NCBI RefSeq assembly: GCF_001941345.1
Contig: NZ_CP009251.1
Location: 620,001-684,000 of the forward strand
Reading direction: 5' to 3'
Length of the DNA: 64,000 nucleotides
Source of the DNA: Corynebacterium stationis
Lineage (GTDB): Bacteria > Actinomycetota > Actinomycetes > Mycobacteriales > Mycobacteriaceae
The position numbers and the translations under genes were made by a program. A model generated the notes under the pieces. That model was not told where the DNA came from. It saw only the letters and a program-made list of their open reading frames with translations, and made no database searches. Shown piece after piece: positions 1-64,000 of this stretch. How positions within the stretch are numbered: the stretch's first letter is position 1; every line of letters begins with the position of its first letter.

Positions 1-944
1 ACCAGGTCCAAGCCGGTGGTTTCTTCAGTGATTGGATGCTCTACCTGCAAACGGGTGTTGACCTCGAGGAAGGAGATGAGGCCATCGGAGCCGACCAGGT
101 ATTCCACGGTGCCGGCACCGTAGTAGCCTGCCTCGCGGCAGATACGCTTTGCGGACTCGTGAATGGAGGCGCGCTGCTCATCGGTCAAGAATGGGGCAGG
201 AGCTTCTTCGACGAGCTTCTGGAAACGACGCTGCAAGGAGCAGTCGCGGGTACCAGCAACAATGACGTTGCCATGCTGATCGGCAAGTACCTGAGCCTCG
301 ACGTGGCGTGCCTTGTCCAGGTAGCGCTCAACAAAGCACTCGCCGCGGCCGAAGGCACTAATTGCCTCACGCGTTGCGGACTCGAAAAGCTCTGCAACCT
401 CAGACTTTTCATAAGCAACCTTCATACCGCGGCCACCGCCGCCGAAAGCTGCCTTAATAGCGATAGGCAAACCGAACTCTTCAGCGAAAGCCTCTACCTC
501 AGCAGCATCTGCCACTGGGTCCTTGGTTCCTGGGGTCATCGGTGCTTCTGCGCGCTCAGCAATGTGGCGTGCAGTGACCTTGTCACCCAGATCTGCGATG
601 GACTGTGGTGATGGGCCGATCCAAATCAGGCCCGCGTCGATTACAGCTTGCGCAAATTCTGCATTTTCAGCCAAGAAACCGTATCCCGGATGGACGGCAT
701 TTGCTCCTGACTTCTGCGCGGCATCCAACACCTTGTCAATGGCCAAGTAAGACTCTGCGGAAGTCTGACCGCCAAGGGCAAATGCTTCATCCGCAAGCTC
801 TACGAATGGTGCATTTGCATCCGGTTCTGCGTACACAGCCACTGACGCGATGTCGGCATCGCGGGCGGCGCGAATAATGCGGACCGCGATTTCGCCGCGG
901 TTGGCGATCAGAACCTTGGTGATCTTTCGGGATTCAACTGCCAC
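1..944 (-). CDS. accBC: Acyl-CoA carboxylase alpha subunit (biotin carboxylase part), 3' end outside window
   Basis: Only the first 314 or so residues are in the window; the gene runs off the left edge. It encodes the ATP-dependent biotin carboxylase half of acetyl/propionyl-CoA carboxylase, which carboxylates biotin before transfer to acyl-CoA by the AccD subunits. Visible motifs are the N-terminal [14 protein letters not shown], the substrate loop [14 protein letters not shown], the ATP-grasp glycine loop [12 protein letters not shown] near residue 165, and [11 protein letters not shown] near the cut end. The start is a GTG at 944, giving [17 protein letters not shown], which matches corynebacterial AccBC. 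The biotinyl domain should lie beyond position 1. The partner genes accD1, accD2 and accE sit 12 kb away in this window. Identification is secure; the split from accD genes is normal for the genus. Confidence 0.95.
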
Positions 945-1053
945 GGCTAATAGACCTTCCTAAACATAACTACTTTGAACTCTAACTATTCTTACACACA
1001 GAAACATGAGAATACCGTCATATTTTGCTTTTTCGCAACAAACCATATTGAAA

Positions 1054-1091
1054 ACGCCCGTACCTGCGCAAATGCTTGCGGATACGGGCGT
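1054..1091 (-). terminator. Rho-independent terminator after the rhodanese gene
   Basis: A 9-bp perfect stem, ACGCCCGTA at 1054-1062 and TACGGGCGT at 1083-1091, encloses a loop that can itself pair weakly. On the minus strand the stem is followed by TTTT and then mixed bases. It lies 89 nt past the stop of the rhodanese gene and before accBC, so it likely separates the two transcripts. Confidence 0.6.
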
Positions 1092-1179
1092 GTCTTTGGT
1101 TACATCTGGCTCAAAGGGCCTTGACGGCCGAGATTCAGAGGTGCAAAACCGCTTGCTTTACTTCTCGGTTACTTCTCAG

Positions 1180-2049
1180 TTACTTCTCGATGGGCATGCG
1201 AACCATGTTGCCCCACTCAGCCCACGAGCCGTCATAATTCCGAACATTGTCGAAGCCCAGGAGGAACTTCAGAACAAACCACGTATGGGCAGCCTGCGCG
1301 CCGACGTGAGAGTACAGAATTACTTCAGAAGCAGAACGCAGGTCGGCGTAAGTCTTTTCCAGTTCCGCAAAGGGGCGGAAGGTGGCATTGGGATACGTTG
1401 CTGTGTCCCACTTGATGTGGGTAGCGCCCGGGATATGTCCGTGGCGGAAAGTCGTGCCGTACTGGGAGTCGCCATTGGTGGAAAAGACAGTCGGCTCGCC
1501 ATTGAATTCCTCGGCGCTACGGGTATCAATCAGCGCCCGGTTTGCTTGCTTGTCGACGAGCTCCGCGACAAACGCGCGGTGCGCCGCATCATTGCGTGGC
1601 GTCTCTGGATAATCCGACTCAGGGAAGTCTGGAACCGCGTAGGAGGTATCGCGCTCTTCGGCCATCCAGGAGTCACGACCACCATTGAGTAGGCGAACGT
1701 CCCCATGGCCGTAAAGCTCAAAGATCCACAGAGCGAAAGCAGCCCACCAGTTGGATTTATCACCGTAGATAACAATGGTGTCATCGCGCTTGATGCCTTT
1801 AGAGCGCATTAAGTTAGCAAATCCCGCGGAATCCACGACATCGCGGGTATTTTGATCTAATAGTTCAGTATGGAAGTTGATCCTCGTGGCGGTAGGGATA
1901 TGCCCGATATCGTAAAGCAGGGAATCTTCGTCAACTTCAATAACACGTAGTCCCTTGATGCCTAAACGTGCGGAAAGCCATGGTGCTGATACCAGGCGAC
2001 CGGGGTGTGCATAATCCTGAAAAGGAGGGTGCGGATCAAATTCGGTCAC
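1180..2049 (-). CDS. Two-domain rhodanese (thiosulfate sulfurtransferase-like), catalytic Cys replaced by Ser
   Basis: A 289-residue tandem rhodanese protein of the SseA/ThtR/CysA type. The N-terminal domain contains YDIGHIPTATRINFHTEL and YGDKSNWWAAFALWIFELYGH. The C-terminal domain contains RHGHIPGATHIKWDTATYPN and RNYDGSWAEWGN. These enzymes normally move sulfur from thiosulfate through an active-site Cys in a Y-C-x-x-G loop. Here the loop reads LYSHVGAQAAHTWF, so the Cys position is Ser (codon TCT). The flanking residues are well conserved. I chose the GTG at 2049 because AAAGG lies 8 nt upstream and the protein then begins MTEFDPHPPFQDYAHP; an ATG at 2091 would add 14 residues. The fold is clear, but classical sulfurtransferase activity is doubtful. 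Confidence 0.85.
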   Translation of the reverse strand: MTEFDPHPPFQDYAHPGRLVSAPWLSARLGIKGLRVIEVDEDSLLYDIGHIPTATRINFHTELLDQNTRDVVDSAGFANLMRSKGIKRDDTIVIYGDKSNWWAAFALWIFELYGHGDVRLLNGGRDSWMAEERDTSYAVPDFPESDYPETPRNDAAHRAFVAELVDKQANRALIDTRSAEEFNGEPTVFSTNGDSQYGTTFRHGHIPGATHIKWDTATYPNATFRPFAELEKTYADLRSASEVILYSHVGAQAAHTWFVLKFLLGFDNVRNYDGSWAEWGNMVRMPIEK

Positions 2050-2340
2050 GTTGGCGGCCTTTCTTTCGGGGGATACTTTCATGTGCTCCAATGCGTCGAT
2101 TCAATATTACAGTGCTCGGCCTTGAATGGTCACTTGGGATGGCAAAATGTGGTATCGGCTACAGCAAATCACGCATGCTCATTGACGCAGTTTGGCGCTT
2201 GCTGAAAAATCTTTATCTGACCTTGATTTTCTTAATTCCTATCACGCTAAAGGCAGTGGTTACCCCCATAAAAATCGCAGCCGTTCTAAGTGCACACAAC
2301 ACTCTTTCATAGACTACTTTTCTCTAGGGAGGGTGCGGCT

Positions 2341-2382
2341 AAAAGTGATGAGCCTTGGCAGTACCCGCTACTTATCACTTTT
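2341..2382. promoter_or_regulatory. Inverted repeat in divergent promoter region
   Basis: The gap between the rhodanese gene (minus) and the Cj0069-family gene (plus) is over 300 nt and must hold both promoters. Near its right end lies an inverted repeat, AAAAGTGAT at 2341-2349 and ATCACTTTT at 2374-2382, 32 nt before the downstream ATG. It could be an operator or a leader hairpin. It has no T-run typical of a terminator. I see no coding sequence in this gap. Confidence 0.35.
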
Positions 2383-2413
2383 CCTCACTAGCCCTTGAAG
2401 GGAGTGTTTCCCC

Positions 2414-3529
2414 ATGCACAAAGCAATTGTGGTTTTCGAAGTCGAAGGCGGATCGGACAAATATTTCAACGGTCACCGTAAAGACACCATGCCGATCGTC
2501 AATTCCATTCTGGATGCCGGCTGGCACGCGGAGGTCGTGTATTTCCGCCCAGAATGGAGCGAAGACATCTTCACCTATGTTTCAGAAAACTTCGATGCCT
2601 ATATCTCCCGCGTCAATCCCGGCAATATCCCCAGCGGCGAAAAGGTCTACTTCGAACTGCTCACTCGGCTTTCTGAAGCAGGGCTCGTGGGGATGTCTAC
2701 TCCCGAAGAGATGATGGCCTATGGCGCGAAAGATGCTTTGGTCAAGCTCAACGAGACCGCCCTGGTTCCATCAGATACCGCGGCATACTACGACGTGGAA
2801 ACATTCCACGCTACCTTTCCTATCTCTTTGTCATATGGCGAACGTGTTCTGAAGCAAAACCGGGGTTCCACTGGCAGTGGTATATGGCGCGTGCAGATTG
2901 AAGACAAGGAACTCGCCGCGAGCATCGTGCCAGGGACCCCGTTGCCGCTGGATACGGAACTCAAATGCACCGAGGCAGTGGATAATCACACGGAAATTCG
3001 CCAGCTTGGAGAGTTCATGAATTTCTGTGACCGCTACATTATCGGTGATAACGGCATGTTGGTGGATATGCGCTTTATGCCGCGCATCGTCGAAGGCGAA
3101 ATTCGCATCCTGCTCGTAGGACCCGATCCAGTATTCGTTGTACACAAAAAGCCCGCAGAAGGCGGCGATAACTTCTCTGCTACATTGTTCTCTGGCGCTA
3201 CCTATAGCTACGACAGTCCTGAAGCCTGGCCGGAGTTGGTGGAGATGTTCGCCGCGGCACGCCCGGTTATCGCCGAAAAGCTCGGCGGAGACAATATTCC
3301 GTTGGTCTGGACTGCTGATTTCATGCTTGCCGATGCCGCCGACGGCCATGACACCTATGTCCTTGGAGAGATCAACTGCTCGTGTGTGGGCTTTACCTCG
3401 GAGCTCGACATGGGTATCCAGGAAAAGATCGCGGCTATTGCTATTTCGCGCGTTGAAGAAAAAGAAAGAGCTCTTGCCCACGGCGACCGTGGTGGTCACG
3501 ACGGACAAGAACTCCTTTTGAGCCACTGA
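2414..3529 (+). CDS. Cj0069 family protein (ATP-grasp-like), function unknown
   Basis: A 371-residue protein that I recognise as the Cj0069 family, named after a Campylobacter protein. The start is well supported by AAGGGAG about 10 nt before the ATG. The N-terminus (MHKAIVVFEVEGGSDKYFNGH) and the later segments RVLKQNRGSTGSGIWRVQI (about residues 144-162) and DMRFMPRIVEGEIRILLVG have the order of an ATP-grasp fold: a nucleotide-binding lysine with a glycine-rich loop, then an acidic sheet. VLGEINCSCVGF near residue 318 could hold the metal-binding acid and asparagine. Such folds form acid-amine or acid-thiol bonds, but the substrate is not known to me. It stands alone, with betA converging on it. 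Confidence 0.7.
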   Translation: MHKAIVVFEVEGGSDKYFNGHRKDTMPIVNSILDAGWHAEVVYFRPEWSEDIFTYVSENFDAYISRVNPGNIPSGEKVYFELLTRLSEAGLVGMSTPEEMMAYGAKDALVKLNETALVPSDTAAYYDVETFHATFPISLSYGERVLKQNRGSTGSGIWRVQIEDKELAASIVPGTPLPLDTELKCTEAVDNHTEIRQLGEFMNFCDRYIIGDNGMLVDMRFMPRIVEGEIRILLVGPDPVFVVHKKPAEGGDNFSATLFSGATYSYDSPEAWPELVEMFAAARPVIAEKLGGDNIPLVWTADFMLADAADGHDTYVLGEINCSCVGFTSELDMGIQEKIAAIAISRVEEKERALAHGDRGGHDGQELLLSH

Positions 3530-3535
3530 CGAAAT

Positions 3536-3570
3536 GCAGTAAAGAGCGAAGTTGCTTTAGCTCCTACTGC
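3536..3570. terminator. Probable bidirectional terminator between Cj0069-family gene and betA
   Basis: GCAGTA at 3536-3541 pairs with TACTGC at 3565-3570, and an inner GAGC/GCTC pairing extends the stem past a small bulge. It lies in the 34-nt convergent gap and overlaps the betA stop codon. T-rich sequence follows on the plus strand. The stem is imperfect, so this is a moderate call. Confidence 0.4.
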
Positions 3571-5118
3571 TTATTGATTAATTCTGCTGCGCGTTCGCCG
3601 ATCATCATGCAAGTGATGTTCGGATTGACAGCGACTAGTTGTGGCATGACGGAGGCATCGGCCACACGTAGACGGTTGACGCCCTTAACGCGCAGTTCAG
3701 GATCTAGTGGCGACATGTCATCGTCAGCCGAGCCCATGCGGCAGGAGCCCGCTGGGTGGTAAACCGTGTTGTGGGTCTTCGCAATGTAGTCGGCGATTTC
3801 CTCATCGGTTTGCACCTCCGGACCAGGGGAGAGCTCACGCTTGACTACATCGGCAAGCGCTGACTGCGACGCAATCTTGCGGGCCAGCTTGATGCCTTCG
3901 ACCGCAATGCGCATATCGTAGCCTTCCTCATCGGTGAAGTAGCGAGGATCGACAGCTGGCTTATCGCGAAAATCATTCGAGCGAAGACGCACCGTGCCAC
4001 GGGACCGCGCGTGGGTCACGTTAGGCGTGAGCGCGAAAGAATTTTCTGCGGTTGGGTAACCCTGACGCAGGGTGTGCATATCAAAAGGCACGGAACCGTA
4101 GTGCATCATCAAATCCGGCAGATCGGTGTCTTGGTCGATCTGGGTAAAAATACCGATTTCCCACCACTGAGTTGAGTCAGAAACCATGTCAACCGTGGTT
4201 TCAAAGTTGATGACAGCTTCTGGGTGGTCCTGCAGGTTAGAACCAACACCAGGAGAGTCAACACGCACATCAATGCCAACCTCTTTAAGGTGTTCAGCTG
4301 GGCCGATACCGGAGAGCATCAACAGCTGAGGCGTGTTAATCGCGCCAGCAGAAATGATGACCTCACGCTTTGCGTTGAGAACTGCACGGCGGCCAAAAAC
4401 ATCACGCTGGTATTCAATTCCAGTCGCGTTGTTGTCTTCGTCGAACAATGCGGGAAACCCACATATCGGTGAGGATATCTAGATTCTCACGGCCCTCAAT
4501 TGGGTGAAGATAGGACACAGATGAAGACGAGCGGGTGCCATCCTGCTTCGAGTTGATCTGGAAGAAGTTTGCACCGTGCTTGACGGTTTCTCCCTTGTTG
4601 AACTCTTTACGCGGAATGCCGACCTCTTCGCAGGCATCAAGAACAGCGACGCCAACCGGGTCAGTTGCCGGAACAGTCATGAGGTTGACCGGACCATCAT
4701 GGCCATTTTGCTCGCCCTCGTGGTCATTAGTTTCTAGCTTCTTAATCAAAGGAAGCACATTCTCGCGGTTCCAGCCGGTTGCACCAAGCTTCTCCCAGAG
4801 ATCAATGTCTTCTGCAGGAGTGTGGAAAGCGATGCATGAGTTGTGGGAGGAACAGCCACCAAGCACCTTTGCGCGGGAGTGGCGCATGAAAGAATTGCCA
4901 TTTTCTTGCTTTTCGATGGGGTAGTCCCAGTCGAGCCCCGACTCCAGCAATTCTGGCCAGCGGTTGAGTGTGAGCACCTCATCATGCTTTGAATCGTGCG
5001 GGCCAGCCTCAAGAAGGGCGACGGTCACGTCAGGGTTTTCACTCAGACGAGCAGCCAATGCGGCGCCACTCGATCCACCACCAACGATGATGTAGTCATA
5101 GTCCTTCTGATCAGCCAT
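3564..5118 (-). pseudogene. betA: Choline dehydrogenase, GMC oxidoreductase, frameshifted
   Basis: The FAD-dependent GMC oxidoreductase that oxidises choline to betaine aldehyde is present in two reading frames. The N-terminal part (from ATG 5118, AAGGAG 8 nt upstream) has the FAD motif YDYIIVGGGSSGAALAARLSE and the GMC signature around KVLGGCSSHNSCIAFHTP. The C-terminal part has EVIISAGAINTPQLLMLSGIGP and the catalytic His segment NTVYHPAGSCRMGS. The frame breaks at about 4444-4446, where ATT-GTT-CGA should read on as ATT-GTT-TTC-GAC; loss of two T from a short T-run explains it. With the two bases restored the gene is 1557 nt (518 residues), a normal length. It is the last gene of the bet operon. 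It is either truly inactive or a sequencing error. Confidence 0.9.
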
Positions 5119-5171
5119 TAAATTCTCCTTTTCGGTCTTTGCTTTTCTTGTTTGGTCTTGCTTGGTCTTGC

Positions 5172-6659
5172 TTAGTTGCTGCTGGTCTTATCTGGGAACC
5201 AACCCGTGACCGCAGGCTCAGTGTTTTGATAGATGTGCTTTGACTGCTGGTATTCCTCAAGCCCCGATGGTCCCAATTCTCGGCCTACACCGGACATCTT
5301 GAACCCACCCCACTCAGCTTGTGGCATGTAGGGGTGGTAGTCATTGATCCAGATGGTGCCGTGGCGCAACTTGGTAGAAACGCGGTGTGCTGTGCCCTGG
5401 TTGGAAGACCACACAGCGCCGGCCAATCCATAATCGGTGTCATTGCCCAGAGCAATGGCTTCAGCTTCAGTTTTGAAGGTTTCCACTGTGATGACAGGGC
5501 CGAAACCTTCTTCCTGCACAGCAGGGTTATCGGATTTGACCTGGTCAATAACAGTTGGGGCATAGAAGTAGCCGTCGGCTAGTTCATCTCCGCCCCAGTG
5601 ACCGCCACAACGCAGACGTCCGCCGGCTTCGACGCCACGCTCGACGTAGGAAGTGACCTTGTCTCGGTGCTGCTTCGAGATGAGTGGACCGGTTTCTGCC
5701 TTTTCGTCGAAAGGACCACCCATGACAATGCCTTCAGCGCGGCGTACGAGCTCATCGACGAATTTCTCGGCGATGGATTCTTCAACAATCAGGCGGGTAC
5801 CAGCGGAGCACACCAGTCCGGAATCCAGGAATCCGGCATTGAGCGCATTATCCACGGCGGCATCGAAATCGGCGTCAGCGAAGACGATATTTGGGTTCTT
5901 ACCACCAAGCTCGAGAGCTACCTTCTTTACGCCTTGTGCCGCGGATTCTGCAATCTTCTTGCCGGTCTCCAAACCACCGGTAAAGGAGATAAGGTCAATT
6001 TCGGGATGGGAGGAAAGCACCGAGCCGACATTGGCGCCGTCGCCCATAACTACGTTTGCTACACCAGCTGGAAGACCAAGGGAATCCAGAACATCAGCAA
6101 TCAACAACGTGGTTGAAGGCGTGAGTTCTGAAGGTTTAATAACAAATGAATTACCCGTTGCCAGCGCTGGTGCAATCTTCCATGAAGCCTGCAACAGTGG
6201 GAAGTTCCACGGCGTAATCATGCCGCAGACCCCCATTGGTTCATAAGCTACGCGGGATAGAACCGTAGGGTCACCGGCATCAACGATCCGGCCTGGGTTG
6301 GAATCAGCGATCTTGCCGTAGTAACGGAAGCAGTTAGCGATATCGTCCATATCGCCTTCGGCTTCAACAAGACGCTTACCGGTATCAAGTGCCTCTGCGC
6401 GGGCGAATTCATCTTTGCGGCGTTCGATTTCCTCAGCCACCTTGATTAGGAAATCGCCACGCTTGGAAGCTGCAACACCGGACCACACGCCAGATTCAAA
6501 TGCCTCGCGTGCTGCCAAGATGGCCTTTTCTGCATCTTCTTTGCCGCCCTCGGCTACCTCGGCAACGAATTCTCCGTTGGCAGGGCAGGTGATCGTACGA
6601 GTGGCGCCGGAAATGGAGTCCACCCATTCACCATTAATGAAATGTTGATTCTTAGACAA
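5172..6659 (-). CDS. betB: Betaine aldehyde dehydrogenase
   Basis: A 495-residue aldehyde dehydrogenase that oxidises betaine aldehyde to glycine betaine with NAD(P)+. Visible features: ITPWNFPLLQASWKIAPALA in the cofactor-binding domain, the catalytic Glu in KVALELGGKNPNIVF, the nucleophilic Cys in SGLVCSAGTRLIVEE (about residue 284), and the C-terminal GTIWINDYHPYMPQAEWGGFKMSGVGRELG. The length is normal. Translation appears to start at a TTG at 6659, with AGGAAAGTGAG just upstream overlapping the stop region of the BCCT gene 17 nt away. A 53-nt gap with two copies of a TTGGTCTTGC repeat separates it from betA. Its place between a BCCT transporter and choline dehydrogenase makes betaine aldehyde the likely substrate. 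The gene looks intact. Confidence 0.9.
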   Translation of the reverse strand: MSKNQHFINGEWVDSISGATRTITCPANGEFVAEVAEGGKEDAEKAILAAREAFESGVWSGVAASKRGDFLIKVAEEIERRKDEFARAEALDTGKRLVEAEGDMDDIANCFRYYGKIADSNPGRIVDAGDPTVLSRVAYEPMGVCGMITPWNFPLLQASWKIAPALATGNSFVIKPSELTPSTTLLIADVLDSLGLPAGVANVVMGDGANVGSVLSSHPEIDLISFTGGLETGKKIAESAAQGVKKVALELGGKNPNIVFADADFDAAVDNALNAGFLDSGLVCSAGTRLIVEESIAEKFVDELVRRAEGIVMGGPFDEKAETGPLISKQHRDKVTSYVERGVEAGGRLRCGGHWGGDELADGYFYAPTVIDQVKSDNPAVQEEGFGPVITVETFKTEAEAIALGNDTDYGLAGAVWSSNQGTAHRVSTKLRHGTIWINDYHPYMPQAEWGGFKMSGVGRELGPSGLEEYQQSKHIYQNTEPAVTGWFPDKTSSN

Positions 6660-6676
6660 TTTCAGTACTCACTTTC

Positions 6677-8854
6677 CTAGTTAGAGTTAGTGTCATTTTC
6701 CGTTAGCTCGGAATCGACGGTACCTGTTCCATCCCACTCCGTGGGGGCCTCGGCTTCGACACCGGTAAAGGACGTGCCCGCGGTACCACCCATGGCCATG
6801 TAGGTGAGGTGGGTTTCATAGGAACTGACAACGTCTGCGATGACCTGCTCTTTTGTGAAATCCATGACGTTGACGCCACGGGTGCCGCGGGCGGTAAAGA
6901 CCTCCACCGTGTGATAGCTTTTGTCTTCTTCGTCATGGTTCGGCGCCCACGCTGGGGTGGCATGCATAACAGGGCACAGCTGATACTTGAAGTCTTCTTG
7001 TTCGGGGAACTTCACTGTTACATCAACAAATGGCATGCCGTCTTCTGCAGATTCACCTTGAGAAAGCGTGACATCCGCGCCTAACTCACGAAGCTCAAGC
7101 GCAACCGTCGCTACGGCTGGGGTACCGGTCTCTTCAACGAACTTCCGCGCTTCCTCCGGCCCGGGGAATGCCATGCGGCCGGCAAGACGCTCTTGCCACG
7201 GAAGCGGTTCCGTGCCGGCGGCAGTACCGCGGGTTGCTAGAGCCACGGATTGAAGCCTGGAATCAAGGCTGCGGGTCTCTGCACGCAGCGCCTTGAGCAC
7301 ACTCGCCATGAGCAGGTACATCACCACTGAAAATGGCAGACCAATCAACACGGCCGCCGCCTGGAGGGTGTAGACACCGTTAATAAACAGCATTACTAAA
7401 GTAAGAGCACCAGTAATAACCGCCCACACAATGCGCAGCCACGGTGCGCCATCGGAGTCGCGTAGCGATGCCTTCGAGGTCATATTGGCCATGACCAGGG
7501 AACCGGAATCTGCCGAAGTGATGTAAAAGAGCATGCCGACGAATACTGCGATAGCGATCAGCACAGTGCCACCCGGGTACTGCGATAGTAGATTGAAGAA
7601 ACCTGATTCGGGGAGGTCGACAGCTTCCTGGAGGAAGGCGTCATCGCCTGCCCGGAAGTAAGACAGCGCTGCGTTGCCGAAGATGGACACGAACAGCAGG
7701 ATGAATCCGAATGGAATGATGAGCACGCCGAAGATGAATTCACGCAGCGTGCGTCCCCTCGAAATACGCGCGAGGAACAGACCTACGAATGGCGCCCACG
7801 CCATCCACCACGCCCAGAAGAACAGAGTCCAGTCACCCAACCACTGTTCGGCTGGGTAGCCGGGCGCTCCCTCTGTATAAGCGAAATTATTGAGCAGCAT
7901 GCCGGGGAAGCGACTGAAGAAATCACCGATATTTTGAACCAGCTGGCCAAGCAGCTCAGCGGTCTTGCCGGTAATCAAGATCCACAGCAGCAGACCGAGC
8001 GCGAGCAACACGTTGAGCTCGGAGAGCCGGCGAATACCTTTATCAACACCGGAGACGGTGGAGAAGATTGTGATAGCTACCGCCAAAACGATTAGAGCAA
8101 CCTGCACAGTAGCGTTTGTGGGAAGACCAAAGAGCTCCGAAAGACCGTAGTTGAGAAAGACAACTCCGATTCCCAAGGAGGTGGCAATACCAAAGATGGT
8201 TCCCAACGTTGCTGTGATATCGACAGCATTACCGGTCGCACCGTGGATGCGTTTGCCGAAGATGGGAGCCAACGCTGAGCGAATACTCAGCGGTAAATGG
8301 TAGCGATACGCGAAAAGCCCCAGGGCAACGCCCATGAGCGCATACATGGCCCATCCCGGAATACCGTAGTGGAACATGGTCCAAATCGCTGCCATGCGGG
8401 CGGCTTCGTCCGAGAGCGGTTCTGCTTCGGGCGGCGTAAGAAAATTTGTTGCCGGCCCCGCGATGGAGAAGAACATCAGGTCGACGCCGATACCGGCGGC
8501 GAACAACATCGATGCCCAAGTGAACATCCGATATTTGGGCCGAGAATGATCCGGTCCGAGCCGGGTATCGCCCACTCGGCCGAGGGCGATGATAATGACG
8601 AAAAGTACGATGATCCCCGCGGTGAGGATGTAGTACCAGCCAAGATTCGCAGCAATCCAGTTCATGGAGCCGAAAATCACTGTTTCTGCCTGCCCCGGAG
8701 CTATCCAAGCCCACAGGACGAAAGCAATGATCAGGCCCGCAGTTATGAAAAATACGGGCTTATTGACAGTTGAATGCTTGAATTCGTCTGAAGAACCAGT
8801 ACTTGTCGGATCCTCAGAAGTGTCTCTTGAATGAGACTTGGCAAGGTATGCCAT
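6677..8854 (-). CDS. betT: BCCT-family choline/betaine transporter with long C-terminal domain
   Basis: A 725-residue secondary transporter of the betaine/choline/carnitine family, with about 12 membrane helices in residues 30-500. The family signature is seen in FFWAWWMAWAPFVGLFLARISRGRTLREFIFG. A hydrophilic C-terminal domain of about 200 residues follows, ending in HTVEVFTARGTRGVNVMDFTKEQVIADVVSSYETHL. This extension is typical of BetT-type choline transporters and is linked to osmotic regulation. I placed the start at ATG 8854 because GGAGG lies 4 nt upstream; an ATG at 8878 would add eight residues. It is the first gene of the bet operon, so choline is the likely substrate. Unlike betA it is intact. 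Confidence 0.9.
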   Translation of the reverse strand: MAYLAKSHSRDTSEDPTSTGSSDEFKHSTVNKPVFFITAGLIIAFVLWAWIAPGQAETVIFGSMNWIAANLGWYYILTAGIIVLFVIIIALGRVGDTRLGPDHSRPKYRMFTWASMLFAAGIGVDLMFFSIAGPATNFLTPPEAEPLSDEAARMAAIWTMFHYGIPGWAMYALMGVALGLFAYRYHLPLSIRSALAPIFGKRIHGATGNAVDITATLGTIFGIATSLGIGVVFLNYGLSELFGLPTNATVQVALIVLAVAITIFSTVSGVDKGIRRLSELNVLLALGLLLWILITGKTAELLGQLVQNIGDFFSRFPGMLLNNFAYTEGAPGYPAEQWLGDWTLFFWAWWMAWAPFVGLFLARISRGRTLREFIFGVLIIPFGFILLFVSIFGNAALSYFRAGDDAFLQEAVDLPESGFFNLLSQYPGGTVLIAIAVFVGMLFYITSADSGSLVMANMTSKASLRDSDGAPWLRIVWAVITGALTLVMLFINGVYTLQAAAVLIGLPFSVVMYLLMASVLKALRAETRSLDSRLQSVALATRGTAAGTEPLPWQERLAGRMAFPGPEEARKFVEETGTPAVATVALELRELGADVTLSQGESAEDGMPFVDVTVKFPEQEDFKYQLCPVMHATPAWAPNHDEEDKSYHTVEVFTARGTRGVNVMDFTKEQVIADVVSSYETHLTYMAMGGTAGTSFTGVEAEAPTEWDGTGTVDSELTENDTNSN

Positions 8855-8978
8855 GAAACCTCCGTAATCCTTTTGCATGAAAATACCTGCGCAGGCACTC
8901 GTACTACGGTAGGGGGTTTCTAGCTCTGAAGCAAAAATAGATATATTTTATATTTTGGCGGCATTCCCGAGGGAAAAC

Positions 8979-9700
8979 CTATATAATACCAAGAAAATTT
9001 TTCAATCCGGTAGCTAGGTATGCCTGCAGATTGATAGCGCAATAATACCGACGGGAATCTTCCGAGCTGTGCTTCAACGGAAAGCGGCGCTCAAAGAAAC
9101 GTCGAAGATTCTCATGGTTGCCAAAGCCGGAATGCTGCGTCGCCGCGGTAGCGCTGTAGCGTCTGAAGGGCATATCTTGGGTTGAATGCAGCCACATACT
9201 TTCCATTCAGCATCCCGGTGGTATGTCTAATTCTTGCTGGAAGAGCCTGCCTAGGTGGCGAGAGTTGCCTGAGACGGCTTGCGCCACGCTTCCTAAAGAA
9301 TGCTTTTCGTGAGGTTCAGTCTCAAAGGCGTCTAGGGCTTTGGGACAACTGGCTTGCTTACCACAGGGGCGATGTGCCAAACCACCATCTCTGTGGTGAT
9401 GGTCCGGGCAGTCTACGTGCGGTGGCCTTTATCCGCGAAGGAATATGCTCGGTCGAAGTCAGTGAAAATGTCCGTAGAGGTGCTAAAACGGCAATGGTCA
9501 ACGCGCGATGTATCTGGGTCTACCTCAACCTGGGGATAGTGTTTGTCCAGCTCAAGAATGCCTCGCCAATGCATAAACTTCTGATAGGACTCGTAGCATT
9601 CATATTCGAAACCAACTAACAGACTGTCTCGAGCAATCCCTTCGGTCTTGGCTGCGCGTGAAGCCAATCGGCGCCCGGATGATGAGGTAGTCCAACAGGG
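8979..9700 (-). pseudogene. Decayed GlxA/GbdR-like AraC-family regulator
   Basis: Three fragments in different minus-strand frames align in order with regulators that fuse a DJ-1/PfpI-like domain to an AraC DNA-binding domain. The first (about 9413-9667) contains MHWRGILELDKHYPQVEVDPD followed by a degenerate TS...G...D segment, as in the end of the DJ-1-like domain. The second (about 9209-9400) contains VAQAVSGNSRHLGRLFQQEL, matching the first helix-turn-helix. The third (8979-9206) contains HSGFGNHENLRRFFERRF, matching the second. At least two frame changes and a stop separate them. The N-terminal third is not recognisable. Its position right upstream of betT suggests a former choline/betaine regulator like GbdR of Pseudomonas; that role is inference. 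Confidence 0.65.
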
Positions 9701-9769
9701 CTTCCTCTACAGGCGCTGGTTTAACAGCATTGGCAAGGGGGACTCCGCTGGGCCGGAGACGTCCATTAG

Positions 9770-9804
9770 CCTGGCTCTGGGAAACGCCAGAGCCAGGTTT
9801 TCTT
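9770..9804 (+). terminator. Strong rho-independent terminator-like hairpin with no evident gene upstream
   Basis: A perfect 11-bp stem (CCTGGCTCTGG / CCAGAGCCAGG) with a GAAACG loop is followed by TTTTCTT on the plus strand. The preceding kilobase holds only the decayed regulator on the other strand. It may end a short plus-strand RNA antisense to the regulator, or be left over from a lost gene. Confidence 0.6.
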
Positions 9805-9965
9805 CGAATTTTGCCCTAATTCTAAGAAGCGCCGGCACAGCATGTCGTTTTCCTGCTGCTGTGATCCAAGTAACATGGATTCAGTGTAGTGTGGTGTGGA
9901 AAGGTAAAGCGGAGCAGTGAAACCACACTATCGATATGACGCATATCTTTCTCAAGGAGTATGAC

Positions 9966-10604
9966 GTGGCAGAGATTATTTCCGGTGTTACTATCCCCGA
10001 TTCCAAGCTTGCCCAGGAAGCTACTGAGCTCGTTCGGGAATTTGCATCCCAGCTTATCTATGATCACTCGCGCCGGGTGTATGTATTGGGCGCACTGCGC
10101 GGGCAGCGAGATGGCATTTCCTACGACCCGGAGCTGCTGTATGTCGGTGCGATGTTCCACGACTTAGGCTTGACGGATAAATACGCGCGCAATGACCAGC
10201 GCTTCGAAATTGACGGTGCCGATGAGGCACGCCGCTTCTTGCTCTCTCACGGCGTGGGCGATGTGGATGCGGATAAAGTGTGGAACGCTATCGCGCTACA
10301 CACCACCCCAGAGATTCCACTGCACATGGCAGCCGAGGTCGCCTTGGTTACCCGCGGTGTTGAACATGATGTCTTGGGCATTGGCTTTGACACCATTACC
10401 GAAGAACAGCGTGCCGAGATCGTGAAAGTGCACCCGCGTCCGGATTTCAAAAATCGAATCCTGCAAGCCTTCACCAACGGCATCAAGCACCGTCCCGAAA
10501 CTACCTTCGGCAACGTGAAAGCCGATGTCTTAGAGCACTTTGTCCCGGGGTTTGAACGGGGTGACTTTGTAGAAGTTATCCGGTCGAATAAATGGCCCGA
10601 GTAG
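9966..10604 (+). CDS. HD-domain hydrolase
   Basis: A 212-residue HD-superfamily protein. The metal-binding motif is visible: an upstream His in LIYDHSRRVYVLG, the HD pair in YVGAMFHDLGLTDKYA (about residues 67-68), and a later His in NAIALHTTPEIPLHMA. This pattern resembles cyanamide-hydratase-like and other small HD phosphohydrolases; the substrate is unknown. I prefer the GTG at 9966, which has AAGGAG 6 nt upstream and gives MAEIISGVTIPDSKLA; an ATG at 9936 would add ten residues. It is a single gene converging on the aldo/keto reductase 27 nt downstream. Confidence 0.8.
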   Translation: MAEIISGVTIPDSKLAQEATELVREFASQLIYDHSRRVYVLGALRGQRDGISYDPELLYVGAMFHDLGLTDKYARNDQRFEIDGADEARRFLLSHGVGDVDADKVWNAIALHTTPEIPLHMAAEVALVTRGVEHDVLGIGFDTITEEQRAEIVKVHPRPDFKNRILQAFTNGIKHRPETTFGNVKADVLEHFVPGFERGDFVEVIRSNKWPE

Positions 10605-10631
10605 AAATACGTTCGACTCCGAAGAAAATCC

Positions 10632-11456
10632 TTAGAATTCTTCGTACACCGCTGGATCTTGGTTCTTGATCCGGCCGTCGTGACGCCCAAGCGCGGTTAT
10701 GGCCGCGATTTCTTCGGCGCTGAGCTCAATGTTTACAGCATTCAGGTTGGACTTCTGTCGCTCCGGCTTGGTGGAGCGCGGTATGGGAACGATGCCGCGT
10801 GCGTGGTGCCAGGCCAGCGCGACCTCGCCACCGCCGACGCCGTGGCGTTGGCCAATCTCAACCAAGGTAGGTTCTTCGACCAGGCCGCGGCCATTGCTTA
10901 ACGGACTCCACGCTTCGGTGATAATGCCGCGGGCATCGTGCCATTCCACCAGCTCTTGCTGCGGGAAGTAGGGGTGCAGTTCAACCTGGTTCACTGCGGG
11001 CAGCTCGCCGGTTTCTTTCTCTAGGCGCTCCATGTGCTCAGGTAAGAAATTGGAGACGCCGATGTGGCGCACAAGGCCGCGGTCGCGGGCATCGATAAGC
11101 GCTTGCCAGGCTTCAACATAAAGATCTTGATTCGGATTTGGCCAGTGGATGAGCAATAGATCTAGGTAATCGACGCTGAGGCGGTAGAGGCTTTCTTCAA
11201 TGCGCGGGCGCGCGAGGTCGAATTTGTGAAAGCGGCCCGGTAGCTTGCTGGTCACGGTAAGCTCCTCACGCGGAACGCCAGAATCACGCAGTGCTACGCC
11301 GACCGCGCCTTCATTTTCATAGTTGTATGCGGTATCAATTAACCGGTAGCCGGTCTGGATCGCCGAGGTCATCGTCTCGACACCAGCAGCGCCATCGAGA
11401 TGCACCGTGCCAAAGCCGATGGGGGGAAGCGAAAGAGAAGAATCATTAGTAACCAT
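10632..11456 (-). CDS. Aldo/keto reductase
   Basis: A 274-residue NADPH-dependent oxidoreductase of the aldo/keto reductase family, similar to 2,5-diketo-D-gluconate reductases. The catalytic tetrad is visible: Asp and Tyr in YRLIDTAYNYENEGAVG, Lys in LTVTSKLPGRF and His in LDLLLIHWPNP. The cofactor site near the C-terminus is IVPIPRSTKPERQKSNLNAVNIELS. I start at ATG 11456 (MVTNDSSLSLPPIGFGTVHLDG), since the family begins shortly before that glycine-rich strand; a start at 11492 would add 12 residues. It follows maf and the DUF3151 gene on the same strand with an 80-nt gap. The physiological substrate is unknown. Confidence 0.9.
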   Translation of the reverse strand: MVTNDSSLSLPPIGFGTVHLDGAAGVETMTSAIQTGYRLIDTAYNYENEGAVGVALRDSGVPREELTVTSKLPGRFHKFDLARPRIEESLYRLSVDYLDLLLIHWPNPNQDLYVEAWQALIDARDRGLVRHIGVSNFLPEHMERLEKETGELPAVNQVELHPYFPQQELVEWHDARGIITEAWSPLSNGRGLVEEPTLVEIGQRHGVGGGEVALAWHHARGIVPIPRSTKPERQKSNLNAVNIELSAEEIAAITALGRHDGRIKNQDPAVYEEF

Positions 11457-11536
11457 GCTCGCCACCCTAATGAAAAAGCCTGCATATCTCACTGCTTGAG
11501 GAAGAAACGCAGGCTAGTGGGGTAAAACGCTAATTA

Positions 11537-11980
11537 TTAATGACCGTCGAGCAGCGTTGCCACGGACGCGGGGTCGGCATCGGAAAGCATTTGGCGAAGA
11601 CGGTCATATTCTTCCGTTTCACCGATAGCCTGAGACGCGTGACCTAGCGCGGCAATAGCGCGCAGTACCCCTTGGTTAGGCTCGTGGTCAAAAGGAACCG
11701 GGCCCCAGCCCTTCCAACCGTTGCCGCGCAGGCGGTCGAGCCCGCGGTGATAGCCGGTGCGCGCGAAAGCATAGGCAGTAATGAATGCAGCAGGTTCTGC
11801 GGTGGTATCTGAAGAAGACTGGGCGGCTTTCAACTCCGCCTCAGCCAGCTCAGCCCACGCATAGGGGCTGGCAGGAAACTTCGCCGCGAGTTCTTGTGGA
11901 GTGTAGTTGGAAGCCTCCGCCTGGGCTGGGTCTTCCGGCAACTTTACGGGTGGTGGGGCAAGCATGTCATTAATTTCCAT
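11537..11980 (-). CDS. DUF3151 family protein
   Basis: A 147-residue actinobacterial protein of the DUF3151 family, whose function is unknown to me. Characteristic segments are MLAPPPVKLPEDPAQAEA at the N-terminus, LAAKFPASPYAWAELAEAEL, and AYAFARTGYHRGLDRLRGNGWKGWGPVPFDHEPNQGVLRA. The repeated short helices with Ala and aromatic residues suggest a tetratricopeptide-like helical fold. The start at ATG 11980 (MEINDML) is three codons inside the longest frame. It lies 23 nt downstream of maf on the same strand and may be co-transcribed. Confidence 0.8.
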   Translation of the reverse strand: MEINDMLAPPPVKLPEDPAQAEASNYTPQELAAKFPASPYAWAELAEAELKAAQSSSDTTAEPAAFITAYAFARTGYHRGLDRLRGNGWKGWGPVPFDHEPNQGVLRAIAALGHASQAIGETEEYDRLRQMLSDADPASVATLLDGH

Positions 11981-12003
11981 GCCTACCAATCTACCTGCCG
12001 GTG

Positions 12004-12663
12004 TTAGTTGGTGACGGCACTCATCGTGGCATCAGTTGGTTGCGCAGGTTGCTGGGCAGATTCTGTCTGGCCGCTATTCCATAATTCACTCACGGAAAGA
12101 CCAAAGGAATACAGCGCGCGGCGAACAACCGGCAGCGATAGCCCGATGACCGAGGAAGGGTCGCCCTCGATGCGATCGATGAACCAGCCACCGATTGCTT
12201 CGAGAGTAAAGGCGCCTGCACACTCTAGCGGCTCCCCGGTTGAGGCATAGGCCCGGATATCAGCCAGGGTGGCCTGTGCGAAGCGCACAGTGGTGCGTGA
12301 GGTCTCTACATGGACTTGGTCTCCCCAAATGATGCAGTGGCCTGTTAAAAGCTCTGCGGTCTTGCCTGCTTGTTGCTCCCAGCGGGCGACGGTGGCGTCA
12401 ACGGTGTGTGGTTTGCCTTGCAGTGTGCCATCTAAAAGCAGCATGGAGTCGCCGCCGATGACGATGTCGTTGGGAAAGTCTGGGGCGATTTCTTGTGCTT
12501 TGGCCATCGCCAGTTGGGAGACGACCTCAGCTGGAGCAGCATCACCGAGGGATTCGATAAGGCTTGCTTCATTCACGTGTGCCGGGCGCAGAACCGGCTC
12601 AACACCCGCGCCGCGCAGAATGGATGCGCGCGAAGGTGATTGAGAAGCGAGAATAATTTGCAT
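12004..12663 (-). CDS. maf: Maf-family nucleoside triphosphate pyrophosphatase
   Basis: A 219-residue Maf protein. The family hydrolyses non-canonical or canonical nucleoside triphosphates to monophosphates and has been linked to septum formation control. Signature motifs: the N-terminal IILASQSPSRASILRGAGV, the catalytic Asp in DIVIGGDSMLLLDG (about residues 66-79), and ECAGAFTLEAIGGWFIDRIEGDPSSVIGL near residue 150. The length is slightly above normal because of a proline- and threonine-rich C-terminal tail. It lies downstream of accE past a strong terminator; the maf-accE-accD neighbourhood is the one I remember for corynebacteria. Confidence 0.92.
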   Translation of the reverse strand: MQIILASQSPSRASILRGAGVEPVLRPAHVNEASLIESLGDAAPAEVVSQLAMAKAQEIAPDFPNDIVIGGDSMLLLDGTLQGKPHTVDATVARWEQQAGKTAELLTGHCIIWGDQVHVETSRTTVRFAQATLADIRAYASTGEPLECAGAFTLEAIGGWFIDRIEGDPSSVIGLSLPVVRRALYSFGLSVSELWNSGQTESAQQPAQPTDATMSAVTN

Positions 12664-12706
12664 GCGGGGAATTCTAGATCACCTTTGGTGCCTACACCTA
12701 AAAAGA

Positions 12707-12750
12707 AGCGGTGGTGCACAGATTTTGCAATCGTGTGCACCACCGCTTTT
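12707..12750. terminator. Strong bidirectional terminator between accE and maf
   Basis: A perfect 14-bp stem, AGCGGTGGTGCACA at 12707-12720 and TGTGCACCACCGCT at 12734-12747, is flanked by A-rich sequence on the left and TTTT on the right. On the minus strand it lies 21 nt past the accE stop, so it should end the accD1-accD2-accE transcript and make maf depend on its own promoter. Confidence 0.8.
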
Positions 12751-12770
12751 ACGCGAAGACTGAGCGAATT

Positions 12771-13034
12771 CTAGTAGAAACGAACATTTCTAAACGCAGC
12801 TGGGTTAAATTGCAGCTGGGAGTTGAAACGGTCCTCGGGGCGGCCCCACAGGTTGCGTTCGCCGTGCTTGGAAACGCCTGCACCAGCAGCCTCGCGGCGG
12901 GACTGGTTGGAAAGCTGCGCAAATACTGCAGTTAGTGCCGCGATTTCACTTGCCGAAGGATTGCCTTTGACCACGTTAAACAGTGGTGCTGAGGGAGCCT
13001 TGGCGGCGGAGTCAGTAACAGTTGATGTGGTCAT
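12771..13034 (-). CDS. accE: Acyl-CoA carboxylase epsilon subunit
   Basis: An 87-residue protein of the small acyl-CoA carboxylase epsilon family, found in actinobacteria, which bridges or stimulates the alpha and beta subunits. It has the typical layout: a disordered Ala/Ser/Thr-rich N-terminus, the core FNVVKGNPSASEIAALTAVFAQL, and a basic Trp-containing tail near NLWGRPEDRFN. It is 28 nt downstream of accD2 on the same strand and precedes a strong terminator, so it is probably the last gene of the accD operon. Position and sequence agree, making the call firm. Confidence 0.9.
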   Translation of the reverse strand: MTTSTVTDSAAKAPSAPLFNVVKGNPSASEIAALTAVFAQLSNQSRREAAGAGVSKHGERNLWGRPEDRFNSQLQFNPAAFRNVRFY

Positions 13035-13062
13035 TTCTTTCTACTTTCCTTTTAAATACGGG

Positions 13063-14622
13063 TTATAGCGTGATGTTGCCGTGCTTTTTCAGCGCTGCGG
13101 GAACTACCTTGCGCTCAAGAAGGCGCAGGCCTTCGATGAGATGACCGCGGGTGGCATCAGGGGAGATAACTGCATCCACCATGCCGCGCTCGGCGGCCTG
13201 GTAAGGACCCATGAACTTATCTTCCAGCGCTGCCTTTTGCTCTTCAGTTGCATCAGCACCGTAGATGGACTCAGCCGCCTGGGAGGTCTGCGTTACCGCG
13301 ATTTCTGCGGTCGGCCAGCCATAGGCTAGGTCTGCCCCGAGGTCTTTGGAACCCATGAACACATAAGCAGGTCCGAAGGCCTTGCGGGTGATCACCGTGA
13401 TTTTGCCAACGGATGCTTCTGCGTAGGCATAGGCAAGCTTGGTAGCACGACGTACCAATCCAGCCTTTTCCACCTCCACGGAAGGGATGAAACCAGGGGA
13501 ATCTACGAAGGTCACCACAGGGGTGTTGAAAGCATCGCAGGTGCGGATGAAACGCGCGGCTTTTTCTGCAGCTGCGGAATCAATGGCGCCCGCACCAGCT
13601 AGCGGCTGGTTGGCGACAATGCCTACGCTGCGGCCTTCGATACGTGCAAAACCGGTAAGCACGTTATCGGCAAAGCTGCCGCTTATCTCGAAAAACGATG
13701 CTTCGTCGACGATATTGTCAATGACGTCGCGCATGTCATAAGCGGAAGAATCCTCATCTGGGATGATGCTCAACAGCTTCTTGTCGTCTTCGCTGATATT
13801 TTCTGCAATCGAGCCAGCCATAATATCTGCCTCAGTGCGAGGTGCCTCCGCGCGGTTATTCACCGGCAGGTAGCCCAAAACATCGCGTGCCATAACCAGT
13901 GCTAGCTCATCGGACTCAGCAACAAGTTGCGCGGTTCCATTATCAGCATGCACGGCAGCGCCGCCTAGCTCCGCAGCGGTGACTTCCTCACCAAAGACTT
14001 GAGCCACCGCACTAGGGCGTGCTTGATGCAGTGCTGACTGCGTGGTCATGATGACAATATCGGACCAACCGGGAAGGAAAGACGCCATGCCCTCGGTATC
14101 GCCGACAACGATAGAAACCTGTGGAATCAGACCCGAGGCGGAAGTTGCACGAGCCATAATGCGGCCGTACATGCCTAAGGTGACAATGCCTTCTTCCACA
14201 CGTGGGCCAGCCGAGGCGTGAATACCTACGATGGGAACACCCGTCTTGAGCGCGAGGTCATATAACTTGATGACCTTTTCGCCGTAAACCTCGCCTAAGG
14301 TGCCGTCAAAGATAGTTTCATCTTGGCTAAAGACACAGACCTTGCGTCCATCGATTGTGCCATAACCTGTCACTACGCCATCGGTCAATGGCTTATTGTG
14401 CTCACGGTTAAAATCCACCGAACGGTGGCGTGCCAAAGCGTCAGTTTCTACGAAAGAACCGGCATCGAGCAAAGCGTCAATTCTTGTCCGGGCAGTCAGC
14501 TGGCCTGCATCGTGGCCTGCGTCATCTGCGCCATCACCTAAAGGATGAACCGATTCGGTGAGACGACGATCTAAGTCTTCGATCTTGCCGGCTGTCGTTT
14601 TCAGATCCGGTTTATTAGTCAT
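13063..14622 (-). CDS. accD2: Acyl-CoA carboxylase beta subunit (DtsR2-like)
   Basis: A 519-residue carboxyltransferase subunit of a biotin-dependent acyl-CoA carboxylase. It transfers CO2 from carboxybiotin to an acyl-CoA. Crotonase-fold signatures are seen in both halves: [32 protein letters not shown] with GIHASAGPRVEEGIVTLGMYG in the N-half, and NTPVVTFVDSPGFIPSVEVEKAGLVRRATKLAYAYAEA with KAFGPAYVFMGSKDLGADLAYGWP in the C-half. It is a paralogue of accD1, which lies 62 nt upstream. In C. glutamicum the equivalent pair is dtsR1-dtsR2. It lacks the Gly-rich [11 protein letters not shown] element of AccD1, having VGDTEGMASFLPG there. The acyl-CoA substrate cannot be told from sequence by eye. 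Confidence 0.88.
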   Translation of the reverse strand: MTNKPDLKTTAGKIEDLDRRLTESVHPLGDGADDAGHDAGQLTARTRIDALLDAGSFVETDALARHRSVDFNREHNKPLTDGVVTGYGTIDGRKVCVFSQDETIFDGTLGEVYGEKVIKLYDLALKTGVPIVGIHASAGPRVEEGIVTLGMYGRIMARATSASGLIPQVSIVVGDTEGMASFLPGWSDIVIMTTQSALHQARPSAVAQVFGEEVTAAELGGAAVHADNGTAQLVAESDELALVMARDVLGYLPVNNRAEAPRTEADIMAGSIAENISEDDKKLLSIIPDEDSSAYDMRDVIDNIVDEASFFEISGSFADNVLTGFARIEGRSVGIVANQPLAGAGAIDSAAAEKAARFIRTCDAFNTPVVTFVDSPGFIPSVEVEKAGLVRRATKLAYAYAEASVGKITVITRKAFGPAYVFMGSKDLGADLAYGWPTAEIAVTQTSQAAESIYGADATEEQKAALEDKFMGPYQAAERGMVDAVISPDATRGHLIEGLRLLERKVVPAALKKHGNITL

Positions 14623-14684
14623 AAACAGCTAGTTTACAACCCCGACTAGCTTCGACATAGCGAGGCCAATCGGGGCGCAACTTC

Positions 14685-16301
14685 TTACAGCGGAATATTG
14701 CCGTGCTTGCGTGCAGGACGGGCAACGTTCTTGTCTGCGTACAGACGCAGGTTGCGTGCCACCATCTGACGGGTTTCGGAAGGCAAGATAACTGCATCGA
14801 TAAGCCCGCGCTCTGCAGCCTTATATGGGTTGAGCATGTGGTCTTCGTACTCGCGCTCGAAGGACTTCGCCAACTCTGCTACATCCAGACCCTTCTCATG
14901 TGCCTGCTTGAGCTCCTTGCGGTAGATGAAGCCGACAGCGCCGGAAGCACCCATCACCGCAATCTGCGCGGTTGGCCACGCCAGGTTAACGTCAGCGCCC
15001 AGGCCCTTGGAACCCATCACGCAGTATGCGCCGCCATAAGCCTTGCGCATGGTCACGGTGATCTTAGGAACGGTTGCTTCACCGTAAGCGTAAAGCAGCT
15101 TCGCGCCGCGACGCAGAATACCGCTGTGCTCCTGGTCCAGACCTGGCAAGAAGCCCGGTACGTCCACCAGTAGAACCAGTGGGATGTTGAAAGAATCACA
15201 GGTGCGGATGAATCGAGCAGCCTTCTCGGAGGAGTCGATGTCCAAGCAGCCAGCGAAGACGGTTGGCTGGTTTGCAACGAAACCAACAGTCTGGCCTTCG
15301 ATGCGGCCAAATGCCACGACAACGTTTTCTGCGCGCTCTGCCTGAATCTCCAAGAACTCGCCATCATCGCTCAAAGACTCAATGACTTCGCGGACGTCAT
15401 AAGGCTGGGTTGGGGAGTCTGGAATGATCTCATCCAGCTTGAGGTCCTCTTCGGTGATTTCCTCTTCGAAGTCGGTGAGTTCCAACGGCGCCTGCTGGCG
15501 GTTGTTGGAAGGCAGGTAAGCCACCAGGTCGTGTACCCAGTCCAAAGCCTCTTCATCGCTTTGTGCGGTGTAGTGGGAGTTACCAGCATTGGTCATGTGT
15601 GCAGATGCGCCGCCCAGTTCTTCCTGGGTAACTTCTTCACCGGTAACGGTCTTAATAACGTCAGGGCCGGTAACAAACATCTTGGACTTCTTGTCCACCA
15701 TGACGACGAAGTCGGTCAAAGCAGGGGAGTAGGCGTTACCGCCGGCGCAAGCGCCCATGATGACAGAAATCTGTGGAACTACACCAGATGCCTTGATGTT
15801 TTGGTAGAAGGTCTGGGCAATCCAGTCCAGGGAGACGGAGCCTTCCTGGATACGTGCGCCAGCGCCTTCATAAAGACCAATCAATGGGCGGCCGGTGGTA
15901 ATAGCCAGCTCCATAATCTTGATCATCTTTTCGCCGTAAACCTCGCCCAGTGCGCCGCCGAAGACGGTGCCGTCCTGGGAGAAGATGCAGACTTCGCGAC
16001 CGTCGATGGTGCCCCAGCCGGTAACGATACCGTCGGTGACAATCTTCTTTTTGGACATGCCGAAGTCGGTGGTGCGGTGCTTAGCAAGCATGTCGGTCTC
16101 AACAAAGGAGCCTTCGTCGAGCAGGTAGTCTAAGCGCTCGCGAGCGGTGAGGCGTTCTTGGGCGTGAACCTTCTCAACCGCAGTCTCACCCATGGGCAAG
16201 GTCGCTTCAGCGCGGCGACGCTTTAGTTCGGCAAGTTTGCCTGCGGTGGTGTTGTCGTCTTCCAAGCTGTCTAGATCCGTGAAAGGTGAGGAAATGGTCA
16301 T
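14685..16301 (-). CDS. accD1: Acetyl/propionyl-CoA carboxylase beta subunit (DtsR1-like)
   Basis: A 538-residue carboxyltransferase beta subunit, very close to C. glutamicum DtsR1/AccD1, which with AccBC and AccE makes malonyl-CoA for fatty acid synthesis. Signatures: [65 protein letters not shown] in the N-half; [36 protein letters not shown] and [32 protein letters not shown] in the C-half; the C-terminus ARKHGNIPL is typical. It is the first gene of the accD1-accD2-accE operon. The 160-nt region upstream contains an inverted repeat that may bind a lipid-synthesis repressor. Confidence 0.94.
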
Positions 16302-16362
16302 GTTTCGAAATCCTAGACTCTATCCCCGCCAACGTCCACCATTCAATCCCAGTGATTTCCGT

Positions 16363-16379
16363 CACAAAACTAAATTGTG
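16363..16379 (-). promoter_or_regulatory. Inverted repeat upstream of accD1, possible FasR-type operator
   Basis: A 17-bp element with CACAA and TTGTG arms (minus strand CACAATTTAGTTTTGTG) lies about 60 nt before the accD1 start. In C. glutamicum, FasR represses accD1 through an upstream operator; I cannot recall that consensus well enough to claim a match, so the assignment rests on position and symmetry. Confidence 0.35.
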
Positions 16380-16463
16380 CTGGTCAGGGCTTTAAGAATC
16401 TTCGAAAAAAGATGAGAATTCCCTCGTGTTTTGACGAAGGTCACTTATTTTTCCCTCCAAAAG

Positions 16464-18111
16464 CTACTGCGCGGTAAGCCAGAAAAAGCCAAAAGCGGGA
16501 ATCATATCGCCGCTGCGAATCTCGGTACCGGCCTCTACTGAGCCGATTTCCACGCGTCCGATTCCGCTGAGATTTGCCAAAGCTTGCGGAGGAATAGCCA
16601 GCGGGTGAGGCGCAAAATTATATAAGCAGACCAAAGGCGCTGAGCTTAAAGGATCTGATGCAATAACGCGGTCTTCGGCCTTCAGTGTGCGCGTGATAGC
16701 TAACAGGGCAGGCTCCGCGACTTCAATTGCTTCATAGTTACCAATGCCAAGTTCAGGATGGGCCTTGCGTGCTGCAATGAGCGAGCGGGTAAACCGCAGC
16801 AGCGAGTACGGGTCGTGGCGTTGTTCGGCCACCGAAATGCCCTCACCACCCACGATGGGGCGCTTGGGCGTATCGGAGGTAGTAAATCCCGCACCAGGGC
16901 CTGGTTCCCATTGCATCGGGGTGCGCACGGCATCCCGGTCTTGCAGCGAGGAATCATCGTGCATGCCGAATTCTTCGCCGTAGTACAAAAATGGCGCACC
17001 AGGCAGTCCGAACATCAGCGCAAACATCAGTTCAATCTTCGTGCGGTCATTATCCATCAAAGGCGCCAGGCGCCTAGCGATGCCCAAATGTGCACGCATC
17101 GAGTCGTCCGGCAAAAATGCCGAGTACAACAGGTCACGTTCGATTTCGGTGACCATCTCTAAGGTCAGCTCGTCGTGGTTGCGCAGGAAATTGCCCCATT
17201 GCGCGCCGGCTGGCAGATGCAGCAGCTCCGGCATGATTTCTACAATCGGGCTAGCTTGACTCGTCGCAATAGCCTGATACAGCCTAGGCATCAGCGGGAA
17301 ATTAAACACCATGTGCACCCGGTCGCCGTCGCCGAAATACTCCCGCGTCTCTGCCGGAGGCTGATTCGCTTCGGCCACCATAAAAGCATCGGGGTAGTGC
17401 TTGTCCATGTGCGCACGCAGCTTTTCGATGAATTCCAGCGTCTCCGGCAAGCTCTCACCTCCCAGGCCATCGCGCTCATAAAGGTAAGGAATAGCATCAA
17501 GGCGGAAGCCATCAAGGCCTTTGTCCATCCAAAAATCGATGAGGGATAAGACTTCCTCATGCACGTCGGGGGTTGTCGTAATTTAAATCCGGCTGCTCTT
17601 TGTAGAAGCGGTGGAAGTAGTACTGTCCGCGAACTTCATCGAAGCTCCAGTTGCTGGTTTCAGCATCGGTGAAGATGATGCGGATTTCTGGATAGCGGTG
17701 CGGGTCATCGCCCCACACGTAGTAATCGCCATACCGGCCGTGGGGATCCTTGCGGGATTCCTGGAACCAATGATGATCCATGGAGGTGTGGTTAAGCGCT
17801 AGATCTGTAATCAACTTCATGCCGCGGGCATGAACTGCGGCGATGAGATCTTCGAAATCTTCCATGGTGCCGTAATCCGGGTGTACGGCGCGGTAATCAG
17901 CAATGTCGTAGCCATCGTCACGCAGCGGTGAAGCATAAAACGGCGAAAGCCACAGGCAGTCGATGCCTAGCCACTGCAGGTAATCGAGCTTTTCCGCAAT
18001 GCCTTTTAGCGTGCCGATGCCCCTGCCCTCAGTGTCGTTAAATACGCCCACCAGGATTTGGTAAAACACGGCATTTTCATACCAACGGCGCGGAATATGA
18101 GCGTGTGTCAT
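16464..18111 (-). pseudogene. treS: Trehalose synthase (GH13 maltose glucosyltransferase), frameshifted
   Basis: A GH13 enzyme that interconverts maltose and trehalose, present in two frames. The first frame runs from ATG 18111 and contains AVFYQILVGVFNDTEGRGIG, DCLWLSPFYASPLRDDGYDI and ITDLALNHTSMDHHWFQESR. The second contains the nucleophile Asp in GFRLDAIPYLYERDG, the acid/base Glu in MVAEANQPPAETREYFGDG and FLRNHDELTLEMVT, all typical of TreS. The frame breaks inside a run of five G at 17568-17572: with four, the protein reads NYDNPDVHEEVLSL, as expected. Corrected length is 1647 nt (548 residues), slightly short for TreS. The start lies 2 nt past the stop of the preceding small gene. It is either inactivated or carries a homopolymer sequencing error. 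Confidence 0.88.
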
Positions 18112-18113
18112 GG

Positions 18114-18344
18114 CTATTTCCAGCGTTCGTCGTAGTTGTCTCGAAAGTACTTTTTCTTCCTGCGGTAACACTGCCAGAAGGCGAACATAAAGCCTGCGGC
18201 AACAAACCCGGGCCAGATCAATGGATCGTCAGTAAAGACATTCATGATTGCTTGCACGATAGCGAGCACGGTCATAAAGCCAAGAAAGCCCAGTCCGGTA
18301 TCCCATATGAGCTTGGCCTGTTCGGGATGGTATTTGCCAGACAT
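18114..18344 (-). CDS. Small membrane protein of the sugar-uptake operon
   Basis: A 76-residue protein with two hydrophobic helices (about residues 15-33 and 40-58) and a very basic C-terminal tail, QCYRRKKKYFRDNYDERWK. The start ATG 18344 has AAAGG 7 nt upstream; longer frames overlap the permease gene and are unlikely. It sits between the permease gene (16 nt gap) and treS (2 nt gap). A small membrane protein is also found among the trehalose importer genes of C. glutamicum, as I remember. Its function is unknown; a role in the permease complex is inference from position. Confidence 0.7.
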   Translation of the reverse strand: MSGKYHPEQAKLIWDTGLGFLGFMTVLAIVQAIMNVFTDDPLIWPGFVAAGFMFAFWQCYRRKKKYFRDNYDERWK

Positions 18345-18360
18345 GTTGCAGCCTTTCTGC

Positions 18361-19197
18361 TTAGCCCTTGACGCCACCGGCGGTAAGACCTGCAACGATG
18401 CGGTGCTGGAAAACGAGCACCATGATAATCAGCGGGATGGTCACCAAAGCTCCTGCTGCCATGGTTGCGGCATAGGGGTACTCGAATGCAGAGGGGCCAG
18501 AAAAGCGCGCGATGGCCACGGTCACCGGCTCAGTTGCGGTAGTGGAGAGCTGGCGCGCAAGCATGAACTCATTCCACGTGGTGATAAACGCGATAATCGC
18601 AGTCGTAAACAGTGCTGGTGCGGCAAGTGGTAACAAGATGAGGCGGAAGGCTTGGGCCTTGGTAGCGCCGTCGACACGCGCGGCTTCTTCCAATTCCCAC
18701 GGCAATTGCCTAAAGAAGCTGACCAGGGTGTAAATCGTCAACGGCAGTGCGAAGGAAATATTAGGGATGATCATCGCTCGGTAGGTACCGATCCAGCCTA
18801 AGTCACCAAAGAGTTGGAATAGTGGAGTGACCAGCGCGATGCCGGGGAACATCGACGCAGCCAAGATGATGCCGGTGACAATACCTTTGCCGGGAAACTC
18901 CATGCGCGCGAGAACATAAGCGGTAAATACACCGATGGCCACGGCTAAAGCAGTGGTGCACAGCGAAATCAGCAAGGAGTTGCCGATCGCGCCGAGAAAG
19001 TCATTGCCTTTATCGGTAGCCAGGGCGTCTTTGAAGTTGTCTAAGGTGACATGCGTTGGCCACGGAGTGGTATCGAAGGTGTAATTCGAGTCGCGTAGTG
19101 CTGTGACCACCATCCAATAAAACGGAGCCAGGCCCCAAAACATGATGAAGATGATGCCAGCGTAGTGGCCGACCTGAGAGATCTTGGACTGTTTCAT
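18361..19197 (-). CDS. Sugar ABC transporter permease, MalG type (TusG-like)
   Basis: A 278-residue inner-membrane permease with six predicted helices. The EAA loop that contacts the ATPase is EEAARVDGATKAQAFRLILLPLAAP (about residues 168-192), and the C-terminus TAGGVKG is typical of MalG-type carbohydrate permeases. The ATG overlaps the stop of the preceding permease gene in a TAATG arrangement, indicating translational coupling. With the MalF-type gene upstream, treS downstream and a sugar-binding lipoprotein nearby, trehalose or maltose is the likely substrate, as for TusFGKE of C. glutamicum. No ATPase gene is in this window. Confidence 0.88.
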   Translation of the reverse strand: MKQSKISQVGHYAGIIFIMFWGLAPFYWMVVTALRDSNYTFDTTPWPTHVTLDNFKDALATDKGNDFLGAIGNSLLISLCTTALAVAIGVFTAYVLARMEFPGKGIVTGIILAASMFPGIALVTPLFQLFGDLGWIGTYRAMIIPNISFALPLTIYTLVSFFRQLPWELEEAARVDGATKAQAFRLILLPLAAPALFTTAIIAFITTWNEFMLARQLSTTATEPVTVAIARFSGPSAFEYPYAATMAAGALVTIPLIIMVLVFQHRIVAGLTAGGVKG

Positions 19198-20264
19198 TAG
19201 CGCTCCTCCCTCGCACTCGGCGTGGCTGCGATAGCTCCAACAGGTATCCCGCCATCGTCGTCGTTGGTAGCAGCGTCGCTTAGCTCGTTTTCTGCTGGCT
19301 TTTTTAATCGCTTTGGCTTGTCGATGCCCGTCCCGCCCGCAATATCAGCACCCAAGAACTTGATGAGGATGAATGCGACCGCGAAGATGAGCAAGAAGAT
19401 GAGCGTGGACATGGCTGATGCGGAATTGAAGTTGCCCTGGCGCATGTCTTCGACCACGAGCTGGGAGATGGTAGCGGTAGGGGAGTTGGAAGAGCCAGAA
19501 ATCATAATCACCGGCAGGTCGTACATGCGCAGGGCATCTAGGGTGCGGAACAAGATTGCGACCATAAGTGCTGGTTTAACCAGTGGCAAGGTGATGTGGA
19601 TGAAGGTTTGCCAGCGCGATGCGCCGTCGATGCGTGCGGCTTCGTAGACATCTTTGGGAATCATTTGGAGACCGGCCAAAATTAGGAGGGCCATAAAAGG
19701 GGCGGTCTTCCAAACATCGGCGATAATAACGGCTAGTCGTGCGGCCCACGGGTCGGTAGTCCACGCGATATTCTGCCCCAGCACGGAGTTGATGATGCCT
19801 TGCGGGGCAAACATGAATTGCCAGAGCTTGGCGGTCACGGCGGTGGGAATTGCCCACGGGATGAGTACGGCTGCGCGGACGAGTCCGCGTCCGCGATAGT
19901 GGCCATTCATAATCAGCGCCATCATGATGCCCAATAGGGTTTCTAAAATCACCGTGGTGACGGCGAAGAAGAGGGTAATTTTGACGGCCGGCCAAAAGTC
20001 CGTGGCGATGACCCCAGGCGGGCAGACCGATACTTCACCGGTCGGTGACATACAACGACTAGTGACCCAGTAGAGATAGTTTTCTAATCCGGCAAAGGCG
20101 CCTTCGACAAAAGTGCCGGTTTCGGGGTCGAGGCGGCGGTTGCCTTGGAAAGAGAGCATGATGGCGCGGATGACTGGGTAGCCAATAACCACGGCCAGAG
20201 TTAAAAGCGCAGGCGCGATCAATAACGCTGCGGGAAGGTACCGCTTGGCACGGGAAGTTTTCAC
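19197..20264 (-). CDS. Sugar ABC transporter permease, MalF type (TusF-like)
   Basis: A 355-residue permease with an N-terminal helix after the basic start MKTSRAKRYLPAALLIAPALL, a periplasmic-type loop containing Cys, and further helices. The EAA loop is YEAARIDGASRWQTFIHITLPLVKP (about residues 217-241). An unusual hydrophilic C-terminal tail of about 45 residues, rich in Asp, Asn and Ala, extends past the last helix. It is the first gene of the permease-treS operon. Its promoter must lie in the 390-nt region shared with the divergent dadA gene. The substrate is inferred to be trehalose or a related disaccharide from the treS neighbour. Confidence 0.88.
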   Translation of the reverse strand: MKTSRAKRYLPAALLIAPALLTLAVVIGYPVIRAIMLSFQGNRRLDPETGTFVEGAFAGLENYLYWVTSRCMSPTGEVSVCPPGVIATDFWPAVKITLFFAVTTVILETLLGIMMALIMNGHYRGRGLVRAAVLIPWAIPTAVTAKLWQFMFAPQGIINSVLGQNIAWTTDPWAARLAVIIADVWKTAPFMALLILAGLQMIPKDVYEAARIDGASRWQTFIHITLPLVKPALMVAILFRTLDALRMYDLPVIMISGSSNSPTATISQLVVEDMRQGNFNSASAMSTLIFLLIFAVAFILIKFLGADIAGGTGIDKPKRLKKPAENELSDAATNDDDGGIPVGAIAATPSAREER

Positions 20265-20539
20265 AGAAATAGTGTCATTCCTTTGTTTGCTTGTGCACTT
20301 CGGTAAAAGAGCCCTCCATCATGGCAAACACTGTGCTGGTGTTGCTGGTGCTGCCTGTCACTTCATGCTCGCCTCAGTGCGTGTTGCCACTTGTTTGTTT
20401 GCCTAAAGACATTAGCACCCGCGCGGGACGGAGATAGAGTAAAGCCTTGAAGTCTGCTCACCTAGATGAGGGGGCAAGCGCCCGAATGTGCTTGCCGGCT
20501 GGAGCGAGACCTACCCCGAAAGGGCGCAATTTTGGTCAA

Positions 20540-20598
20540 ATAACTCACCCAAATCGCCATTCGGTGATGTTAGGTTGCATAATTGGTGGGTGAGTTAT
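20540..20598. promoter_or_regulatory. Paired 11-bp inverted repeat in the dadA/permease divergent region
   Basis: ATAACTCACCC at 20540-20550 is repeated in inverted form as GGGTGAGTTAT at 20588-20598. Between them lies TTGCATAAT, which looks like an extended -10 element reading towards dadA. Two long, perfect arms around a promoter suggest a repressor operator pair or an RNA hairpin in the leader. A second small hairpin, GGCAAGC/GCTTGCC, lies at 20473-20496. I see no gene in 20265-20657. Confidence 0.5.
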
Positions 20599-20657
20599 AG
20601 CTCACAATTCTGTTGGGGTATAGAAAAGAAAGCCTCACAACTTTCCAAGGAGGATAT

Positions 20658-21914
20658 GTGGCACGGGCAATTATCGTGGGTGCGGGCATGGTTGGTTTGG
20701 CAACCGCATGGCATTTGCAGGAACGTGGCTATGACGTCAAGGTTGTTGACCGCAAGGGCGTTGCAGCTGGTTCATCGTGGGGCAATGCTGGCTGGTTAGC
20801 GCCGGCTAAAACCATTCCGCTGGCAGAAAGCGGCCTGTGGGGACAGGCTCCATCTTTGCTGTTAGACCCAGATGCTGCACTATCGATGCCATTTAAAGTC
20901 GATGTTCGCTTGTGGTCATTCCTCGCGCAGTTCATGGCACACGCTTCGGATTCCGCGTGGGATAAGACGATGGAAAAGCTCACGCCGATCGACAAGGTCG
21001 CTCTCGATGCCTTCGACGAGTTAGAACTCGGCGGCGTGGACGCAACGTCCCACAAGGGCCCATTTGTCATTGGTTTCCAGTCTGAGTTAGACTCCCGTGG
21101 CTTCTTCAAAGAAATTGCTGGCGCTATTCGCTATGGCCAAGAAGTAGAGATCAACCGCGTGGAAGATCCACAGTCCATGGTTCCCATCCTCTCGGATGAA
21201 ATCAAGGCTGTATACCGCCTCGAAGGTCAGCGCTTTATCGAGCCTGGCCCATACGTTGAAGCAATCGCTAAGGCCGTGACCGACCGCGGCGGCGAGGTTG
21301 TTACCGGCAAGACTGTCGAATCTGTCGAAGGCGGCGCTAAGGCAGCGGTAGTTTACGCTGACGGCACCCGCGAAGAAGCCGACAAGGTTGTTGTCGCTTC
21401 CGGTGCATGGCTATCCGACTTGGTCCGTGACCACGGCGTGAAGGTGCCAGTGCAAGCTGGCCGCGGTTACTCCTTCTCGGTAGCTACCCCAGAGCCCATC
21501 AAACACTCGGTCTACCTGCCGCAGCAGCGTATTGCATGTACTCCTTACCAGGGCCGCTTCCGTATCGCCGGCACCATGGAATTCCGCGACCCAGACGATC
21601 CACTGATCCCACGTCGTATCGAATCTATCGTCAACAACTCCCGCGTTGCCTTCCGCGACGTAGACCTAGATGACCGTCAAGATGAGTGGGTAGGCTCGCG
21701 CCCAGTGACCCCAGACGGACTGTCTCTAATTGGTGAAACCAAATCCAAGAACGTCTTCGTTGCCGGTGGACACGGCATGTGGGGCGTTGTCCTGGGCCCT
21801 GCGACCGGTAAGTACCTGGCAGAGCTGATTGACACCGGCGTGACCAATGATGTCATCAAGCCAATGGATCCGCTGCGCAAGAACCTCACCGCAGCTAATC
21901 CTTTCAAGAAGTAA
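20658..21914 (+). CDS. dadA: D-amino-acid dehydrogenase (FAD-dependent)
   Basis: A 418-residue FAD-dependent oxidoreductase of the DadA family, which deaminates D-amino acids to 2-oxo acids and feeds electrons to the respiratory chain. The FAD-binding motif ARAIIVGAGMVGLATAWHLQERG is at the N-terminus, and GSSWGNAGWLAPAKTIPLAESG follows as in DadA. The C-terminal HGMWGVVLGPATGKYLAELI closes the FAD site. I chose the GTG at 20658 because AAGGAGG lies 4 nt upstream and the Rossmann motif then begins at once; a longer frame from 20613 is unlikely. It stands alone among the sugar-uptake genes and shares a terminator with the downstream convergent gene. Confidence 0.88.
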   Translation: MARAIIVGAGMVGLATAWHLQERGYDVKVVDRKGVAAGSSWGNAGWLAPAKTIPLAESGLWGQAPSLLLDPDAALSMPFKVDVRLWSFLAQFMAHASDSAWDKTMEKLTPIDKVALDAFDELELGGVDATSHKGPFVIGFQSELDSRGFFKEIAGAIRYGQEVEINRVEDPQSMVPILSDEIKAVYRLEGQRFIEPGPYVEAIAKAVTDRGGEVVTGKTVESVEGGAKAAVVYADGTREEADKVVVASGAWLSDLVRDHGVKVPVQAGRGYSFSVATPEPIKHSVYLPQQRIACTPYQGRFRIAGTMEFRDPDDPLIPRRIESIVNNSRVAFRDVDLDDRQDEWVGSRPVTPDGLSLIGETKSKNVFVAGGHGMWGVVLGPATGKYLAELIDTGVTNDVIKPMDPLRKNLTAANPFKK

Positions 21915-21967
21915 TAGCTAACAATTAACTACAGATAAAAAGCTCCTCTCCCTGACCAAGCGTAAGT

Positions 21968-21992
21968 TGAACTGACCCCCGAAAGTTAGACT
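21968..21992. repeat. Left inverted repeat of the IS3-family element
   Basis: A 25-bp terminal repeat starting TGAACTG and ending AAAGTTAGACT. It matches the right end at all but four positions and lies 4 nt from the orfB stop codon. Confidence 0.88.
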
Positions 21993-21996
21993 GGGT

Positions 21997-22905
21997 TTAG
22001 TTTACCCCTTGTAGTGTTCGATGAACGGCATGATTTCGATATTCCATTGGAGTCATGCCGTTTAGTCGTTCTTGCCGGCGTTGTGTGTTGTACCAGGTGA
22101 TGTAATCATCTATTTCAGCGATCAGGGCGTCGACACTGTGGAAGACTTCGCCGTGAAACATTTCAGCTTTGAGATGGCCAAAGAAATTTTCCATCACTGC
22201 GTTGTCGTAGCAGTTGCCTTTACGCGACATTGACTGCACACCGTGATGCTTTCCAATGAGATCACGCCAACTGGAATGCTGATACTGAAATCCTTGATCG
22301 GTATGCACTATGAGCCCTTTAGCTGGCTTTTCTAGCTCAAAGGCAGCTTTTAAACTCGCAGCTGTAAACGCCGTCGTCGGTGACGTAGACACCGTGAAAC
22401 TTATAATCCGACGGTCACACAGGTCCATAAGCGGAGATAAATAGACTTTGCGGTTTGCTACCCGAAACTCAGTGACGTCACTGACCCACTTTTGATTCGG
22501 CTGGTCGACATCAAACTCGCGATTTAACAGATTCTCAGCAATGTTGCTGCTGTGTCCTTTAAAAGAATTGTAGCGTCGCCGACGACGTATCTTCGATGCC
22601 AGACCTTGCTGCTTCATGAGTTTATAGACCAGCTTCTTGTTGACCACTGTGCCCATATGACGTAGTTCTATGCACATACGGCGGTAGCCATAGCGTTGCC
22701 GAGACTGGTCAAATATATCCTTGATTGTCTTCTTCAGCGGTGCGTATTTATCTGGCTCATTAAGTCTGGCTTGGTGATAGAAATAGGTCGACCGTGCCAG
22801 ACCCGCGGCTAAAAGTAGATCGTCAAGGCGGTACTGCGACTTAAGGGTGACAATGACTTGAGTTTTTAGCCGTGCCCCTGATTCCTTAAGTCCCGCAATT
22901 TTTTT
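21997..22905 (-). CDS. IS3-family transposase OrfB (catalytic part), read by -1 frameshift
   Basis: The DDE integrase-type part of the transposase. Catalytic residues are seen in QKWVSDVTEFRV (first Asp), LIVHTDQGFQYQH (second Asp) and DNAVMENFFGHLKAE (Glu). The N-terminal HTH_21-like segment includes LLLAAGLARSTYFYHQARLN and RQRYGYRRMCIEL. An ATG at 22677 exists, but the same frame is open upstream with family-like sequence. The frame therefore most likely joins OrfA by a -1 slip on the A7 run at 22899-22905. The fused protein is the active transposase in this family. Confidence 0.85.
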   Translation of the reverse strand, partial: KKIAGLKESGARLKTQVIVTLKSQYRLDDLLLAAGLARSTYFYHQARLNEPDKYAPLKKTIKDIFDQSRQRYGYRRMCIELRHMGTVVNKKLVYKLMKQQGLASKIRRRRRYNSFKGHSSNIAENLLNREFDVDQPNQKWVSDVTEFRVANRKVYLSPLMDLCDRRIISFTVSTSPTTAFTAASLKAAFELEKPAKGLIVHTDQGFQYQHSSWRDLIGKHHGVQSMSRKGNCYDNAVMENFFGHLKAEMFHGEVFHSVDALIAEIDDYITWYNTQRRQERLNGMTPMEYRNHAVHRTLQGVN

Positions 22906-23348
22906 AAATAAGCATTTTCGGCACGAAGCTTTTCAACTTCACGACGAAGTTTCGTTTCCTCAGTCAGCGGCACCGGTATCGCACTGTTGGTTGGACGGCC
23001 CTTCTTCTTTGGTTTTAGCCCGTCGTATCCATCTTTGCGAAATGCACGGACCCAAGTCCTAACAAGTTCGCTGGAGCTTAAGTTGTACTGCCGGGCAAGA
23101 GCCATGTATGTCTCGCCTGCTAGAGCACGATCAACAATGCTCTTTTTCGTCTCAAAGGAGTAGAACTGCTTCGTTGGTTTTTCCACAAGACATAGCCTGC
23201 CATGTAAGGACCAACGACGAAATAGGTGGCGCACAACTTCACGACTGACTTTCAATCGATTTGCTGATGCGGCATACCCGTAGCCTTCCTCAAACAGCTC
23301 TACCAGGTGAAGTCGTTGAGAAGGCGATAGTGAACTTCGTACACGCAT
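22866..23348 (-). CDS. IS3-family transposase OrfA (DNA-binding part)
   Basis: A 160-residue helix-turn-helix protein with two HTH segments: LSPSQRLHLVELFEEGYGYAASANRLKVSREVVRHLFRRW and MALARQYNLSSSELVRTWVRAFRKDGYDGL, followed by a leucine-zipper-like coil (LRREVEKLRAENAYLKKL). I start at ATG 23348, which has GGGGAG 7 nt upstream. Its end overlaps orfB; the slippery T-TTA-AAA-AAA region lies just before the stop. Confidence 0.82.
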   Translation of the reverse strand: MRVRSSLSPSQRLHLVELFEEGYGYAASANRLKVSREVVRHLFRRWSLHGRLCLVEKPTKQFYSFETKKSIVDRALAGETYMALARQYNLSSSELVRTWVRAFRKDGYDGLKPKKKGRPTNSAIPVPLTEETKLRREVEKLRAENAYLKKLRDLRNQGHG

Positions 23349-23382
23349 AGAAAACTCCCCAAAAATTGGTGTCTGATTAATC

Positions 23383-23407
23383 AGTCCAACTTTCAGGGAG
23401 CAGTTCA
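23383..23407. repeat. Right inverted repeat of the IS3-family element
   Basis: A 25-bp terminal repeat ending CAGTTCA at 23407, the complement of the left end TGAACTG. The orfA start lies 35 nt inside it. AAGT follows as the target duplication. Confidence 0.88.
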
Positions 23408-23475
23408 AAGTCGGGGAGAGGAGCTTTTGCGACTAGCGCAAAAGCAGAAAGCGTAATTGCGCGAAGCCCTGTGTA

Positions 23476-24768
23476 CTAGGACGCAGATTCGATTGCCGTC
23501 TTCATGTCGGCGGTGGCGTCGTCGACAGACTTGCCATCGGTAAGCGCTGCGTAAGCGTTATCCTGGATAGCCTTAGAAATAGCTGGGTAGAACGGGGAAA
23601 CCGGACGTGGAGAAGCGTTTTCCAAAGATTCCTTCAGCGCTGGCAGGTATGGGAACTGCTCGATGAGGGACTCATCATCGTAGATAGAAGCTAGAACCGG
23701 TGGGAAGGAAGCTTCCGCAAAGGAGGTCTGGTTTTCTTCATTGATGACGAACTCGATGAAGTCGCGAGCCGTGGCCTTGTTCTCGGAGTTCACGTTGATG
23801 CCGTTGTTGTAGCCACCCAAGGTGGAAACACCAACGCCGTCCTTGCCAACTAGTGGCTGTACTTCGACCTTGCCTGCGGTTGCTTCAGCTTCCTCGGCAT
23901 TGGTGTACATGTAAGGCCAGTTGATAGCGAAAGCGGAATCGCCTTCGGTAAAGGTCAAGTTGGTCTCTTCTTCGGTTGCCGCGGTGGACTCACGGGAGAT
24001 GGTGCCATCTTCGTAGGCATCAACGAGAGCCTGCAGGCCAGCCTTGGCCTCATCGGAGTCAACGGTGACGTTGCCGTCTTCGTCCAAGACCTTGCCGCCC
24101 CAGCCTTCCATGAAGCCAATGGTGTTCACGGTGAGGCCTTCGTATTGCTTAAGCTGAGTGGTCAAACATGCGGTGCCATCTTCGAGTGCTTCACACGCAG
24201 AAGCGAGCTCATCAAAGGTAGAAACCTCATCTGGTGCCAACTCAGTGTTGCGGAAGAGCAACTGGCCGTTAGTGTTTTGCGGAAGTGCGTAGAGGGTGTC
24301 GTTATAGGTTGCAGATTCCACGGTTGCTTCGAGTAGCTCGGAGGTATCAACTTCCAAGTCACCTTCTAGCGGTGCAAGCCACTGGTTCGCAGCAAAGTCG
24401 GCGGTCCAAATAACGTCCAAGGCCATGACGTCGTAATCAGAGTTGCCAGCCTGCAGGGACTGCACGAGGGTTTCGCGCTGCGCGTCAGCTTCACCTGCGA
24501 GCTCCGACAAAGTGACTTCTTCATCGGGGTGTTCTTCATTCCACTTTTCGATGATGGGAATGAGCTTATCCGTGTCATTTTTACCCATGGCGAAGGTAAT
24601 CGGACCGCGGCCTTCAGAACTGGAGTCGTCGGAAGCTGCAGCATCCTCGCCATTATCGGATGCGGAATCTGTTGAAGAATCAGAGGAACATGCAGAAAGA
24701 GCCAACGCTGCAACAGCGGTGGTGACTACCACGCCGGTGCGAGTTGAGCGGAAGATGGACTTCTTCAT
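23476..24768 (-). CDS. Sugar-binding lipoprotein of an ABC importer (TusE-like)
   Basis: A 430-residue extracytoplasmic solute-binding protein of the carbohydrate family 1. The N-terminus has a basic start, a hydrophobic stretch and the lipobox LSAC (Cys about residue 27), followed by a Ser/Asp-rich linker, so it is a membrane-anchored lipoprotein. GRGPITFAMGKNDTDKLIPIIEKWNEEHP starts the mature domain, and FAINWPYMYTNAEEAEA and STLGGYNNGINVNSENKATARDFIEF are typical of maltose/trehalose-binding proteins. It is separated from its likely permease partners (18361-20264) by dadA and the IS. The C-terminal tail GKSVDDATADMKTAIESAS is typical. A candidate operator lies upstream. Confidence 0.88.
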   Translation of the reverse strand: MKKSIFRSTRTGVVVTTAVAALALSACSSDSSTDSASDNGEDAAASDDSSSEGRGPITFAMGKNDTDKLIPIIEKWNEEHPDEEVTLSELAGEADAQRETLVQSLQAGNSDYDVMALDVIWTADFAANQWLAPLEGDLEVDTSELLEATVESATYNDTLYALPQNTNGQLLFRNTELAPDEVSTFDELASACEALEDGTACLTTQLKQYEGLTVNTIGFMEGWGGKVLDEDGNVTVDSDEAKAGLQALVDAYEDGTISRESTAATEEETNLTFTEGDSAFAINWPYMYTNAEEAEATAGKVEVQPLVGKDGVGVSTLGGYNNGINVNSENKATARDFIEFVINEENQTSFAEASFPPVLASIYDDESLIEQFPYLPALKESLENASPRPVSPFYPAISKAIQDNAYAALTDGKSVDDATADMKTAIESAS

Positions 24769-24827
24769 AACGGTTGCTACCTTTTCTTTAGTGGAACACC
24801 AATTAAAATCACCCTAAGATATAGGCA

Positions 24828-24841
24828 CTACCAAACGGTAG
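24828..24841 (-). promoter_or_regulatory. Inverted repeat overlapping the promoter of the sugar-binding lipoprotein gene
   Basis: CTACC-AAAC-GGTAG is a perfect 5-bp-armed palindrome 60 nt before the start. On the minus strand it sits just upstream of TATATCT, a plausible -10 hexamer, so a bound repressor would block transcription. A CCCCCG/CGGGGG hairpin follows at 24857-24871, towards birA. Confidence 0.35.
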
Positions 24842-24917
24842 GTTTTAGGGAATTTCCCCCGCCACGGGGGTAAGCGTGGGGTGAAGTTTCTCGATCCAGT
24901 GTGCTTGTCGATGCACG

Positions 24918-24923
24918 TATGCT
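24918..24923 (+). promoter_or_regulatory. birA: -10 element for a probably leaderless birA transcript
   Basis: TATGCT lies exactly 6 nt before the birA ATG, and no ribosome binding site is present. This is the spacing of leaderless corynebacterial transcripts. No good -35 is seen. Confidence 0.35.
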
Positions 24924-24929
24924 TGACGC

Positions 24930-25745
24930 ATGGATAGTCGCACTGACACTTTGGATCTCGAAAGAATTCGCGCCGAGGTTGTCGATACAGGTTTGTATCC
25001 GGTAATCGAGCACGCGGCGCAAACCGGCTCGACCAATACTGATTTAATGCAGGCGGAAACCGTGGCGCACGGCCAAGTGCTGCTTGCCGATGAACAGGTA
25101 TCGGGCAAGGGCCGCTTGGGCCGCGTGTGGTCCGCGCCAGCGCGGACACAAACTATTCAGTCAGTAGCATTGCTGCCTACTTCTTTAGAGCACTTAGGTC
25201 TTTTGCCCCTCGCTGCGGGCTTGGCCGTGACCGATATCGTCGACGGCGCACGTTTGAAGTGGCCGAATGATGTGCACATCGACGGCAAAAAGCTGTGCGG
25301 AATTTTAAGCGAGGCCGGACCGGTCGGCGGGGCATCAAGCGCTGCGCAAGGCAGTGCCTTCGGTACTTCTGCTGCGGGCAGTGGACCTGCCGCGCGGGTG
25401 ATTTTGGGTATGGGGCTCAATGTGTCCTTAACCAAGGAACAGTTGCCGATAGACAACGCCACCTCCTTGGCACTGGAAGGACTGGAAACCGATCGCACGG
25501 AGCTTACGATTTCTTTGCTGCGCGCATTGCACACGCGCCTTGCGCAGTGGGAGCGCAATGACCCGCAGATGATGCAGGATTACAGGAAAGTATCTGCATC
25601 GATAGGAATGAATGTGCGACTTGAAGCACCAGGCGGCAACATCTACGGAGAAGTTTTAGGTGTGGCCGATGACGGGAGAATCAACGTCGGTGGCGAATAC
25701 TACTCCGCAGGCGATGTGATTCATCTTCGCCCTGATAACCGCTAA
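24930..25745 (+). CDS. birA: Biotin--[acetyl-CoA-carboxylase] ligase
   Basis: A 271-residue biotin protein ligase that activates biotin with ATP and attaches it to the carboxylase biotinyl domain, here AccBC and other carboxylases. Motifs: QTGSTNTDLMQ, the nucleotide loop VSGKGRLGRVWSAPA (about residues 58-72), LKWPNDVHIDGKKLCGILSE (about 109-128) and ILGMGLNVSLT. There is no N-terminal DNA-binding domain, so it is the monofunctional type and not a repressor. An insertion rich in Gly, Ala and Ser (about 132-152) precedes the last motif. No Shine-Dalgarno is visible; TATGCT 6 nt before the ATG suggests a leaderless mRNA. It is followed closely by the PH-domain gene. Confidence 0.92.
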   Translation: MDSRTDTLDLERIRAEVVDTGLYPVIEHAAQTGSTNTDLMQAETVAHGQVLLADEQVSGKGRLGRVWSAPARTQTIQSVALLPTSLEHLGLLPLAAGLAVTDIVDGARLKWPNDVHIDGKKLCGILSEAGPVGGASSAAQGSAFGTSAAGSGPAARVILGMGLNVSLTKEQLPIDNATSLALEGLETDRTELTISLLRALHTRLAQWERNDPQMMQDYRKVSASIGMNVRLEAPGGNIYGEVLGVADDGRINVGGEYYSAGDVIHLRPDNR

Positions 25746-25763
25746 CTAGTAAGATAAACGCCC

Positions 25764-26246
25764 ATGAGCATAGTAAAAATGGGACGCGGTGAGGTCAAGC
25801 ATGTCGACGTCACCGCGCCCTATCGTGCTTTGCTGTGGCCAGTACTGGAATTAATCCTGATTACCGGCATCTGCTGGATCGCCATTGGCTGGTTAGACGT
25901 CCAAGTCAACAACCAAGGATTAGATGTCGCTTTGCGCAATGCCGTGGTGGCGCTATGGGCAGGGCTTTCGCTGTGGCGCTTTGTGTTGCCGGTGACGCGA
26001 CTGCGCCGCAAGCGTTTTATCATCACCAACCAGCGCGTCATCGCTCGCGCCCCGACTCTGCAAGGTCAAACGGATTCCATTCCTTTGCACGATATCGTCG
26101 GCGTGCGCCGTCGCCGTGGCGGAATCTCTTTAGCCATCCGCGGCTATGACCGCGCGATCCATTTCCCGGATGTGCCGAAAACGAAGCGCATCGAAAAGCT
26201 GCTCAATCAGCAACTGTCTGAACTCGCCTCTCCCATCTGGCGATAG
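25764..26246 (+). CDS. PH-domain membrane protein
   Basis: A 160-residue protein with two membrane helices (about residues 20-42 and 53-75) and a C-terminal bacterial PH-like domain beginning at RRKRFIITNQRVIARAP. That strand pattern (a membrane pair, then xxFxITNxRVI) is typical of the bPH_2 family. It is 18 nt after birA. In C. glutamicum a gene of this kind also follows birA and precedes purK, as I remember. Its function is unknown; such proteins are thought to act at the membrane. Confidence 0.8.
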   Translation: MSIVKMGRGEVKHVDVTAPYRALLWPVLELILITGICWIAIGWLDVQVNNQGLDVALRNAVVALWAGLSLWRFVLPVTRLRRKRFIITNQRVIARAPTLQGQTDSIPLHDIVGVRRRRGGISLAIRGYDRAIHFPDVPKTKRIEKLLNQQLSELASPIWR

Positions 26247-26306
26247 TGAGGGCTTACGGGGGAGGATACAGAGCCGAACACGGCTTTTTAGAGCCTTGCC
26301 GCTATT

Positions 26307-27551
26307 ATGAAACGCGTGAGTGAACAAGCAGGAAACCCAGACGGAAACCCTCAAGCACATGTTCCCGGCATGCCGGTTATCGCCGTTATTGGTGATGGCC
26401 AGCTAGCTCGCATGATGCAAACCGCCGCCATTGAGCTCGGCCAATCGCTGCGCCTTCTTGCCGGCGCACGCGATGCCTCTGCGGCACAAGTATGCGCGGA
26501 TGTAGTGCTTGGTGATTACACCAACTACGACGACTTGCTCAAAGCCGTCGACGGTGCCACCGCTGTCACTTTTGACCATGAGCACGTGCCTAATGAGCAC
26601 CTCACCGCGTTGATCGATGCAGGCTATAACGTGCAGCCACAACCTGCTGCGCTGATTAACGCCCAAGACAAATTGGTTATGCGCGAGCGCCTCGCCGAGC
26701 TGGGCGCACCCGTGCCGCGCTTTGCGCCGATTGAATCTGCCCAAGATGCGTACGATTTTTGGACCTTGACGTCCGGGCAGGTCTGCCTGAAGGCGCGCCG
26801 GGGTGGCTACGACGGCAAAGGCGTGTGGTTTCCGAATAATGAATCTGAGCTGACTGCTTTGGTCTCTGACCTTTCGCGCCGCGGCGTGGCCTTGATGGCT
26901 GAAGAGAAGGTTGCGCTGGTCCGCGAGCTTTCCGTGCTGGTCGCGCGGACTCCCTCGGGCGAGGTTGCTACTTGGCCGCTGACTGAGTCTGTGCAGCGCA
27001 ACGGTGTGTGCGCTGAAGCTGTCGCGCCAGCCCCAGGAGTTGACCCGCAGCTGCAGCAACGCGCTGAGACACTGGGTGAAAAGATTGCCACCGAGTTGGG
27101 TGTAACTGGTATGCTCGCGGTAGAGCTTTTTGCATTTGCGAATGAGTCCGGTGCGGAAGATATCGCGGTTAATGAACTGGCAATGCGCCCGCACAATACC
27201 GGCCACTGGACCCAAGATGGTTCTGTGACCTCCCAATTTGAGCAGCACCTGCGCGCGGTGATGGATGAGCCACTGGGGGATACGTCCACGCTTGCCCCAG
27301 TCACCGTGATGGCCAACGTCTTAGGCGCTGACGAAGACCCAAGGATGCCAATGGGCGAGCGTGCCCGAGAAGTGGCGCGCCGCTTCCCGCGAGCCAAAAT
27401 CCATCTCTACGGCAAGGGGCATCGCCCAGGCCGTAAGATTGGCCACGTGAACCTCACCGGTGAGGACGTAGAGGCAACCCGTCGCGATGCGCGCTTGGCT
27501 GCGGATTTCCTCGTGAACGCCGCGTGGTCTGATAACTGGTCCGCTAAATAG
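26307..27551 (+). CDS. purK: N5-carboxyaminoimidazole ribonucleotide synthase
   Basis: A 414-residue ATP-grasp enzyme of purine biosynthesis that converts AIR, bicarbonate and ATP to N5-CAIR. Motifs: VIAVIGDGQLARMMQTAAIELG at the N-terminus, the ATP-grasp lysine and loop VCLKARRGGYDGKGVWF (about residues 156-172), and NELAMRPHNTGHWTQDGSVTSQFEQHLRAV near residue 289. It is 30 nt before purE, which uses its product, forming the usual purK-purE pair. The start at 26307 includes a poorly conserved tail of about 20 residues; a GTG a few codons inside is possible. Confidence 0.94.
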   Translation: MKRVSEQAGNPDGNPQAHVPGMPVIAVIGDGQLARMMQTAAIELGQSLRLLAGARDASAAQVCADVVLGDYTNYDDLLKAVDGATAVTFDHEHVPNEHLTALIDAGYNVQPQPAALINAQDKLVMRERLAELGAPVPRFAPIESAQDAYDFWTLTSGQVCLKARRGGYDGKGVWFPNNESELTALVSDLSRRGVALMAEEKVALVRELSVLVARTPSGEVATWPLTESVQRNGVCAEAVAPAPGVDPQLQQRAETLGEKIATELGVTGMLAVELFAFANESGAEDIAVNELAMRPHNTGHWTQDGSVTSQFEQHLRAVMDEPLGDTSTLAPVTVMANVLGADEDPRMPMGERAREVARRFPRAKIHLYGKGHRPGRKIGHVNLTGEDVEATRRDARLAADFLVNAAWSDNWSAK

Positions 27552-27581
27552 CAAGATGTATCAAGATATATAAGGAAAGAA

Positions 27582-28085
27582 ATGACTGCACCGCTAGTTG
27601 GGCTCATCATGGGCTCTGATTCTGATTGGCCAACCGTTGAACCAGCAGCTGAGGTTCTCGCCGAATTCGGTGTTCCTTTTGAGGTGGGCGTGGTCTCTGC
27701 GCACCGCACGCCGGAAAAGATGCTGGATTACGCCAAGCAAGCCCACACTCGCGGCATCAAGGTGATTGTTGCTTGTGCCGGTGGGGCAGCGCACCTACCA
27801 GGCATGGTGGCTGCAGCAACTCCTTTGCCAGTTATTGGTATTCCACGTGCCTTGAAAGATTTGGACGGTCTGGACTCTTTGCTGTCTATCGTGCAGATGC
27901 CAGCTGGGGTTCCGGTTGCGACCGTGTCTATTGGCGGCGCTAAGAATGCTGGCTTGCTCGCCATCCGTACCCTGGGCGTGCAGTACTCAGAATTGGTTGA
28001 ACGCATGGCCGAGTACCAAGAAAATATGGCCAAGGAAGTTGAGCAAAAAGACGCCAATCTTCGCGCCAAGCTCATGGGGGACTAG
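27582..28085 (+). CDS. purE: N5-CAIR mutase
   Basis: A 167-residue class I PurE, which converts N5-CAIR to CAIR in purine synthesis. The signature is [24 protein letters not shown] at the N-terminus, then [22 protein letters not shown] and [27 protein letters not shown]. It normally forms octamers. GGAAAGAA precedes the ATG. The YdcF-like gene follows 11 nt later and may be co-transcribed. Confidence 0.95.
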
Positions 28086-28096
28086 ACCTTAGCGTC

Positions 28097-28564
28097 ATGC
28101 ACCAGGCCGATCCCATCGTGGTACTAGGTTCCCGGGTGACCAATGGTCAGCCCGGGGCCTTATTGGTGTCGCGTTTAAATAAAACGCTGAAGCTTGCAGC
28201 AACCATGCCGGATTCCGCAGTTATTGTCTCCGGCTGTGGGGAAGCAGCCGCGATGGCCAGATATCTCATTGCGCATGGGCTGGAGCCTGCGCGCATCGTG
28301 CAAGAACCAGCGGCTACTAGCACCAATGAAAATTTAGAGAATTGCTTCGCGGTCGTTGAAAACGCCACGGCGCTACACGTTGTCACCAATGAATTTCATA
28401 GTTTGCGCACGCGGCTGTGGGCATGGCATTTGAACATTCCCATTAAAATGCACGTCGCGCTGACGCCGGTAAAGCACCGACTGCGCAACTACTCGCGTGA
28501 AATACTTGCCACCCCGCATTCTGCTGCGCGCATTGCGTGGCGCAAAATTCGCGCGCGCTTTTAA
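28097..28564 (+). CDS. YdcF/SanA-like DUF218 protein
   Basis: A 155-residue protein of the DUF218 (YdcF/ElyC/SanA) family. It shows the family strands: DPIVVLGSRVTNGQPGALLVSRLNKTLKLA, SAVIVSGCGEAAAMARYLIAHG, VQEPAATSTNENLENCFAV and HVVTNEFHSLRTRLWAWHL. The members are linked to envelope processes, and the exact reaction is unknown to me. It lacks the N-terminal membrane helices of ElyC, so it is the short soluble form. It is 11 nt after purE. Confidence 0.75.
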   Translation: MHQADPIVVLGSRVTNGQPGALLVSRLNKTLKLAATMPDSAVIVSGCGEAAAMARYLIAHGLEPARIVQEPAATSTNENLENCFAVVENATALHVVTNEFHSLRTRLWAWHLNIPIKMHVALTPVKHRLRNYSREILATPHSAARIAWRKIRARF

Positions 28565-28685
28565 GAGCTTGTGAATATTCTTCTCAGCAAACTTCGCAAA
28601 ATACTGACCCCAAACTAGTGTGCGGAATCATAATCGAATTTGCCACCGCGCTGTTTCACACTACAATTTCGTTCAAGCCACAGAA

Positions 28686-28715
28686 CGCTAAACCACCCAC
28701 CATTCCGGTTTAGCG
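28686..28715 (+). repeat. Hairpin in the leader of the BASS transporter gene
   Basis: The 248-nt gap before the BASS transporter gene contains CGCTAAACC (28686-28694) and GGTTTAGCG (28707-28715), a 9-bp stem with a 12-nt loop, but no T-run. Further on, GCC/GGC arms flank an ATTTTTATT segment. It may be a structured leader or an operator. I recognise no known riboswitch and no gene here. Confidence 0.35.
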
Positions 28716-28812
28716 CTGCACGATGTCCCCACCCAGAGGACAGAGGCCATTTTTATTGGCTTTGGTGAATTTTTAAGAAGCAGAAATCTTTAGTTATCTG
28801 GGAGCAATCACT

Positions 28813-29847
28813 ATGTCTGAAAAAGACGATGCCTTACAAGCATCCATGACCACGAAAGAACGTGCGCGTGAGGACCGTTCTGCGGCAATTGCAGTGACTG
28901 CTTTCCCCGTGTTTATTTTGCTCGGAACTGTACTCGCCTGGATTTTCCCGGCACCGTTTCTACCGTTAAGTGATTACATCAATCAATTTTTGATGGTGAT
29001 CATGTTCGGCATGGGATTGACCCTAACAATCCCGGACTTCAAAGAAATTGCGCGACGTCCGCTGCCAATTTTGATTGGCGTTATTGCGCAGTTCGTCATC
29101 ATGCCGCTAACCGCAGTCTTCGTAGCCAAGGTACTGGGACTTAACCCTATGCTGACCGTTGGCCTGCTCATGCTTGGTTCGGTTCCCGGCGGTACTTCGT
29201 CGAATGTGATTACCTACCTGGCGCGCGGCGATGTCGCCCTATCTGTTGCGATGACCTCAGTGTCTACCTTGGTATCTCCAATCATGACGCCAATATTGAT
29301 GCTGCTTCTCGCAGGTGCACAAACCGATGTTGATGGTGCCGGAATGGCATTGAGCCTCGTCCAAACCGTCTTGGTTCCAGTCATCGGTGGCTTGGTCTTG
29401 CGCTACCTGCTAGACCGCTGGATCGGCTACATTGCGCCAGTTCTGCCATGGATTTCTATCGTCGGTATTGGCGGCGTGGTTTTCCCGACCGTGGCTAATA
29501 ACGTGGACCTGCTGGTTCAAATGGGCGTTATCGTCTTCGCAGCGGTGCTCCTGCACAATGTGCTCGGCTACACCTTGGGTTTCTTTACCGGCAAGGCGCT
29601 GAAAATGCCAGCTTCTTACAATCGCACCATGGCTGTTGAGATCGGCACGCAATCTGCGGGTCTAGCCTCTGGTATGTCTGCGAAGTTCTTTGCTCCAGAA
29701 GCTGCCCTGCCTGGTGCGTGTGCTGCGGTGCTGCACAACATTACTGGCGCAGTCTTTTCAGCAATCGCACGCAGGTTCCCAACTGAGGATGAAGTTTCAG
29801 TTGCAGCGCCTGACGATGCCAAGGCAACCGCACCTGTAAAGGCCTAG
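28813..29847 (+). CDS. Bile acid:sodium symporter family (BASS) transporter
   Basis: A 344-residue membrane protein with about ten helices, of the BASS/ASBT family of sodium-coupled organic anion transporters. The signature segments are SVPGGTSSNVITYLARGDVALSVAMTSVSTLVSPIMTP (about residues 123-160) and EIGTQSAGLASGMSAKFF (about 276-293), which hold the Na+ sites. A charged cytoplasmic N-terminus of 30 residues precedes the first helix. The substrate cannot be told: pantothenate or 2-keto acids are known for relatives. A strong terminator follows 36 nt later. Confidence 0.85.
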   Translation: MSEKDDALQASMTTKERAREDRSAAIAVTAFPVFILLGTVLAWIFPAPFLPLSDYINQFLMVIMFGMGLTLTIPDFKEIARRPLPILIGVIAQFVIMPLTAVFVAKVLGLNPMLTVGLLMLGSVPGGTSSNVITYLARGDVALSVAMTSVSTLVSPIMTPILMLLLAGAQTDVDGAGMALSLVQTVLVPVIGGLVLRYLLDRWIGYIAPVLPWISIVGIGGVVFPTVANNVDLLVQMGVIVFAAVLLHNVLGYTLGFFTGKALKMPASYNRTMAVEIGTQSAGLASGMSAKFFAPEAALPGACAAVLHNITGAVFSAIARRFPTEDEVSVAAPDDAKATAPVKA

Positions 29848-29883
29848 CCCACAAGCCTCTTCTGATCTTCCTATCACTCACTT

Positions 29884-29925
29884 AGCTCCGAAGCATTTCC
29901 CAATAATGCTTCGGAGCTTCTTTTC
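29884..29925 (+). terminator. Rho-independent terminator after the BASS transporter gene
   Basis: A perfect 14-bp stem, AGCTCCGAAGCATT at 29884-29897 and AATGCTTCGGAGCT at 29905-29918, with a 7-nt loop, followed by TCTTTTC. This is a classic terminator for the plus-strand gene. Confidence 0.85.
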
Positions 29926-30035
29926 GTTGTGCCCGTTAACGCCATTCCGGGATCTACGGGGAAAGGGATCGCCGAATTGGCTAACTAGCCTGGTTGACTA
30001 GTTAGCTTTTGCTAGCTGTGGGGATCGCCCTGGTT

Positions 30036-31178
30036 TTAGATGAGGTTCATCGCTCCCATGCTGCTCACGTGGTGGGTGTTGCCCACAAGCTTTCCGCCTG
30101 GGGTGTGCAGGCGGACTTTGCCGCGGTGGCGGCGCATCCTGCCGCGGCTCGGCTTCCCTTTTCCTCGCTTATTTTTTCTTTTCTGTGACCCGGGATTAGC
30201 CGGGTCACCGTCGTCGTTGACGCCGTTGTGGTACTTACACAGCATCGTCAGGTTCGAGGGTTTGGTGTGTCCGCCGTGTTTGTGGGCGTCGATGTGGTGA
30301 ACTTGGCATCTATCGGCAGGTACGGTGCAGTCTGGCCAAGGACAGACGAGGTTCTCTGCCATGGCGAGAGTGCGAAGTTTGTCTGATGCGAATCGGGCTT
30401 CGTACAAGTTCACCGGTCCGGCGGTGGGGTGGAAGAGCCCGACGTAGAGTTTGTCACCGAGGGAGCCTTCCATTGCGGCGTTGATGAACTCGGCGCCGGT
30501 CATGGTCGTGCCATCGGATAAAGCGACGATGACTTCGTCGCCTTTGCCGCAGGAGACTTTCGCGTAATCCTCGAGACCAATGGCAATCACGGTGCGGTAT
30601 TCCGGCTTGATTATCCCAGTGCCGGTGCCCTCGACTAAGTCCCAGAAGGGCGTGAGCAACGCTTCAGAGCGTGGTTGGTCCTCATCGTGCTTGATGCCAG
30701 CATCAAGCGTCTTTTCTAAATCAGTAATACGGCGTTGGGTATCGGTAATACTAATGGTGCGAAGGCCGTCGATGACTCGGCCGAGACGCACCCCGGGTTT
30801 CTTTTTGGTGTCGCCGCCTTCTTCCATGACACGTTTCTTGGCGTAGGCTTCGACTTCTTCGAAGGTGCCTTCGTAAGCGATAAGTTCAGCGCGGAGTTTC
30901 CATGCGGCGCCGCGGGTGTTGAGTTTCTTGGCGTGTTTGTTGACCATTTCTAAGTATTCGAGGCTTAATTGCCTTGCTTCAGCAAGAGCTACTGAATCGC
31001 GCTGCACCTTGGGAGAATCAGCAGGACCAAAGAAAACTGTGGCTAGCCGGGTGTATTTTCGCGCCGTGTTCAGTGGCATCAGGTCACCGGCGAGGTCGTG
31101 TGGGGAGCACTCGTAAACGTCGCGGAGGATGGGTATTCCGCTGGTGTAGAAGAGTTTTATTATTTGTTGTCCGTTCAT
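30036..31178 (-). CDS. DUF222/13E12-type HNH endonuclease domain protein
   Basis: A 380-residue protein of the actinobacterial 13E12/DUF222 repeat family. The helical N-terminal part (DUF222) ends near residue 240. The C-terminal HNH domain reads LVCPWPDCTVPADRCQVHHIDAHKHGGHTKPSNLTMLCKYHN, with paired Cys for zinc, the HH pair, Asn and the last His all present. The final 50 residues are very basic (KRKNKRGKGKPSRGRMRRHRG) and could bind DNA. Several such copies usually occur per genome, often as degenerate repeats. Nuclease activity is plausible, but no role is established. It is a monocistronic gene with no close partner. Confidence 0.85.
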   Translation of the reverse strand: MNGQQIIKLFYTSGIPILRDVYECSPHDLAGDLMPLNTARKYTRLATVFFGPADSPKVQRDSVALAEARQLSLEYLEMVNKHAKKLNTRGAAWKLRAELIAYEGTFEEVEAYAKKRVMEEGGDTKKKPGVRLGRVIDGLRTISITDTQRRITDLEKTLDAGIKHDEDQPRSEALLTPFWDLVEGTGTGIIKPEYRTVIAIGLEDYAKVSCGKGDEVIVALSDGTTMTGAEFINAAMEGSLGDKLYVGLFHPTAGPVNLYEARFASDKLRTLAMAENLVCPWPDCTVPADRCQVHHIDAHKHGGHTKPSNLTMLCKYHNGVNDDGDPANPGSQKRKNKRGKGKPSRGRMRRHRGKVRLHTPGGKLVGNTHHVSSMGAMNLI

Positions 31179-31231
31179 AACTTCGACACTAAAAGCCGCC
31201 GCAAGCCCGCGCTAGTGCAAGCTTGAAAATC

Positions 31232-31279
31232 TGTGGATAACTACGTTGACGCGTCACGCAACTGGCAAAGCTATCCACA
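31232..31279. promoter_or_regulatory. Inverted pair of DnaA-box-like sites
   Basis: TGTGGATAA (31232-31240) is the complement of the consensus DnaA box TTATCCACA, and CTATCCACA (31271-31279) faces it one base off consensus. They lie in the 390-nt divergent region between the HNH gene and the peptide importer. A pair 31 nt apart could be chance or a minor DnaA site. Confidence 0.3.
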
Positions 31280-31352
31280 GGCGGGCGCGAAGAGGCCGAA
31301 TCACACCATATTTTTGTTGATGTTGACACATCCCCCGCGTGGGGGTGTAGTA

Positions 31353-31397
31353 GTTCACAATATATTCAAATTATTCTATGGTTAACACTGTGTGAAC
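31353..31397 (+). promoter_or_regulatory. Separated inverted repeat in the promoter region of the peptide ABC importer
   Basis: GTTCACA (31353-31359) and TGTGAAC (31391-31397) flank an AT-rich stretch with possible promoter elements. A small GC-rich palindrome, CCCCCGCGTGGGGG, lies just before, at about 31332-31345. Operator function for the following operon is an inference. Confidence 0.3.
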
Positions 31398-31565
31398 CTG
31401 CAGCTAGTGGACCTAATTAGTGCTTGCTCTTTCTTTTCGCCTCCTGATCGGAGGTATTTATTAGCGGAATTACGTCAAAATTCCGCCAGAAGTACGGCAT
31501 ATTAATTCCAATGTGGATCCCACAAGGCCCCTCTAATTGGACCCCTGTCAAGGAGAAAATTTAAA

Positions 31566-33221
31566 ATGACTTCTTCCCGCCGACGGGCAAAATTTCTTGC
31601 CCCAGCTTTTGCACTAATGACCGGCCTTGCGCTTACCGCTTGCGCGAGCACTGGTGAGGACTCCGGCTCCAATGACGCGAGCGGTGACTCTGGCGCAGAG
31701 TCTTCATCCGGCGCCCTCGTGGTTGGTACCACCGATAAAATCACGCGCCTTGACCCCGCTGCCTCCTATGACAACGGCACCTCCCAGGTAGCGCGTCAGG
31801 TCTATGGCTACCTCATGGAATCTGAACCGGGTTCTGAGGACCCAACCCCTGTGCCATCGCTAGCTGAGAGCGGCGAATTCACCTCACCTGGTGAATTTAC
31901 GGTGAAGCTCAAAGAAGGTCTGACCTTTGCCAACGGCAATGAACTTACCTCTTCGGATGTGAAGTTCTCCTTCGACCGCCAGATCGCGATTGATGACCCG
32001 AACGGCCCAGCATCATTGCTCGGCAACTTGGAATCGGTGGATACTCCAGACGATCTGACCGTGGTCTTTAACCTCAAGCAAGAAAATGACCAGACCTGGG
32101 TAGGCGTTCTGAACTCGCCAGCTGGTCCGATTGTGGATGAAGAAGTATTTTCTGCAGACTCCGTTCTGGATAACCAAGAAGTAGTAGATGCGGAGCCATT
32201 TGCAGGGCAGTACACGATTTCTAACTTCTCCGAAAATGAGCTCATTAGCTACACCCCGGTTGATACCTACCAAGGTGTTCTGGGGGAAGCGCAAAATGAC
32301 GGCATTGACGTTCGCTACTATGCGGACGCTTCCAATATGAAGCTCGATATTGAACAAAATAATATCGATGCCGCCTACCGTTCACTATCTGCAACCGATA
32401 TTGAAGACCTCCGCAACGCAGATGGCGTGCAGGTCATCGACGGCCCCGGCGGCGAAATCCGCTACATCGTCTTCAACTTCAACACCCAGCCATTCGGTGC
32501 AACAACCGAAGAAGCTGATGAAGACAAGGCACGCGCCGTACGCCAGGCAGTCGCCGCATCGATTGACCGCGCAGCGATTGCGAAGGATATCTACCGCGAT
32601 ACCTTCGCGCCGCTGTACTCTGCAATCCCTGATGCGATGATTGGTGCCACCGAGCCGGTCAAGGACATGTACCTCACCTCCGATGGTGGTCCAGACGTCG
32701 ATAAGGCAAAGCAGATTCTGGAAGACGCCGGTATTACTGAAACAGTCAACCTGGCGTTGCAGTACAACCCGGACCACTATGGGCCATCGTCAGGCGATGA
32801 ATATGCGATGATCCGCTCCCAGCTTGAGGACACCGGTCTTTTTACCGTTGACCTGCAATCCACTGAGTGGGTGCAATACCAAAAAGACCGCGTCCAGGAT
32901 GTCTACCCGCTGTACCAGTTGGGCTGGTTCCCAGACTTCTCTGATCCAGACACCTTCCTGACCCCATTTTTCACTAAGGACAACTTCCTTGGAAACCACT
33001 TTGACAACGACGAGGCAGATGCCTTGATTCGTCAGCAGGCAGTGACCGAAGACCAAGCAGAGCGTGAAGAACTACTGGGTCAAGCTCAGGAAATGATGGC
33101 TGAAGAACTCTCTACCGTGCCATTGCTGCAGGGACGCCAGTTCGCATTCGCGGCAGAGGGCGTAGAAGGCGTTGTCCTCGATGCTTCTTACCTGTTCCGC
33201 TACGGCTCTTTGTCGAAGTAA
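31566..33221 (+). CDS. Peptide/nickel-type ABC transporter solute-binding lipoprotein
   Basis: A 551-residue solute-binding protein of the SBP_bac_5 family, which captures peptides, nickel chelates or opines outside the cell. A basic start, hydrophobic stretch and the lipobox LTACAS (Cys about residue 26) with a Ser/Gly/Asp linker mark a lipoprotein. The mature part has the family pattern VVGTTDKITRLDPAASYDNGTSQVARQVYGYL, FANGNELTSSDVKFSFDR and ARAVRQAVAASIDRAAIAKDIYRDTFAPLYSAIP. The start has AAGGAG upstream. It heads a four-gene operon with two permeases and a fused double ATPase. Confidence 0.9.
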   Translation: MTSSRRRAKFLAPAFALMTGLALTACASTGEDSGSNDASGDSGAESSSGALVVGTTDKITRLDPAASYDNGTSQVARQVYGYLMESEPGSEDPTPVPSLAESGEFTSPGEFTVKLKEGLTFANGNELTSSDVKFSFDRQIAIDDPNGPASLLGNLESVDTPDDLTVVFNLKQENDQTWVGVLNSPAGPIVDEEVFSADSVLDNQEVVDAEPFAGQYTISNFSENELISYTPVDTYQGVLGEAQNDGIDVRYYADASNMKLDIEQNNIDAAYRSLSATDIEDLRNADGVQVIDGPGGEIRYIVFNFNTQPFGATTEEADEDKARAVRQAVAASIDRAAIAKDIYRDTFAPLYSAIPDAMIGATEPVKDMYLTSDGGPDVDKAKQILEDAGITETVNLALQYNPDHYGPSSGDEYAMIRSQLEDTGLFTVDLQSTEWVQYQKDRVQDVYPLYQLGWFPDFSDPDTFLTPFFTKDNFLGNHFDNDEADALIRQQAVTEDQAEREELLGQAQEMMAEELSTVPLLQGRQFAFAAEGVEGVVLDASYLFRYGSLSK

Positions 33222-33272
33222 GCACGTCCTACTCCCCGGCGCAGTCCCTTAAAGCGAAAGAAAAGTAGAGCT

Positions 33273-34352
33273 ATGACAATCGCAGCCCCCGAAGTGGTTG
33301 CGGAAGAGCAAGAAACGGATAAGGCACGTGGTGGCGGTTTTTTGCGCTACGTCCTTATCCGTTTCTTGTTGATCTTCCCCACAATTTTCATCCTCGTCAC
33401 CACGGTCTTTTTCCTCATGCGTTCCACCGGTGACCCAATTACAGCGGCTCTAGGCGGTAGGCTTTCCGCCGCGGACCTAGAACGCCGCATTGTCGATGCC
33501 GGCTACGATCGCCCACTTTTGGTGCAATACTTTGAGTACCTGGGCGAAATCGTCCGCGGCGACTTTGGAACTACCTTTACCGATGGCCGCGAAGTAACCG
33601 CCATCTTGACTCAATATGGTGCGGCCACATTTGAACTGGTGCTTTATGCACTCATCGTGGCGCTAATCATTGGTATTCCTTTGGGTATGATTGCCGCGCG
33701 CTTTCGTGACCGTTGGCCCGACGGTATCCTGCGGGTCTTTACCATCCTGGCTTATGCCACGCCGGTATTCTTTGTCGGCTTGCTGCTGAAGCTGATCTTC
33801 TCCGTGCAGCTGGGCTGGTTTCCCATCTCCGGGCGGGTGTCGACTTCCGGCGCGAGCACTTTGAACCGAATTACAAATCCCACACCGTTTTATTTGCTTG
33901 ACGCCATTCGGCTTGGCGATGTCGACGTGATCATTGATTGCCTACGTCACGCCGCCCTGCCGGCGTTGGCCTTAGGACTGTTAATTGGTGGCGTGTTCTT
34001 ACGTCTGGTGCGCACCAACTTGATTGGCACCTTAGAGCGTCAGTACATCGAATCCGCTAGGTCTCGGGGTGTTAAAGAATCCCGCTTGGTGACTACCCAT
34101 GCGCTGCGCCCGGCACTTATCCCGGTGATCACGGTGATGGGTATGCAGATTGCTTTGTCCTTGGGTGGGGCAGTGCTGACCGAGACCACCTTTGAGTGGA
34201 ACGGCCTAGGTTTTGTGCTGGTCCAATACATGCAGGCTCGTGATTTTGTCGCGGTGCAAGGCATCGTGATGCTCATGGCTGTCATCGTGGCAGTTACTAA
34301 CTTCATTGTTGACATCATCGCCGCGCTCATCGACCCGAGGGTGAGGTTCTAA
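33273..34352 (+). CDS. Peptide-type ABC transporter permease (DppB-like)
   Basis: A 359-residue membrane protein with six or so helices. The N-terminal helix begins after a 28-residue cytoplasmic tail (RYVLIRFLLIFPTIFILVTTVFFLMR). The DppB-type EAA loop is YIESARSRGVKESRLVTTHALRPALIPV (about residues 256-283). GFVLVQYMQARDFVAVQGIVMLMAVIVAVTNFIVDIIAALIDPRVRF ends the protein as in DppB. It follows the binding-protein gene after 51 nt and precedes the second permease gene by only 6 nt. Confidence 0.9.
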   Translation: MTIAAPEVVAEEQETDKARGGGFLRYVLIRFLLIFPTIFILVTTVFFLMRSTGDPITAALGGRLSAADLERRIVDAGYDRPLLVQYFEYLGEIVRGDFGTTFTDGREVTAILTQYGAATFELVLYALIVALIIGIPLGMIAARFRDRWPDGILRVFTILAYATPVFFVGLLLKLIFSVQLGWFPISGRVSTSGASTLNRITNPTPFYLLDAIRLGDVDVIIDCLRHAALPALALGLLIGGVFLRLVRTNLIGTLERQYIESARSRGVKESRLVTTHALRPALIPVITVMGMQIALSLGGAVLTETTFEWNGLGFVLVQYMQARDFVAVQGIVMLMAVIVAVTNFIVDIIAALIDPRVRF

Positions 34353-34358
34353 GAAACC

Positions 34359-35360
34359 ATGGCTACTAATCAACCTTCTTCACAGGCGCCCTGGAAGCGC
34401 TTGCCGATTATCAAAGACGTCATCCGTTCAGCTGGTCTGCAGCGCGCAATGCTGATTGCTGGTTTGATCATCACCATTGGGTTTTTGATCACCGCGCTTT
34501 TCGCACCGTTGATTGCTCCGTATACGTGGGCGCAAACCTCGGCGGAATTCGGATCTTTTGGCACCCAACAGCCACCGTCTTCCACCAATATCTGGGGAAC
34601 CACGGTGTCTGGATTCGATGTCTTTTCCCGCGTTATTTGGGGAACCCGCACGGCCGTGGCAGTCATCGTTGCTGCGGTGGCAGCGTCGATGATTCTAGGT
34701 GTGCTCTTGGGGCTGGTCTCGGGCTATATCGGAGGCTGGCTCGACCGCATTTTGGTCATGATCGCTGATGCGGTTTATGCATTTCCCTCCCTGCTTTTGG
34801 CCATCGTCATGTCCATTGCACTGACCGGTGGCCGGTCCAGCGCAATCGGTGGTATTGCGGCGGCAGCACTATCAATCACGGTGGTGTTTATTCCGCAGTA
34901 CTTCCGCGTTGTGCGCGCCGAAACCGTGCGGCTGAAGGCAGAGCCTTTTGTCGAATCAGCGCTTGTGGTCGGTGCCTCGCACTGGCGAGTAATGATTGTG
35001 CACATCTTCAAAAACGCCACGCGCACCCTGCCGCTGATTTTCACACTCAATGCTGCTGAAGCGGTGCTAACGCTCGCAGGCTTGGGCTTTATCGGCTTCG
35101 GTATTGAGCCCACCTCTGCTGCGGAATGGGGCTATGACCTGAACCGTTCAATCTCCGATGTCACCTCTGGCATTTGGTGGACTTCCATTTTCCCAGGCTC
35201 GGCCATAGTCCTGGCAGTTCTGGGCGTGACGCTGGTGGGGGAATCGCTCAATGACTTAAACGACCCACGTCTGCGCATTCGCCGCAAGCGCAAAAAGACC
35301 CACGGTTCCCGATTCGATAGCGACAACGGCGAGAGCGTCCACGAGGTGAAAAATGTCTAA
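34359..35360 (+). CDS. Peptide-type ABC transporter permease (DppC-like)
   Basis: A 333-residue partner permease. An N-terminal helix (about residues 30-55) is followed by a loop with GTTVSGFDVFSRVIWGTRTAVAV, which is the DppC signature (GTDxxGRDVxSRxxxGxRxSL), and an EAA loop at FVESALVVGASHWRVMIVHIFKNATRTLPLIF (about 197-228). The last 25 residues are hydrophilic and basic. Its end overlaps the ATPase gene by 8 nt, indicating coupled translation. Confidence 0.9.
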   Translation: MATNQPSSQAPWKRLPIIKDVIRSAGLQRAMLIAGLIITIGFLITALFAPLIAPYTWAQTSAEFGSFGTQQPPSSTNIWGTTVSGFDVFSRVIWGTRTAVAVIVAAVAASMILGVLLGLVSGYIGGWLDRILVMIADAVYAFPSLLLAIVMSIALTGGRSSAIGGIAAAALSITVVFIPQYFRVVRAETVRLKAEPFVESALVVGASHWRVMIVHIFKNATRTLPLIFTLNAAEAVLTLAGLGFIGFGIEPTSAAEWGYDLNRSISDVTSGIWWTSIFPGSAIVLAVLGVTLVGESLNDLNDPRLRIRRKRKKTHGSRFDSDNGESVHEVKNV

Positions 35361-37053
35361 CCCACAAGCAGCTGACCGCTCCATTAACCGCGTCAGCATC
35401 GAGAATCTCAACGTCGGATTCGACACCGATGGCGGATTCGTGCACGCCGTGCGCGGGGTCAACCTGGACGTCGGGCAAGGCGAAATTGTTGCGCTCGTCG
35501 GCGAATCTGGCTCCGGCAAAACCGTCACCGCGCGCTCCATCTTGTCACTAGTGGGCGATACTGCACACTCGGAAGGCATCGTCTTGGTCGAAGGCCAAGA
35601 CGTGCTGGCTAAAACCGGGCAAGAACTACGCAAAATGCGCGGAAGCGATGTCTCCATGGTCTTTCAAGAACCGTCGAGCTCTCTCAATCCCGTCTTTCCT
35701 ATTTGGTGGCAGATGGCCGAAGGATTGCGCGCGCATAATCCAAAGATTAAGCGCAAAGAAATCCGCCAGCGGTGCATTAAAGCTCTGACCGCCGTAGGCA
35801 TTCCGGATCCGGAAAAGCGCATCGACCGCTACCCACATGAATTTTCAGGTGGGCAAAAGCAACGCATCATGATCGCGATGGCGCTAGAACTGGGGGCGAA
35901 AACCATCGTGGCCGATGAACCAACCACGGCTTTGGATGTCACCGTGCAAGCAGAAATCCTGCAGCTGCTGCGAAATCTGCGTGATGAATATGGAACCTCC
36001 ATCGTCATCATTACCCACAACATGGGTGTGGTTGCTGATCTCGCTGATTCCGTGGCCGTGATGTACGAGGGCCGCATCATTGAACGCGCACCCGTCCGTG
36101 AACTTTTCGCGAATCCGCAGCAAGACTACACCCGCAAATTGCTCGCTGCGGTACCGCACTTGGGCGAGAAATCTTTGACCGGAAATTACACCGCCGAAGA
36201 TTTCCGCGAACTAGATTCGCGCGAAGTCATCGTGGAAGCCAAAGGCCTGGAAATTACTTACCCGGGACGCTTAGGCGCACCAGCCTTTAAGGCCGTCAAG
36301 GAAATAGATTTAACCATCCGACAAGGTGAGGTTTATGGTCTGGTGGGAGAGTCCGGCTCCGGTAAGACCACCATCGGCCGCGCCATGGTGGGGCTAGAAA
36401 AGGCCACCGGCGGATCGCTGAAAGTACTCGGCCAAGAGATGCGCGGGGTGAAAGGAAAAAGCGTGCGGGAGTTGCGCAAGCGCGTGGGCTTTATTTTCCA
36501 AGACCCCGCGACGTCCTTTAATCCTTATTTCACTATCGAGCAGTGCATTGCGGAACCTTTGCTGATCAACCGGCCAGAGATCTCTGCCTCGCAGCGTCGC
36601 GACCGGGTAAAAGAATTGCTCGAAGCGGTGGAACTGCCGGCGGCTTTTGCCGGACGCTATCCGCATGAGCTTTCCGGCGGTCAGCGTCAACGCGTATCGC
36701 TGGCGAGGGGATTGGTGCTCAATCCCGAGCTGGTAATTGCCGATGAGCCAACGTCAGCGCTGGACGTCTCGGTCCAAGCGGTGGTCTTGGAGCTTTTCCA
36801 GTCGCTGCAAAAAGAGTTTGGCTTCGCCGCGCTGTTTATCTCCCACGATCTGGCAGTTATTGACATGGTCTCGCATACCGTGGGTGTCTTGTACCACGGC
36901 GAGCTGGTGGAATCTGGCCGCGGCGTTGATGTTATGCGCACGCCACAAGATGAGTACACCAAGAAGTTGGTGGCATCCCTGCCAGTGCCCGATCCAGTGG
37001 AGCAAAAGAATCGCCGTGAGCTTCTAGCATCGCTGCGTAACGATGCTTCCTAG
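35353..37053 (+). CDS. Fused double ATPase of the peptide-type ABC importer (DppD-DppF)
   Basis: A 566-residue protein with two ABC nucleotide-binding domains in one chain, a frequent actinobacterial form of DppD plus DppF. Domain 1 (about residues 1-270) has Walker A GESGSGKT, signature FSGGQKQRI and Walker B KTIVADEPTTALD. Domain 2 (about 290-560) has Walker A GESGSGKT, signature LSGGQRQRV and Walker B LVIADEPTSALD. Both domains look catalytically complete. It is the last gene of the importer operon. Its stop shares a CTAG tetramer with the stop of the convergent RNase H-like gene. Confidence 0.92.
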   Translation: MSNPQAADRSINRVSIENLNVGFDTDGGFVHAVRGVNLDVGQGEIVALVGESGSGKTVTARSILSLVGDTAHSEGIVLVEGQDVLAKTGQELRKMRGSDVSMVFQEPSSSLNPVFPIWWQMAEGLRAHNPKIKRKEIRQRCIKALTAVGIPDPEKRIDRYPHEFSGGQKQRIMIAMALELGAKTIVADEPTTALDVTVQAEILQLLRNLRDEYGTSIVIITHNMGVVADLADSVAVMYEGRIIERAPVRELFANPQQDYTRKLLAAVPHLGEKSLTGNYTAEDFRELDSREVIVEAKGLEITYPGRLGAPAFKAVKEIDLTIRQGEVYGLVGESGSGKTTIGRAMVGLEKATGGSLKVLGQEMRGVKGKSVRELRKRVGFIFQDPATSFNPYFTIEQCIAEPLLINRPEISASQRRDRVKELLEAVELPAAFAGRYPHELSGGQRQRVSLARGLVLNPELVIADEPTSALDVSVQAVVLELFQSLQKEFGFAALFISHDLAVIDMVSHTVGVLYHGELVESGRGVDVMRTPQDEYTKKLVASLPVPDPVEQKNRRELLASLRNDAS

Positions 37054-38180
37054 GACTCAACACTTTCCACGGCATTCGATGCGGCTTTCTTTAAAGCCTT
37101 ATCGATGCCGTGTTTGAGTGTTGGACGGGAATGCTTCAAGGGGTGGGCAATAGCGCGCAGCCCCATATATGCAATCTGATCAGCGGCCTGGTTAAGCGGA
37201 TCGCCGGCGTGGCCGAGCACTCTGCGAATTTCTACTTCGCAATGGCCGTGGAGGTTTTTCCAAGCTTGATCAAAGCGCGAGCGTGACGCTGGGCTCAGCC
37301 CGCGCCACCTGCGCGCCCGCGGATTTCTTCTGCGCGAGTTCTGCTCGCGCGAATTCCGTGAGCCATTTCGGCGGGTATCTGATTTCTCGCCGGAGAGAAT
37401 ATAGTCCACGGCCTCTAGTGCGGCGACGGAATCTGATTCAATGATTGCCTGTTGGGCACCAATTTTGTGCAGGTACTTCAGAGCCAAGGTAAGGGATTCT
37501 AATTCCAGCTCATCGGTGGAAGCTCTAGATTCTTGAGTGTGCAGTTGATAGTCGCCGGTGCTGGCAACAAAACACATGGCTCCTTTATAAACGGTATCGG
37601 AGGAGGCATCGGTAGCAATGCGCACCAGTTCATCCTCAGCAACTTGGGCTTTGGCCTGCGAAAACTGGGGCCACCAAAAAGCTGGGGTAGTGGGTACCGG
37701 AGTGGACTGAATATTCTCAGGGCGCTCACCGGTTCTTTTCGCCTCGCGCAAAGCAGCGTGGTCGTCTTTCTTACGCTGCATGGCGGCGCGTTTACCGGCG
37801 CGGTTCTTCTCCGAAAAACTTCCAGTGACCAGGTAACCACGGTCTTCTAGAACGGCGCGCAATAAAGTCTGTCGCCGGCCAGTAACAATCCAGGCTTGTC
37901 CGGGAAGATTTTTTAAAGCGTTTTTCAACTCCGCGATGGTGCGTTCTACAACATCACCTTTGGTAGTGCGGCCTCGGCGGACAAAGCGGGCGCGCTTGGA
38001 ATCAACCGCGATGACCCAGCCTTCGATCTTTTGATCTTTTGCGGATTTCCACGGCTGGTCCCACAAAGCAATGGCGACGTGGATGGGGCGACGAACCATA
38101 TCGTCGGTGACCTGGCGCGTTTTATAGGTGCGCGATTGCGTACCAAGCAGCGCTTCTAGGTCAAGACGTGGATCGGACAT
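37050..38180 (-). CDS. RNase H-like protein with extra N-terminal domain
   Basis: A 376-residue protein with an RNase HI fold in the C-terminal half. The carboxylates are visible: Asp in LVRIATDASSDTVYKG, Glu in DELELESLTLALKYL, Asp in AIIESDSVAALEAVDYI and the last Asp in LGHAGDPLNQAADQIA. A basic, Arg-rich insertion (RRNGSRNSREQNSRRRNPRAR) lies between the third and fourth. The N-terminal 190 residues are not a known domain to me; they contain a possible nuclease-like sheet, VAIALWDQPWKSAKDQKIEGWVIAVDSKRARFVRRG. I chose ATG 38180 (MSDPRLDLEALLG); a longer frame starts at 38276. It may degrade RNA in RNA-DNA hybrids. Confidence 0.7.
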   Translation of the reverse strand: MSDPRLDLEALLGTQSRTYKTRQVTDDMVRRPIHVAIALWDQPWKSAKDQKIEGWVIAVDSKRARFVRRGRTTKGDVVERTIAELKNALKNLPGQAWIVTGRRQTLLRAVLEDRGYLVTGSFSEKNRAGKRAAMQRKKDDHAALREAKRTGERPENIQSTPVPTTPAFWWPQFSQAKAQVAEDELVRIATDASSDTVYKGAMCFVASTGDYQLHTQESRASTDELELESLTLALKYLHKIGAQQAIIESDSVAALEAVDYILSGEKSDTRRNGSRNSREQNSRRRNPRARRWRGLSPASRSRFDQAWKNLHGHCEVEIRRVLGHAGDPLNQAADQIAYMGLRAIAHPLKHSRPTLKHGIDKALKKAASNAVESVES

Positions 38181-38320
38181 ACCCACTAGTAAACCGCATC
38201 CTTGCGTACTAAGCACATCGTGGCGCGTGTAAACGCATACGGCATACCACTTGACGCTGAAGTTGTGGGTTTCCACCCCCGGGGACTAACCCTGTGAAAC
38301 TCACCCCCGAAACCTCACCC

Positions 38321-38336
38321 TTCCCGTTCAATGGAA
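38321..38336. promoter_or_regulatory. AATGGAA half-site in the pcaHG promoter region
   Basis: TTCCCGTTCAATGGAA shares the half-site AATGGAA and a facing TTCC with a perfect palindrome at 45382-45396 in front of the MHS transporter gene. It lies 180 nt before pcaH. Both could bind the IclR-type regulator encoded nearby. The gap 38181-38515 otherwise holds only promoter sequence as far as I can see. Confidence 0.35.
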
Positions 38337-38515
38337 GTAGGCAAGTGCAGGTCACGACAATTTTCTACCAAAATCCAAGTACGCTCAGCGCACTTTAATG
38401 AAAGGAGTAGCCGAACCACTAGTGTGATGTGTATTAACCCCGGCCATATCGTGACGCCCGTAACCCCATCCGCACGACGTGGTCAGCAAGGATAAATTCT
38501 CAGGAGGATTTTGCG

Positions 38516-39220
38516 ATGTCAGAACCAGTGACACCTTTGACCAACGTTGGAGTCGGTGACGTGTGGGCACCCCGTGCATTCCCGGAATACCGCACCACGA
38601 TTAAGCGCAACCCAGGCAATGACCTCATCATGGTCAATGAGCGCCTCGGCGAAATCACCGGCCCAGTATTCGGTGAACAGGACTTGGGTGGTCTCGATAA
38701 TGACATGACTTTGGTCAACGGTGGCGAAGCCGTCGGCCAGCGCATCTTGGTCCATGGCAAGGTCACCGGCTGGGATAATAAGCCCATCCCCAATACCTTG
38801 ATCGAGGTATGGCAGGCGAATGCTGCTGGACGCTACCGCCACAAGAACGACTCCTGGCCAGCACCTTTGGACCCACACTTTAATGGTGTCGCCCGTTGCT
38901 TGACTGATGCTGAAGGTAACTACAGCTTCTATACCATCAAGCCTGGTGCCTACCCATGGGGCAACCACCACAATGCATGGCGCCCAGCGCACATCCACTT
39001 CTCGCTGTACGGTCGCCAGTTCGGTGAGCGCCTGGTCACTCAGATGTACTTCCCGGATGATCCAATGTTCTTCCAAGACCCAATCTTTAACTCGGTGCCA
39101 AAGGGCGAGCGTGAGCGCATGATCTCCGTCTTCGACTATGACCAGACCCGCGAAAACTGGGCACTGGGCTACAAGTTCGACATCGTCTTGCGCGGCAAGA
39201 ACTCCACCCCGTTTGAATAA
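38516..39220 (+). CDS. pcaH: Protocatechuate 3,4-dioxygenase beta subunit
   Basis: A 234-residue subunit of the intradiol dioxygenase that opens protocatechuate to 3-carboxy-cis,cis-muconate. The non-heme Fe(III) ligands are visible: Tyr in AAGRYRHKNDSWPAPLDPHF (about residue 105), Tyr in KPGAYPWGNHHNAWRPAHIHF and both His of the AHIHF motif. AGGAGG stands 8 nt before the ATG. It is the first gene of the pcaHGBC-qsuB-qsuD series and pairs with pcaG 28 nt downstream. Length is normal. Confidence 0.95.
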   Translation: MSEPVTPLTNVGVGDVWAPRAFPEYRTTIKRNPGNDLIMVNERLGEITGPVFGEQDLGGLDNDMTLVNGGEAVGQRILVHGKVTGWDNKPIPNTLIEVWQANAAGRYRHKNDSWPAPLDPHFNGVARCLTDAEGNYSFYTIKPGAYPWGNHHNAWRPAHIHFSLYGRQFGERLVTQMYFPDDPMFFQDPIFNSVPKGERERMISVFDYDQTRENWALGYKFDIVLRGKNSTPFE

Positions 39221-39248
39221 GCCGACCCAGATTTAAAAGGAGCAGAAA

Positions 39249-39911
39249 ATGCGTATTGATAAATCTCCGAACGGTGAGTTCCGTTACGGCGAACCAGTTG
39301 TTGCAGACCAGGATGAAGCCGAATTCGGCGTGACTCCATCCCAGACCGTGGGCCCTTATGTGCACATCGGTCTGATCCGTGAAGGATCCGAGATCATCGC
39401 TGAGGGCGAAGATACCGTCGAAATCACCGTGACCACCATTGATGGTGATGGAAACGCGATTGCAGACTCGATGATCGAATTCTGGCAGCCTAATGCCGAG
39501 GGGGTATTCAACTCTGAATATGACCCACGTGCAGAAAATGTCAGCGCCGAGGGCTTTCGCGGTCTAGGTCGTGCTTTTGCCGATGAGACCGGTACCTCGA
39601 CCTTGCGCACCATCATCCCGGGCCAGTTGGATGTCATCGAAGGCTATAGCCCAGCACAGCAGGTAGAAGCACCGCACATCAAGGTTGGGGTCTTTGCCCG
39701 CGGCATGCTGGAGTGCTTGTACACGCGTTTGTACTTCCCAGAATTTGCTGAGGCAAATGCGCAAGATCCTGTCTTGCAGCTTGTCGATGAAGCACGTCGC
39801 GACCTGCTCATCGCGCAGAAGACCGAGAAGGGCTACCACTTTGATATCTACGTCCAGCACGTAGATCCGGCACAGGAAACCCCTTTCTTCGACATCGTGG
39901 CCGAGAACTAG
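39249..39911 (+). CDS. pcaG: Protocatechuate 3,4-dioxygenase alpha subunit
   Basis: A 220-residue non-catalytic partner of PcaH, completing the dioxygenase. It shares the intradiol fold: TPSQTVGPYVHIGLI, DSMIEFWQPNAEGVFNSEYDP and APHIKVGVFARGMLECLYTRLYFPE. It lacks the full set of iron ligands, as expected for the alpha subunit. AAAAGGAG precedes the ATG. The order pcaH-pcaG is the usual one. Confidence 0.93.
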   Translation: MRIDKSPNGEFRYGEPVVADQDEAEFGVTPSQTVGPYVHIGLIREGSEIIAEGEDTVEITVTTIDGDGNAIADSMIEFWQPNAEGVFNSEYDPRAENVSAEGFRGLGRAFADETGTSTLRTIIPGQLDVIEGYSPAQQVEAPHIKVGVFARGMLECLYTRLYFPEFAEANAQDPVLQLVDEARRDLLIAQKTEKGYHFDIYVQHVDPAQETPFFDIVAEN

Positions 39912-39932
39912 GCCCGCATTACTGTAGGACAC

Positions 39933-41159
39933 ATGACATACCCGTATTCACGCAGCACCTATTCCGATATCGCAGGTGGGGACACTGCTGTCCACTCGTT
40001 GATTTCAGATGAGCAGTTCCTCGGAGCTATCGTTGAATTTGAAAAAGCTTTGGCCACAGCCGCATATGACTGTGGTTACTTGACCGAATCGGAACATGCC
40101 GCGGCTGTTTCGGCGATAGATTCTTATGAGCTGGATGTAGAAGAGATCTCGCAGCTTTCTGCAGCGGGAGCGAACCCTGCGATTCCCATCGCTAAGCAGC
40201 TCAAAGCTCTCGCTGGTGAAGAAGGCATCAAAGGCATCCATACCGGCGCTACCAGCCAGGACGCCATTGATACGGCTCTGGTATTGGTGTTCAAACGCGG
40301 TGTCGCAGAGCTTATCGATGCCACCTCGCACACCATGCGCATACTTGCCGGGTTGAGTGAGCTATTCGCTGACACCCCAGCTGTGGGCCGCACCCTGGGC
40401 CAAGCTGCGCAGCCGATGACTTTCGGGTTGATTGCGGCGAACTGGCTGGAAGCACTCCATGATGCATGCCAGGAAGTTGAGCGCGCTAGTGCATTACTTC
40501 CTGTGCAATACGGTGGCGCGACTGGAACTTTGGCCGCGACCCATCCTTATGGCGTGAAGATTCATGACAAGCTCGCGAACATTTTAAAGCTCGAATCTCA
40601 TCCACGAGTTTGGCATACAAACCGTGTACCTTTTGCCCGCTTGGCCTCGTCTCTAGCAGTGCTAGCTGGTGCCATCCGCAAGATTGCGGGCGACATCGTG
40701 TTCATGTCTGCCACCGAAGTAGGGGAGCTAAGAGAAGCTACCCCGGGTGGTTCTTCTTCCATGCCGCACAAGGCCAACCCAGCGGCCGCGATTGCTGCTG
40801 ATGGATATGCCCGGCGCGCGCCGGGGCTTGCCAACACCATGTTGGAAGCGATGGATTCACGTATGCAGCGTGGTACCGGTAGCTGGCATGCCGAGTGGGC
40901 GAGCTTGCGTGAGCTGGTTGCGGTTACGGCTTCTGCACAGGCTCGTCTTTTTGCCAGTCTCAATGGCATCGGCATCAATAAAGAGGCGATGGAAAACAAC
41001 CTGCTTGATACCGGCGCCGTTGGCCATGCGCAGGAGTTGATCCAAGACATTCTTCATCGCGCGGAGTCGCTTCAAGATCCGCACCGCGAAGATGATTGTT
41101 CGTACTGCACGCCGTGGCAAGACGCGGTTCGTGACAGCAATAAATTTACTAAGGAATAA
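39933..41159 (+). CDS. pcaB: 3-carboxy-cis,cis-muconate cycloisomerase
   Basis: A 408-residue enzyme of the fumarase/argininosuccinate lyase superfamily that turns 3-carboxymuconate into the 4-carboxymuconolactone. Signatures: HTGATSQDAIDTALVL (about residues 102-117), and the mobile catalytic loop GGSSSMPHKANPAAAIAADGYARRAPG near residue 270. The C-terminal part is shorter than in some homologues. It lies 21 nt after pcaG and 2 nt before pcaC, so the four pca genes form one tight operon. Confidence 0.93.
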   Translation: MTYPYSRSTYSDIAGGDTAVHSLISDEQFLGAIVEFEKALATAAYDCGYLTESEHAAAVSAIDSYELDVEEISQLSAAGANPAIPIAKQLKALAGEEGIKGIHTGATSQDAIDTALVLVFKRGVAELIDATSHTMRILAGLSELFADTPAVGRTLGQAAQPMTFGLIAANWLEALHDACQEVERASALLPVQYGGATGTLAATHPYGVKIHDKLANILKLESHPRVWHTNRVPFARLASSLAVLAGAIRKIAGDIVFMSATEVGELREATPGGSSSMPHKANPAAAIAADGYARRAPGLANTMLEAMDSRMQRGTGSWHAEWASLRELVAVTASAQARLFASLNGIGINKEAMENNLLDTGAVGHAQELIQDILHRAESLQDPHREDDCSYCTPWQDAVRDSNKFTKE

Positions 41160-41161
41160 CA

Positions 41162-41575
41162 ATGACTCAGCAGAATCCAGGACCTGACTATCAAACCGGA
41201 CGCCAGGCAGCACACGATACCGGCATGGCTAATCGCCGCGCGGTCTTGGGGGATGCCCACGTTGATGCTTCGGTGGAGAAGATGACCCCGGTGACGGAAA
41301 AATTCCAGGACTTTATCACCCGCACCGCGTGGGGCGATGTCTGGCAGCGCGATGGGCTTGATTTCACCGAGCGCCGTTTGCTCACCATCGCTATCTTGAC
41401 CGCGGTGGGCAATGACGGCGAGCTAGACATGCACATTCGTGCTGCACTACGCGCTGGCGTAGATGCGGACAAGATTGGTGAGGTGCTGTTGCACACCGCC
41501 ATTTATGCAGGTGTTCCTAATTCCAACCACGGATTCGCTTTGCTCAACGCTGCAGTTAAAGAGCTTGAGGGATAG
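41162..41575 (+). CDS. pcaC: 4-carboxymuconolactone decarboxylase
   Basis: A 137-residue stand-alone member of the carboxymuconolactone decarboxylase family, which produces beta-ketoadipate enol-lactone. Recognisable segments are RRAVLGDAHVDASVEKMTPVTEKFQDFITRTAWGDVWQR and LTIAILTAVGNDGELDMHIRAALRAGVDADKIGEVLLHTAIYAGVPNSNHGFALL. In many actinobacteria it is fused with PcaD as PcaL; here it is not, and no enol-lactone hydrolase is in the window. It is 2 nt after pcaB and 6 nt before qsuB. Confidence 0.92.
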   Translation: MTQQNPGPDYQTGRQAAHDTGMANRRAVLGDAHVDASVEKMTPVTEKFQDFITRTAWGDVWQRDGLDFTERRLLTIAILTAVGNDGELDMHIRAALRAGVDADKIGEVLLHTAIYAGVPNSNHGFALLNAAVKELEG

Positions 41576-41581
41576 ATAGTT

Positions 41582-43444
41582 ATGCGTACTTCTATTGCAA
41601 CGGTCTGCCTATCCGGCACGCTTGCTGAAAAGCTCCGCGCTGCTGCCGATGCAGGCTTTGACGGCGTAGAAATCTTCGAGCAAGACCTCGTTGTCTCCCC
41701 GCATTCCCCTGAGCAAATCCGGGATCGGGCAGCCGAATTGGGCTTGACTTTAGATTTGTACCAGCCGTTTCGTGACTTGTTGAGCGTGGAAGAAGACGTC
41801 TTCCAGGACAACTTGCGCCGGTTGGAATCCAAGTTCCAGCTCATGCAGCGCCTGGGCATGGATCAGATTCTGGTGTGCTCCAATGTCGCGACCGCAACGG
41901 TTGATGATGACGATGTGCGTGTGGATCAGCTTCGTCGTGCCGGCGAGTTGGCCGAGCGTTATGGCTGCTATATCTCTTATGAAGCTTTGGCGTGGGGTAA
42001 GTACGTCAACACTTATCAGCATGCTTATGACATCGTTGCCAAGGTGGATCATCCACATGTCGGCACGTGCCTAGACTCATTCCATATTCTTTCGCGCGGA
42101 GATGATCCCAGCGGTATCGCGGATATGGACCCAGCAAAGATTTTCTTCTTGCAGCTTGCCGATGCCCCCTCGATGGAAATGGGCATCTTGCCCTGGTCGC
42201 GTCACCACCGGGTATTCCCTGGCGAAGGCGATTTTGACTTGAAGTACTTCATGGAGCAGGTCGCGAAATCTGGCTACGACGGTCCTGTGTCTTTGGAGAT
42301 TTTCAACGATAAATTCCGCGAAGCTGACGTTGCGCGCACCGCGATTGATGGTCTGCGCTCCTTGATTTGGCTGGCGGATAAAACTGCTGGACGCGTGCCG
42401 GATTCGCAGATGGAATTTCCGCAGCTTGCCGATGCCCAAGCACCTCGTGGCTTTGACTTCGTCGAATTGCGCACGGGACGTCTTGGTGAAGTTACCCGGG
42501 CTTTGCACCAGCTGGGCTTTAGCCTGGGCGGCTACCACCAGTCCAAGCCGGAATTTCAGGCGTGGGTGCAAGGCGATGTTCGCATCATCGTTGAAGATGA
42601 GGGCCCTACCGGGGGCGCGACAGCGGTGACCGGGCTCGGTGTCATCGTTGATGATGCCACTGCAGCAGCTGAGCGCGCGATTTCGCTGAAAGCGACCCCC
42701 GTGCCTCGTGTGACTGGGGAAGATGAAGAAGACCTTCATCCGGTTTATACCCCGAGCGGATCGGAGCTGTACTTCTGTGGGCCTGGCCCGGATGGAAAGG
42801 GTCGCACTTGGGTTCCAGAGTTCGGCTTTGGCCCAGAAGATATCACCAGCGGAAATGCCGATAAGGCGCTGATTAACTCGGTGCACCACATTGCATTGGC
42901 GCAACCGCGCCACACTGCTGCTGAAACCAGGCTGTTTTACTCTTCTGTATTGGGCTTGGATTCTGCGGCGCCGGAATTCCTGTCTTCGCCAGCAGGCCTT
43001 GTGCACAAGCAGGCCATCGAGGGGGAGAAGGTTCACTTTACAGTCTCTGCTGCGCCAGAAGGATCGGAGCAGGGCGGATTTTTTGCCGAAAACTACCCGG
43101 AGCACATCACCTTCCACACTGATGACGTTTTTGCCGTCGCACAGCGTGCTGTTCAACGTGGTTTGAAGATGCTGGCTATTCCAGAAAACTACTACGACGA
43201 TTTAGCAGCCCGCTTCGGCTTAGAACCTGCTTTCATAGCGCGTATCAAAGAGTTCAATATTTGCTACGACCGCAGTGACAATGGCGAGTATCTGCACTTT
43301 TACACCGCGCCTTTGGGCAACACCTTCTTTGAGGTTGCAGAACAACGCGGTGATTACAGCGGCTTTGGCTGGGCAGATGAACCCATTCGCTTGGCTGCGC
43401 AGTATCGCGCCTTGCGTGACGATGTCCGCGGCATCCCGCGCTAA
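41582..43444 (+). CDS. qsuB: 3-dehydroshikimate dehydratase with HPPD-like C-terminal half
   Basis: A 620-residue two-part protein closely matching C. glutamicum QsuB. The N-terminal half (about residues 1-280) is a TIM-barrel dehydratase, MRTSIATVCLSGTLAEKLRAAADAGFDGVEIFEQD, with metal-site residues in ISYEALAWGKYVN, GTCLDSFHILSRGDDP and HRVFPGEGDFDL. It converts 3-dehydroshikimate to protocatechuate. The C-terminal half has two vicinal-oxygen-chelate domains like hydroxyphenylpyruvate dioxygenase, with VHHIALAQPRHTAAETRLFYSSVLGL and HITFHTDDVFAVAQRAVQRGL. Its placement directly behind pcaHGBC routes protocatechuate straight into ring cleavage. Confidence 0.95.
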   Translation: MRTSIATVCLSGTLAEKLRAAADAGFDGVEIFEQDLVVSPHSPEQIRDRAAELGLTLDLYQPFRDLLSVEEDVFQDNLRRLESKFQLMQRLGMDQILVCSNVATATVDDDDVRVDQLRRAGELAERYGCYISYEALAWGKYVNTYQHAYDIVAKVDHPHVGTCLDSFHILSRGDDPSGIADMDPAKIFFLQLADAPSMEMGILPWSRHHRVFPGEGDFDLKYFMEQVAKSGYDGPVSLEIFNDKFREADVARTAIDGLRSLIWLADKTAGRVPDSQMEFPQLADAQAPRGFDFVELRTGRLGEVTRALHQLGFSLGGYHQSKPEFQAWVQGDVRIIVEDEGPTGGATAVTGLGVIVDDATAAAERAISLKATPVPRVTGEDEEDLHPVYTPSGSELYFCGPGPDGKGRTWVPEFGFGPEDITSGNADKALINSVHHIALAQPRHTAAETRLFYSSVLGLDSAAPEFLSSPAGLVHKQAIEGEKVHFTVSAAPEGSEQGGFFAENYPEHITFHTDDVFAVAQRAVQRGLKMLAIPENYYDDLAARFGLEPAFIARIKEFNICYDRSDNGEYLHFYTAPLGNTFFEVAEQRGDYSGFGWADEPIRLAAQYRALRDDVRGIPR

Positions 43445-43512
43445 CCCGCCACATCCTTTAAAGCACAAAATTTGAATCGCAAAATTCTAAAACACTGAAA
43501 GTTTAAGAAAAT

Positions 43513-44382
43513 ATGACAGATAAGACCCTACTGCTTGGCCTGATTGGCCACGGCATTGCCAAGTCTCGCACTCCAGGGATGCAAGAAGCTGAAGGCTTGG
43601 CGCAAGGAATTCCTACGACCTACCGCATTATCGATACCGGCGAAGCGCCAGCCAAAGACTGGGCGTTGAAGGATCTTTTGGATGCCACACGCACCTTGGG
43701 CTTTAACGGGCTCAACATCACCCATCCGCACAAGCAGGAAGTCTTGGAATTTCTGGATGAGGTTGACGAGCGCGCGGCAAAGATTGGTGCGGTCAACACC
43801 GTGGTAATCCGCGACGGCAAGTTCTACGGCTACAACACTGATGTCACGGGCTTTGGCCGCGGACTAGAGCAGGGACTTCCTGATGCCAAGATGGACAATG
43901 TCGTACAGGTTGGCGCTGGGGGAGCAGGCAATGCCGTGGCGCATTCGGTGATTGCAGCGGGTGCGAAGAACCTGTTCGTAGCCGATCTTGACCCGCAGCG
44001 CGCGCAGCAGTTGGCAGAAAATGTCACCGCATCCTCGCCCGTCGAAGCGGGAACCTTTACCGTTACCGGCGTTGATATGGCCGATGTGGAAAAGTACATC
44101 GTCGAAGCTGACGGCGTCATCAATGCAACTCCCGTTGGTATGGCGCAGCTACCAGGCACGGCTTTTGATACCTCCATCTTGAAGCCTTCGCAGTGGGTCA
44201 GTGACGTTATTTATCTGCCGTTGGAGACGCAATTGCTGCGTGAAGCTAAAGAAATTGGCTGCTCCGTCATTGATGGCTCGGGCATGGCGGTGGGACAAGC
44301 CTTGGATGCTTTCAAGTACTTCACCGGCCTGGATGCTTCTGCGGAGCGCATGCGCGAGACCTTTATCGCGCAAGGAGAATAA
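43513..44382 (+). CDS. qsuD: Quinate/shikimate dehydrogenase (AroE family)
   Basis: A 289-residue NAD(P)-dependent enzyme of the AroE family that oxidises shikimate to 3-dehydroshikimate or quinate to 3-dehydroquinate. Motifs: IGHGIAKSRTPGMQEAEG at the substrate site, NITHPHKQEVLEFLDEVDERAAKIGAVNTVV with the catalytic Lys, YNTDVTGFGRGLEQG with the catalytic Asp, and the Rossmann VVQVGAGGAGNAVAHSVIAAG. DGSGMAVGQALDAFKYFTG near the C-terminus is typical. In C. glutamicum qsuC lies between qsuB and qsuD; here it is absent. The SRTP motif in place of SRSP fits QsuD rather than biosynthetic AroE. Confidence 0.9.
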   Translation: MTDKTLLLGLIGHGIAKSRTPGMQEAEGLAQGIPTTYRIIDTGEAPAKDWALKDLLDATRTLGFNGLNITHPHKQEVLEFLDEVDERAAKIGAVNTVVIRDGKFYGYNTDVTGFGRGLEQGLPDAKMDNVVQVGAGGAGNAVAHSVIAAGAKNLFVADLDPQRAQQLAENVTASSPVEAGTFTVTGVDMADVEKYIVEADGVINATPVGMAQLPGTAFDTSILKPSQWVSDVIYLPLETQLLREAKEIGCSVIDGSGMAVGQALDAFKYFTGLDASAERMRETFIAQGE

Positions 44383-44390
44383 AACCTCAT

Positions 44391-44418
44391 TTGGAAGCTC
44401 GGGCTTTGAACGTATAGT
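44391..44418 (+). promoter_or_regulatory. Promoter for a probably leaderless iclR transcript
   Basis: TTGGAA (44391-44396) and TATAGT (44413-44418) have a 16-nt spacer, and the ATG of the IclR-type gene begins 6 nt after the -10. No ribosome binding site is present. The regulator thus may have its own leaderless mRNA, separate from the qsuD transcript. Confidence 0.5.
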
Positions 44419-44424
44419 TGATAC

Positions 44425-45214
44425 ATGGCGAATTCAAAGTCCGGCGAAACCGTTCTTGAGCGCTGCGTTCGGGTGCTCGAGGCTTTTGATATTTCTCACT
44501 CATCGTTGACGGTGAGTGAGATTTCTCGTCGAGCGAATTTGCCGATGTCGACTGCCCATCGGCTCGTCGCCGAGCTTGTCGAGATCGGGCTTTTGGATAG
44601 GCGCGAAGAAAAGGCTCTTGTTATGGGGCAGCGTGCGTGGGAGATTTTTGCGCGCAGCAACCCGGTTGAGGAGCTCCGTTTTCGCGCGTCCTGTCTTAGA
44701 GGGGGTGCACTCAGCGGTGCAGCAGTTTACCTCGCTGGCAGTTCCGCAATTCGATGATGACCAGGTGCTCTTTATTGAGCGTTATACGCGTTTCGGGGAC
44801 GCGAAGATCCGTGCGACTCAAGGCGGGCGTATGGATTTATTTGATAATTCTAATGGCATCATCTTTTTAGCGCATGCGCCTTTTGATGTGCTCGAGCGCG
44901 TATTTTCAAAGCCGATGGTGTCCCAAACCGATGGCAAAACTTATGACCCGGATGCGGTCCAGGAGCAAATAGAATTTGCCCGCCGCACGGGTTATGCGCG
45001 AATTGCTAATGGCATGGTGCGCGAGAATGTCGCTTATGCCGTTCCTTTGATGGGCGCAGATGGCCGCGTAGTGGCTGCCATTTCAGTAGTCGGGCGTGTT
45101 GAAGAATGCGATGACGATGTTATTTTGACCGTGCTCGCGGCATCAGGAAACCAGCTTTCGCATGGTGATAAGCCTTTGATTCTACCGCGCTTTCCACGCC
45201 ATGGTCGTGCTTAG
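44425..45214 (+). pseudogene. IclR-family regulator (PcaR-like position), frameshifted
   Basis: An IclR-type transcription factor in two frames. The first has the winged-helix domain: VLERCVRVLEAFDISHSSLTVSEISRRANLPMSTAHRLVAELVEIGLL. The second has the effector domain with DQVLFIERYTRF, FDNSNGIIFLAHAP, RRTGYARIANGMVRENVAYAVPLMGADGRVVAAISVVG. The break lies in CGCGCG at 44683-44688; one more CG pair gives ELRFRARPVLEGVHSA and a 792-nt gene of 263 residues, a normal IclR length. The neighbours suggest it controlled the pca/qsu genes in response to protocatechuate or shikimate-type acids, as PcaR does in C. glutamicum. As read, the protein loses the effector domain. Confidence 0.85.
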
Positions 45215-45381
45215 CCGGCGCGCACAGCTCCTGCACATAGCCTGTGGTTCGTGATATGAACTACTGTCCCATAGGCGAATCGGGGGAGATCACCCCTTGC
45301 TACCCCCGTTTGGAAACTCATGGCCCTTGAGCTGTATCTTTTCCATACTTCGAGTTCGGCTGCCGCACCAAAAACAATGTA

Positions 45382-45396
45382 TTCCATTGAATGGAA
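45382..45396. promoter_or_regulatory. Perfect palindrome TTCCATTGAATGGAA, candidate IclR operator
   Basis: A 15-bp palindrome with 7-bp arms lies in the 250-nt region between the iclR pseudogene and the MHS transporter gene, about 71 nt before the latter's ATG. IclR-family operators are often short palindromes of TGGAA/TTCCA type. A related site is in front of pcaH. I see no other gene in 45215-45466. Confidence 0.5.
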
Positions 45397-45466
45397 AACA
45401 ATTAGGAATGTGTTGTGCCTCTCACTAGATTACTCGTATCGCTGTAAATCCCGTTAAGTAGGGAGA

Positions 45467-46823
45467 ATGGTTGTGACTAAACAAATCGTAGGCACACTGC
45501 CCCAGGCGTCAGCCGCCAAAACATCTGTCGAAGAATCGGCGCATGCCCATCGTCAAAGCCCTCGCAAAGCAGCTCTAGCTTCTTTCCTTGGTTCCACTCT
45601 CGAGTATTACGACTACGTGCTCTACGGCACGGCATCGGCTTTGGTATTTAGCCGTTTGTTCTTTGATTCCAACAACCCCACCATGGCCACCATTGGTGCA
45701 CTGATGACTTTCGGTGTTGCGTACATTGCCCGTCCTTTGGGTGGTCTGGTTATGGCGCATATCGGTGACCGCATCGGACGCAAGACCGCGTTGATGATCA
45801 CCTTGATGATCATGGATATTTCTTCTATCGCCATTGGCCTGCTGCCAACGTATGAACAGATTGGCATTACCGCCACTATCTTGCTGCTGGTCTGCCGCAT
45901 CGCCCAGGGCTTCTCTGCAGGCGCAGAATCTGCCGGTGCATCGACAATGACCATGGAGCACTCGCCAGAAGGCAAGCGCGGATTTTTTTACTTCCTCCGT
46001 CATGCTGGGCTGTTCCGCAGGTAACGTACTGGCCGCTTTGGTCATGGTTCCGGTCATGATGATGCCCGAAGATGCCATGATGTCGTGGGGCTGGCGCATT
46101 CCATTCCTGCTTTCTGCACTAGTGCTGGCAGTTGCATACTTCGTGCGTACCCACCTGGAAGAAACCCCAGTCTTTGAAGAAAATGAAGCAGAGACAGCTG
46201 AGCGTAAGGCACCTGCTCTTGAGGTGCTCAAGAAGCAGCCATTGGATGTTGTTCGCGTCTTTTTCATCACCTTCTTCTCTGTCGTGCAGTCCACCTTCAT
46301 GGTCTACGCGCTGAGCTACGCAACTGAGCACACCAATATTGAGCGCTCAACCATGCTGGTTGTTAACGCAGTAGCGATGGGTATCTCCATGATCACCATC
46401 CCGCTGGCAGCAATGCTGGGTGACCGCATCGGCCGCAAACCAACCTTGCTTATCGGCGCAGTCGGCTGCATCATCACCACGTACTTCTACTTTGATGCGC
46501 TGACGAATGAAAATATCGTTCTTGTATTCGCACTGTGCATCATCAACCAGGGCTTCTTCTACTCCTGCTGGAACGGCGTGTGGTGTGTCTTCTTCCCAGA
46601 GATGTTCGCTCAAGAATACCGCTACACGGGTATGGCAATGGGCAACCAGCTCGGCCTGGTTCTGACCGGATTTGCTCCCGCCATCAGCGCGGCAATCTAT
46701 GTCACCTTCAGCTGGCAGGGCGTTGTCTACTTCGTCGCAGGCTGCATCCTCATCTCGTGCGTATTTATTATCTCCACTCGCGAGACCGCTTTCACCAAGC
46801 TCGAAGATCTCGGACGAAAGTAA
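45467..46823 (+). pseudogene. MHS-family (MFS) organic acid:H+ symporter, shikimate-type, frameshifted
   Basis: A metabolite:H+ symporter of the major facilitator superfamily in two frames. The first has ASFLGSTLEYYDYVLYGTASALVF, typical of the MHS subgroup, and the loop motif MAHIGDRIGRKTALMITL. The second continues with SAGNVLAALVMVPVMMMP, the second loop motif AMLGDRIGRKPTLLIGAVG, and six C-terminal helices. The frame breaks in a run of seven T at 45983-45989; with six T the protein reads through as GFFTSSVMLGCSAGN and the gene is 1356 nt (451 residues), the normal MHS size. Shikimate, quinate or a similar acid is the likely substrate from context. Confidence 0.87.
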
Positions 46824-46827
46824 GACA

Positions 46828-47931
46828 ATGTCCCAGAACAGTCTCCGCGTCGGAATCATCGGTTGTGGCGTAATTGCTAAAAATCACGCCCTCGCTTTTC
46901 AGGCCCACCCGCAAGTTCACGTTGTTGGCGTCGTTGATATTGATATCAATCGCGCCCAGGAATTTGCTACGCAGTGGAATATTGCTCAAGCTTATTCGGA
47001 TGTTGAGGAGCTTTTAAGCTCCGGTATCGACGCGGTGACAATCTGCACGCCGCACCCCACTCACGAAGCACTTGTTATGCAAGCTGCCGCTGCCGGGGTG
47101 CACGTCATGTGCGAAAAGCCGCTGTCAACGGATGACCAGGCCACCCAACGCATGGATGCAGCGTGCGAAGAAGCTGGGGTGTTACTCAGCGGCATGTTCC
47201 AACGACGCTGGTGGCCAGCAGCCCAGGAAATTAAAGCGGCAGTCACTAAAAACCCAGCGATTTTGGGACACGTGCAAGTCGCCTTGCACCGCGAGCTGAG
47301 CTACTACACCAAAGATGCGTGGCGCGGGAGCTGGGATGCTGACGGCGGCGGGGTCTTGATGAACCAAGCCGTGCACTACATTGACCTTTTGCTGTGGTTT
47401 ATGGGCGAGGTCGTAGAAGTGTCCGGTCGGATCAATTCCTTCAAGCATGCCGCAAATATCGAGGTTGAAGACTCTGCGGTGGCCACTCTAACCTTTGCCT
47501 CCGGGGCAATGGCCACCTTGAATTTGACCACCTCGACCACGCCATCGTTAGGCGCTAGCGTGCACGTCACCACGGATAAGGGCAGTTCTTTGACCTTATT
47601 GGAATGGCCAGAAGGCGCTGAAGCACGGAAGATCACCAACGGTCACGGCGATGAAATCGAATCCTTGCCGGCCTATCCACAGGGGGTGTTCCCGAACGTC
47701 GATCTGCGCACCATCAATGATCAACACATTGGCTTTCATACCAAGCAGATCGCGAATTTCGTTGATGCCGTATTGGGGGAGCAAGAATTGCTTGTCGATG
47801 GCCCCGAGGCCACCAAAGCCCTGCGCACCCTACTTGCTATCTATGAATCCCATCGCACTGGACAGCCCGTAAAACTCTCCAATGCGCCGTGGCCTACAGT
47901 CGTCACGGTGCCTGAGTCCGTGCACATTTAA
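46828..47931 (+). CDS. Gfo/Idh/MocA-family NAD(P)-dependent dehydrogenase
   Basis: A 367-residue oxidoreductase related to inositol and sugar dehydrogenases. The N-terminal Rossmann domain starts LRVGIIGCGVIAKNHALAF, the EKP motif is in VHVMCEKPLSTDDQATQ, and the C-terminal domain has the catalytic segment DADGGGVLMNQAVHYIDLLLWFMG with the conserved His. I chose ATG 46828, 4 nt after the stop of the transporter gene; the longer frame overlaps that gene. In this cluster it probably oxidises a hydroxyl of a cyclic polyol, a sugar or a shikimate-type acid. The exact substrate is unknown. Confidence 0.85.
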   Translation: MSQNSLRVGIIGCGVIAKNHALAFQAHPQVHVVGVVDIDINRAQEFATQWNIAQAYSDVEELLSSGIDAVTICTPHPTHEALVMQAAAAGVHVMCEKPLSTDDQATQRMDAACEEAGVLLSGMFQRRWWPAAQEIKAAVTKNPAILGHVQVALHRELSYYTKDAWRGSWDADGGGVLMNQAVHYIDLLLWFMGEVVEVSGRINSFKHAANIEVEDSAVATLTFASGAMATLNLTTSTTPSLGASVHVTTDKGSSLTLLEWPEGAEARKITNGHGDEIESLPAYPQGVFPNVDLRTINDQHIGFHTKQIANFVDAVLGEQELLVDGPEATKALRTLLAIYESHRTGQPVKLSNAPWPTVVTVPESVHI

Positions 47932-47959
47932 GCGCTTTAGACAGTCAAGGATTAGTAAA

Positions 47960-48781
47960 TTGAGTACACGTGAGCTGGGAGTTGCTCCTTTATCCACGCT
48001 GACAACGCCACCGGATGAATTTATCTACCTGGCGCATGAAGTGGGCTTTGAATTTGTCGGCCTGCGCGTTATCCCCGTAACTCCGCAGGAACCGCAATAT
48101 GATCTCTCACCTGGTTCGAAGCTGCATCGCAAAGTAACCCAGGCCCTGGAAGATACTGGTCTGAAGGTTAAAGACGCCGAGTTTATCTTGCTCAAGGGCA
48201 CAGATCAGCGCACTGAGTGGATGACTGCTTTTGAACGAGCTGCTTCCTTAGGTGCGCGCACGCTTACGGTGGCAGTCGGCATCACTGATATGGCAAAGAC
48301 CGCAGAGATTGTCGCAGAAATGGTAGAAGCTGGTAAAGAGTTTGGAATTACTCCAGCTATCGAACCGATTTCCTACCAGGGTGTAAACAGCCTCGACCAG
48401 GCAAAGCAGCTAGCTGCGACGGGGAGTTTGATTCTCCCAGATACCTTGCATCTGCACCGCGGCGGCATGAGTCCGCAGCAGCTTGCCGAAGTCACCTCGT
48501 ATGTCCCACTGATTCAAATCTGCGGTGCAGAAGCGCAGCGACCAGCAACGCGTGAGGGATTGGTTGATGAATCCCGCGGGGCACGTCTGGCACCTGATGA
48601 AGGCGCTAACGATGTCGTGGGCTTTGTGCGTGCGCTGCCACGCGAGATCCCTGCCAGCGTGGAATCGCCTAATGATTCCTTTGTTAATGAGCATGGCGCA
48701 CGCGCCTGGCTGGAAAAGCTTTTCCGCGCAGGCCAAGCAGTTATCGAAGCAGCAGAGGCTGCCGATACCGCAAATCCTTAA
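47960..48781 (+). CDS. TIM-barrel sugar phosphate isomerase/epimerase family protein
   Basis: A 273-residue member of the AP endonuclease 2-like TIM-barrel family, which includes inosose dehydratases, xylose isomerases and 3-dehydroshikimate dehydratases. Segments: MSTRELGVAPLSTLTTPPDEFIYLAHEVGFEFVGLRV, with metal-site Glu in LLKGTDQRTEW and ITPAIEPISYQGVNS, LILPDTLHLHRGGMSPQQL and IQICGAEAQRPATREGLVDESRGARLAPDEG. The best start is the TTG at 47960, with AAGGA 8 nt upstream. It may dehydrate or isomerise the product of the Gfo/Idh enzyme encoded just before; this is inference. Confidence 0.8.
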   Translation: MSTRELGVAPLSTLTTPPDEFIYLAHEVGFEFVGLRVIPVTPQEPQYDLSPGSKLHRKVTQALEDTGLKVKDAEFILLKGTDQRTEWMTAFERAASLGARTLTVAVGITDMAKTAEIVAEMVEAGKEFGITPAIEPISYQGVNSLDQAKQLAATGSLILPDTLHLHRGGMSPQQLAEVTSYVPLIQICGAEAQRPATREGLVDESRGARLAPDEGANDVVGFVRALPREIPASVESPNDSFVNEHGARAWLEKLFRAGQAVIEAAEAADTANP

Positions 48782-48815
48782 ATCCCTTTAAAACCCTGAA
48801 AATCCCCTAAGGAAT

Positions 48816-50591
48816 ATGAACATGGCTAATTCTTCTAATTCTTCTACTTCTTCGGCTCCTTCCGAGTCTTTTGACGTAGTCATCGTCGGCTCTGGTGCCG
48901 GTGGATTATCTGCTGCGGTCACCGCGGCTTATCACGGTCTTTCGGTATGCGTGGTGGAAAAATCCGAGGTGCTAGGCGGCGCTACTTCATGGTCAGGCGG
49001 ATGGGCGTGGACTCCTGGCACGCACTTTGCCAAACAAGATGGAGTAGTAGAAAGCAAGGAAGAATTCCAGACCTACCTGCACAGTGTCTTGGGTGAGCGC
49101 TACGACATTGAAGCTAAGAATATCGATGCCTTTTTGGAAGCTGCCCCTCACATGGTGGAGTTCTTTGCCAAGAAGACCTCCCTGGATTTCACCCCGGGCG
49201 CAAAAATCCGCGATATCTACGGCCAATTGCCATCCGCTGGCACCGGACACCGCTCAGTTGGTCCGAAGCCTTTTGATTTGAAGGAAGTTAAGCCATCTTT
49301 GCGCAAGAAATTGCGTCATCAGCTGTATGAAACTTCCTTCTTCGGCATGGGCATTATGGCAGGCGAAGATCTGACCAAGTTCTTATCTGCTTCCCAATTA
49401 GATCCGCGCGGATGGATCCACGCTGCGCGTCGCGTCATAACGCACATCTTTGACCTTCTCTTTTATGGCCGCACCATGCACCTGGTCAACGGCACTGCGC
49501 TGACGGCACGTCTGGCTAAATCTGCTGATGACCTAGGCGTGGAACTGTGCACCAACACCACGGCCCTAGAGCTTATTAAATCTGATTCCCGGATTTCCGG
49601 CGTGAAGGTGCAAGGTGAACAGGGCAGCTACATCCTCGAAGCGACAAAGGGGGTTGTACTGGCGACTGGCGGCTTCCCGAATAACGTGGAGCTGCGCCGG
49701 GAGCTATTCCCCAAGACCCTAACCGGTCAAGAGCACTTTACGCTTGCACCTGAGACGACCACGGGCGATGGCTTGCGCATGGCGCGCGAGGCCGGCGCGC
49801 ACTTTGTCGACGACAACCACTCGGCGGCTGCGTGGTGCCCAGTATCGCTCGTGCCCTATTTCAACGGCAAGACAGGCGTCTTCCCACACATCATGGACCG
49901 CGCTAAGCCAGGCTCCATTGGCGTTACCAAAGACGGCAAGCGCTTTGTCAATGAAGCCAACGGCTACTTCGACTACGTCGACGGCATGATTAAAGCAACT
50001 AAAGACGGTGACCCCGTCGCCTCCTGGCAAATCGCCGACGCCAGCTTCGTGCGTAAATACCCCTTAGGAATGGCGAAGCCTTTCCCTATGCCGCTGTTTC
50101 CATACCTTGCCTCCGGCTATCTAAAAAGGGGCAAGACCATCGAAGAACTCGCCCGCAAATGTGGCATCGACCCGGAAGGGCTCAAGGCCACGGTCGAGGA
50201 ATTCAATGCGAATGCACGCGCCGGTAAGGACCCAGAATTTGGCCGCGGGGAAACAGAATTCAACCGCTATGGAGGAGACCCAAAGGTAGGGCCCAACCCG
50301 TCGTTGGGACCCATTGAAAAGGGACCATTCTACGCGGTGAAAGTTCACCCAGGCAGTTTCGGTACCTTCGCCGGAATCGCCGCGGATGAACACGGCGCGG
50401 TATTAGATAAGGAAGGAGAAACAATCGAAGGCCTGTTTACGGCAGGCAATGACCGTAATTCCATCATGGGTGGCTTTTATCCCGCCGGCGGCGTCAACCT
50501 TGGCCCCGCATTGGGATTTGGCTACATCATCGGCCGCACGCTAGCCGGTGCGAAACACTATGAAGTTAGTGGAAAAGAATCGACGCTATAA
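48816..50591 (+). CDS. KstD/fumarate reductase-like FAD-dependent dehydrogenase
   Basis: A 591-residue flavoprotein of the FAD_binding_2 family, closest in layout to 3-ketosteroid-delta1-dehydrogenase. The FAD motif is FDVVIVGSGAGGLSAAVTAAYHGLSVCVVEKSEVLGGATSWSGG (about residues 20-63). The C-terminal FAD segment GLFTAGNDRNSIMGGFYPAGGVNLGPALGFGYIIGRTLAG (about 543-582) matches the KstD type, including the Tyr and Gly-rich stretch used for proton transfer. A central GVVLATGGFPNN is typical. Such enzymes desaturate cyclic ketones. Among shikimate-type catabolic genes it may dehydrogenate an oxo-cyclohexane carboxylate towards an aromatic ring. The substrate is not known. Confidence 0.85.
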   Translation: MNMANSSNSSTSSAPSESFDVVIVGSGAGGLSAAVTAAYHGLSVCVVEKSEVLGGATSWSGGWAWTPGTHFAKQDGVVESKEEFQTYLHSVLGERYDIEAKNIDAFLEAAPHMVEFFAKKTSLDFTPGAKIRDIYGQLPSAGTGHRSVGPKPFDLKEVKPSLRKKLRHQLYETSFFGMGIMAGEDLTKFLSASQLDPRGWIHAARRVITHIFDLLFYGRTMHLVNGTALTARLAKSADDLGVELCTNTTALELIKSDSRISGVKVQGEQGSYILEATKGVVLATGGFPNNVELRRELFPKTLTGQEHFTLAPETTTGDGLRMAREAGAHFVDDNHSAAAWCPVSLVPYFNGKTGVFPHIMDRAKPGSIGVTKDGKRFVNEANGYFDYVDGMIKATKDGDPVASWQIADASFVRKYPLGMAKPFPMPLFPYLASGYLKRGKTIEELARKCGIDPEGLKATVEEFNANARAGKDPEFGRGETEFNRYGGDPKVGPNPSLGPIEKGPFYAVKVHPGSFGTFAGIAADEHGAVLDKEGETIEGLFTAGNDRNSIMGGFYPAGGVNLGPALGFGYIIGRTLAGAKHYEVSGKESTL

Positions 50592-50610
50592 AAGTAACTA
50601 TCTCGCGATA

Positions 50611-50629
50611 GTGTGAGTAAATCTCACAC
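50611..50629 (+). promoter_or_regulatory. Palindrome GTGTGAG-TAAAT-CTCACAC before the TRAP genes
   Basis: Seven-base perfect arms with a 5-nt spacer lie in the 61-nt gap between the KstD-like gene and dctQ. A second small hairpin, CTATC/GATAG, overlaps the left side. The spacing differs by one base from the CRP/GlxR-type TGTGA-N6-TCACA. It could be an operator, or an mRNA processing hairpin that sets TRAP gene expression. Confidence 0.45.
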
Positions 50630-50652
50630 CTTTAACCCCAAGGACTACTGAC

Positions 50653-51282
50653 ATGACTGAAATGCCAGCTACACCTTCTTGGATGGGCGCACCGAAACGC
50701 CCAGCCATTCTCAAATGGTTATCCAAAATCGAAGAAGTACTCGGAGCACTTCTTGTACTTCTGATCTTTGTTCTTCTGACAATCCAGGTATTCCAGCGCT
50801 ACCTACCTGTAGCCACCCAGCCGTGGATTGGGGAAGTATCCCGCTACGCACTGATGGCCTTGGGCTTTATGCTCGTAGGCTCATTGATGGGGCAAGGCCG
50901 TCACCTCAGCATCGAAGCCATCATGAATGTCGGACGCCCCGAGTTCAAGCGTTTTGTTGTGGTGATATCTTCCATCCTCAGCGCCATTATCTGCGCCGTG
51001 CTGGCGCAAGACTCTTGGGCACTGATTTCCTCAGATACCGGACAAACGCTGCAAGTAACCGGATTCCCGATGTGGATCTTGTACATCATCCCTTTCTTCG
51101 CTTTTGTCTCCGGCACTGTTCAGGCGCTGGCCAACATTATTTGGGCGCCTGTAGAAAATATTGAAACCATCGAAGAAGAAGCATTGCGGGCGGTGGACGC
51201 CGAGACTTCGGTCGCTGTTTCCACGAACTCTCCGGGTGACAAACTCGACGGCGGAACCCTTAATGAGGAGGCGCGTTCTTAA
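50653..51282 (+). CDS. dctQ: TRAP transporter small permease
   Basis: A 209-residue membrane protein of the DctQ family with four helices. The family pattern is seen in KIEEVLGALLVLLIFVLLTIQVFQRY, WIGEVSRYALMALGFMLVGSLMGQGRHLSIEAIM and GFPMWILYIIPFFAFVSGTVQALANIIWAP. A charged C-terminal tail of about 45 residues follows. Its stop overlaps the start of dctM in TAATG. It forms the membrane part with DctM and uses an extracytoplasmic binding protein, driven by an ion gradient. Confidence 0.88.
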   Translation: MTEMPATPSWMGAPKRPAILKWLSKIEEVLGALLVLLIFVLLTIQVFQRYLPVATQPWIGEVSRYALMALGFMLVGSLMGQGRHLSIEAIMNVGRPEFKRFVVVISSILSAIICAVLAQDSWALISSDTGQTLQVTGFPMWILYIIPFFAFVSGTVQALANIIWAPVENIETIEEEALRAVDAETSVAVSTNSPGDKLDGGTLNEEARS

Positions 51283-52559
51283 TGACTATCGCAATTTTGA
51301 TTATTGCTATCGCCATATTAATGGCCATCCGCGTGCCCGTGGCACTCTCAATTTTGGCCCCCAGCTTGGTGTACATGCTGGCGACTGGAAACAGCCCCGG
51401 ATTTACCATGCGCATTGCAGCCGATGGCATCGCCAGCTTCCCGCTACTGGCCGTCCCACTATTTATCCTGCTGGGCACCGTGGCGAACTACTCCGGTGTT
51501 GCGGATCGCCTCTTTGATTTCGCAGAATCCTTGCTCCACCGCGTAACCGGCAACCTCGGTTACGTCAACGTGATGGCTTCTGTCGGCTTTTCCTGGATGT
51601 CTGGTTCGGCTTTAGCCGATGCCGCAGCGATGGGCAAGACCCTGGTGCCCGCAATGGAGCGCGCCGGGTTTAAGAAATCCTTCGCTACCGGTCTAACTGC
51701 TTCCTCATCACTGATTTCGCCAGTGATGCCGCCGTCAATCCCGGCTGTTATTTATGCTTCGGTCGCAGCAGTCTCCACCGGCGCGCTCTTTGCAGCCTCA
51801 GTTCTTCCGGCGCTGCTGCTGGCTGGAGCATTGCTGGTCGTCGTGGCGTTTTATATTGCACGCCATAAAGATGAACTCGTGGGTTCTGCAGATGAACCGC
51901 GTCCAATCGGGCAGGCCACCGTACGCGTATTAGGTGCATTGCTAACACCCGTCATCATCTTGGGCGGTATCTTGGGCGGATTCTTCACTCCGACTGAAGC
52001 AGCTGCTTTGGGTGCGCTCTACATCATCATCTTGGGTTTTATTTACAAAAAGCTCACCGTGGCAACTCTATGGAAGGCCTTGCGCGAAACCGCAGTAACC
52101 ACCGCGTCGATCATGTTGATTATCGTCGCCGCTACCATCTTGGGCTGGATTCTAGCCCGTGAGGAAGTTCCACAGGCACTGTCGTCGTTGATGACCGGCA
52201 ACCTAAATTCTGCTACGGCCTTCTTGCTTGTCACCGCCGTATTGCTGCTTATTTTGGGAGCTTTTATCGATGCCACAGCCTTGCTTCTTATCACCGTGCC
52301 TATTCTGTTGCCGGTGGCCACTGAGTTTAACGTTGACCCGATTCACTTCGGCGTGGTGACTATCCTGGCGCTGATGACGGGTCTACTCACCCCGCCAGTG
52401 GGAACAGTGCTCTTTGTAATGAGTTCGGTTCTACGCATGCCGGTTGGTGACGTATTCCGCGGTGTTATTCCATTCCTTGTGCCAATTGGAGTGGTCTTGC
52501 TCTTGCTGATTTTCTTCCCCGCCATTGTCACCGTCGTTCCCGCCGTAATTGGAATGTAA
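51282..52559 (+). CDS. dctM: TRAP transporter large permease
   Basis: A 425-residue membrane protein with about 12 helices, of the DctM family. Recognisable segments are FPLLAVPLFILLGTVANYSGVADRLFDFAESLLHRVTGNLGYVNVMASVGFSWMSGSALADAAAMG and LTASSSLISPVMPPSIPAVIYA in the N-half, and ILGGFFTPTEAAALGALY and LLTPPVGTVLFVMSSVLRMP in the C-half, which are the usual ion- and substrate-site repeats. It is coupled to dctQ by overlap and precedes dctP by 12 nt. Confidence 0.92.
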   Translation: MTIAILIIAIAILMAIRVPVALSILAPSLVYMLATGNSPGFTMRIAADGIASFPLLAVPLFILLGTVANYSGVADRLFDFAESLLHRVTGNLGYVNVMASVGFSWMSGSALADAAAMGKTLVPAMERAGFKKSFATGLTASSSLISPVMPPSIPAVIYASVAAVSTGALFAASVLPALLLAGALLVVVAFYIARHKDELVGSADEPRPIGQATVRVLGALLTPVIILGGILGGFFTPTEAAALGALYIIILGFIYKKLTVATLWKALRETAVTTASIMLIIVAATILGWILAREEVPQALSSLMTGNLNSATAFLLVTAVLLLILGAFIDATALLLITVPILLPVATEFNVDPIHFGVVTILALMTGLLTPPVGTVLFVMSSVLRMPVGDVFRGVIPFLVPIGVVLLLLIFFPAIVTVVPAVIGM

Positions 52560-52571
52560 GGAGAAATTCCG

Positions 52572-53594
52572 ATGACTAAAAAATCTATTTCCACTGCGAG
52601 CTGGGGCGCACTTGCTGCTGGTGCAGTGCTTGTCGCCGGTGCACTAGTTGGAACCAGCGTCATTCATGATCACGCCGTGCGCGGTTCGGAGCAACTGACT
52701 TTTGCCAATAGCTATAACCTCAACCACCACCACAACGCGTGCGGTACCGCGCTTGTGCAACAGCAACTCGTTGCCAGTGATTCCGAGCTGCAGCTCACGG
52801 TCTTTCCATCGAGTCAATTAGGCGGTGACGCAGAACGCGTCGCATCTTTGCTGGATGGCGATATCGATATTGACCTGCAGGGCTCTTCGGCTTTGGCGTC
52901 TGTCTATGAACCGATTGGCGTGATGGACATGGCCTATGTCTTTGACAACCCGGATCACCTCTTCGAATGGTTCGATTCGGAAGCTTCTCAGCAAGTCAAA
53001 GACGATTTTGAAGAAGCGACCGGCGCAAAAATTTTAGGCGTTTGGTACCTGGGAGATCGTACTTTCTCTGCCAATGCTCCGGTGCGCACTCCAGAAGACC
53101 TCCAGGGCTTGCGTTTGCGGTATCCAGAAACTCCCGCGCACCTTGCATCGGCTGCGGCGGTCGGTGCAGAACCAGTCGCTGTGGCTTTTGAGGAAGTCTA
53201 TCTTTCCTTGCAGCAAGGGCTTGTCGATGGCCAAGAGAATCCCATCTCCCTGACCGCCGAAAACTCACTCGATGAGGTCGTGGACTATGTCAGTCTGTCC
53301 CGCCACGCGGTGGGCTCTCAGCTCATCATCGTCGCGGGAGATACTTGGGAGCGGCTAAGTGAACAAGAACAGGCTGACCTTCAAGCTGCAATCTCTGATG
53401 TGCGCGCCCAAAACCGCCAGTGTGCTGATGAGGATGAGCAAGAAACCATGACGCGCTGGAAGGAACAAGGAACGCCGGAGATTATCGAAGATGTCGACCG
53501 CGAAGCCTTTATGGAAAAGGCGCATGCCTACTGGGAAGAAAACCTAAGCCCAGAAGAATTAGAGGTCTATAACTCTATTCGCTCGGTGAAGTAG
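52572..53594 (+). CDS. dctP: TRAP transporter solute-binding protein
   Basis: A 340-residue DctP-family binding protein. The key Arg that holds the substrate carboxylate is in LQGLRLRYPETPAHLASAAAVGAEPVAVAFEEVYLSLQQGLVDGQENPI (about residues 178-226). The N-terminus has one hydrophobic helix (about 11-31) but no lipobox Cys, so it may stay as a membrane anchor or be cleaved. TRAP binding proteins mainly take up carboxylates, which fits a shikimate-like or aromatic acid. AAGGAG precedes the ATG. The last 36 nt overlap the convergent aminotransferase gene. Confidence 0.9.
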   Translation: MTKKSISTASWGALAAGAVLVAGALVGTSVIHDHAVRGSEQLTFANSYNLNHHHNACGTALVQQQLVASDSELQLTVFPSSQLGGDAERVASLLDGDIDIDLQGSSALASVYEPIGVMDMAYVFDNPDHLFEWFDSEASQQVKDDFEEATGAKILGVWYLGDRTFSANAPVRTPEDLQGLRLRYPETPAHLASAAAVGAEPVAVAFEEVYLSLQQGLVDGQENPISLTAENSLDEVVDYVSLSRHAVGSQLIIVAGDTWERLSEQEQADLQAAISDVRAQNRQCADEDEQETMTRWKEQGTPEIIEDVDREAFMEKAHAYWEENLSPEELEVYNSIRSVK

Positions 53595-54800
53595 CGCTCC
53601 TAACCGGCGAGCTGCTTCGCGCAAGGTGTCTTCACCTGCTTGGGAATAAGATAAGCGCAGCGCATTGCGTCCGCGGCCATCGAGAAAGAATGCGGTGCCT
53701 GGGATAAATAAAATGCCTTCCTCCATTGCCTCATCCAATAAACCGGCTGAGGCATCAATAGTTTCTGGCAGTTCCACCCAGATGAAAAATCCACCAGTAG
53801 GGTTGACCCAATTACAACCTGCAGGAAGGAATTCCTGCAGGGCTGCATCGAGAGCCTGCGCACGACGGTGGTACATGTCAACATTGGCGGCTAAGACCGC
53901 ATGCCAATCGACCTCGCGCAGGTATTTCGCGGCAACGGATTGGCTCAACGGGGAGGGACAAATTCCGGAAGCTTCGGCCGCTGGTACCAAGCTGGCGTGC
54001 ACCATGGCTGGGGCATCAGCCCACCCAATGCGAATACCGGGCGCGAAGATCTTCGACAGGGAACCTAGATAAATCACATTATCTGGGTCGAGCGTGCGCA
54101 GCGCTGGAGGAAGCTTGACCCCAAAGTTGATAAGACCGTAGGGATTATCCTCGACGATGAGGATACGGTGGGCACGGCAGAGCTTGGCGATGTCTTCCCG
54201 TCGCTTGTGCGACATCACCACGCCTGAAGGGTTGGCGAAGTTGGGAATGACATATAGGAGCTTGATATCGGACCCAGTGGACTGTGCATGAGCAATGGCT
54301 GCCTCGATGGCATCGATGGTAATGCCTTCATCGTCGCCTTCTAGCTGAACCACATGTGCCTGCATACCGGCAAAGACATTAAGCGCACCAGAATAAGAGG
54401 GTGCAGCTGCCAAGACCGTATCACCGGGGTTGAGGAAGAGCTTGGCTACCAAGTCCAAAGACATCTGCGAACCGGATGTCACCAGAATGTCTTCAGGAAC
54501 AGTCTCGATGCCTTCTAACGCCATGGTCTTTTGGATTTCAGCGATGAGATCCGGCTGACCCACCGTTGTGCCGTACTGAAATGCAGAGAGGCCCTGTTTG
54601 ATCACGACGTCGTTGCTTATGCGGGTAATTTCCTCCCACGGCAAATGCGTCAGTTCCGGGTTGCCTCCCGCCAAGGAGATGACATCAGGGTTCATCTCCA
54701 TCTCAAAGACAGCACGAATGGGCGAGGGCGCAAAGTACTGCGCACGCGTAGCAAAACGCTCATTGAGGGGGAGGAGACTAGTGCGCTTTGAAGCAGACAT
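53559..54800 (-). CDS. PLP-dependent aminotransferase, class I/II (LysN-like)
   Basis: A 413-residue fold-type I aminotransferase related to 2-aminoadipate/alanine-type and MocR-like catalytic domains, but without a DNA-binding domain. The PLP lysine is in VIYLGSLSKIFAPGIRIGW (about residue 249). Other segments: PDVISLAGGNPELTHLPWEEI, LVTSGSQMSLDLVAKLFLNPGDTV, VIPNFANPSGVVMSHKRREDI and VEDNPYGLINFG. The C-terminal Arg for the carboxylate is in GRNALRLSYSQAGEDTLREAARRLG. The amino donor and acceptor are unknown. It lies opposite the TRAP genes and overlaps dctP at its 3' end, so it is probably not part of that pathway. Confidence 0.87.
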   Translation of the reverse strand: MSASKRTSLLPLNERFATRAQYFAPSPIRAVFEMEMNPDVISLAGGNPELTHLPWEEITRISNDVVIKQGLSAFQYGTTVGQPDLIAEIQKTMALEGIETVPEDILVTSGSQMSLDLVAKLFLNPGDTVLAAAPSYSGALNVFAGMQAHVVQLEGDDEGITIDAIEAAIAHAQSTGSDIKLLYVIPNFANPSGVVMSHKRREDIAKLCRAHRILIVEDNPYGLINFGVKLPPALRTLDPDNVIYLGSLSKIFAPGIRIGWADAPAMVHASLVPAAEASGICPSPLSQSVAAKYLREVDWHAVLAANVDMYHRRAQALDAALQEFLPAGCNWVNPTGGFFIWVELPETIDASAGLLDEAMEEGILFIPGTAFFLDGRGRNALRLSYSQAGEDTLREAARRLGALLHRANRVIDL

Positions 54801-55187
54801 CAGTGATATTCCTTTTCATCTCATCACCGCCAGTGCAGGTGGGTGGCGGTAGATAACACTTGCGCTCTGTTTGAGCGCCCAGTGCAGTGCTTCCTTTCAA
54901 TGCTATCTAATGACTTAGCGCGAAATGCTGACTTTGTCATGAATATCAGTTATTGCGGGTGTCGCTTTATCAGACACCGTGCCCACAGTTCTTAATATTC
55001 GGCCCAGGGCTGCCGATTTACAACATATCTTCAGGCTCTAAGAGCCGCCGTGTTAGGGTTGATATTCGGACAAATCAAGATTCTGAAGTAGACCGAGCCC
55101 TCCAGTGGTGGTGATATTTGTTACTTCATCGCAATTTGTGCACTAAAGTGGCACATGTCCTAATCCCTAAGTAGGAAGTAAAATAAC
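54801..55187. other. Divergent intergenic region between aminotransferase and BCCT genes
   Basis: This 387-nt stretch holds promoters for both genes. Two small inverted repeats are visible: GGTGTC/GACACC at 54958-54978 and GGCTCT-A-AGAGCC at 55034-55046. Near-repeats of TATTCGG occur close to 55000 and 55065. I see no gene and no known riboswitch. Confidence 0.5.
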
Positions 55188-56124
55188 GTGACTACCTCTC
55201 AACCCCAATCGAATATGAATTCGGGCGCGACGCCAGTGGAGTCAGAGGAGAAAGCATCCAAAAAGCGGCGTTTGAGACTGCAGACGGATCCTTTCATTTT
55301 CTTCGTCTCGGGCGGCTTTATTGTGGCCTTTGTTGCGCTGACTCTCGCATTTGGAGAGCGCGCCCGAAACGTGTACTCCGTTGTCTCTGGTTGGCTATTA
55401 GACAACCTTGGCTGGATGTACATTGGTGGCTACTCCCTTATGTTCGTCTTCCTAATCGGTATTTTCGTATCCAAGTACGGAAACCTCCGGCTGGGAGACG
55501 ACGATGAGAAACCCGCCTACTCCGTGCCAGTCTGGTTTGCGATGCTTTTTGCGGCCGGTCTAGGCGCTACCTTGATGTTTTGGGGCGCAGCTGAGCCTTT
55601 GCACCACAGCTTCAACCCGCCGCGCGGCGATTTCTTGCCGATGAGCCAAGAAGCCATTGACCAAGCATTTGAATTTACGTACTACCACTTTGCCGCACAC
55701 ATGTGGGTACCTTTCGTGCTTCCAGGCTTGGCCTTGGGATATTTCATTTACAAGCGCAAGATGCCAGCACGTTTGTCGTCGACATTTTCGCCACTGCTTG
55801 GTCGCAAGGTGTACGAATGGCCAGGAAAACTTATCGATGCCCTCTCGATCATCGGTACTGTCTTCGGTCTCGCGGTCTCTGTGGGCCTTGGCGTGCTGCA
55901 GATCAACGCAGGTATGAACATCATGTGGGATGTCCCGCTTATCTCCGGCGTGGAATTAGCGATCATCATTGTTGTTACCATCGCAGCGTCCGTATCTGTT
56001 GCTTCTGGTCTCGATCGCGGCATCAAGATTTTGTCGAACCTTAACATTGGTGCGGCCGTCGTCCTGATGGTTTTCGTCCTGCTGATGGGACCGACGTTGA
56101 CGCTGCTGCGCCATACAGTCGAAG

Positions 56125-57573
56125 GGGGATGCGGACTGTTTTTAGGATTGTTTCGGTTATGAAGCTATCAGGTTTCGGTGTGCATGGATGCTTATTCCGC
56201 CGAGAGAGTCTTTAATTCTGACTTTGTTGTAAAACTCAATGTAGGAATTTACTGCTTCTTCAAGCTCATCTACCCTGTGCCAAATCTTGTGGTAGTACAT
56301 TTCATTTTTCATCCGGCCAAAGAAGCCCTCACAAGCTGAGTTATCTGGTGAACACCCTTTTTTGGACATAGATCTAATGATTCCGGCCGTTCGGGTTATG
56401 GTTATCCAGCTATTGGCGCGGTAGTGAGTGCCCCGGTCAGAGTGCACAACAAGCTTGTTCAACGCTGTTGGTGGATGGGATTCAAGCGCTTCTATAAGGG
56501 ATTTCTCTGCTATTTCCATCGTGGGATGGCGACCGGTTTTCCATCCGACAATCTTTCCGTCAAAACAGTCCACAATGGCCGAGAGATAAACTTTTCCGTT
56601 GCTGGCTACAAACTCGGTTATGTCGGTCAACCACAGCATGCTTGGCTCGTCTGCATGAAAGTTTCTTTTGACGATATTCGGCGGCGCTGGAGTTATTTCC
56701 CCTGCGTAGCTGGAATATCGAATTTTCCTTCGCGGGCTACGAACTGGGATTGCCATCTCCTGCATTAGCCGGCGGACGACCTTTTCGCTAATAGTGATAC
56801 CCTCATGACGCAATACCCACCAAGTTCTGCGATAGCCGTAAGTAAAGTGGCTTTCCTCAGCTATTTCAGCAATGCGCAGCCTGACATCTTGTAGCGGGTC
56901 TAGGCGAGCCTGGGCTGCGAGTTGATAGTAGAACGTAGAGGTAGAAAGGCCTGCTGTTTCCAACAGCATGGGAAGCGGAAGGTGGTTTCGGAGTGCGTCA
57001 ACTACCAGAGTCTTCTGAAGATTGTTCAGTGCTCCCGGAGTGACGCTGTCGTCTTTTTTTATTAACATCAGCTCCTCAGCCATCACTGCTTTTTCAACCA
57101 TCAATTGAGCTGCCAGCTTCTTTAGCTCTTTTGGATCGTCTGGTAGCGAGGCTTTGAGAGATTTCTTGGTCGGGATTTTTCTTTCAGTTCTTCGTTCTTC
57201 GTTGGACATCAGGCCCCATTCGCCGAGTTCACGATATGCTTGCGCCCAACTGTATACGCTCATCTTCGTATACAGATCGAGTTTGTCGGCGATTTCCTGA
57301 GGACGTAGGCCCTCTTTGTACATCTGCACAGCTTCAAGCTTGAGCTTCCAAGGATAGGAACGTAGCTTTGTGGCTTGCTTGCGTGGCTTAGGACCCGGCT
57401 TGAGAGGCTCCCGCAGCCATTTGTACATTGTCCAACGGCCTGGGTAGCCCAGATTGCGGATCGTTTCCACGACAGATTTGGTTCGTCGATACTCCGCGAC
57501 AGCCTTCTTGCGTTCTTCTAGGGTGTAGGAACGGTTCACTAGGAAAACCTTTCAGGATTCCGTCCGCATCCCC
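56125..57573 (-). mobile_element. IS3-family insertion sequence with a single long transposase gene
   Basis: A 1449-bp element with 12-bp perfect terminal repeats GGGGATGCGGAC at both ends, inverted, and further imperfect matches inside. It is flanked by a 3-bp duplication AAG (56122-56124 and 57574-57576). Removing it and one AAG restores the host reading frame exactly. It is different from the IS at 21968-23407. Confidence 0.92.
56157..57539 (-). CDS. IS3-family transposase, single open frame
   Basis: A 460-residue transposase. The N-terminal part has two helix-turn-helix segments, YTLEERKKAVAEYRRTKSVVETIRNLGYPGRWTMYKWL and YPWKLKLEAVQMYKEGLRPQEIADKLDLYTKMSVYSWAQAYR, then a coiled region. 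The catalytic part has DDE residues in MLWLTDITEFVA, LVVHSDRGTHYRANSW and DNSACEGFFGRMKNEMYY. OrfA and OrfB are joined in one frame without slippage, unlike the other element here. It looks full length, with only about 32 nt at each side to the ends of the element. Confidence 0.9.
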   Translation of the reverse strand: MNRSYTLEERKKAVAEYRRTKSVVETIRNLGYPGRWTMYKWLREPLKPGPKPRKQATKLRSYPWKLKLEAVQMYKEGLRPQEIADKLDLYTKMSVYSWAQAYRELGEWGLMSNEERRTERKIPTKKSLKASLPDDPKELKKLAAQLMVEKAVMAEELMLIKKDDSVTPGALNNLQKTLVVDALRNHLPLPMLLETAGLSTSTFYYQLAAQARLDPLQDVRLRIAEIAEESHFTYGYRRTWWVLRHEGITISEKVVRRLMQEMAIPVRSPRRKIRYSSYAGEITPAPPNIVKRNFHADEPSMLWLTDITEFVASNGKVYLSAIVDCFDGKIVGWKTGRHPTMEIAEKSLIEALESHPPTALNKLVVHSDRGTHYRANSWITITRTAGIIRSMSKKGCSPDNSACEGFFGRMKNEMYYHKIWHRVDELEEAVNSYIEFYNKVRIKDSLGGISIHAHRNLIAS

Positions 57574-58534
57574 AAGCGTTCGGTAACTACGGCTCGTCCT
57601 TGCCGGAGATGATGTTCTGGACGGATTCCTTTGCTGAGAATCCTGGCTGGCAGGGTACTTGGACCGTCTTCTACTGGGCATGGACTATTTGCTGGTCACC
57701 ATTTGTCGGTATGTTCATCGCGCGCATCTCGCGTGGCCGTACCGTGCGTGAATTCATCGGCGGCGTACTAGCGTTGCCAACTGTTTTCGTGGTCATCTGG
57801 TTTTCTATCTTCGGCCGCGCGGCGATTGAGATGGAACTATCTGACCCCGGGGTTCTTACTGGACCGGTGGTCGAAGACGGCGATACTCCTGTCGCACTAT
57901 TCGCGCTTTTGGAGCAGTACCCGATTTACGCCATCTCTGGTTCTTTGGCAATCTTTGTCATCGTAATTTTCTTCGTTACCTCGATCGACTCCGCAGCCCT
58001 TGTCATAGACTCATTTGCCACCGGTGAAGAAAATAAGTCCCCCGTGTTCTACCGCATCGGTTGGGCTATTGCTGTTGGCGCGGTGACCGCTGCGCTGCTG
58101 TTTATCAACGACACTGGTATCGAAGCCATACAAGAAGTCGTCATTATTGTCGCACTGCCGTTCTTCATCATGATGTTTTGCATGATGTACTCACTGCTGA
58201 AAGGCATGGGGGATGATTATGCGGCAGAGCGTCGCATCGCCACGCGTCACTGGGAGAAGACAGATAGCCCCGAAAAACTTGAAGAACATGAATCCCGTCC
58301 TGCCCCTGGTTTCGATGCTGACGGTAACGAGCTAGGTGTACCTGAATTTGCCTATGACGAAGAAGGACGTTTCCATATTCCAGGCCATGTGGTGGTTGAC
58401 GGCGATGTTTATCTCGGCGGCGACGTCGACAATGAATATGAACCGGAAACCCCGCCTGAAGGTCCAGGAAACGAGGCAAAGGCCTAACAAAGTTTAAAGC
58501 TTTGCGCGTATTATCTTTGGAATAGATTCTTGCC

Positions 58535-58572
58535 TTAAAGCGGTCAGGTGCATTGGATAGGCGGCCGCTTTA
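58535..58572. repeat. Hairpin after the BCCT gene
   Basis: TTAAAGCGG (58535-58543) and CCGCTTTAA (58564-58572) form a 9-bp stem about 47 nt past the BCCT stop. It is AT-rich at its base, and no clear T-run follows. It could be a weak terminator or mRNA stabiliser. Confidence 0.4.
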
Positions 58573-58609
58573 ACCGCGGCAAGCTTATGGAAAATCCAGG
58601 ATAAATTTG

Positions 58610-58656
58610 CTGCCCAAGTGCGATTCCCATCTGAGATGGACTCCGCGCTTGGGCAG
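58610..58656. terminator. Long nested hairpin, possible terminator or small structured RNA
   Basis: A 13-bp outer stem (CTGCCCAAGTGCG with CGCGCTTGGGCAG, one G-U pair) encloses an inner hairpin CCATC-TGA-GATGG. GTTGCCGTTTT follows on the plus strand. This could end BCCT transcription. The nested shape and length are more than a simple terminator needs. Codon-like structure around it is poor. Confidence 0.45.
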
Positions 58657-59119
58657 TTGCCGTTTTACTGGGAAAGGCAAGTATCCGGTAGCTAAGACCG
58701 CTACTGTCGCTGCCTTGTTGCTCACTGTTGCTAGAAGGAATGAAAGAGCATTTCTGCGAACTAAAATTCTGCTTCTCGTGGGGTGTGGAAATGACATCAC
58801 AGACAACGGCGCTAACACACGTTGCATCCCGGTAATCCTCATGTGCTCATCTTGCGCAAGCGTTCCCGTATAAGGAGCGCCGAGCGCCGCATACTGCCGG
58901 TCATTGACCTATCCGTTTTAGTTCCTGGCTTGTCACAATGGTGATGACGTGAGTCGCTGCTTCATGGTGTTCCGTCTTAGCCAAACTAAAACCTTGTACG
59001 TGGGGAGAAGGGCTTAAAATTTAAGACTTTTAATTTTTAATTCATAGCCGCTGAACAGTCGCTTTCTACCGAGAATGAAATTAATTGCTTGTCGGGCTTG
59101 AAATTACGTGATAGAGATA
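58657..59119. other. Intergenic region upstream of the thiC riboswitch
   Basis: About 460 nt with no convincing gene. Short open frames on both strands lack family features and ribosome binding sites. An AT-rich stretch at about 59015-59045 is a likely promoter area for thiC. One frame near 58838-58930 reads HVLILRKRSRIRSAERR and could be a gene remnant, but I cannot assign it. Confidence 0.5.
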
Positions 59120-59214
59120 AAGAGTCCATGCGGGTGCCACTAAAAGTGGCTGAGATCGGGCTAGTGAAGTCCGAGACCGTTGAACCTGATCCGGTTAATG
59201 CCGGCGTAGGAAAT
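59120..59214 (+). promoter_or_regulatory. TPP riboswitch (THI element)
   Basis: The conserved core of a thiamine pyrophosphate riboswitch is clear: GCGGGTGCC at 59130-59138, CTGAGA at 59150-59155, and TGAACCTGATCCGGTTAATG followed by CCGGCGTAGGAA near the 3' side. The thiC ribosome binding site AGGAG (59215-59219) follows at once, so ligand binding probably blocks translation initiation rather than causing termination; no T-run is seen. It represses thiC when thiamine pyrophosphate is plentiful. Confidence 0.93.
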
Positions 59215-59216
59215 AG

Positions 59217-61028
<1,812 letters not shown>

Positions 61029-61051
61029 TCAGCTGACTAACAAGCTGGCTT

Positions 61052-61600
61052 TTAGACCACCTTGTGGGTCAGGTTTGCTGGACGGGTGTAGGTGTTGACC
61101 ACAGGGGACCACTGGATTGCGTCATCGACAATCTTTTCTAGGGTCTCACGGTCAGCATCGCCGTCAACATCAACGTTGACCTGGACATCGGAAACACCTG
61201 GGCGCTTATCATCGCTCAAGTCGCCAACGCCCCAGACAGGGGAGACGTCAATGTTGGATTCGATATCGATGTCGATCTTGGTCAGGGTAACGCCACGGTG
61301 GGTAGCGATTGCCTGGATGCCCACGGAGATGCAAGCTGCTAGGCCGGCCTGGGCGATTTCGGTTGGGTTCGGCGCGGAGTCATCGCCAAGCAAAGCTGGT
61401 GGCTCAGACACCAAAACTGGCTTCAGGTCGCGAACCTGGGTGTAATTGCGGAAGTGTCCATCAGCCTCGGTGTGAGTCTTGATGACCTTCTTGCCGCCTT
61501 CTGGGGTATCGATATTCTTCTGACGCAACGACGCCAGCTTGTCGGCATCGATAGCCTCGAGTGGTTCGCCGGCCTTGTGATTAGGGGTGAGATCAGACAT
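61052..61600 (-). CDS. OsmC-family protein
   Basis: A 182-residue OsmC/Ohr-superfamily protein. The family pattern is visible: LLGDDSAPNPTEIAQAGLAACISVGIQAIATHRGVTLTKIDIDIESNID. A single Cys in LAACISVG corresponds to the first active Cys. The second Cys usual near the C-terminus is not present; the region reads VDDAIQWSPVVNTYTRPANL. It may therefore be an OsmC-like protein with altered peroxidase chemistry. It converges on thiC with a 23-nt gap, and its start has AAGGAG in good distance. Confidence 0.82.
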   Translation of the reverse strand: MSDLTPNHKAGEPLEAIDADKLASLRQKNIDTPEGGKKVIKTHTEADGHFRNYTQVRDLKPVLVSEPPALLGDDSAPNPTEIAQAGLAACISVGIQAIATHRGVTLTKIDIDIESNIDVSPVWGVGDLSDDKRPGVSDVQVNVDVDGDADRETLEKIVDDAIQWSPVVNTYTRPANLTHKVV

Positions 61601-61659
61601 TAAAAATTCTCCTTCTTTCGTGGAATGTTTCCCACAATACGCGCCTTGAATGTAAATCG

Positions 61660-63657
61660 CTAGACAGCTTGGTTCATTTTATTCACACCGAGCGTTATAT
61701 TAAATGCGCTCGTGGCGGCCTTGTCGGCTTCTTGAATAAACCAGGAGTCGGTCCCTGGCAGTGGTGGGGAAATAGTGGTGTCCGGGTACTGCGCGTGCGC
61801 GGGGATACCGACCATGTGTAGGCGTGGGTCTTCGTGGCCTTCGGCATCAAGCACGCGGCGCGACTGCGGATGTTGTGCGACTGATGCGGTCGGCAATTCC
61901 GTGCCATCTTCGGCGATATCGCTAAAGGCAACGACGCGCTTTTTCTCTACTAAGTCCTTCATGAAGGAATCCACCGGCATCTTGCGGATATCTGGCTTGT
62001 GCACCCAGGCGTCGAAAAGCGTGGTGCCGCGATAGCGCACGCCGCCGGAATAGGGTGAGCTCATGGTCCATTCACCGGTAGTACGGTCGGTATCGAGCAG
62101 CGGATAGCCACCGATGAACTTCACGACGCCTGCCTCCACGAGCGCCATGAGCTGACGCGTGCGGAAGATTGGTGGGCCGGAGCACGCCAGTTGCGCCAGC
62201 GCAATGGCCTTATCAAACATGTGGTGGCGCGATTCCACGGTGTATCGCCCTTCCGCCCCCAGCACCTGGGAGGGCTTGCGGGAAAAGCCCAAAGACCACA
62301 GGGCAGCACGCACTGGGCTATCTTGTCCCTGCTCGGCATCGCGCAGGTCTTCTTCCAGGCGCTGCATCACATACGCGGTGAGCTCTTGCGTGTTATCGAA
62401 GTTGGCTGGCAAAAGATGCATCCAGCGCAGCAGTGAAAAACGCTTGGTGGTGTACTTTTCGATGACCTCATCCATCGCGCTGACGCCATTAAAGACCACA
62501 CTGGCATCAACCTCAGCGTCATCGATAGCCTGCACAATGGTGTCCAAGTCGGCCTTGAGTGCTTGTGGTTCTACGCGGGCCAAAGTTTTGACGTATGCGT
62601 GGTAAGCATCGCGCAGGACCGCTGGCCAGACCTCCACGTCATAGTCGATAGAGCGACGACCCTTACGATCGGAAAGATCCGCAACAACCTTCTTTAAACG
62701 GGGAATCTCCGCTGCTGGTGGCAATCCACCATCATCAGACTGTGGCATAAACGGGTAACCGCGCCTGGAGCTCGCGTAATACGTTGGCTCTTTACCGGTG
62801 GCAATATAACGCAGCCCACTGGCCGCATCTGGGTCCTCGACAAACTGCCCACCGCGTTCTTGCGTGGTCAAAATCAAAATATCGAAAAAGCCCATCCCTA
62901 AGCCGCGGGAGAGTACCTTTTCATTGTCCTTGATGGAACTAACATCCTGCTCAATTGGGTTATTTGCCCGAATCCAGTTGAGGCCTGGATGAGTGTCCAA
63001 AGTTTCTTTGATCCACTTTTCCTGCGCGGCTAGGCCCTGTTCTTGCCAACCTGTAACTGCAATGGTTGCCGAAGCTTCGACAGTTTCACCGTTATCTAAA
63101 GTGATGATGTCATAATTATCAGCTTCTTCGATGCTGGTGGCACGGGCCTTGTGGCTACGTACAGTGACCCACGACGGAATATCTTGCAGAACAGACTGAT
63201 AAAACCACACTAAGTAATAGCCGTACAGCGCGCGTAGGGGATAAGACTCCGGGCGGAGTTCTTCTAATTCTTCGCGGCTAAAGCGCTCCCAAAGGCCATC
63301 GTCAAGCGGATGCTGTGTGACGTAATCCCGCTTTGCGCGGGTTACCTCCTCCTCGTGGCCTAAGTGCAGGCGCACCCACTCATAAATGGTGGGGCCTTCC
63401 ACCACCGGCGCCTCCACCGTCGCGCCGGGCTCCGAAAAGAGTGTCATGCCGTGTGCGAAAGTATTCATGCACAGCGCCTTGGTCTGCGTGGTATCCCAAA
63501 TCCGGCCACCGCCATGCTGTGCGTCATCAATTAAATGTAGATGGAATTCTTGCGGCGGGTTTTCCACCACATTAAAGTGCGCAACAAGCCGCTCCAGCGT
63601 CGATACGCCGCGCGGCCCTAATCCGATGAGCGCAATGGAAGGCGAAATAGTTGGCAT
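61660..63657 (-). CDS. FAD/NAD(P)-binding protein, FAD_NAD(P)-binding family (large)
   Basis: A 665-residue protein with an N-terminal nucleotide-binding motif SIALIGLGPRGVSTLERLVAHF and the pattern HLIDDAQHGGGRIWDTTQTKALCMNTFAHGMTLF, as in the NAD_binding_9 family. This family of actinobacterial proteins has no clear role known to me; relatives resemble adenylate cyclase-linked or siderophore-type monooxygenases. Further segments: SATIAVTGWQEQG, SRGLGMGFFDILILTTQERGG and the C-terminal GTDSWFIQEADKAATSAFNITLG. I start at ATG 63657 (MPTISPS); an ATG eight codons upstream (63681) is also possible. It is 59 nt upstream of the OsmC gene on the same strand. Confidence 0.75.
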   Translation of the reverse strand: MPTISPSIALIGLGPRGVSTLERLVAHFNVVENPPQEFHLHLIDDAQHGGGRIWDTTQTKALCMNTFAHGMTLFSEPGATVEAPVVEGPTIYEWVRLHLGHEEEVTRAKRDYVTQHPLDDGLWERFSREELEELRPESYPLRALYGYYLVWFYQSVLQDIPSWVTVRSHKARATSIEEADNYDIITLDNGETVEASATIAVTGWQEQGLAAQEKWIKETLDTHPGLNWIRANNPIEQDVSSIKDNEKVLSRGLGMGFFDILILTTQERGGQFVEDPDAASGLRYIATGKEPTYYASSRRGYPFMPQSDDGGLPPAAEIPRLKKVVADLSDRKGRRSIDYDVEVWPAVLRDAYHAYVKTLARVEPQALKADLDTIVQAIDDAEVDASVVFNGVSAMDEVIEKYTTKRFSLLRWMHLLPANFDNTQELTAYVMQRLEEDLRDAEQGQDSPVRAALWSLGFSRKPSQVLGAEGRYTVESRHHMFDKAIALAQLACSGPPIFRTRQLMALVEAGVVKFIGGYPLLDTDRTTGEWTMSSPYSGGVRYRGTTLFDAWVHKPDIRKMPVDSFMKDLVEKKRVVAFSDIAEDGTELPTASVAQHPQSRRVLDAEGHEDPRLHMVGIPAHAQYPDTTISPPLPGTDSWFIQEADKAATSAFNITLGVNKMNQAV

Positions 63658-63681
63658 AAAAGTTTCATCCCTAAGATTCAT

Positions 63682-64000
63682 AGACCATAAAGTCTGTCGT
63701 TTCTTCCGTCGACTATACCAACCTGTCTACTAAAATTAGTAAGAGCGGTTCATAAGTAATTCTTCTTTGACTATTTGACCGCCAGCTAGGCGCCTGACCA
63801 CCAGCTCCGGTCTGCAGCAAAATCCGGAATTTCATTCAGAATGGCCAAGAATATAAATGGCCACTAGCAGAGCTTGTTGAATTAAAACTTCGAATAGCGC
63901 AGCAGTTCCTATTCTCTAGGTAGGAGAGTGCCGCTGATTGCGCGGTGCGACATTGTAAGCCTCTCGCCAGATTCGGGTGTACTAAGCGGCAAAACTATTG
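63682..64000. other. Right-end region with no gene recognised
   Basis: About 320 nt upstream of the FAD/NAD(P)-binding gene up to the window edge. It must contain that gene's promoter. I see no reading frame with family features, no strong hairpin and no repeat. Confidence 0.5.

Follow-up and report, generated by a model that had tools for sequence, protein, structure and literature searches.

What does a run of seven genes do directly behind the protocatechuate (pca) and quinate/shikimate (qsu) genes of Corynebacterium stationis? These genes occupy positions 45467-53594 of the window (the whole stretch of 64,000 nucleotides analysed here) on the forward strand, in the order MFS, Gfo/Idh, TIM barrel, KstD-like, DctQ, DctM and DctP, separated by 4, 28, 34, 61, -1 and 12 bp (Table 1). 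The sequence-only reading had placed such a set behind pcaHGBC-qsuB-qsuD and an IclR regulator gene, and it is indeed present there, on one strand and with no gap above 61 bp; since the same neighbours recur in other genomes, the arrangement is not due to chance. The names pcaHGBC follow that reading and general background on these families, and are putative.

Table 1. Features of the pca-qsu region and of the genes behind it (positions are those of the window)
Feature	Positions	Strand	Remarks
Operator-like palindrome	38322..38336		TYCCATTNAATGGRA with 1 mismatch; 179 bp before pcaH
pcaH, pcaG, pcaB, pcaC	38516..41575	+	protocatechuate ring cleavage; frames seen
qsuB	41582..43444	+	two-domain 3-dehydroshikimate dehydratase type; profile search
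qsuD	43513..44382	+	shikimate/quinate dehydrogenase type; profile search
IclR regulator gene	44425..45214	+	one frame break in window strain
Perfect 15-bp palindrome	45382..45396		TTCCATTGAATGGAA; 70 bp upstream of MFS gene
MFS acid symporter	45467..46823	+	shikimate-transporter type; one frame break
Gfo/Idh/MocA dehydrogenase	46828..47931	+	367 aa
Xylose-isomerase-like TIM barrel	47960..48781	+	273 aa; TTG start
KstD-like flavin dehydrogenase	48816..50591	+	PRK12839; 591 aa
DctQ	50653..51282	+	TRAP small permease
DctM	51282..52559	+	TRAP large permease
DctP	52572..53594	+	TRAP solute-binding protein

The IclR frame, split in the window strain, is a single frame of 263 aa in L034, a near copy of the window among the sampled loci, and is also intact in L040. 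The MFS gene lies in two overlapping frames (45467-46024, 185 aa; 46002-46823, 273 aa) and forms one 451-aa frame in L034; the acid symporter proposed earlier, of shikimate-transporter type, is not a single open frame in this strain. Its intact L034 homologue reaches 318 bits with the PRK09952 shikimate transporter (cut-off 538) and 379 bits with TIGR00883 (cut-off 443), and is thus related to the shikimate transporter, but no member of that family by score.

Which of these genes belong together? Counts were made on 48 actinobacterial loci from 46 genomes, out of 56 loci examined, after dropping duplicates (L139, L140), a short contig (L038), a locus with no KstD (L151), and remnants or partial genes (L047, L048, L049, and L147 with KstD in two pieces). 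A gene counted as a neighbour if tblastn matched it with 60 bits or more at any point of the locus, which takes in weak homologues (TIM barrels of 31-33% identity in L133, L148, L149 and L150, Gfo of 30-31% in L133 and L150). A TIM-barrel gene stands near KstD in all 48 loci (46 within 1.7 kb, two at 3.8 kb). In the 245 genomes of the G152 family (Micrococcaceae, judged by protein names), where loci were taken from 35 of the 42 KstD-carrying genomes, the TIM barrel is found in all 42 and in 45 genomes in total. The two genes are also adjacent in 34 of the best 36 plasmid records, which include several near copies and extend to Alpha- and Betaproteobacteria. The conserved unit is the TIM barrel with the KstD-like enzyme, and the Gfo dehydrogenase and the importer are variable. 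Gfo, dispensable or replaceable within the module, was not found by tblastn in six of the 48 loci, and is annotated in 3/15 proteobacterial plasmid loci of a collection with incomplete gene tables.

DctP, DctQ and DctM all exceed their Pfam cut-offs, identifying a TRAP transporter; the top-scoring solved relatives of DctP are SiaP proteins, with its GLRLR aligned to SiaP GLKLR. The importer had been counted as part of the set, a view which its distribution does not bear out: TRAP genes occur in 3/48 loci and DctP in 3/151 Corynebacterium genomes. Moreover, TRAP is retained in genome G094, from which MFS, Gfo and TIM have been lost, so that it need not carry the substrate of the module. Nothing was seen in favour of a glycoside as the imported compound, which had also been suggested.

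Is the pair linked to hydroaromatic acids? A QsuD-like gene is found within 7.4 kb of KstD in 34/48 loci, QsuB in 12 and pcaHG homologues in 4, while pcaGHCD are annotated beside KstD-TIM in L161. At least two QsuD-like copies are present in 22 of the 42 G152-family genomes with KstD vs 4 of the 203 without (Fisher p 4e-16, from a hand count ignoring kinship). Full-length qsuB, present in 16 of 151 Corynebacterium genomes, occurs in all 11 that carry KstD or part of it (p 3e-13, kinship ignored). Among 17 annotated plasmid loci, chosen non-randomly from top matches in the collection with incomplete gene tables, the KstD stretch holds a shikimate dehydrogenase in 10 and a QsuB-type fusion in 4. 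Homologues consistently lacking pca/qsu genes had been named beforehand as evidence against such a link; this is not the overall pattern, but 14 of the 48 loci show no such gene within the roughly 20 kb retrieved. As a separate observation, a flavoprotein frame beside the pca genes of L044 may encode a 4-hydroxybenzoate hydroxylase.

The shared palindrome further supports the tie to hydroaromatic acids and protocatechuate. It lies in the spacer of about 250 bp between IclR and MFS, and TYCCATTNAATGGRA has three sites in the whole genome of the window strain, two of them before pcaH and before the MFS gene. In 272 kb of Corynebacterium loci the operator motif has eight matches, every one before mfs or pcaH, and 10 mononucleotide shuffles of these loci gave none. 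The module operon and pcaHGBC-qsuBD probably form one regulon, as judged from this common palindrome. An IclR-type regulator acting through one operator motif would control both; the motif itself is computed, and we infer its link to IclR.

The qsuB of the window scores 502 bits with the QuiC model (curated cut-off 1200), and its qsuD 360 bits with PRK12549 (above the cut-off of 235) and 371 with PRK14027 (below that of 515), and no type II dehydroquinase gene (qsuC) adjoins this qsuB. Such a gene stands next to qsuB in none of the eight Corynebacterium genomes with a qsuB-linked module (including the G094 remnant) vs six of eight other qsuB genomes (Fisher p 0.007, for type II only and with kinship not corrected). 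Could the TIM barrel, which resembles a hydroaromatic dehydratase, be a new 3-dehydroquinate dehydratase replacing QsuC in the quinate branch, with KstD as an auxiliary? We consider this improbable, as it leaves KstD, the constant partner, without a task, and as three genomes (G090, G117 and G046) have a dehydroquinase beside qsuB plus KstD or part of it elsewhere, which indicates that the module is not a mere dehydroquinase substitute.

The KstD-like protein matches PRK12839 (FAD-dependent oxidoreductase, function not named) with 977 bits, above the cut-off of 940, and falls in a clade of mostly TIM-paired proteins. Some relatives had been noted to act on 4-oxocyclohexanecarboxylate, and a 4-oxocyclohexanecarboxylate or 4-oxocyclohexene carboxylate dehydrogenase leading to 4-hydroxybenzoate would accord with its nearly full-length match to ChcC2 (4-oxocyclohex-2-ene-1-carboxylate 5-dehydrogenase, NF053677; 496 bits), and with ChcC1 being nearest to KstD2 of L035 (402 bits). 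The ChcC2 score is however below the cut-off of 900, ChcC1 (4-oxocyclohexanecarboxylate 2-dehydrogenase, NF053676) gives the window protein 328 bits against a cut-off of 1000, which KstD2 of L035 does not reach either, and the linked dehydrogenase is QsuD-like, making this assignment very unlikely. Residues were compared with the steroid enzyme (4c3x chain numbering offset by 20), for which PMC5348764 gives the roles of Tyr119, Tyr318, Tyr487 and Gly491: the last three are retained, and Tyr119 is replaced by Ile or Val in all 48 loci. The family name of KstD, together with the matches of Gfo to IolG models (143 bits with TIGR04380, inositol 2-dehydrogenase, below the cut-off of 355) and to DgpA, might suggest unrelated steroid, inositol or C-glycoside catabolism located here by chance; given the missing Tyr119, the dispensable Gfo, the frequent QsuD link and the motif shared with pcaH, we give this very little credence. 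Equally small is the chance that KstD oxidises 3-dehydroshikimate at C4-C5 to form gallate: on chemical grounds this 3-oxo ring, supplied by QsuD, has two hydrogens to lose, but the linked ring-cleavage genes are pca, and the TIM barrel would be left without a function.

The TIM barrel aligns with QuiC1 (5hmq; profile match, E 4.6e-10) and with QsuB (probability 98.4). Among the dehydratase residues compared, which include His168 and Arg210, the presumed metal ligands are Glu134, Asp165, Gln191 and Glu239. In PMC7442255, Glu134, Asp165, His168, Gln191, Arg210 and Glu239 are listed for 3-dehydroshikimate dehydratase; their equivalents E135, D161, H164, Q186, R209 and E235 are invariant in the 48 TIM sequences of the counted loci, H164 and Q186 being nearly, not fully, invariant in a 19-row alignment (A1). 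R36 and R206 are invariant as well. Ser205 aligns with dehydratase Ser206 outside conserved columns, and Arg64 has no aligned counterpart. The protein has a single domain of 273 aa, without the two-domain QsuB-type architecture and its HPPD-like C-terminus; AsbF, a single-domain 3-dehydroshikimate dehydratase according to a passage of PMC9324987, indicates that this architecture is not universal among such dehydratases. The TIM barrel appears to retain the metal and catalytic residues of a 3-dehydroshikimate dehydratase, whose activity it may share. Alternatively, it may be an isomerase that shifts or epimerises the ketone or hydroxyl of the oxidised ring acid for KstD and QsuB, comparable to the action of IolI on inosose; it ties with IolI in structure comparison and matches it by profile (E 1.3e-8), and QsuB would perform the dehydration in the 12 loci that have it. 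We regard this as rather unlikely, since a Gln of the barrel occupies the strand that reads YHID in IolI, and since its invariant R-x-x-R aligns with SRxxR of QuiC1, not with IolI.

Taken together, we give a probability of about 0.5 to the view that the TIM barrel and its KstD-like partner make up a conserved branch of two enzymes in the breakdown of hydroaromatic acids, with dihydroshikimate (3,4,5-trihydroxycyclohexane-1-carboxylate) as the likeliest substrate. Gene identity, pairing, linkage, the common motif and the retained residues are computed; every substrate, and which of the final two steps comes first, we infer. The first step would turn a hydroxyl of the saturated ring acid into a ketone adjacent to C2; Gfo/Idh would catalyse it here, and in other genomes QsuD or some other dehydrogenase would. 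As KstD does in ring A of steroids, the flavoenzyme would then take hydrogens off C1 and C2 (1,2-desaturation beside the 3-ketone), and the metal-dependent TIM barrel would remove or reposition the oxygen on the far side of the ketone. This would yield 3-dehydroshikimate, or protocatechuate directly, for processing by QsuB and PcaHG. The hydroxyl oxidation, dehydration or isomerisation, and desaturation envisaged from the start are compatible with the residues. A second candidate substrate would be the 3,4-dihydroxy analogue, 3,4-dihydroxycyclohexanecarboxylate being a lactobacillus product.

Where would such a substrate come from? A 1957 paper is said, by its title, to deal with dihydroshikimate formation by lactic acid bacteria. 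Passages of PMC13204703 and PMC7427622 describe its formation by these bacteria from quinate or chlorogenate, and a quinate oxidase oxidises it to an oxo acid (PMC9171043). In the relevant passage, PMC8706239 seems to write 'dihydro-' where dehydroshikimate is meant, and the quinate use predicted in a rumen bacterium in PMC10054779 is unrelated to the gene set of the module; passages of PMC10058675 and PMC10216370 do not bear on it. No gene set for dihydroshikimate catabolism was found described in the open-access PMC literature. More tentatively, the pair may represent a widespread undescribed peripheral pathway re-oxidising reduced hydroaromatic acids, such as dihydroshikimate and its relatives, that fermenters excrete. 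A KstD-family flavoenzyme would desaturate a 3-oxo ring acid, giving 3-dehydroshikimate, with assistance from a new dehydratase or isomerase that has the 3-dehydroshikimate dehydratase fold. In a cross-feeding loop whose fermentative half has been known since the 1950s, this pathway would supply the aerobic half. The pair spans Actinomycetota, Alpha- and Betaproteobacteria, and the dehydrogenases and importers that accompany it are interchangeable. What becomes of the reduced products of quinate and shikimate that lactic acid bacteria form in fermenting plant material could then be tied to genes, a likely regulon and a substrate that can be tested. Hydroaromatic acids would join steroids and cyclohexanecarboxylate as substrates of the KstD family, the misleading annotations '3-oxosteroid 1-dehydrogenase' and 'sugar phosphate isomerase/epimerase' would be replaced, and the pair might be used as a biocatalyst converting saturated ring acids to protocatechuate.

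How does this module compare with known systems? The chc cyclohexanecarboxylate pathway (ChcC1, ChcC2 and ChcB2 models), reportedly from Sinomonas cyclohexanicum, likewise uses KstD-family enzymes to aromatise an oxo ring carboxylic acid, but the KstD of the window stays below both ChcC cut-offs, in its mostly TIM-paired clade. With 3-ketosteroid delta1-dehydrogenase (7p18, 4c3x) the KstD-like enzymes share family, FAD motif and three active residues, and differ at Tyr119. IolG, IolI and IolE also combine Gfo and a xylose-isomerase-like barrel on a cyclic polyol, whereas the window has a carboxylate context, KstD, and Gln and RxxR replacing the IolI pattern. Quinate/shikimate utilisation in Corynebacterium glutamicum is reportedly encoded in the order qsuABCD. 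There, QsuB- and QsuD-type genes feed protocatechuate (QsuB after PMC7442255), and both are in the window, which in contrast has no qsuC at qsuB, adds Gfo, TIM, KstD and TRAP, and has an IclR-type cluster regulator. The quinate oxidase of acetic acid bacteria (Whiting and Coggins 1967, via PMC9171043) performs the first oxidation of the proposed substrate, but is NAD(P)-independent and cytochrome-linked, and the passage on it names no genes for later steps. Finally, QuiC1/QsuB (5hmq) shares about 18% identity with the TIM barrel, which differs in being single-domain, without an aligned Arg64, and partnered with KstD.

In a genome of 2.86 Mb, the protocatechuate ring-cleavage genes pcaHGBC, qsuB (3-dehydroshikimate dehydratase type) and qsuD (shikimate/quinate dehydrogenase type) are followed by genes for an IclR regulator, a shikimate-transporter-type symporter (MFS), a Gfo/Idh/MocA dehydrogenase (Gfo), a xylose-isomerase-like TIM barrel of family PF01261 (TIM), a KstD-like flavoenzyme (KstD), and the TRAP importer dctQ, dctM and dctP, all on the forward strand. 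Frames and gaps (4, 28, 34, 61, -1 and 12 bp from the MFS stop to dctP) bear out the compact one-strand arrangement described in the sequence-only reading. An aminotransferase-like gene on the opposite strand comes next. In this strain, IclR and MFS are each read in two frames with one break, through either real decay or an assembly error, and both are unbroken in L034 (Corynebacterium sp. J010B-136, KstD 97% identical to that of the window) and in locus L040; the closest named KstD (98% identity) is from C. stationis. Further along, a BCCT transporter gene that is uninterrupted in L034 (643 aa) and L049 (628 aa) is split here by an IS3-type transposase frame (family names assigned by eye). 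Elsewhere in this genome another KstD-like frame, incomplete and open over 233 aa (47% identity), is possibly a remnant.

Coordinates of the features discussed (the window is G000:C1:620001-684000)
Feature	Record	Position	Strand
IclR regulator	window	44425-45214	+
Palindrome TTCCATTGAATGGAA	window	45382-45396	
MFS symporter	window	45467-46823	+
Gfo dehydrogenase	window	46828-47931	+
TIM barrel	window	47960-48781	+
KstD flavoenzyme	window	48816-50591	+
Aminotransferase-like gene	window	54800-53559	-
BCCT transporter gene	window	55188-58487	
IS3-type transposase frame	window	57539-56157	-
Partial KstD-like frame	L050 (G000:C1:775000-790000)	6425-7099	
YciI-like/MDR/KstD2 trio	L035	17184-19897	
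OYE-type fused reductase	L117	12461-14527	
Tannase/feruloyl esterase	L165 (Alloyangia)	82-1725	
Palindrome site before KstD paralogue	G018:C39	66986-67000	
Palindrome site before KstD paralogue	G044:C1	2772003-2772017	

This whole set had been read as a catabolic route; that reading holds in kind, and comparison with other loci narrows down its conserved part. Among the 56 loci mapped by tblastn, the 48 with a full KstD were taken into the neighbour counts: TIM accompanies all 48 (no farther than 1.7 kb from KstD in 46 of them, at a distance of 3.8 kb in the other two), followed by Gfo (42), MFS (41), QsuD-like (34), IclR (26), LysR (25), SDR (21), AKR (19), OYE-type reductase (16), MDR dehydrogenase (13), KstD2, YciI-like and QsuB (12 each), TctA/TctC (9), pcaH/pcaG (4) and the window-type TRAP (3). 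Since TIM is always present, Gfo has no tblastn match in six loci and importers differ, what stays constant is the TIM-KstD pair, with a variable alcohol-oxidising enzyme and importer. Three of the six Gfo-less loci (L046, L125, L128) hold TIM-KstD together with QsuD and QsuB. A YciI-like protein, an MDR alcohol dehydrogenase and a ChcC1-like KstD2 recur as a trio beside the module (L035, L126, L136 and others), perhaps a second ring-acid branch, and the OYE-type fused reductase (named by eye; L117 and 15 other loci) typically lies between Gfo and TIM.

Full KstD orthologues (65-100% identity) occur in 8 of 151 Corynebacterium genomes and parts of one in three (G046, G094, G117), to which a contig-collection scan adds L034 and KstD-bearing Enteractinococcus and Yaniella loci. 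KstD is found in two of 394 genomes of the class at E 1e-150, the window's own being one, and in 42 of 245 in the family of genome G152 at E 1e-200; TIM (E 1e-10) is found in 45 genomes of that family, including all 42. There, at least two QsuD-like genes (E 1e-30) are carried by 22 of the 42 genomes with KstD versus 4 of the 203 without (Fisher p 4e-16, hand-counted and ignoring relatedness). Full-length qsuB is present in 16 of the 151 Corynebacterium genomes, among them all 11 that carry a whole or partial KstD (p 3e-13, relatedness ignored), and this co-occurrence holds despite distance, as in G090 (module at 2.99 Mb, qsuB at 0.61 Mb). In G018, G044, G145, G046, G090 and G117, qsuB has a type II dehydroquinase gene as its neighbour; none stands beside it in G040 and G080, or in any of the 8 genomes whose module or remnant is linked to qsuB.

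The pair extends to Proteobacteria and plasmids. A TIM match lies within 2 kb of KstD in 31 of the best 36 plasmid KstD records (H81-H116, about 45-58% identity), among the matches listed; the 36 include several near copies and, outside those 31, a Microvirga record. Annotation and tblastn agree on TIM near KstD in Bosea vaviloviae, Bosea vestrisii and Phyllobacterium, and on no TIM at the KstD locus of Novosphingobium resinovorum. Shikimate dehydrogenase is in the KstD stretch of 10 of 17 annotated plasmid loci (absent from the stretch in seven) and a QsuB-type fusion in four; Gfo is annotated in 3 of 15 proteobacterial loci. Paracoccus aminovorans groups KstD, TIM, pcaGHCD, QsuB and IclR, and in Antarctobacter and Gemmobacter KstD-TIM stands back to back with TctCBA, shikimate dehydrogenase and QsuB. 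A tannase/feruloyl esterase annotated near KstD-TIM in Alloyangia would suit a role in freeing ring acids from plant esters. In the proteobacterial loci L156, L159, L163 and L167 the gene directly after KstD is annotated as a NIPSNAP-family protein, and in L160, also proteobacterial, such a gene comes after a second flavoprotein. When 105 sequences of the KstD family are placed in a FastTree phylogeny (rooted at the midpoint, no formal test), orthologues from the two phyla form one clade, all members of which have TIM within 2.5 kb except L145, L146 and L164. Paralogues such as ChcC1-like KstD2 fall outside, and nine sequences outside the clade are also labelled with TIM because they are located in the same loci.

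The perfect palindrome lies 70 bp upstream of the MFS gene. Its stricter form (up to 2 mismatches) has 2 matches in the window, a number reached by 2 of 100 dinucleotide shuffles, and TYCCATTNAATGGRA (up to 1 mismatch) has 8 in 272 kb (the window and 11 Corynebacterium loci) and none in ten mononucleotide shuffles. Five of the 8 precede the mfs match by 70-137 bp (window, L034, L040, L041, L046, the L034 site not being independent as that locus is a near copy of the window); the other three are 178-192 bp upstream of the pcaH match (window, L040, L049). Genome-wide, the mfs and pcaH sites are two of three in both the window's genome and G111, one of two sites precedes pcaH in G094 and mfs in G090, and the mfs site is the sole one in G132. 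Against a shared operator, however, the genome-wide search gave no site in G030, G003, G095 and G125, four in G117 that all lie away from its partial KstD and from qsuB, and a single one elsewhere in G145. The reversed-pattern control found nothing in G000, G111, G094, G090, G132 and G117, one site in G030, and two apiece in G044 and G145. Other actinobacterial loci (821 kb) hold 5 matches versus 0 to 1 per shuffle; one of the 5, in L132, is upstream of mfs, and another, in L036, is upstream of iclR and of a KstD paralogue. G018 and G044 have no KstD orthologue; sites of the palindrome lie there upstream of KstD paralogues (37-39% identity), at distances of about 100 and 230 bp, and hint at a related regulon. 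The palindrome is operator-like, a predicted element shared by the mfs- and pcaH-led genes, and its position and symmetry suggest that the IclR protein binds it.

Which compound would such a branch take up and convert? The TRAP importer appears to be tied to the qsu/pca genes and not to the core: at E 1e-60, DctP is found only in G000, G111 and G094 of the 151 Corynebacterium genomes, and G094 retains it though MFS, Gfo and TIM are lost. It may be the working importer in the window strain, whose MFS frame is broken. KstD chemistry requires hydrogens on C1 and C2 next to a C3 ketone, and the substrate should therefore have neither the C1 hydroxyl that quinate carries nor shikimate's double bond between C1 and C2. 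Dihydroshikimate answers this description. It would be oxidised at C3, then desaturated between C1 and C2 into 3-dehydroshikimate, which would lose its C5 hydroxyl to give protocatechuate. The least certain point is TIM, which could be a dehydratase acting before desaturation, or an isomerase. The nearest solved relative of TIM is an uncharacterised protein, Lmo2234 (PDB 2g0w), which may share its chemistry.

Searches of the open-access literature returned no description of this route, in line with its presentation as undescribed, and, as far as that literature shows, the genes would encode an undescribed branch of hydroaromatic catabolism, with predicted substrate and enzyme roles. Its proposed substrate is familiar from other bacteria: according to PMC13204703, lactic acid bacteria may convert quinate via shikimate into dihydroshikimate, PMC7427622 describes a similar conversion of chlorogenate, and the title of Carr et al. 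1957, in the reference list of PMC10558750, points the same way. An Acetobacter quinate oxidase, according to PMC9171043 citing Whiting and Coggins 1967, converts dihydroshikimate into a 3,4-dihydroxy-5-oxo acid.
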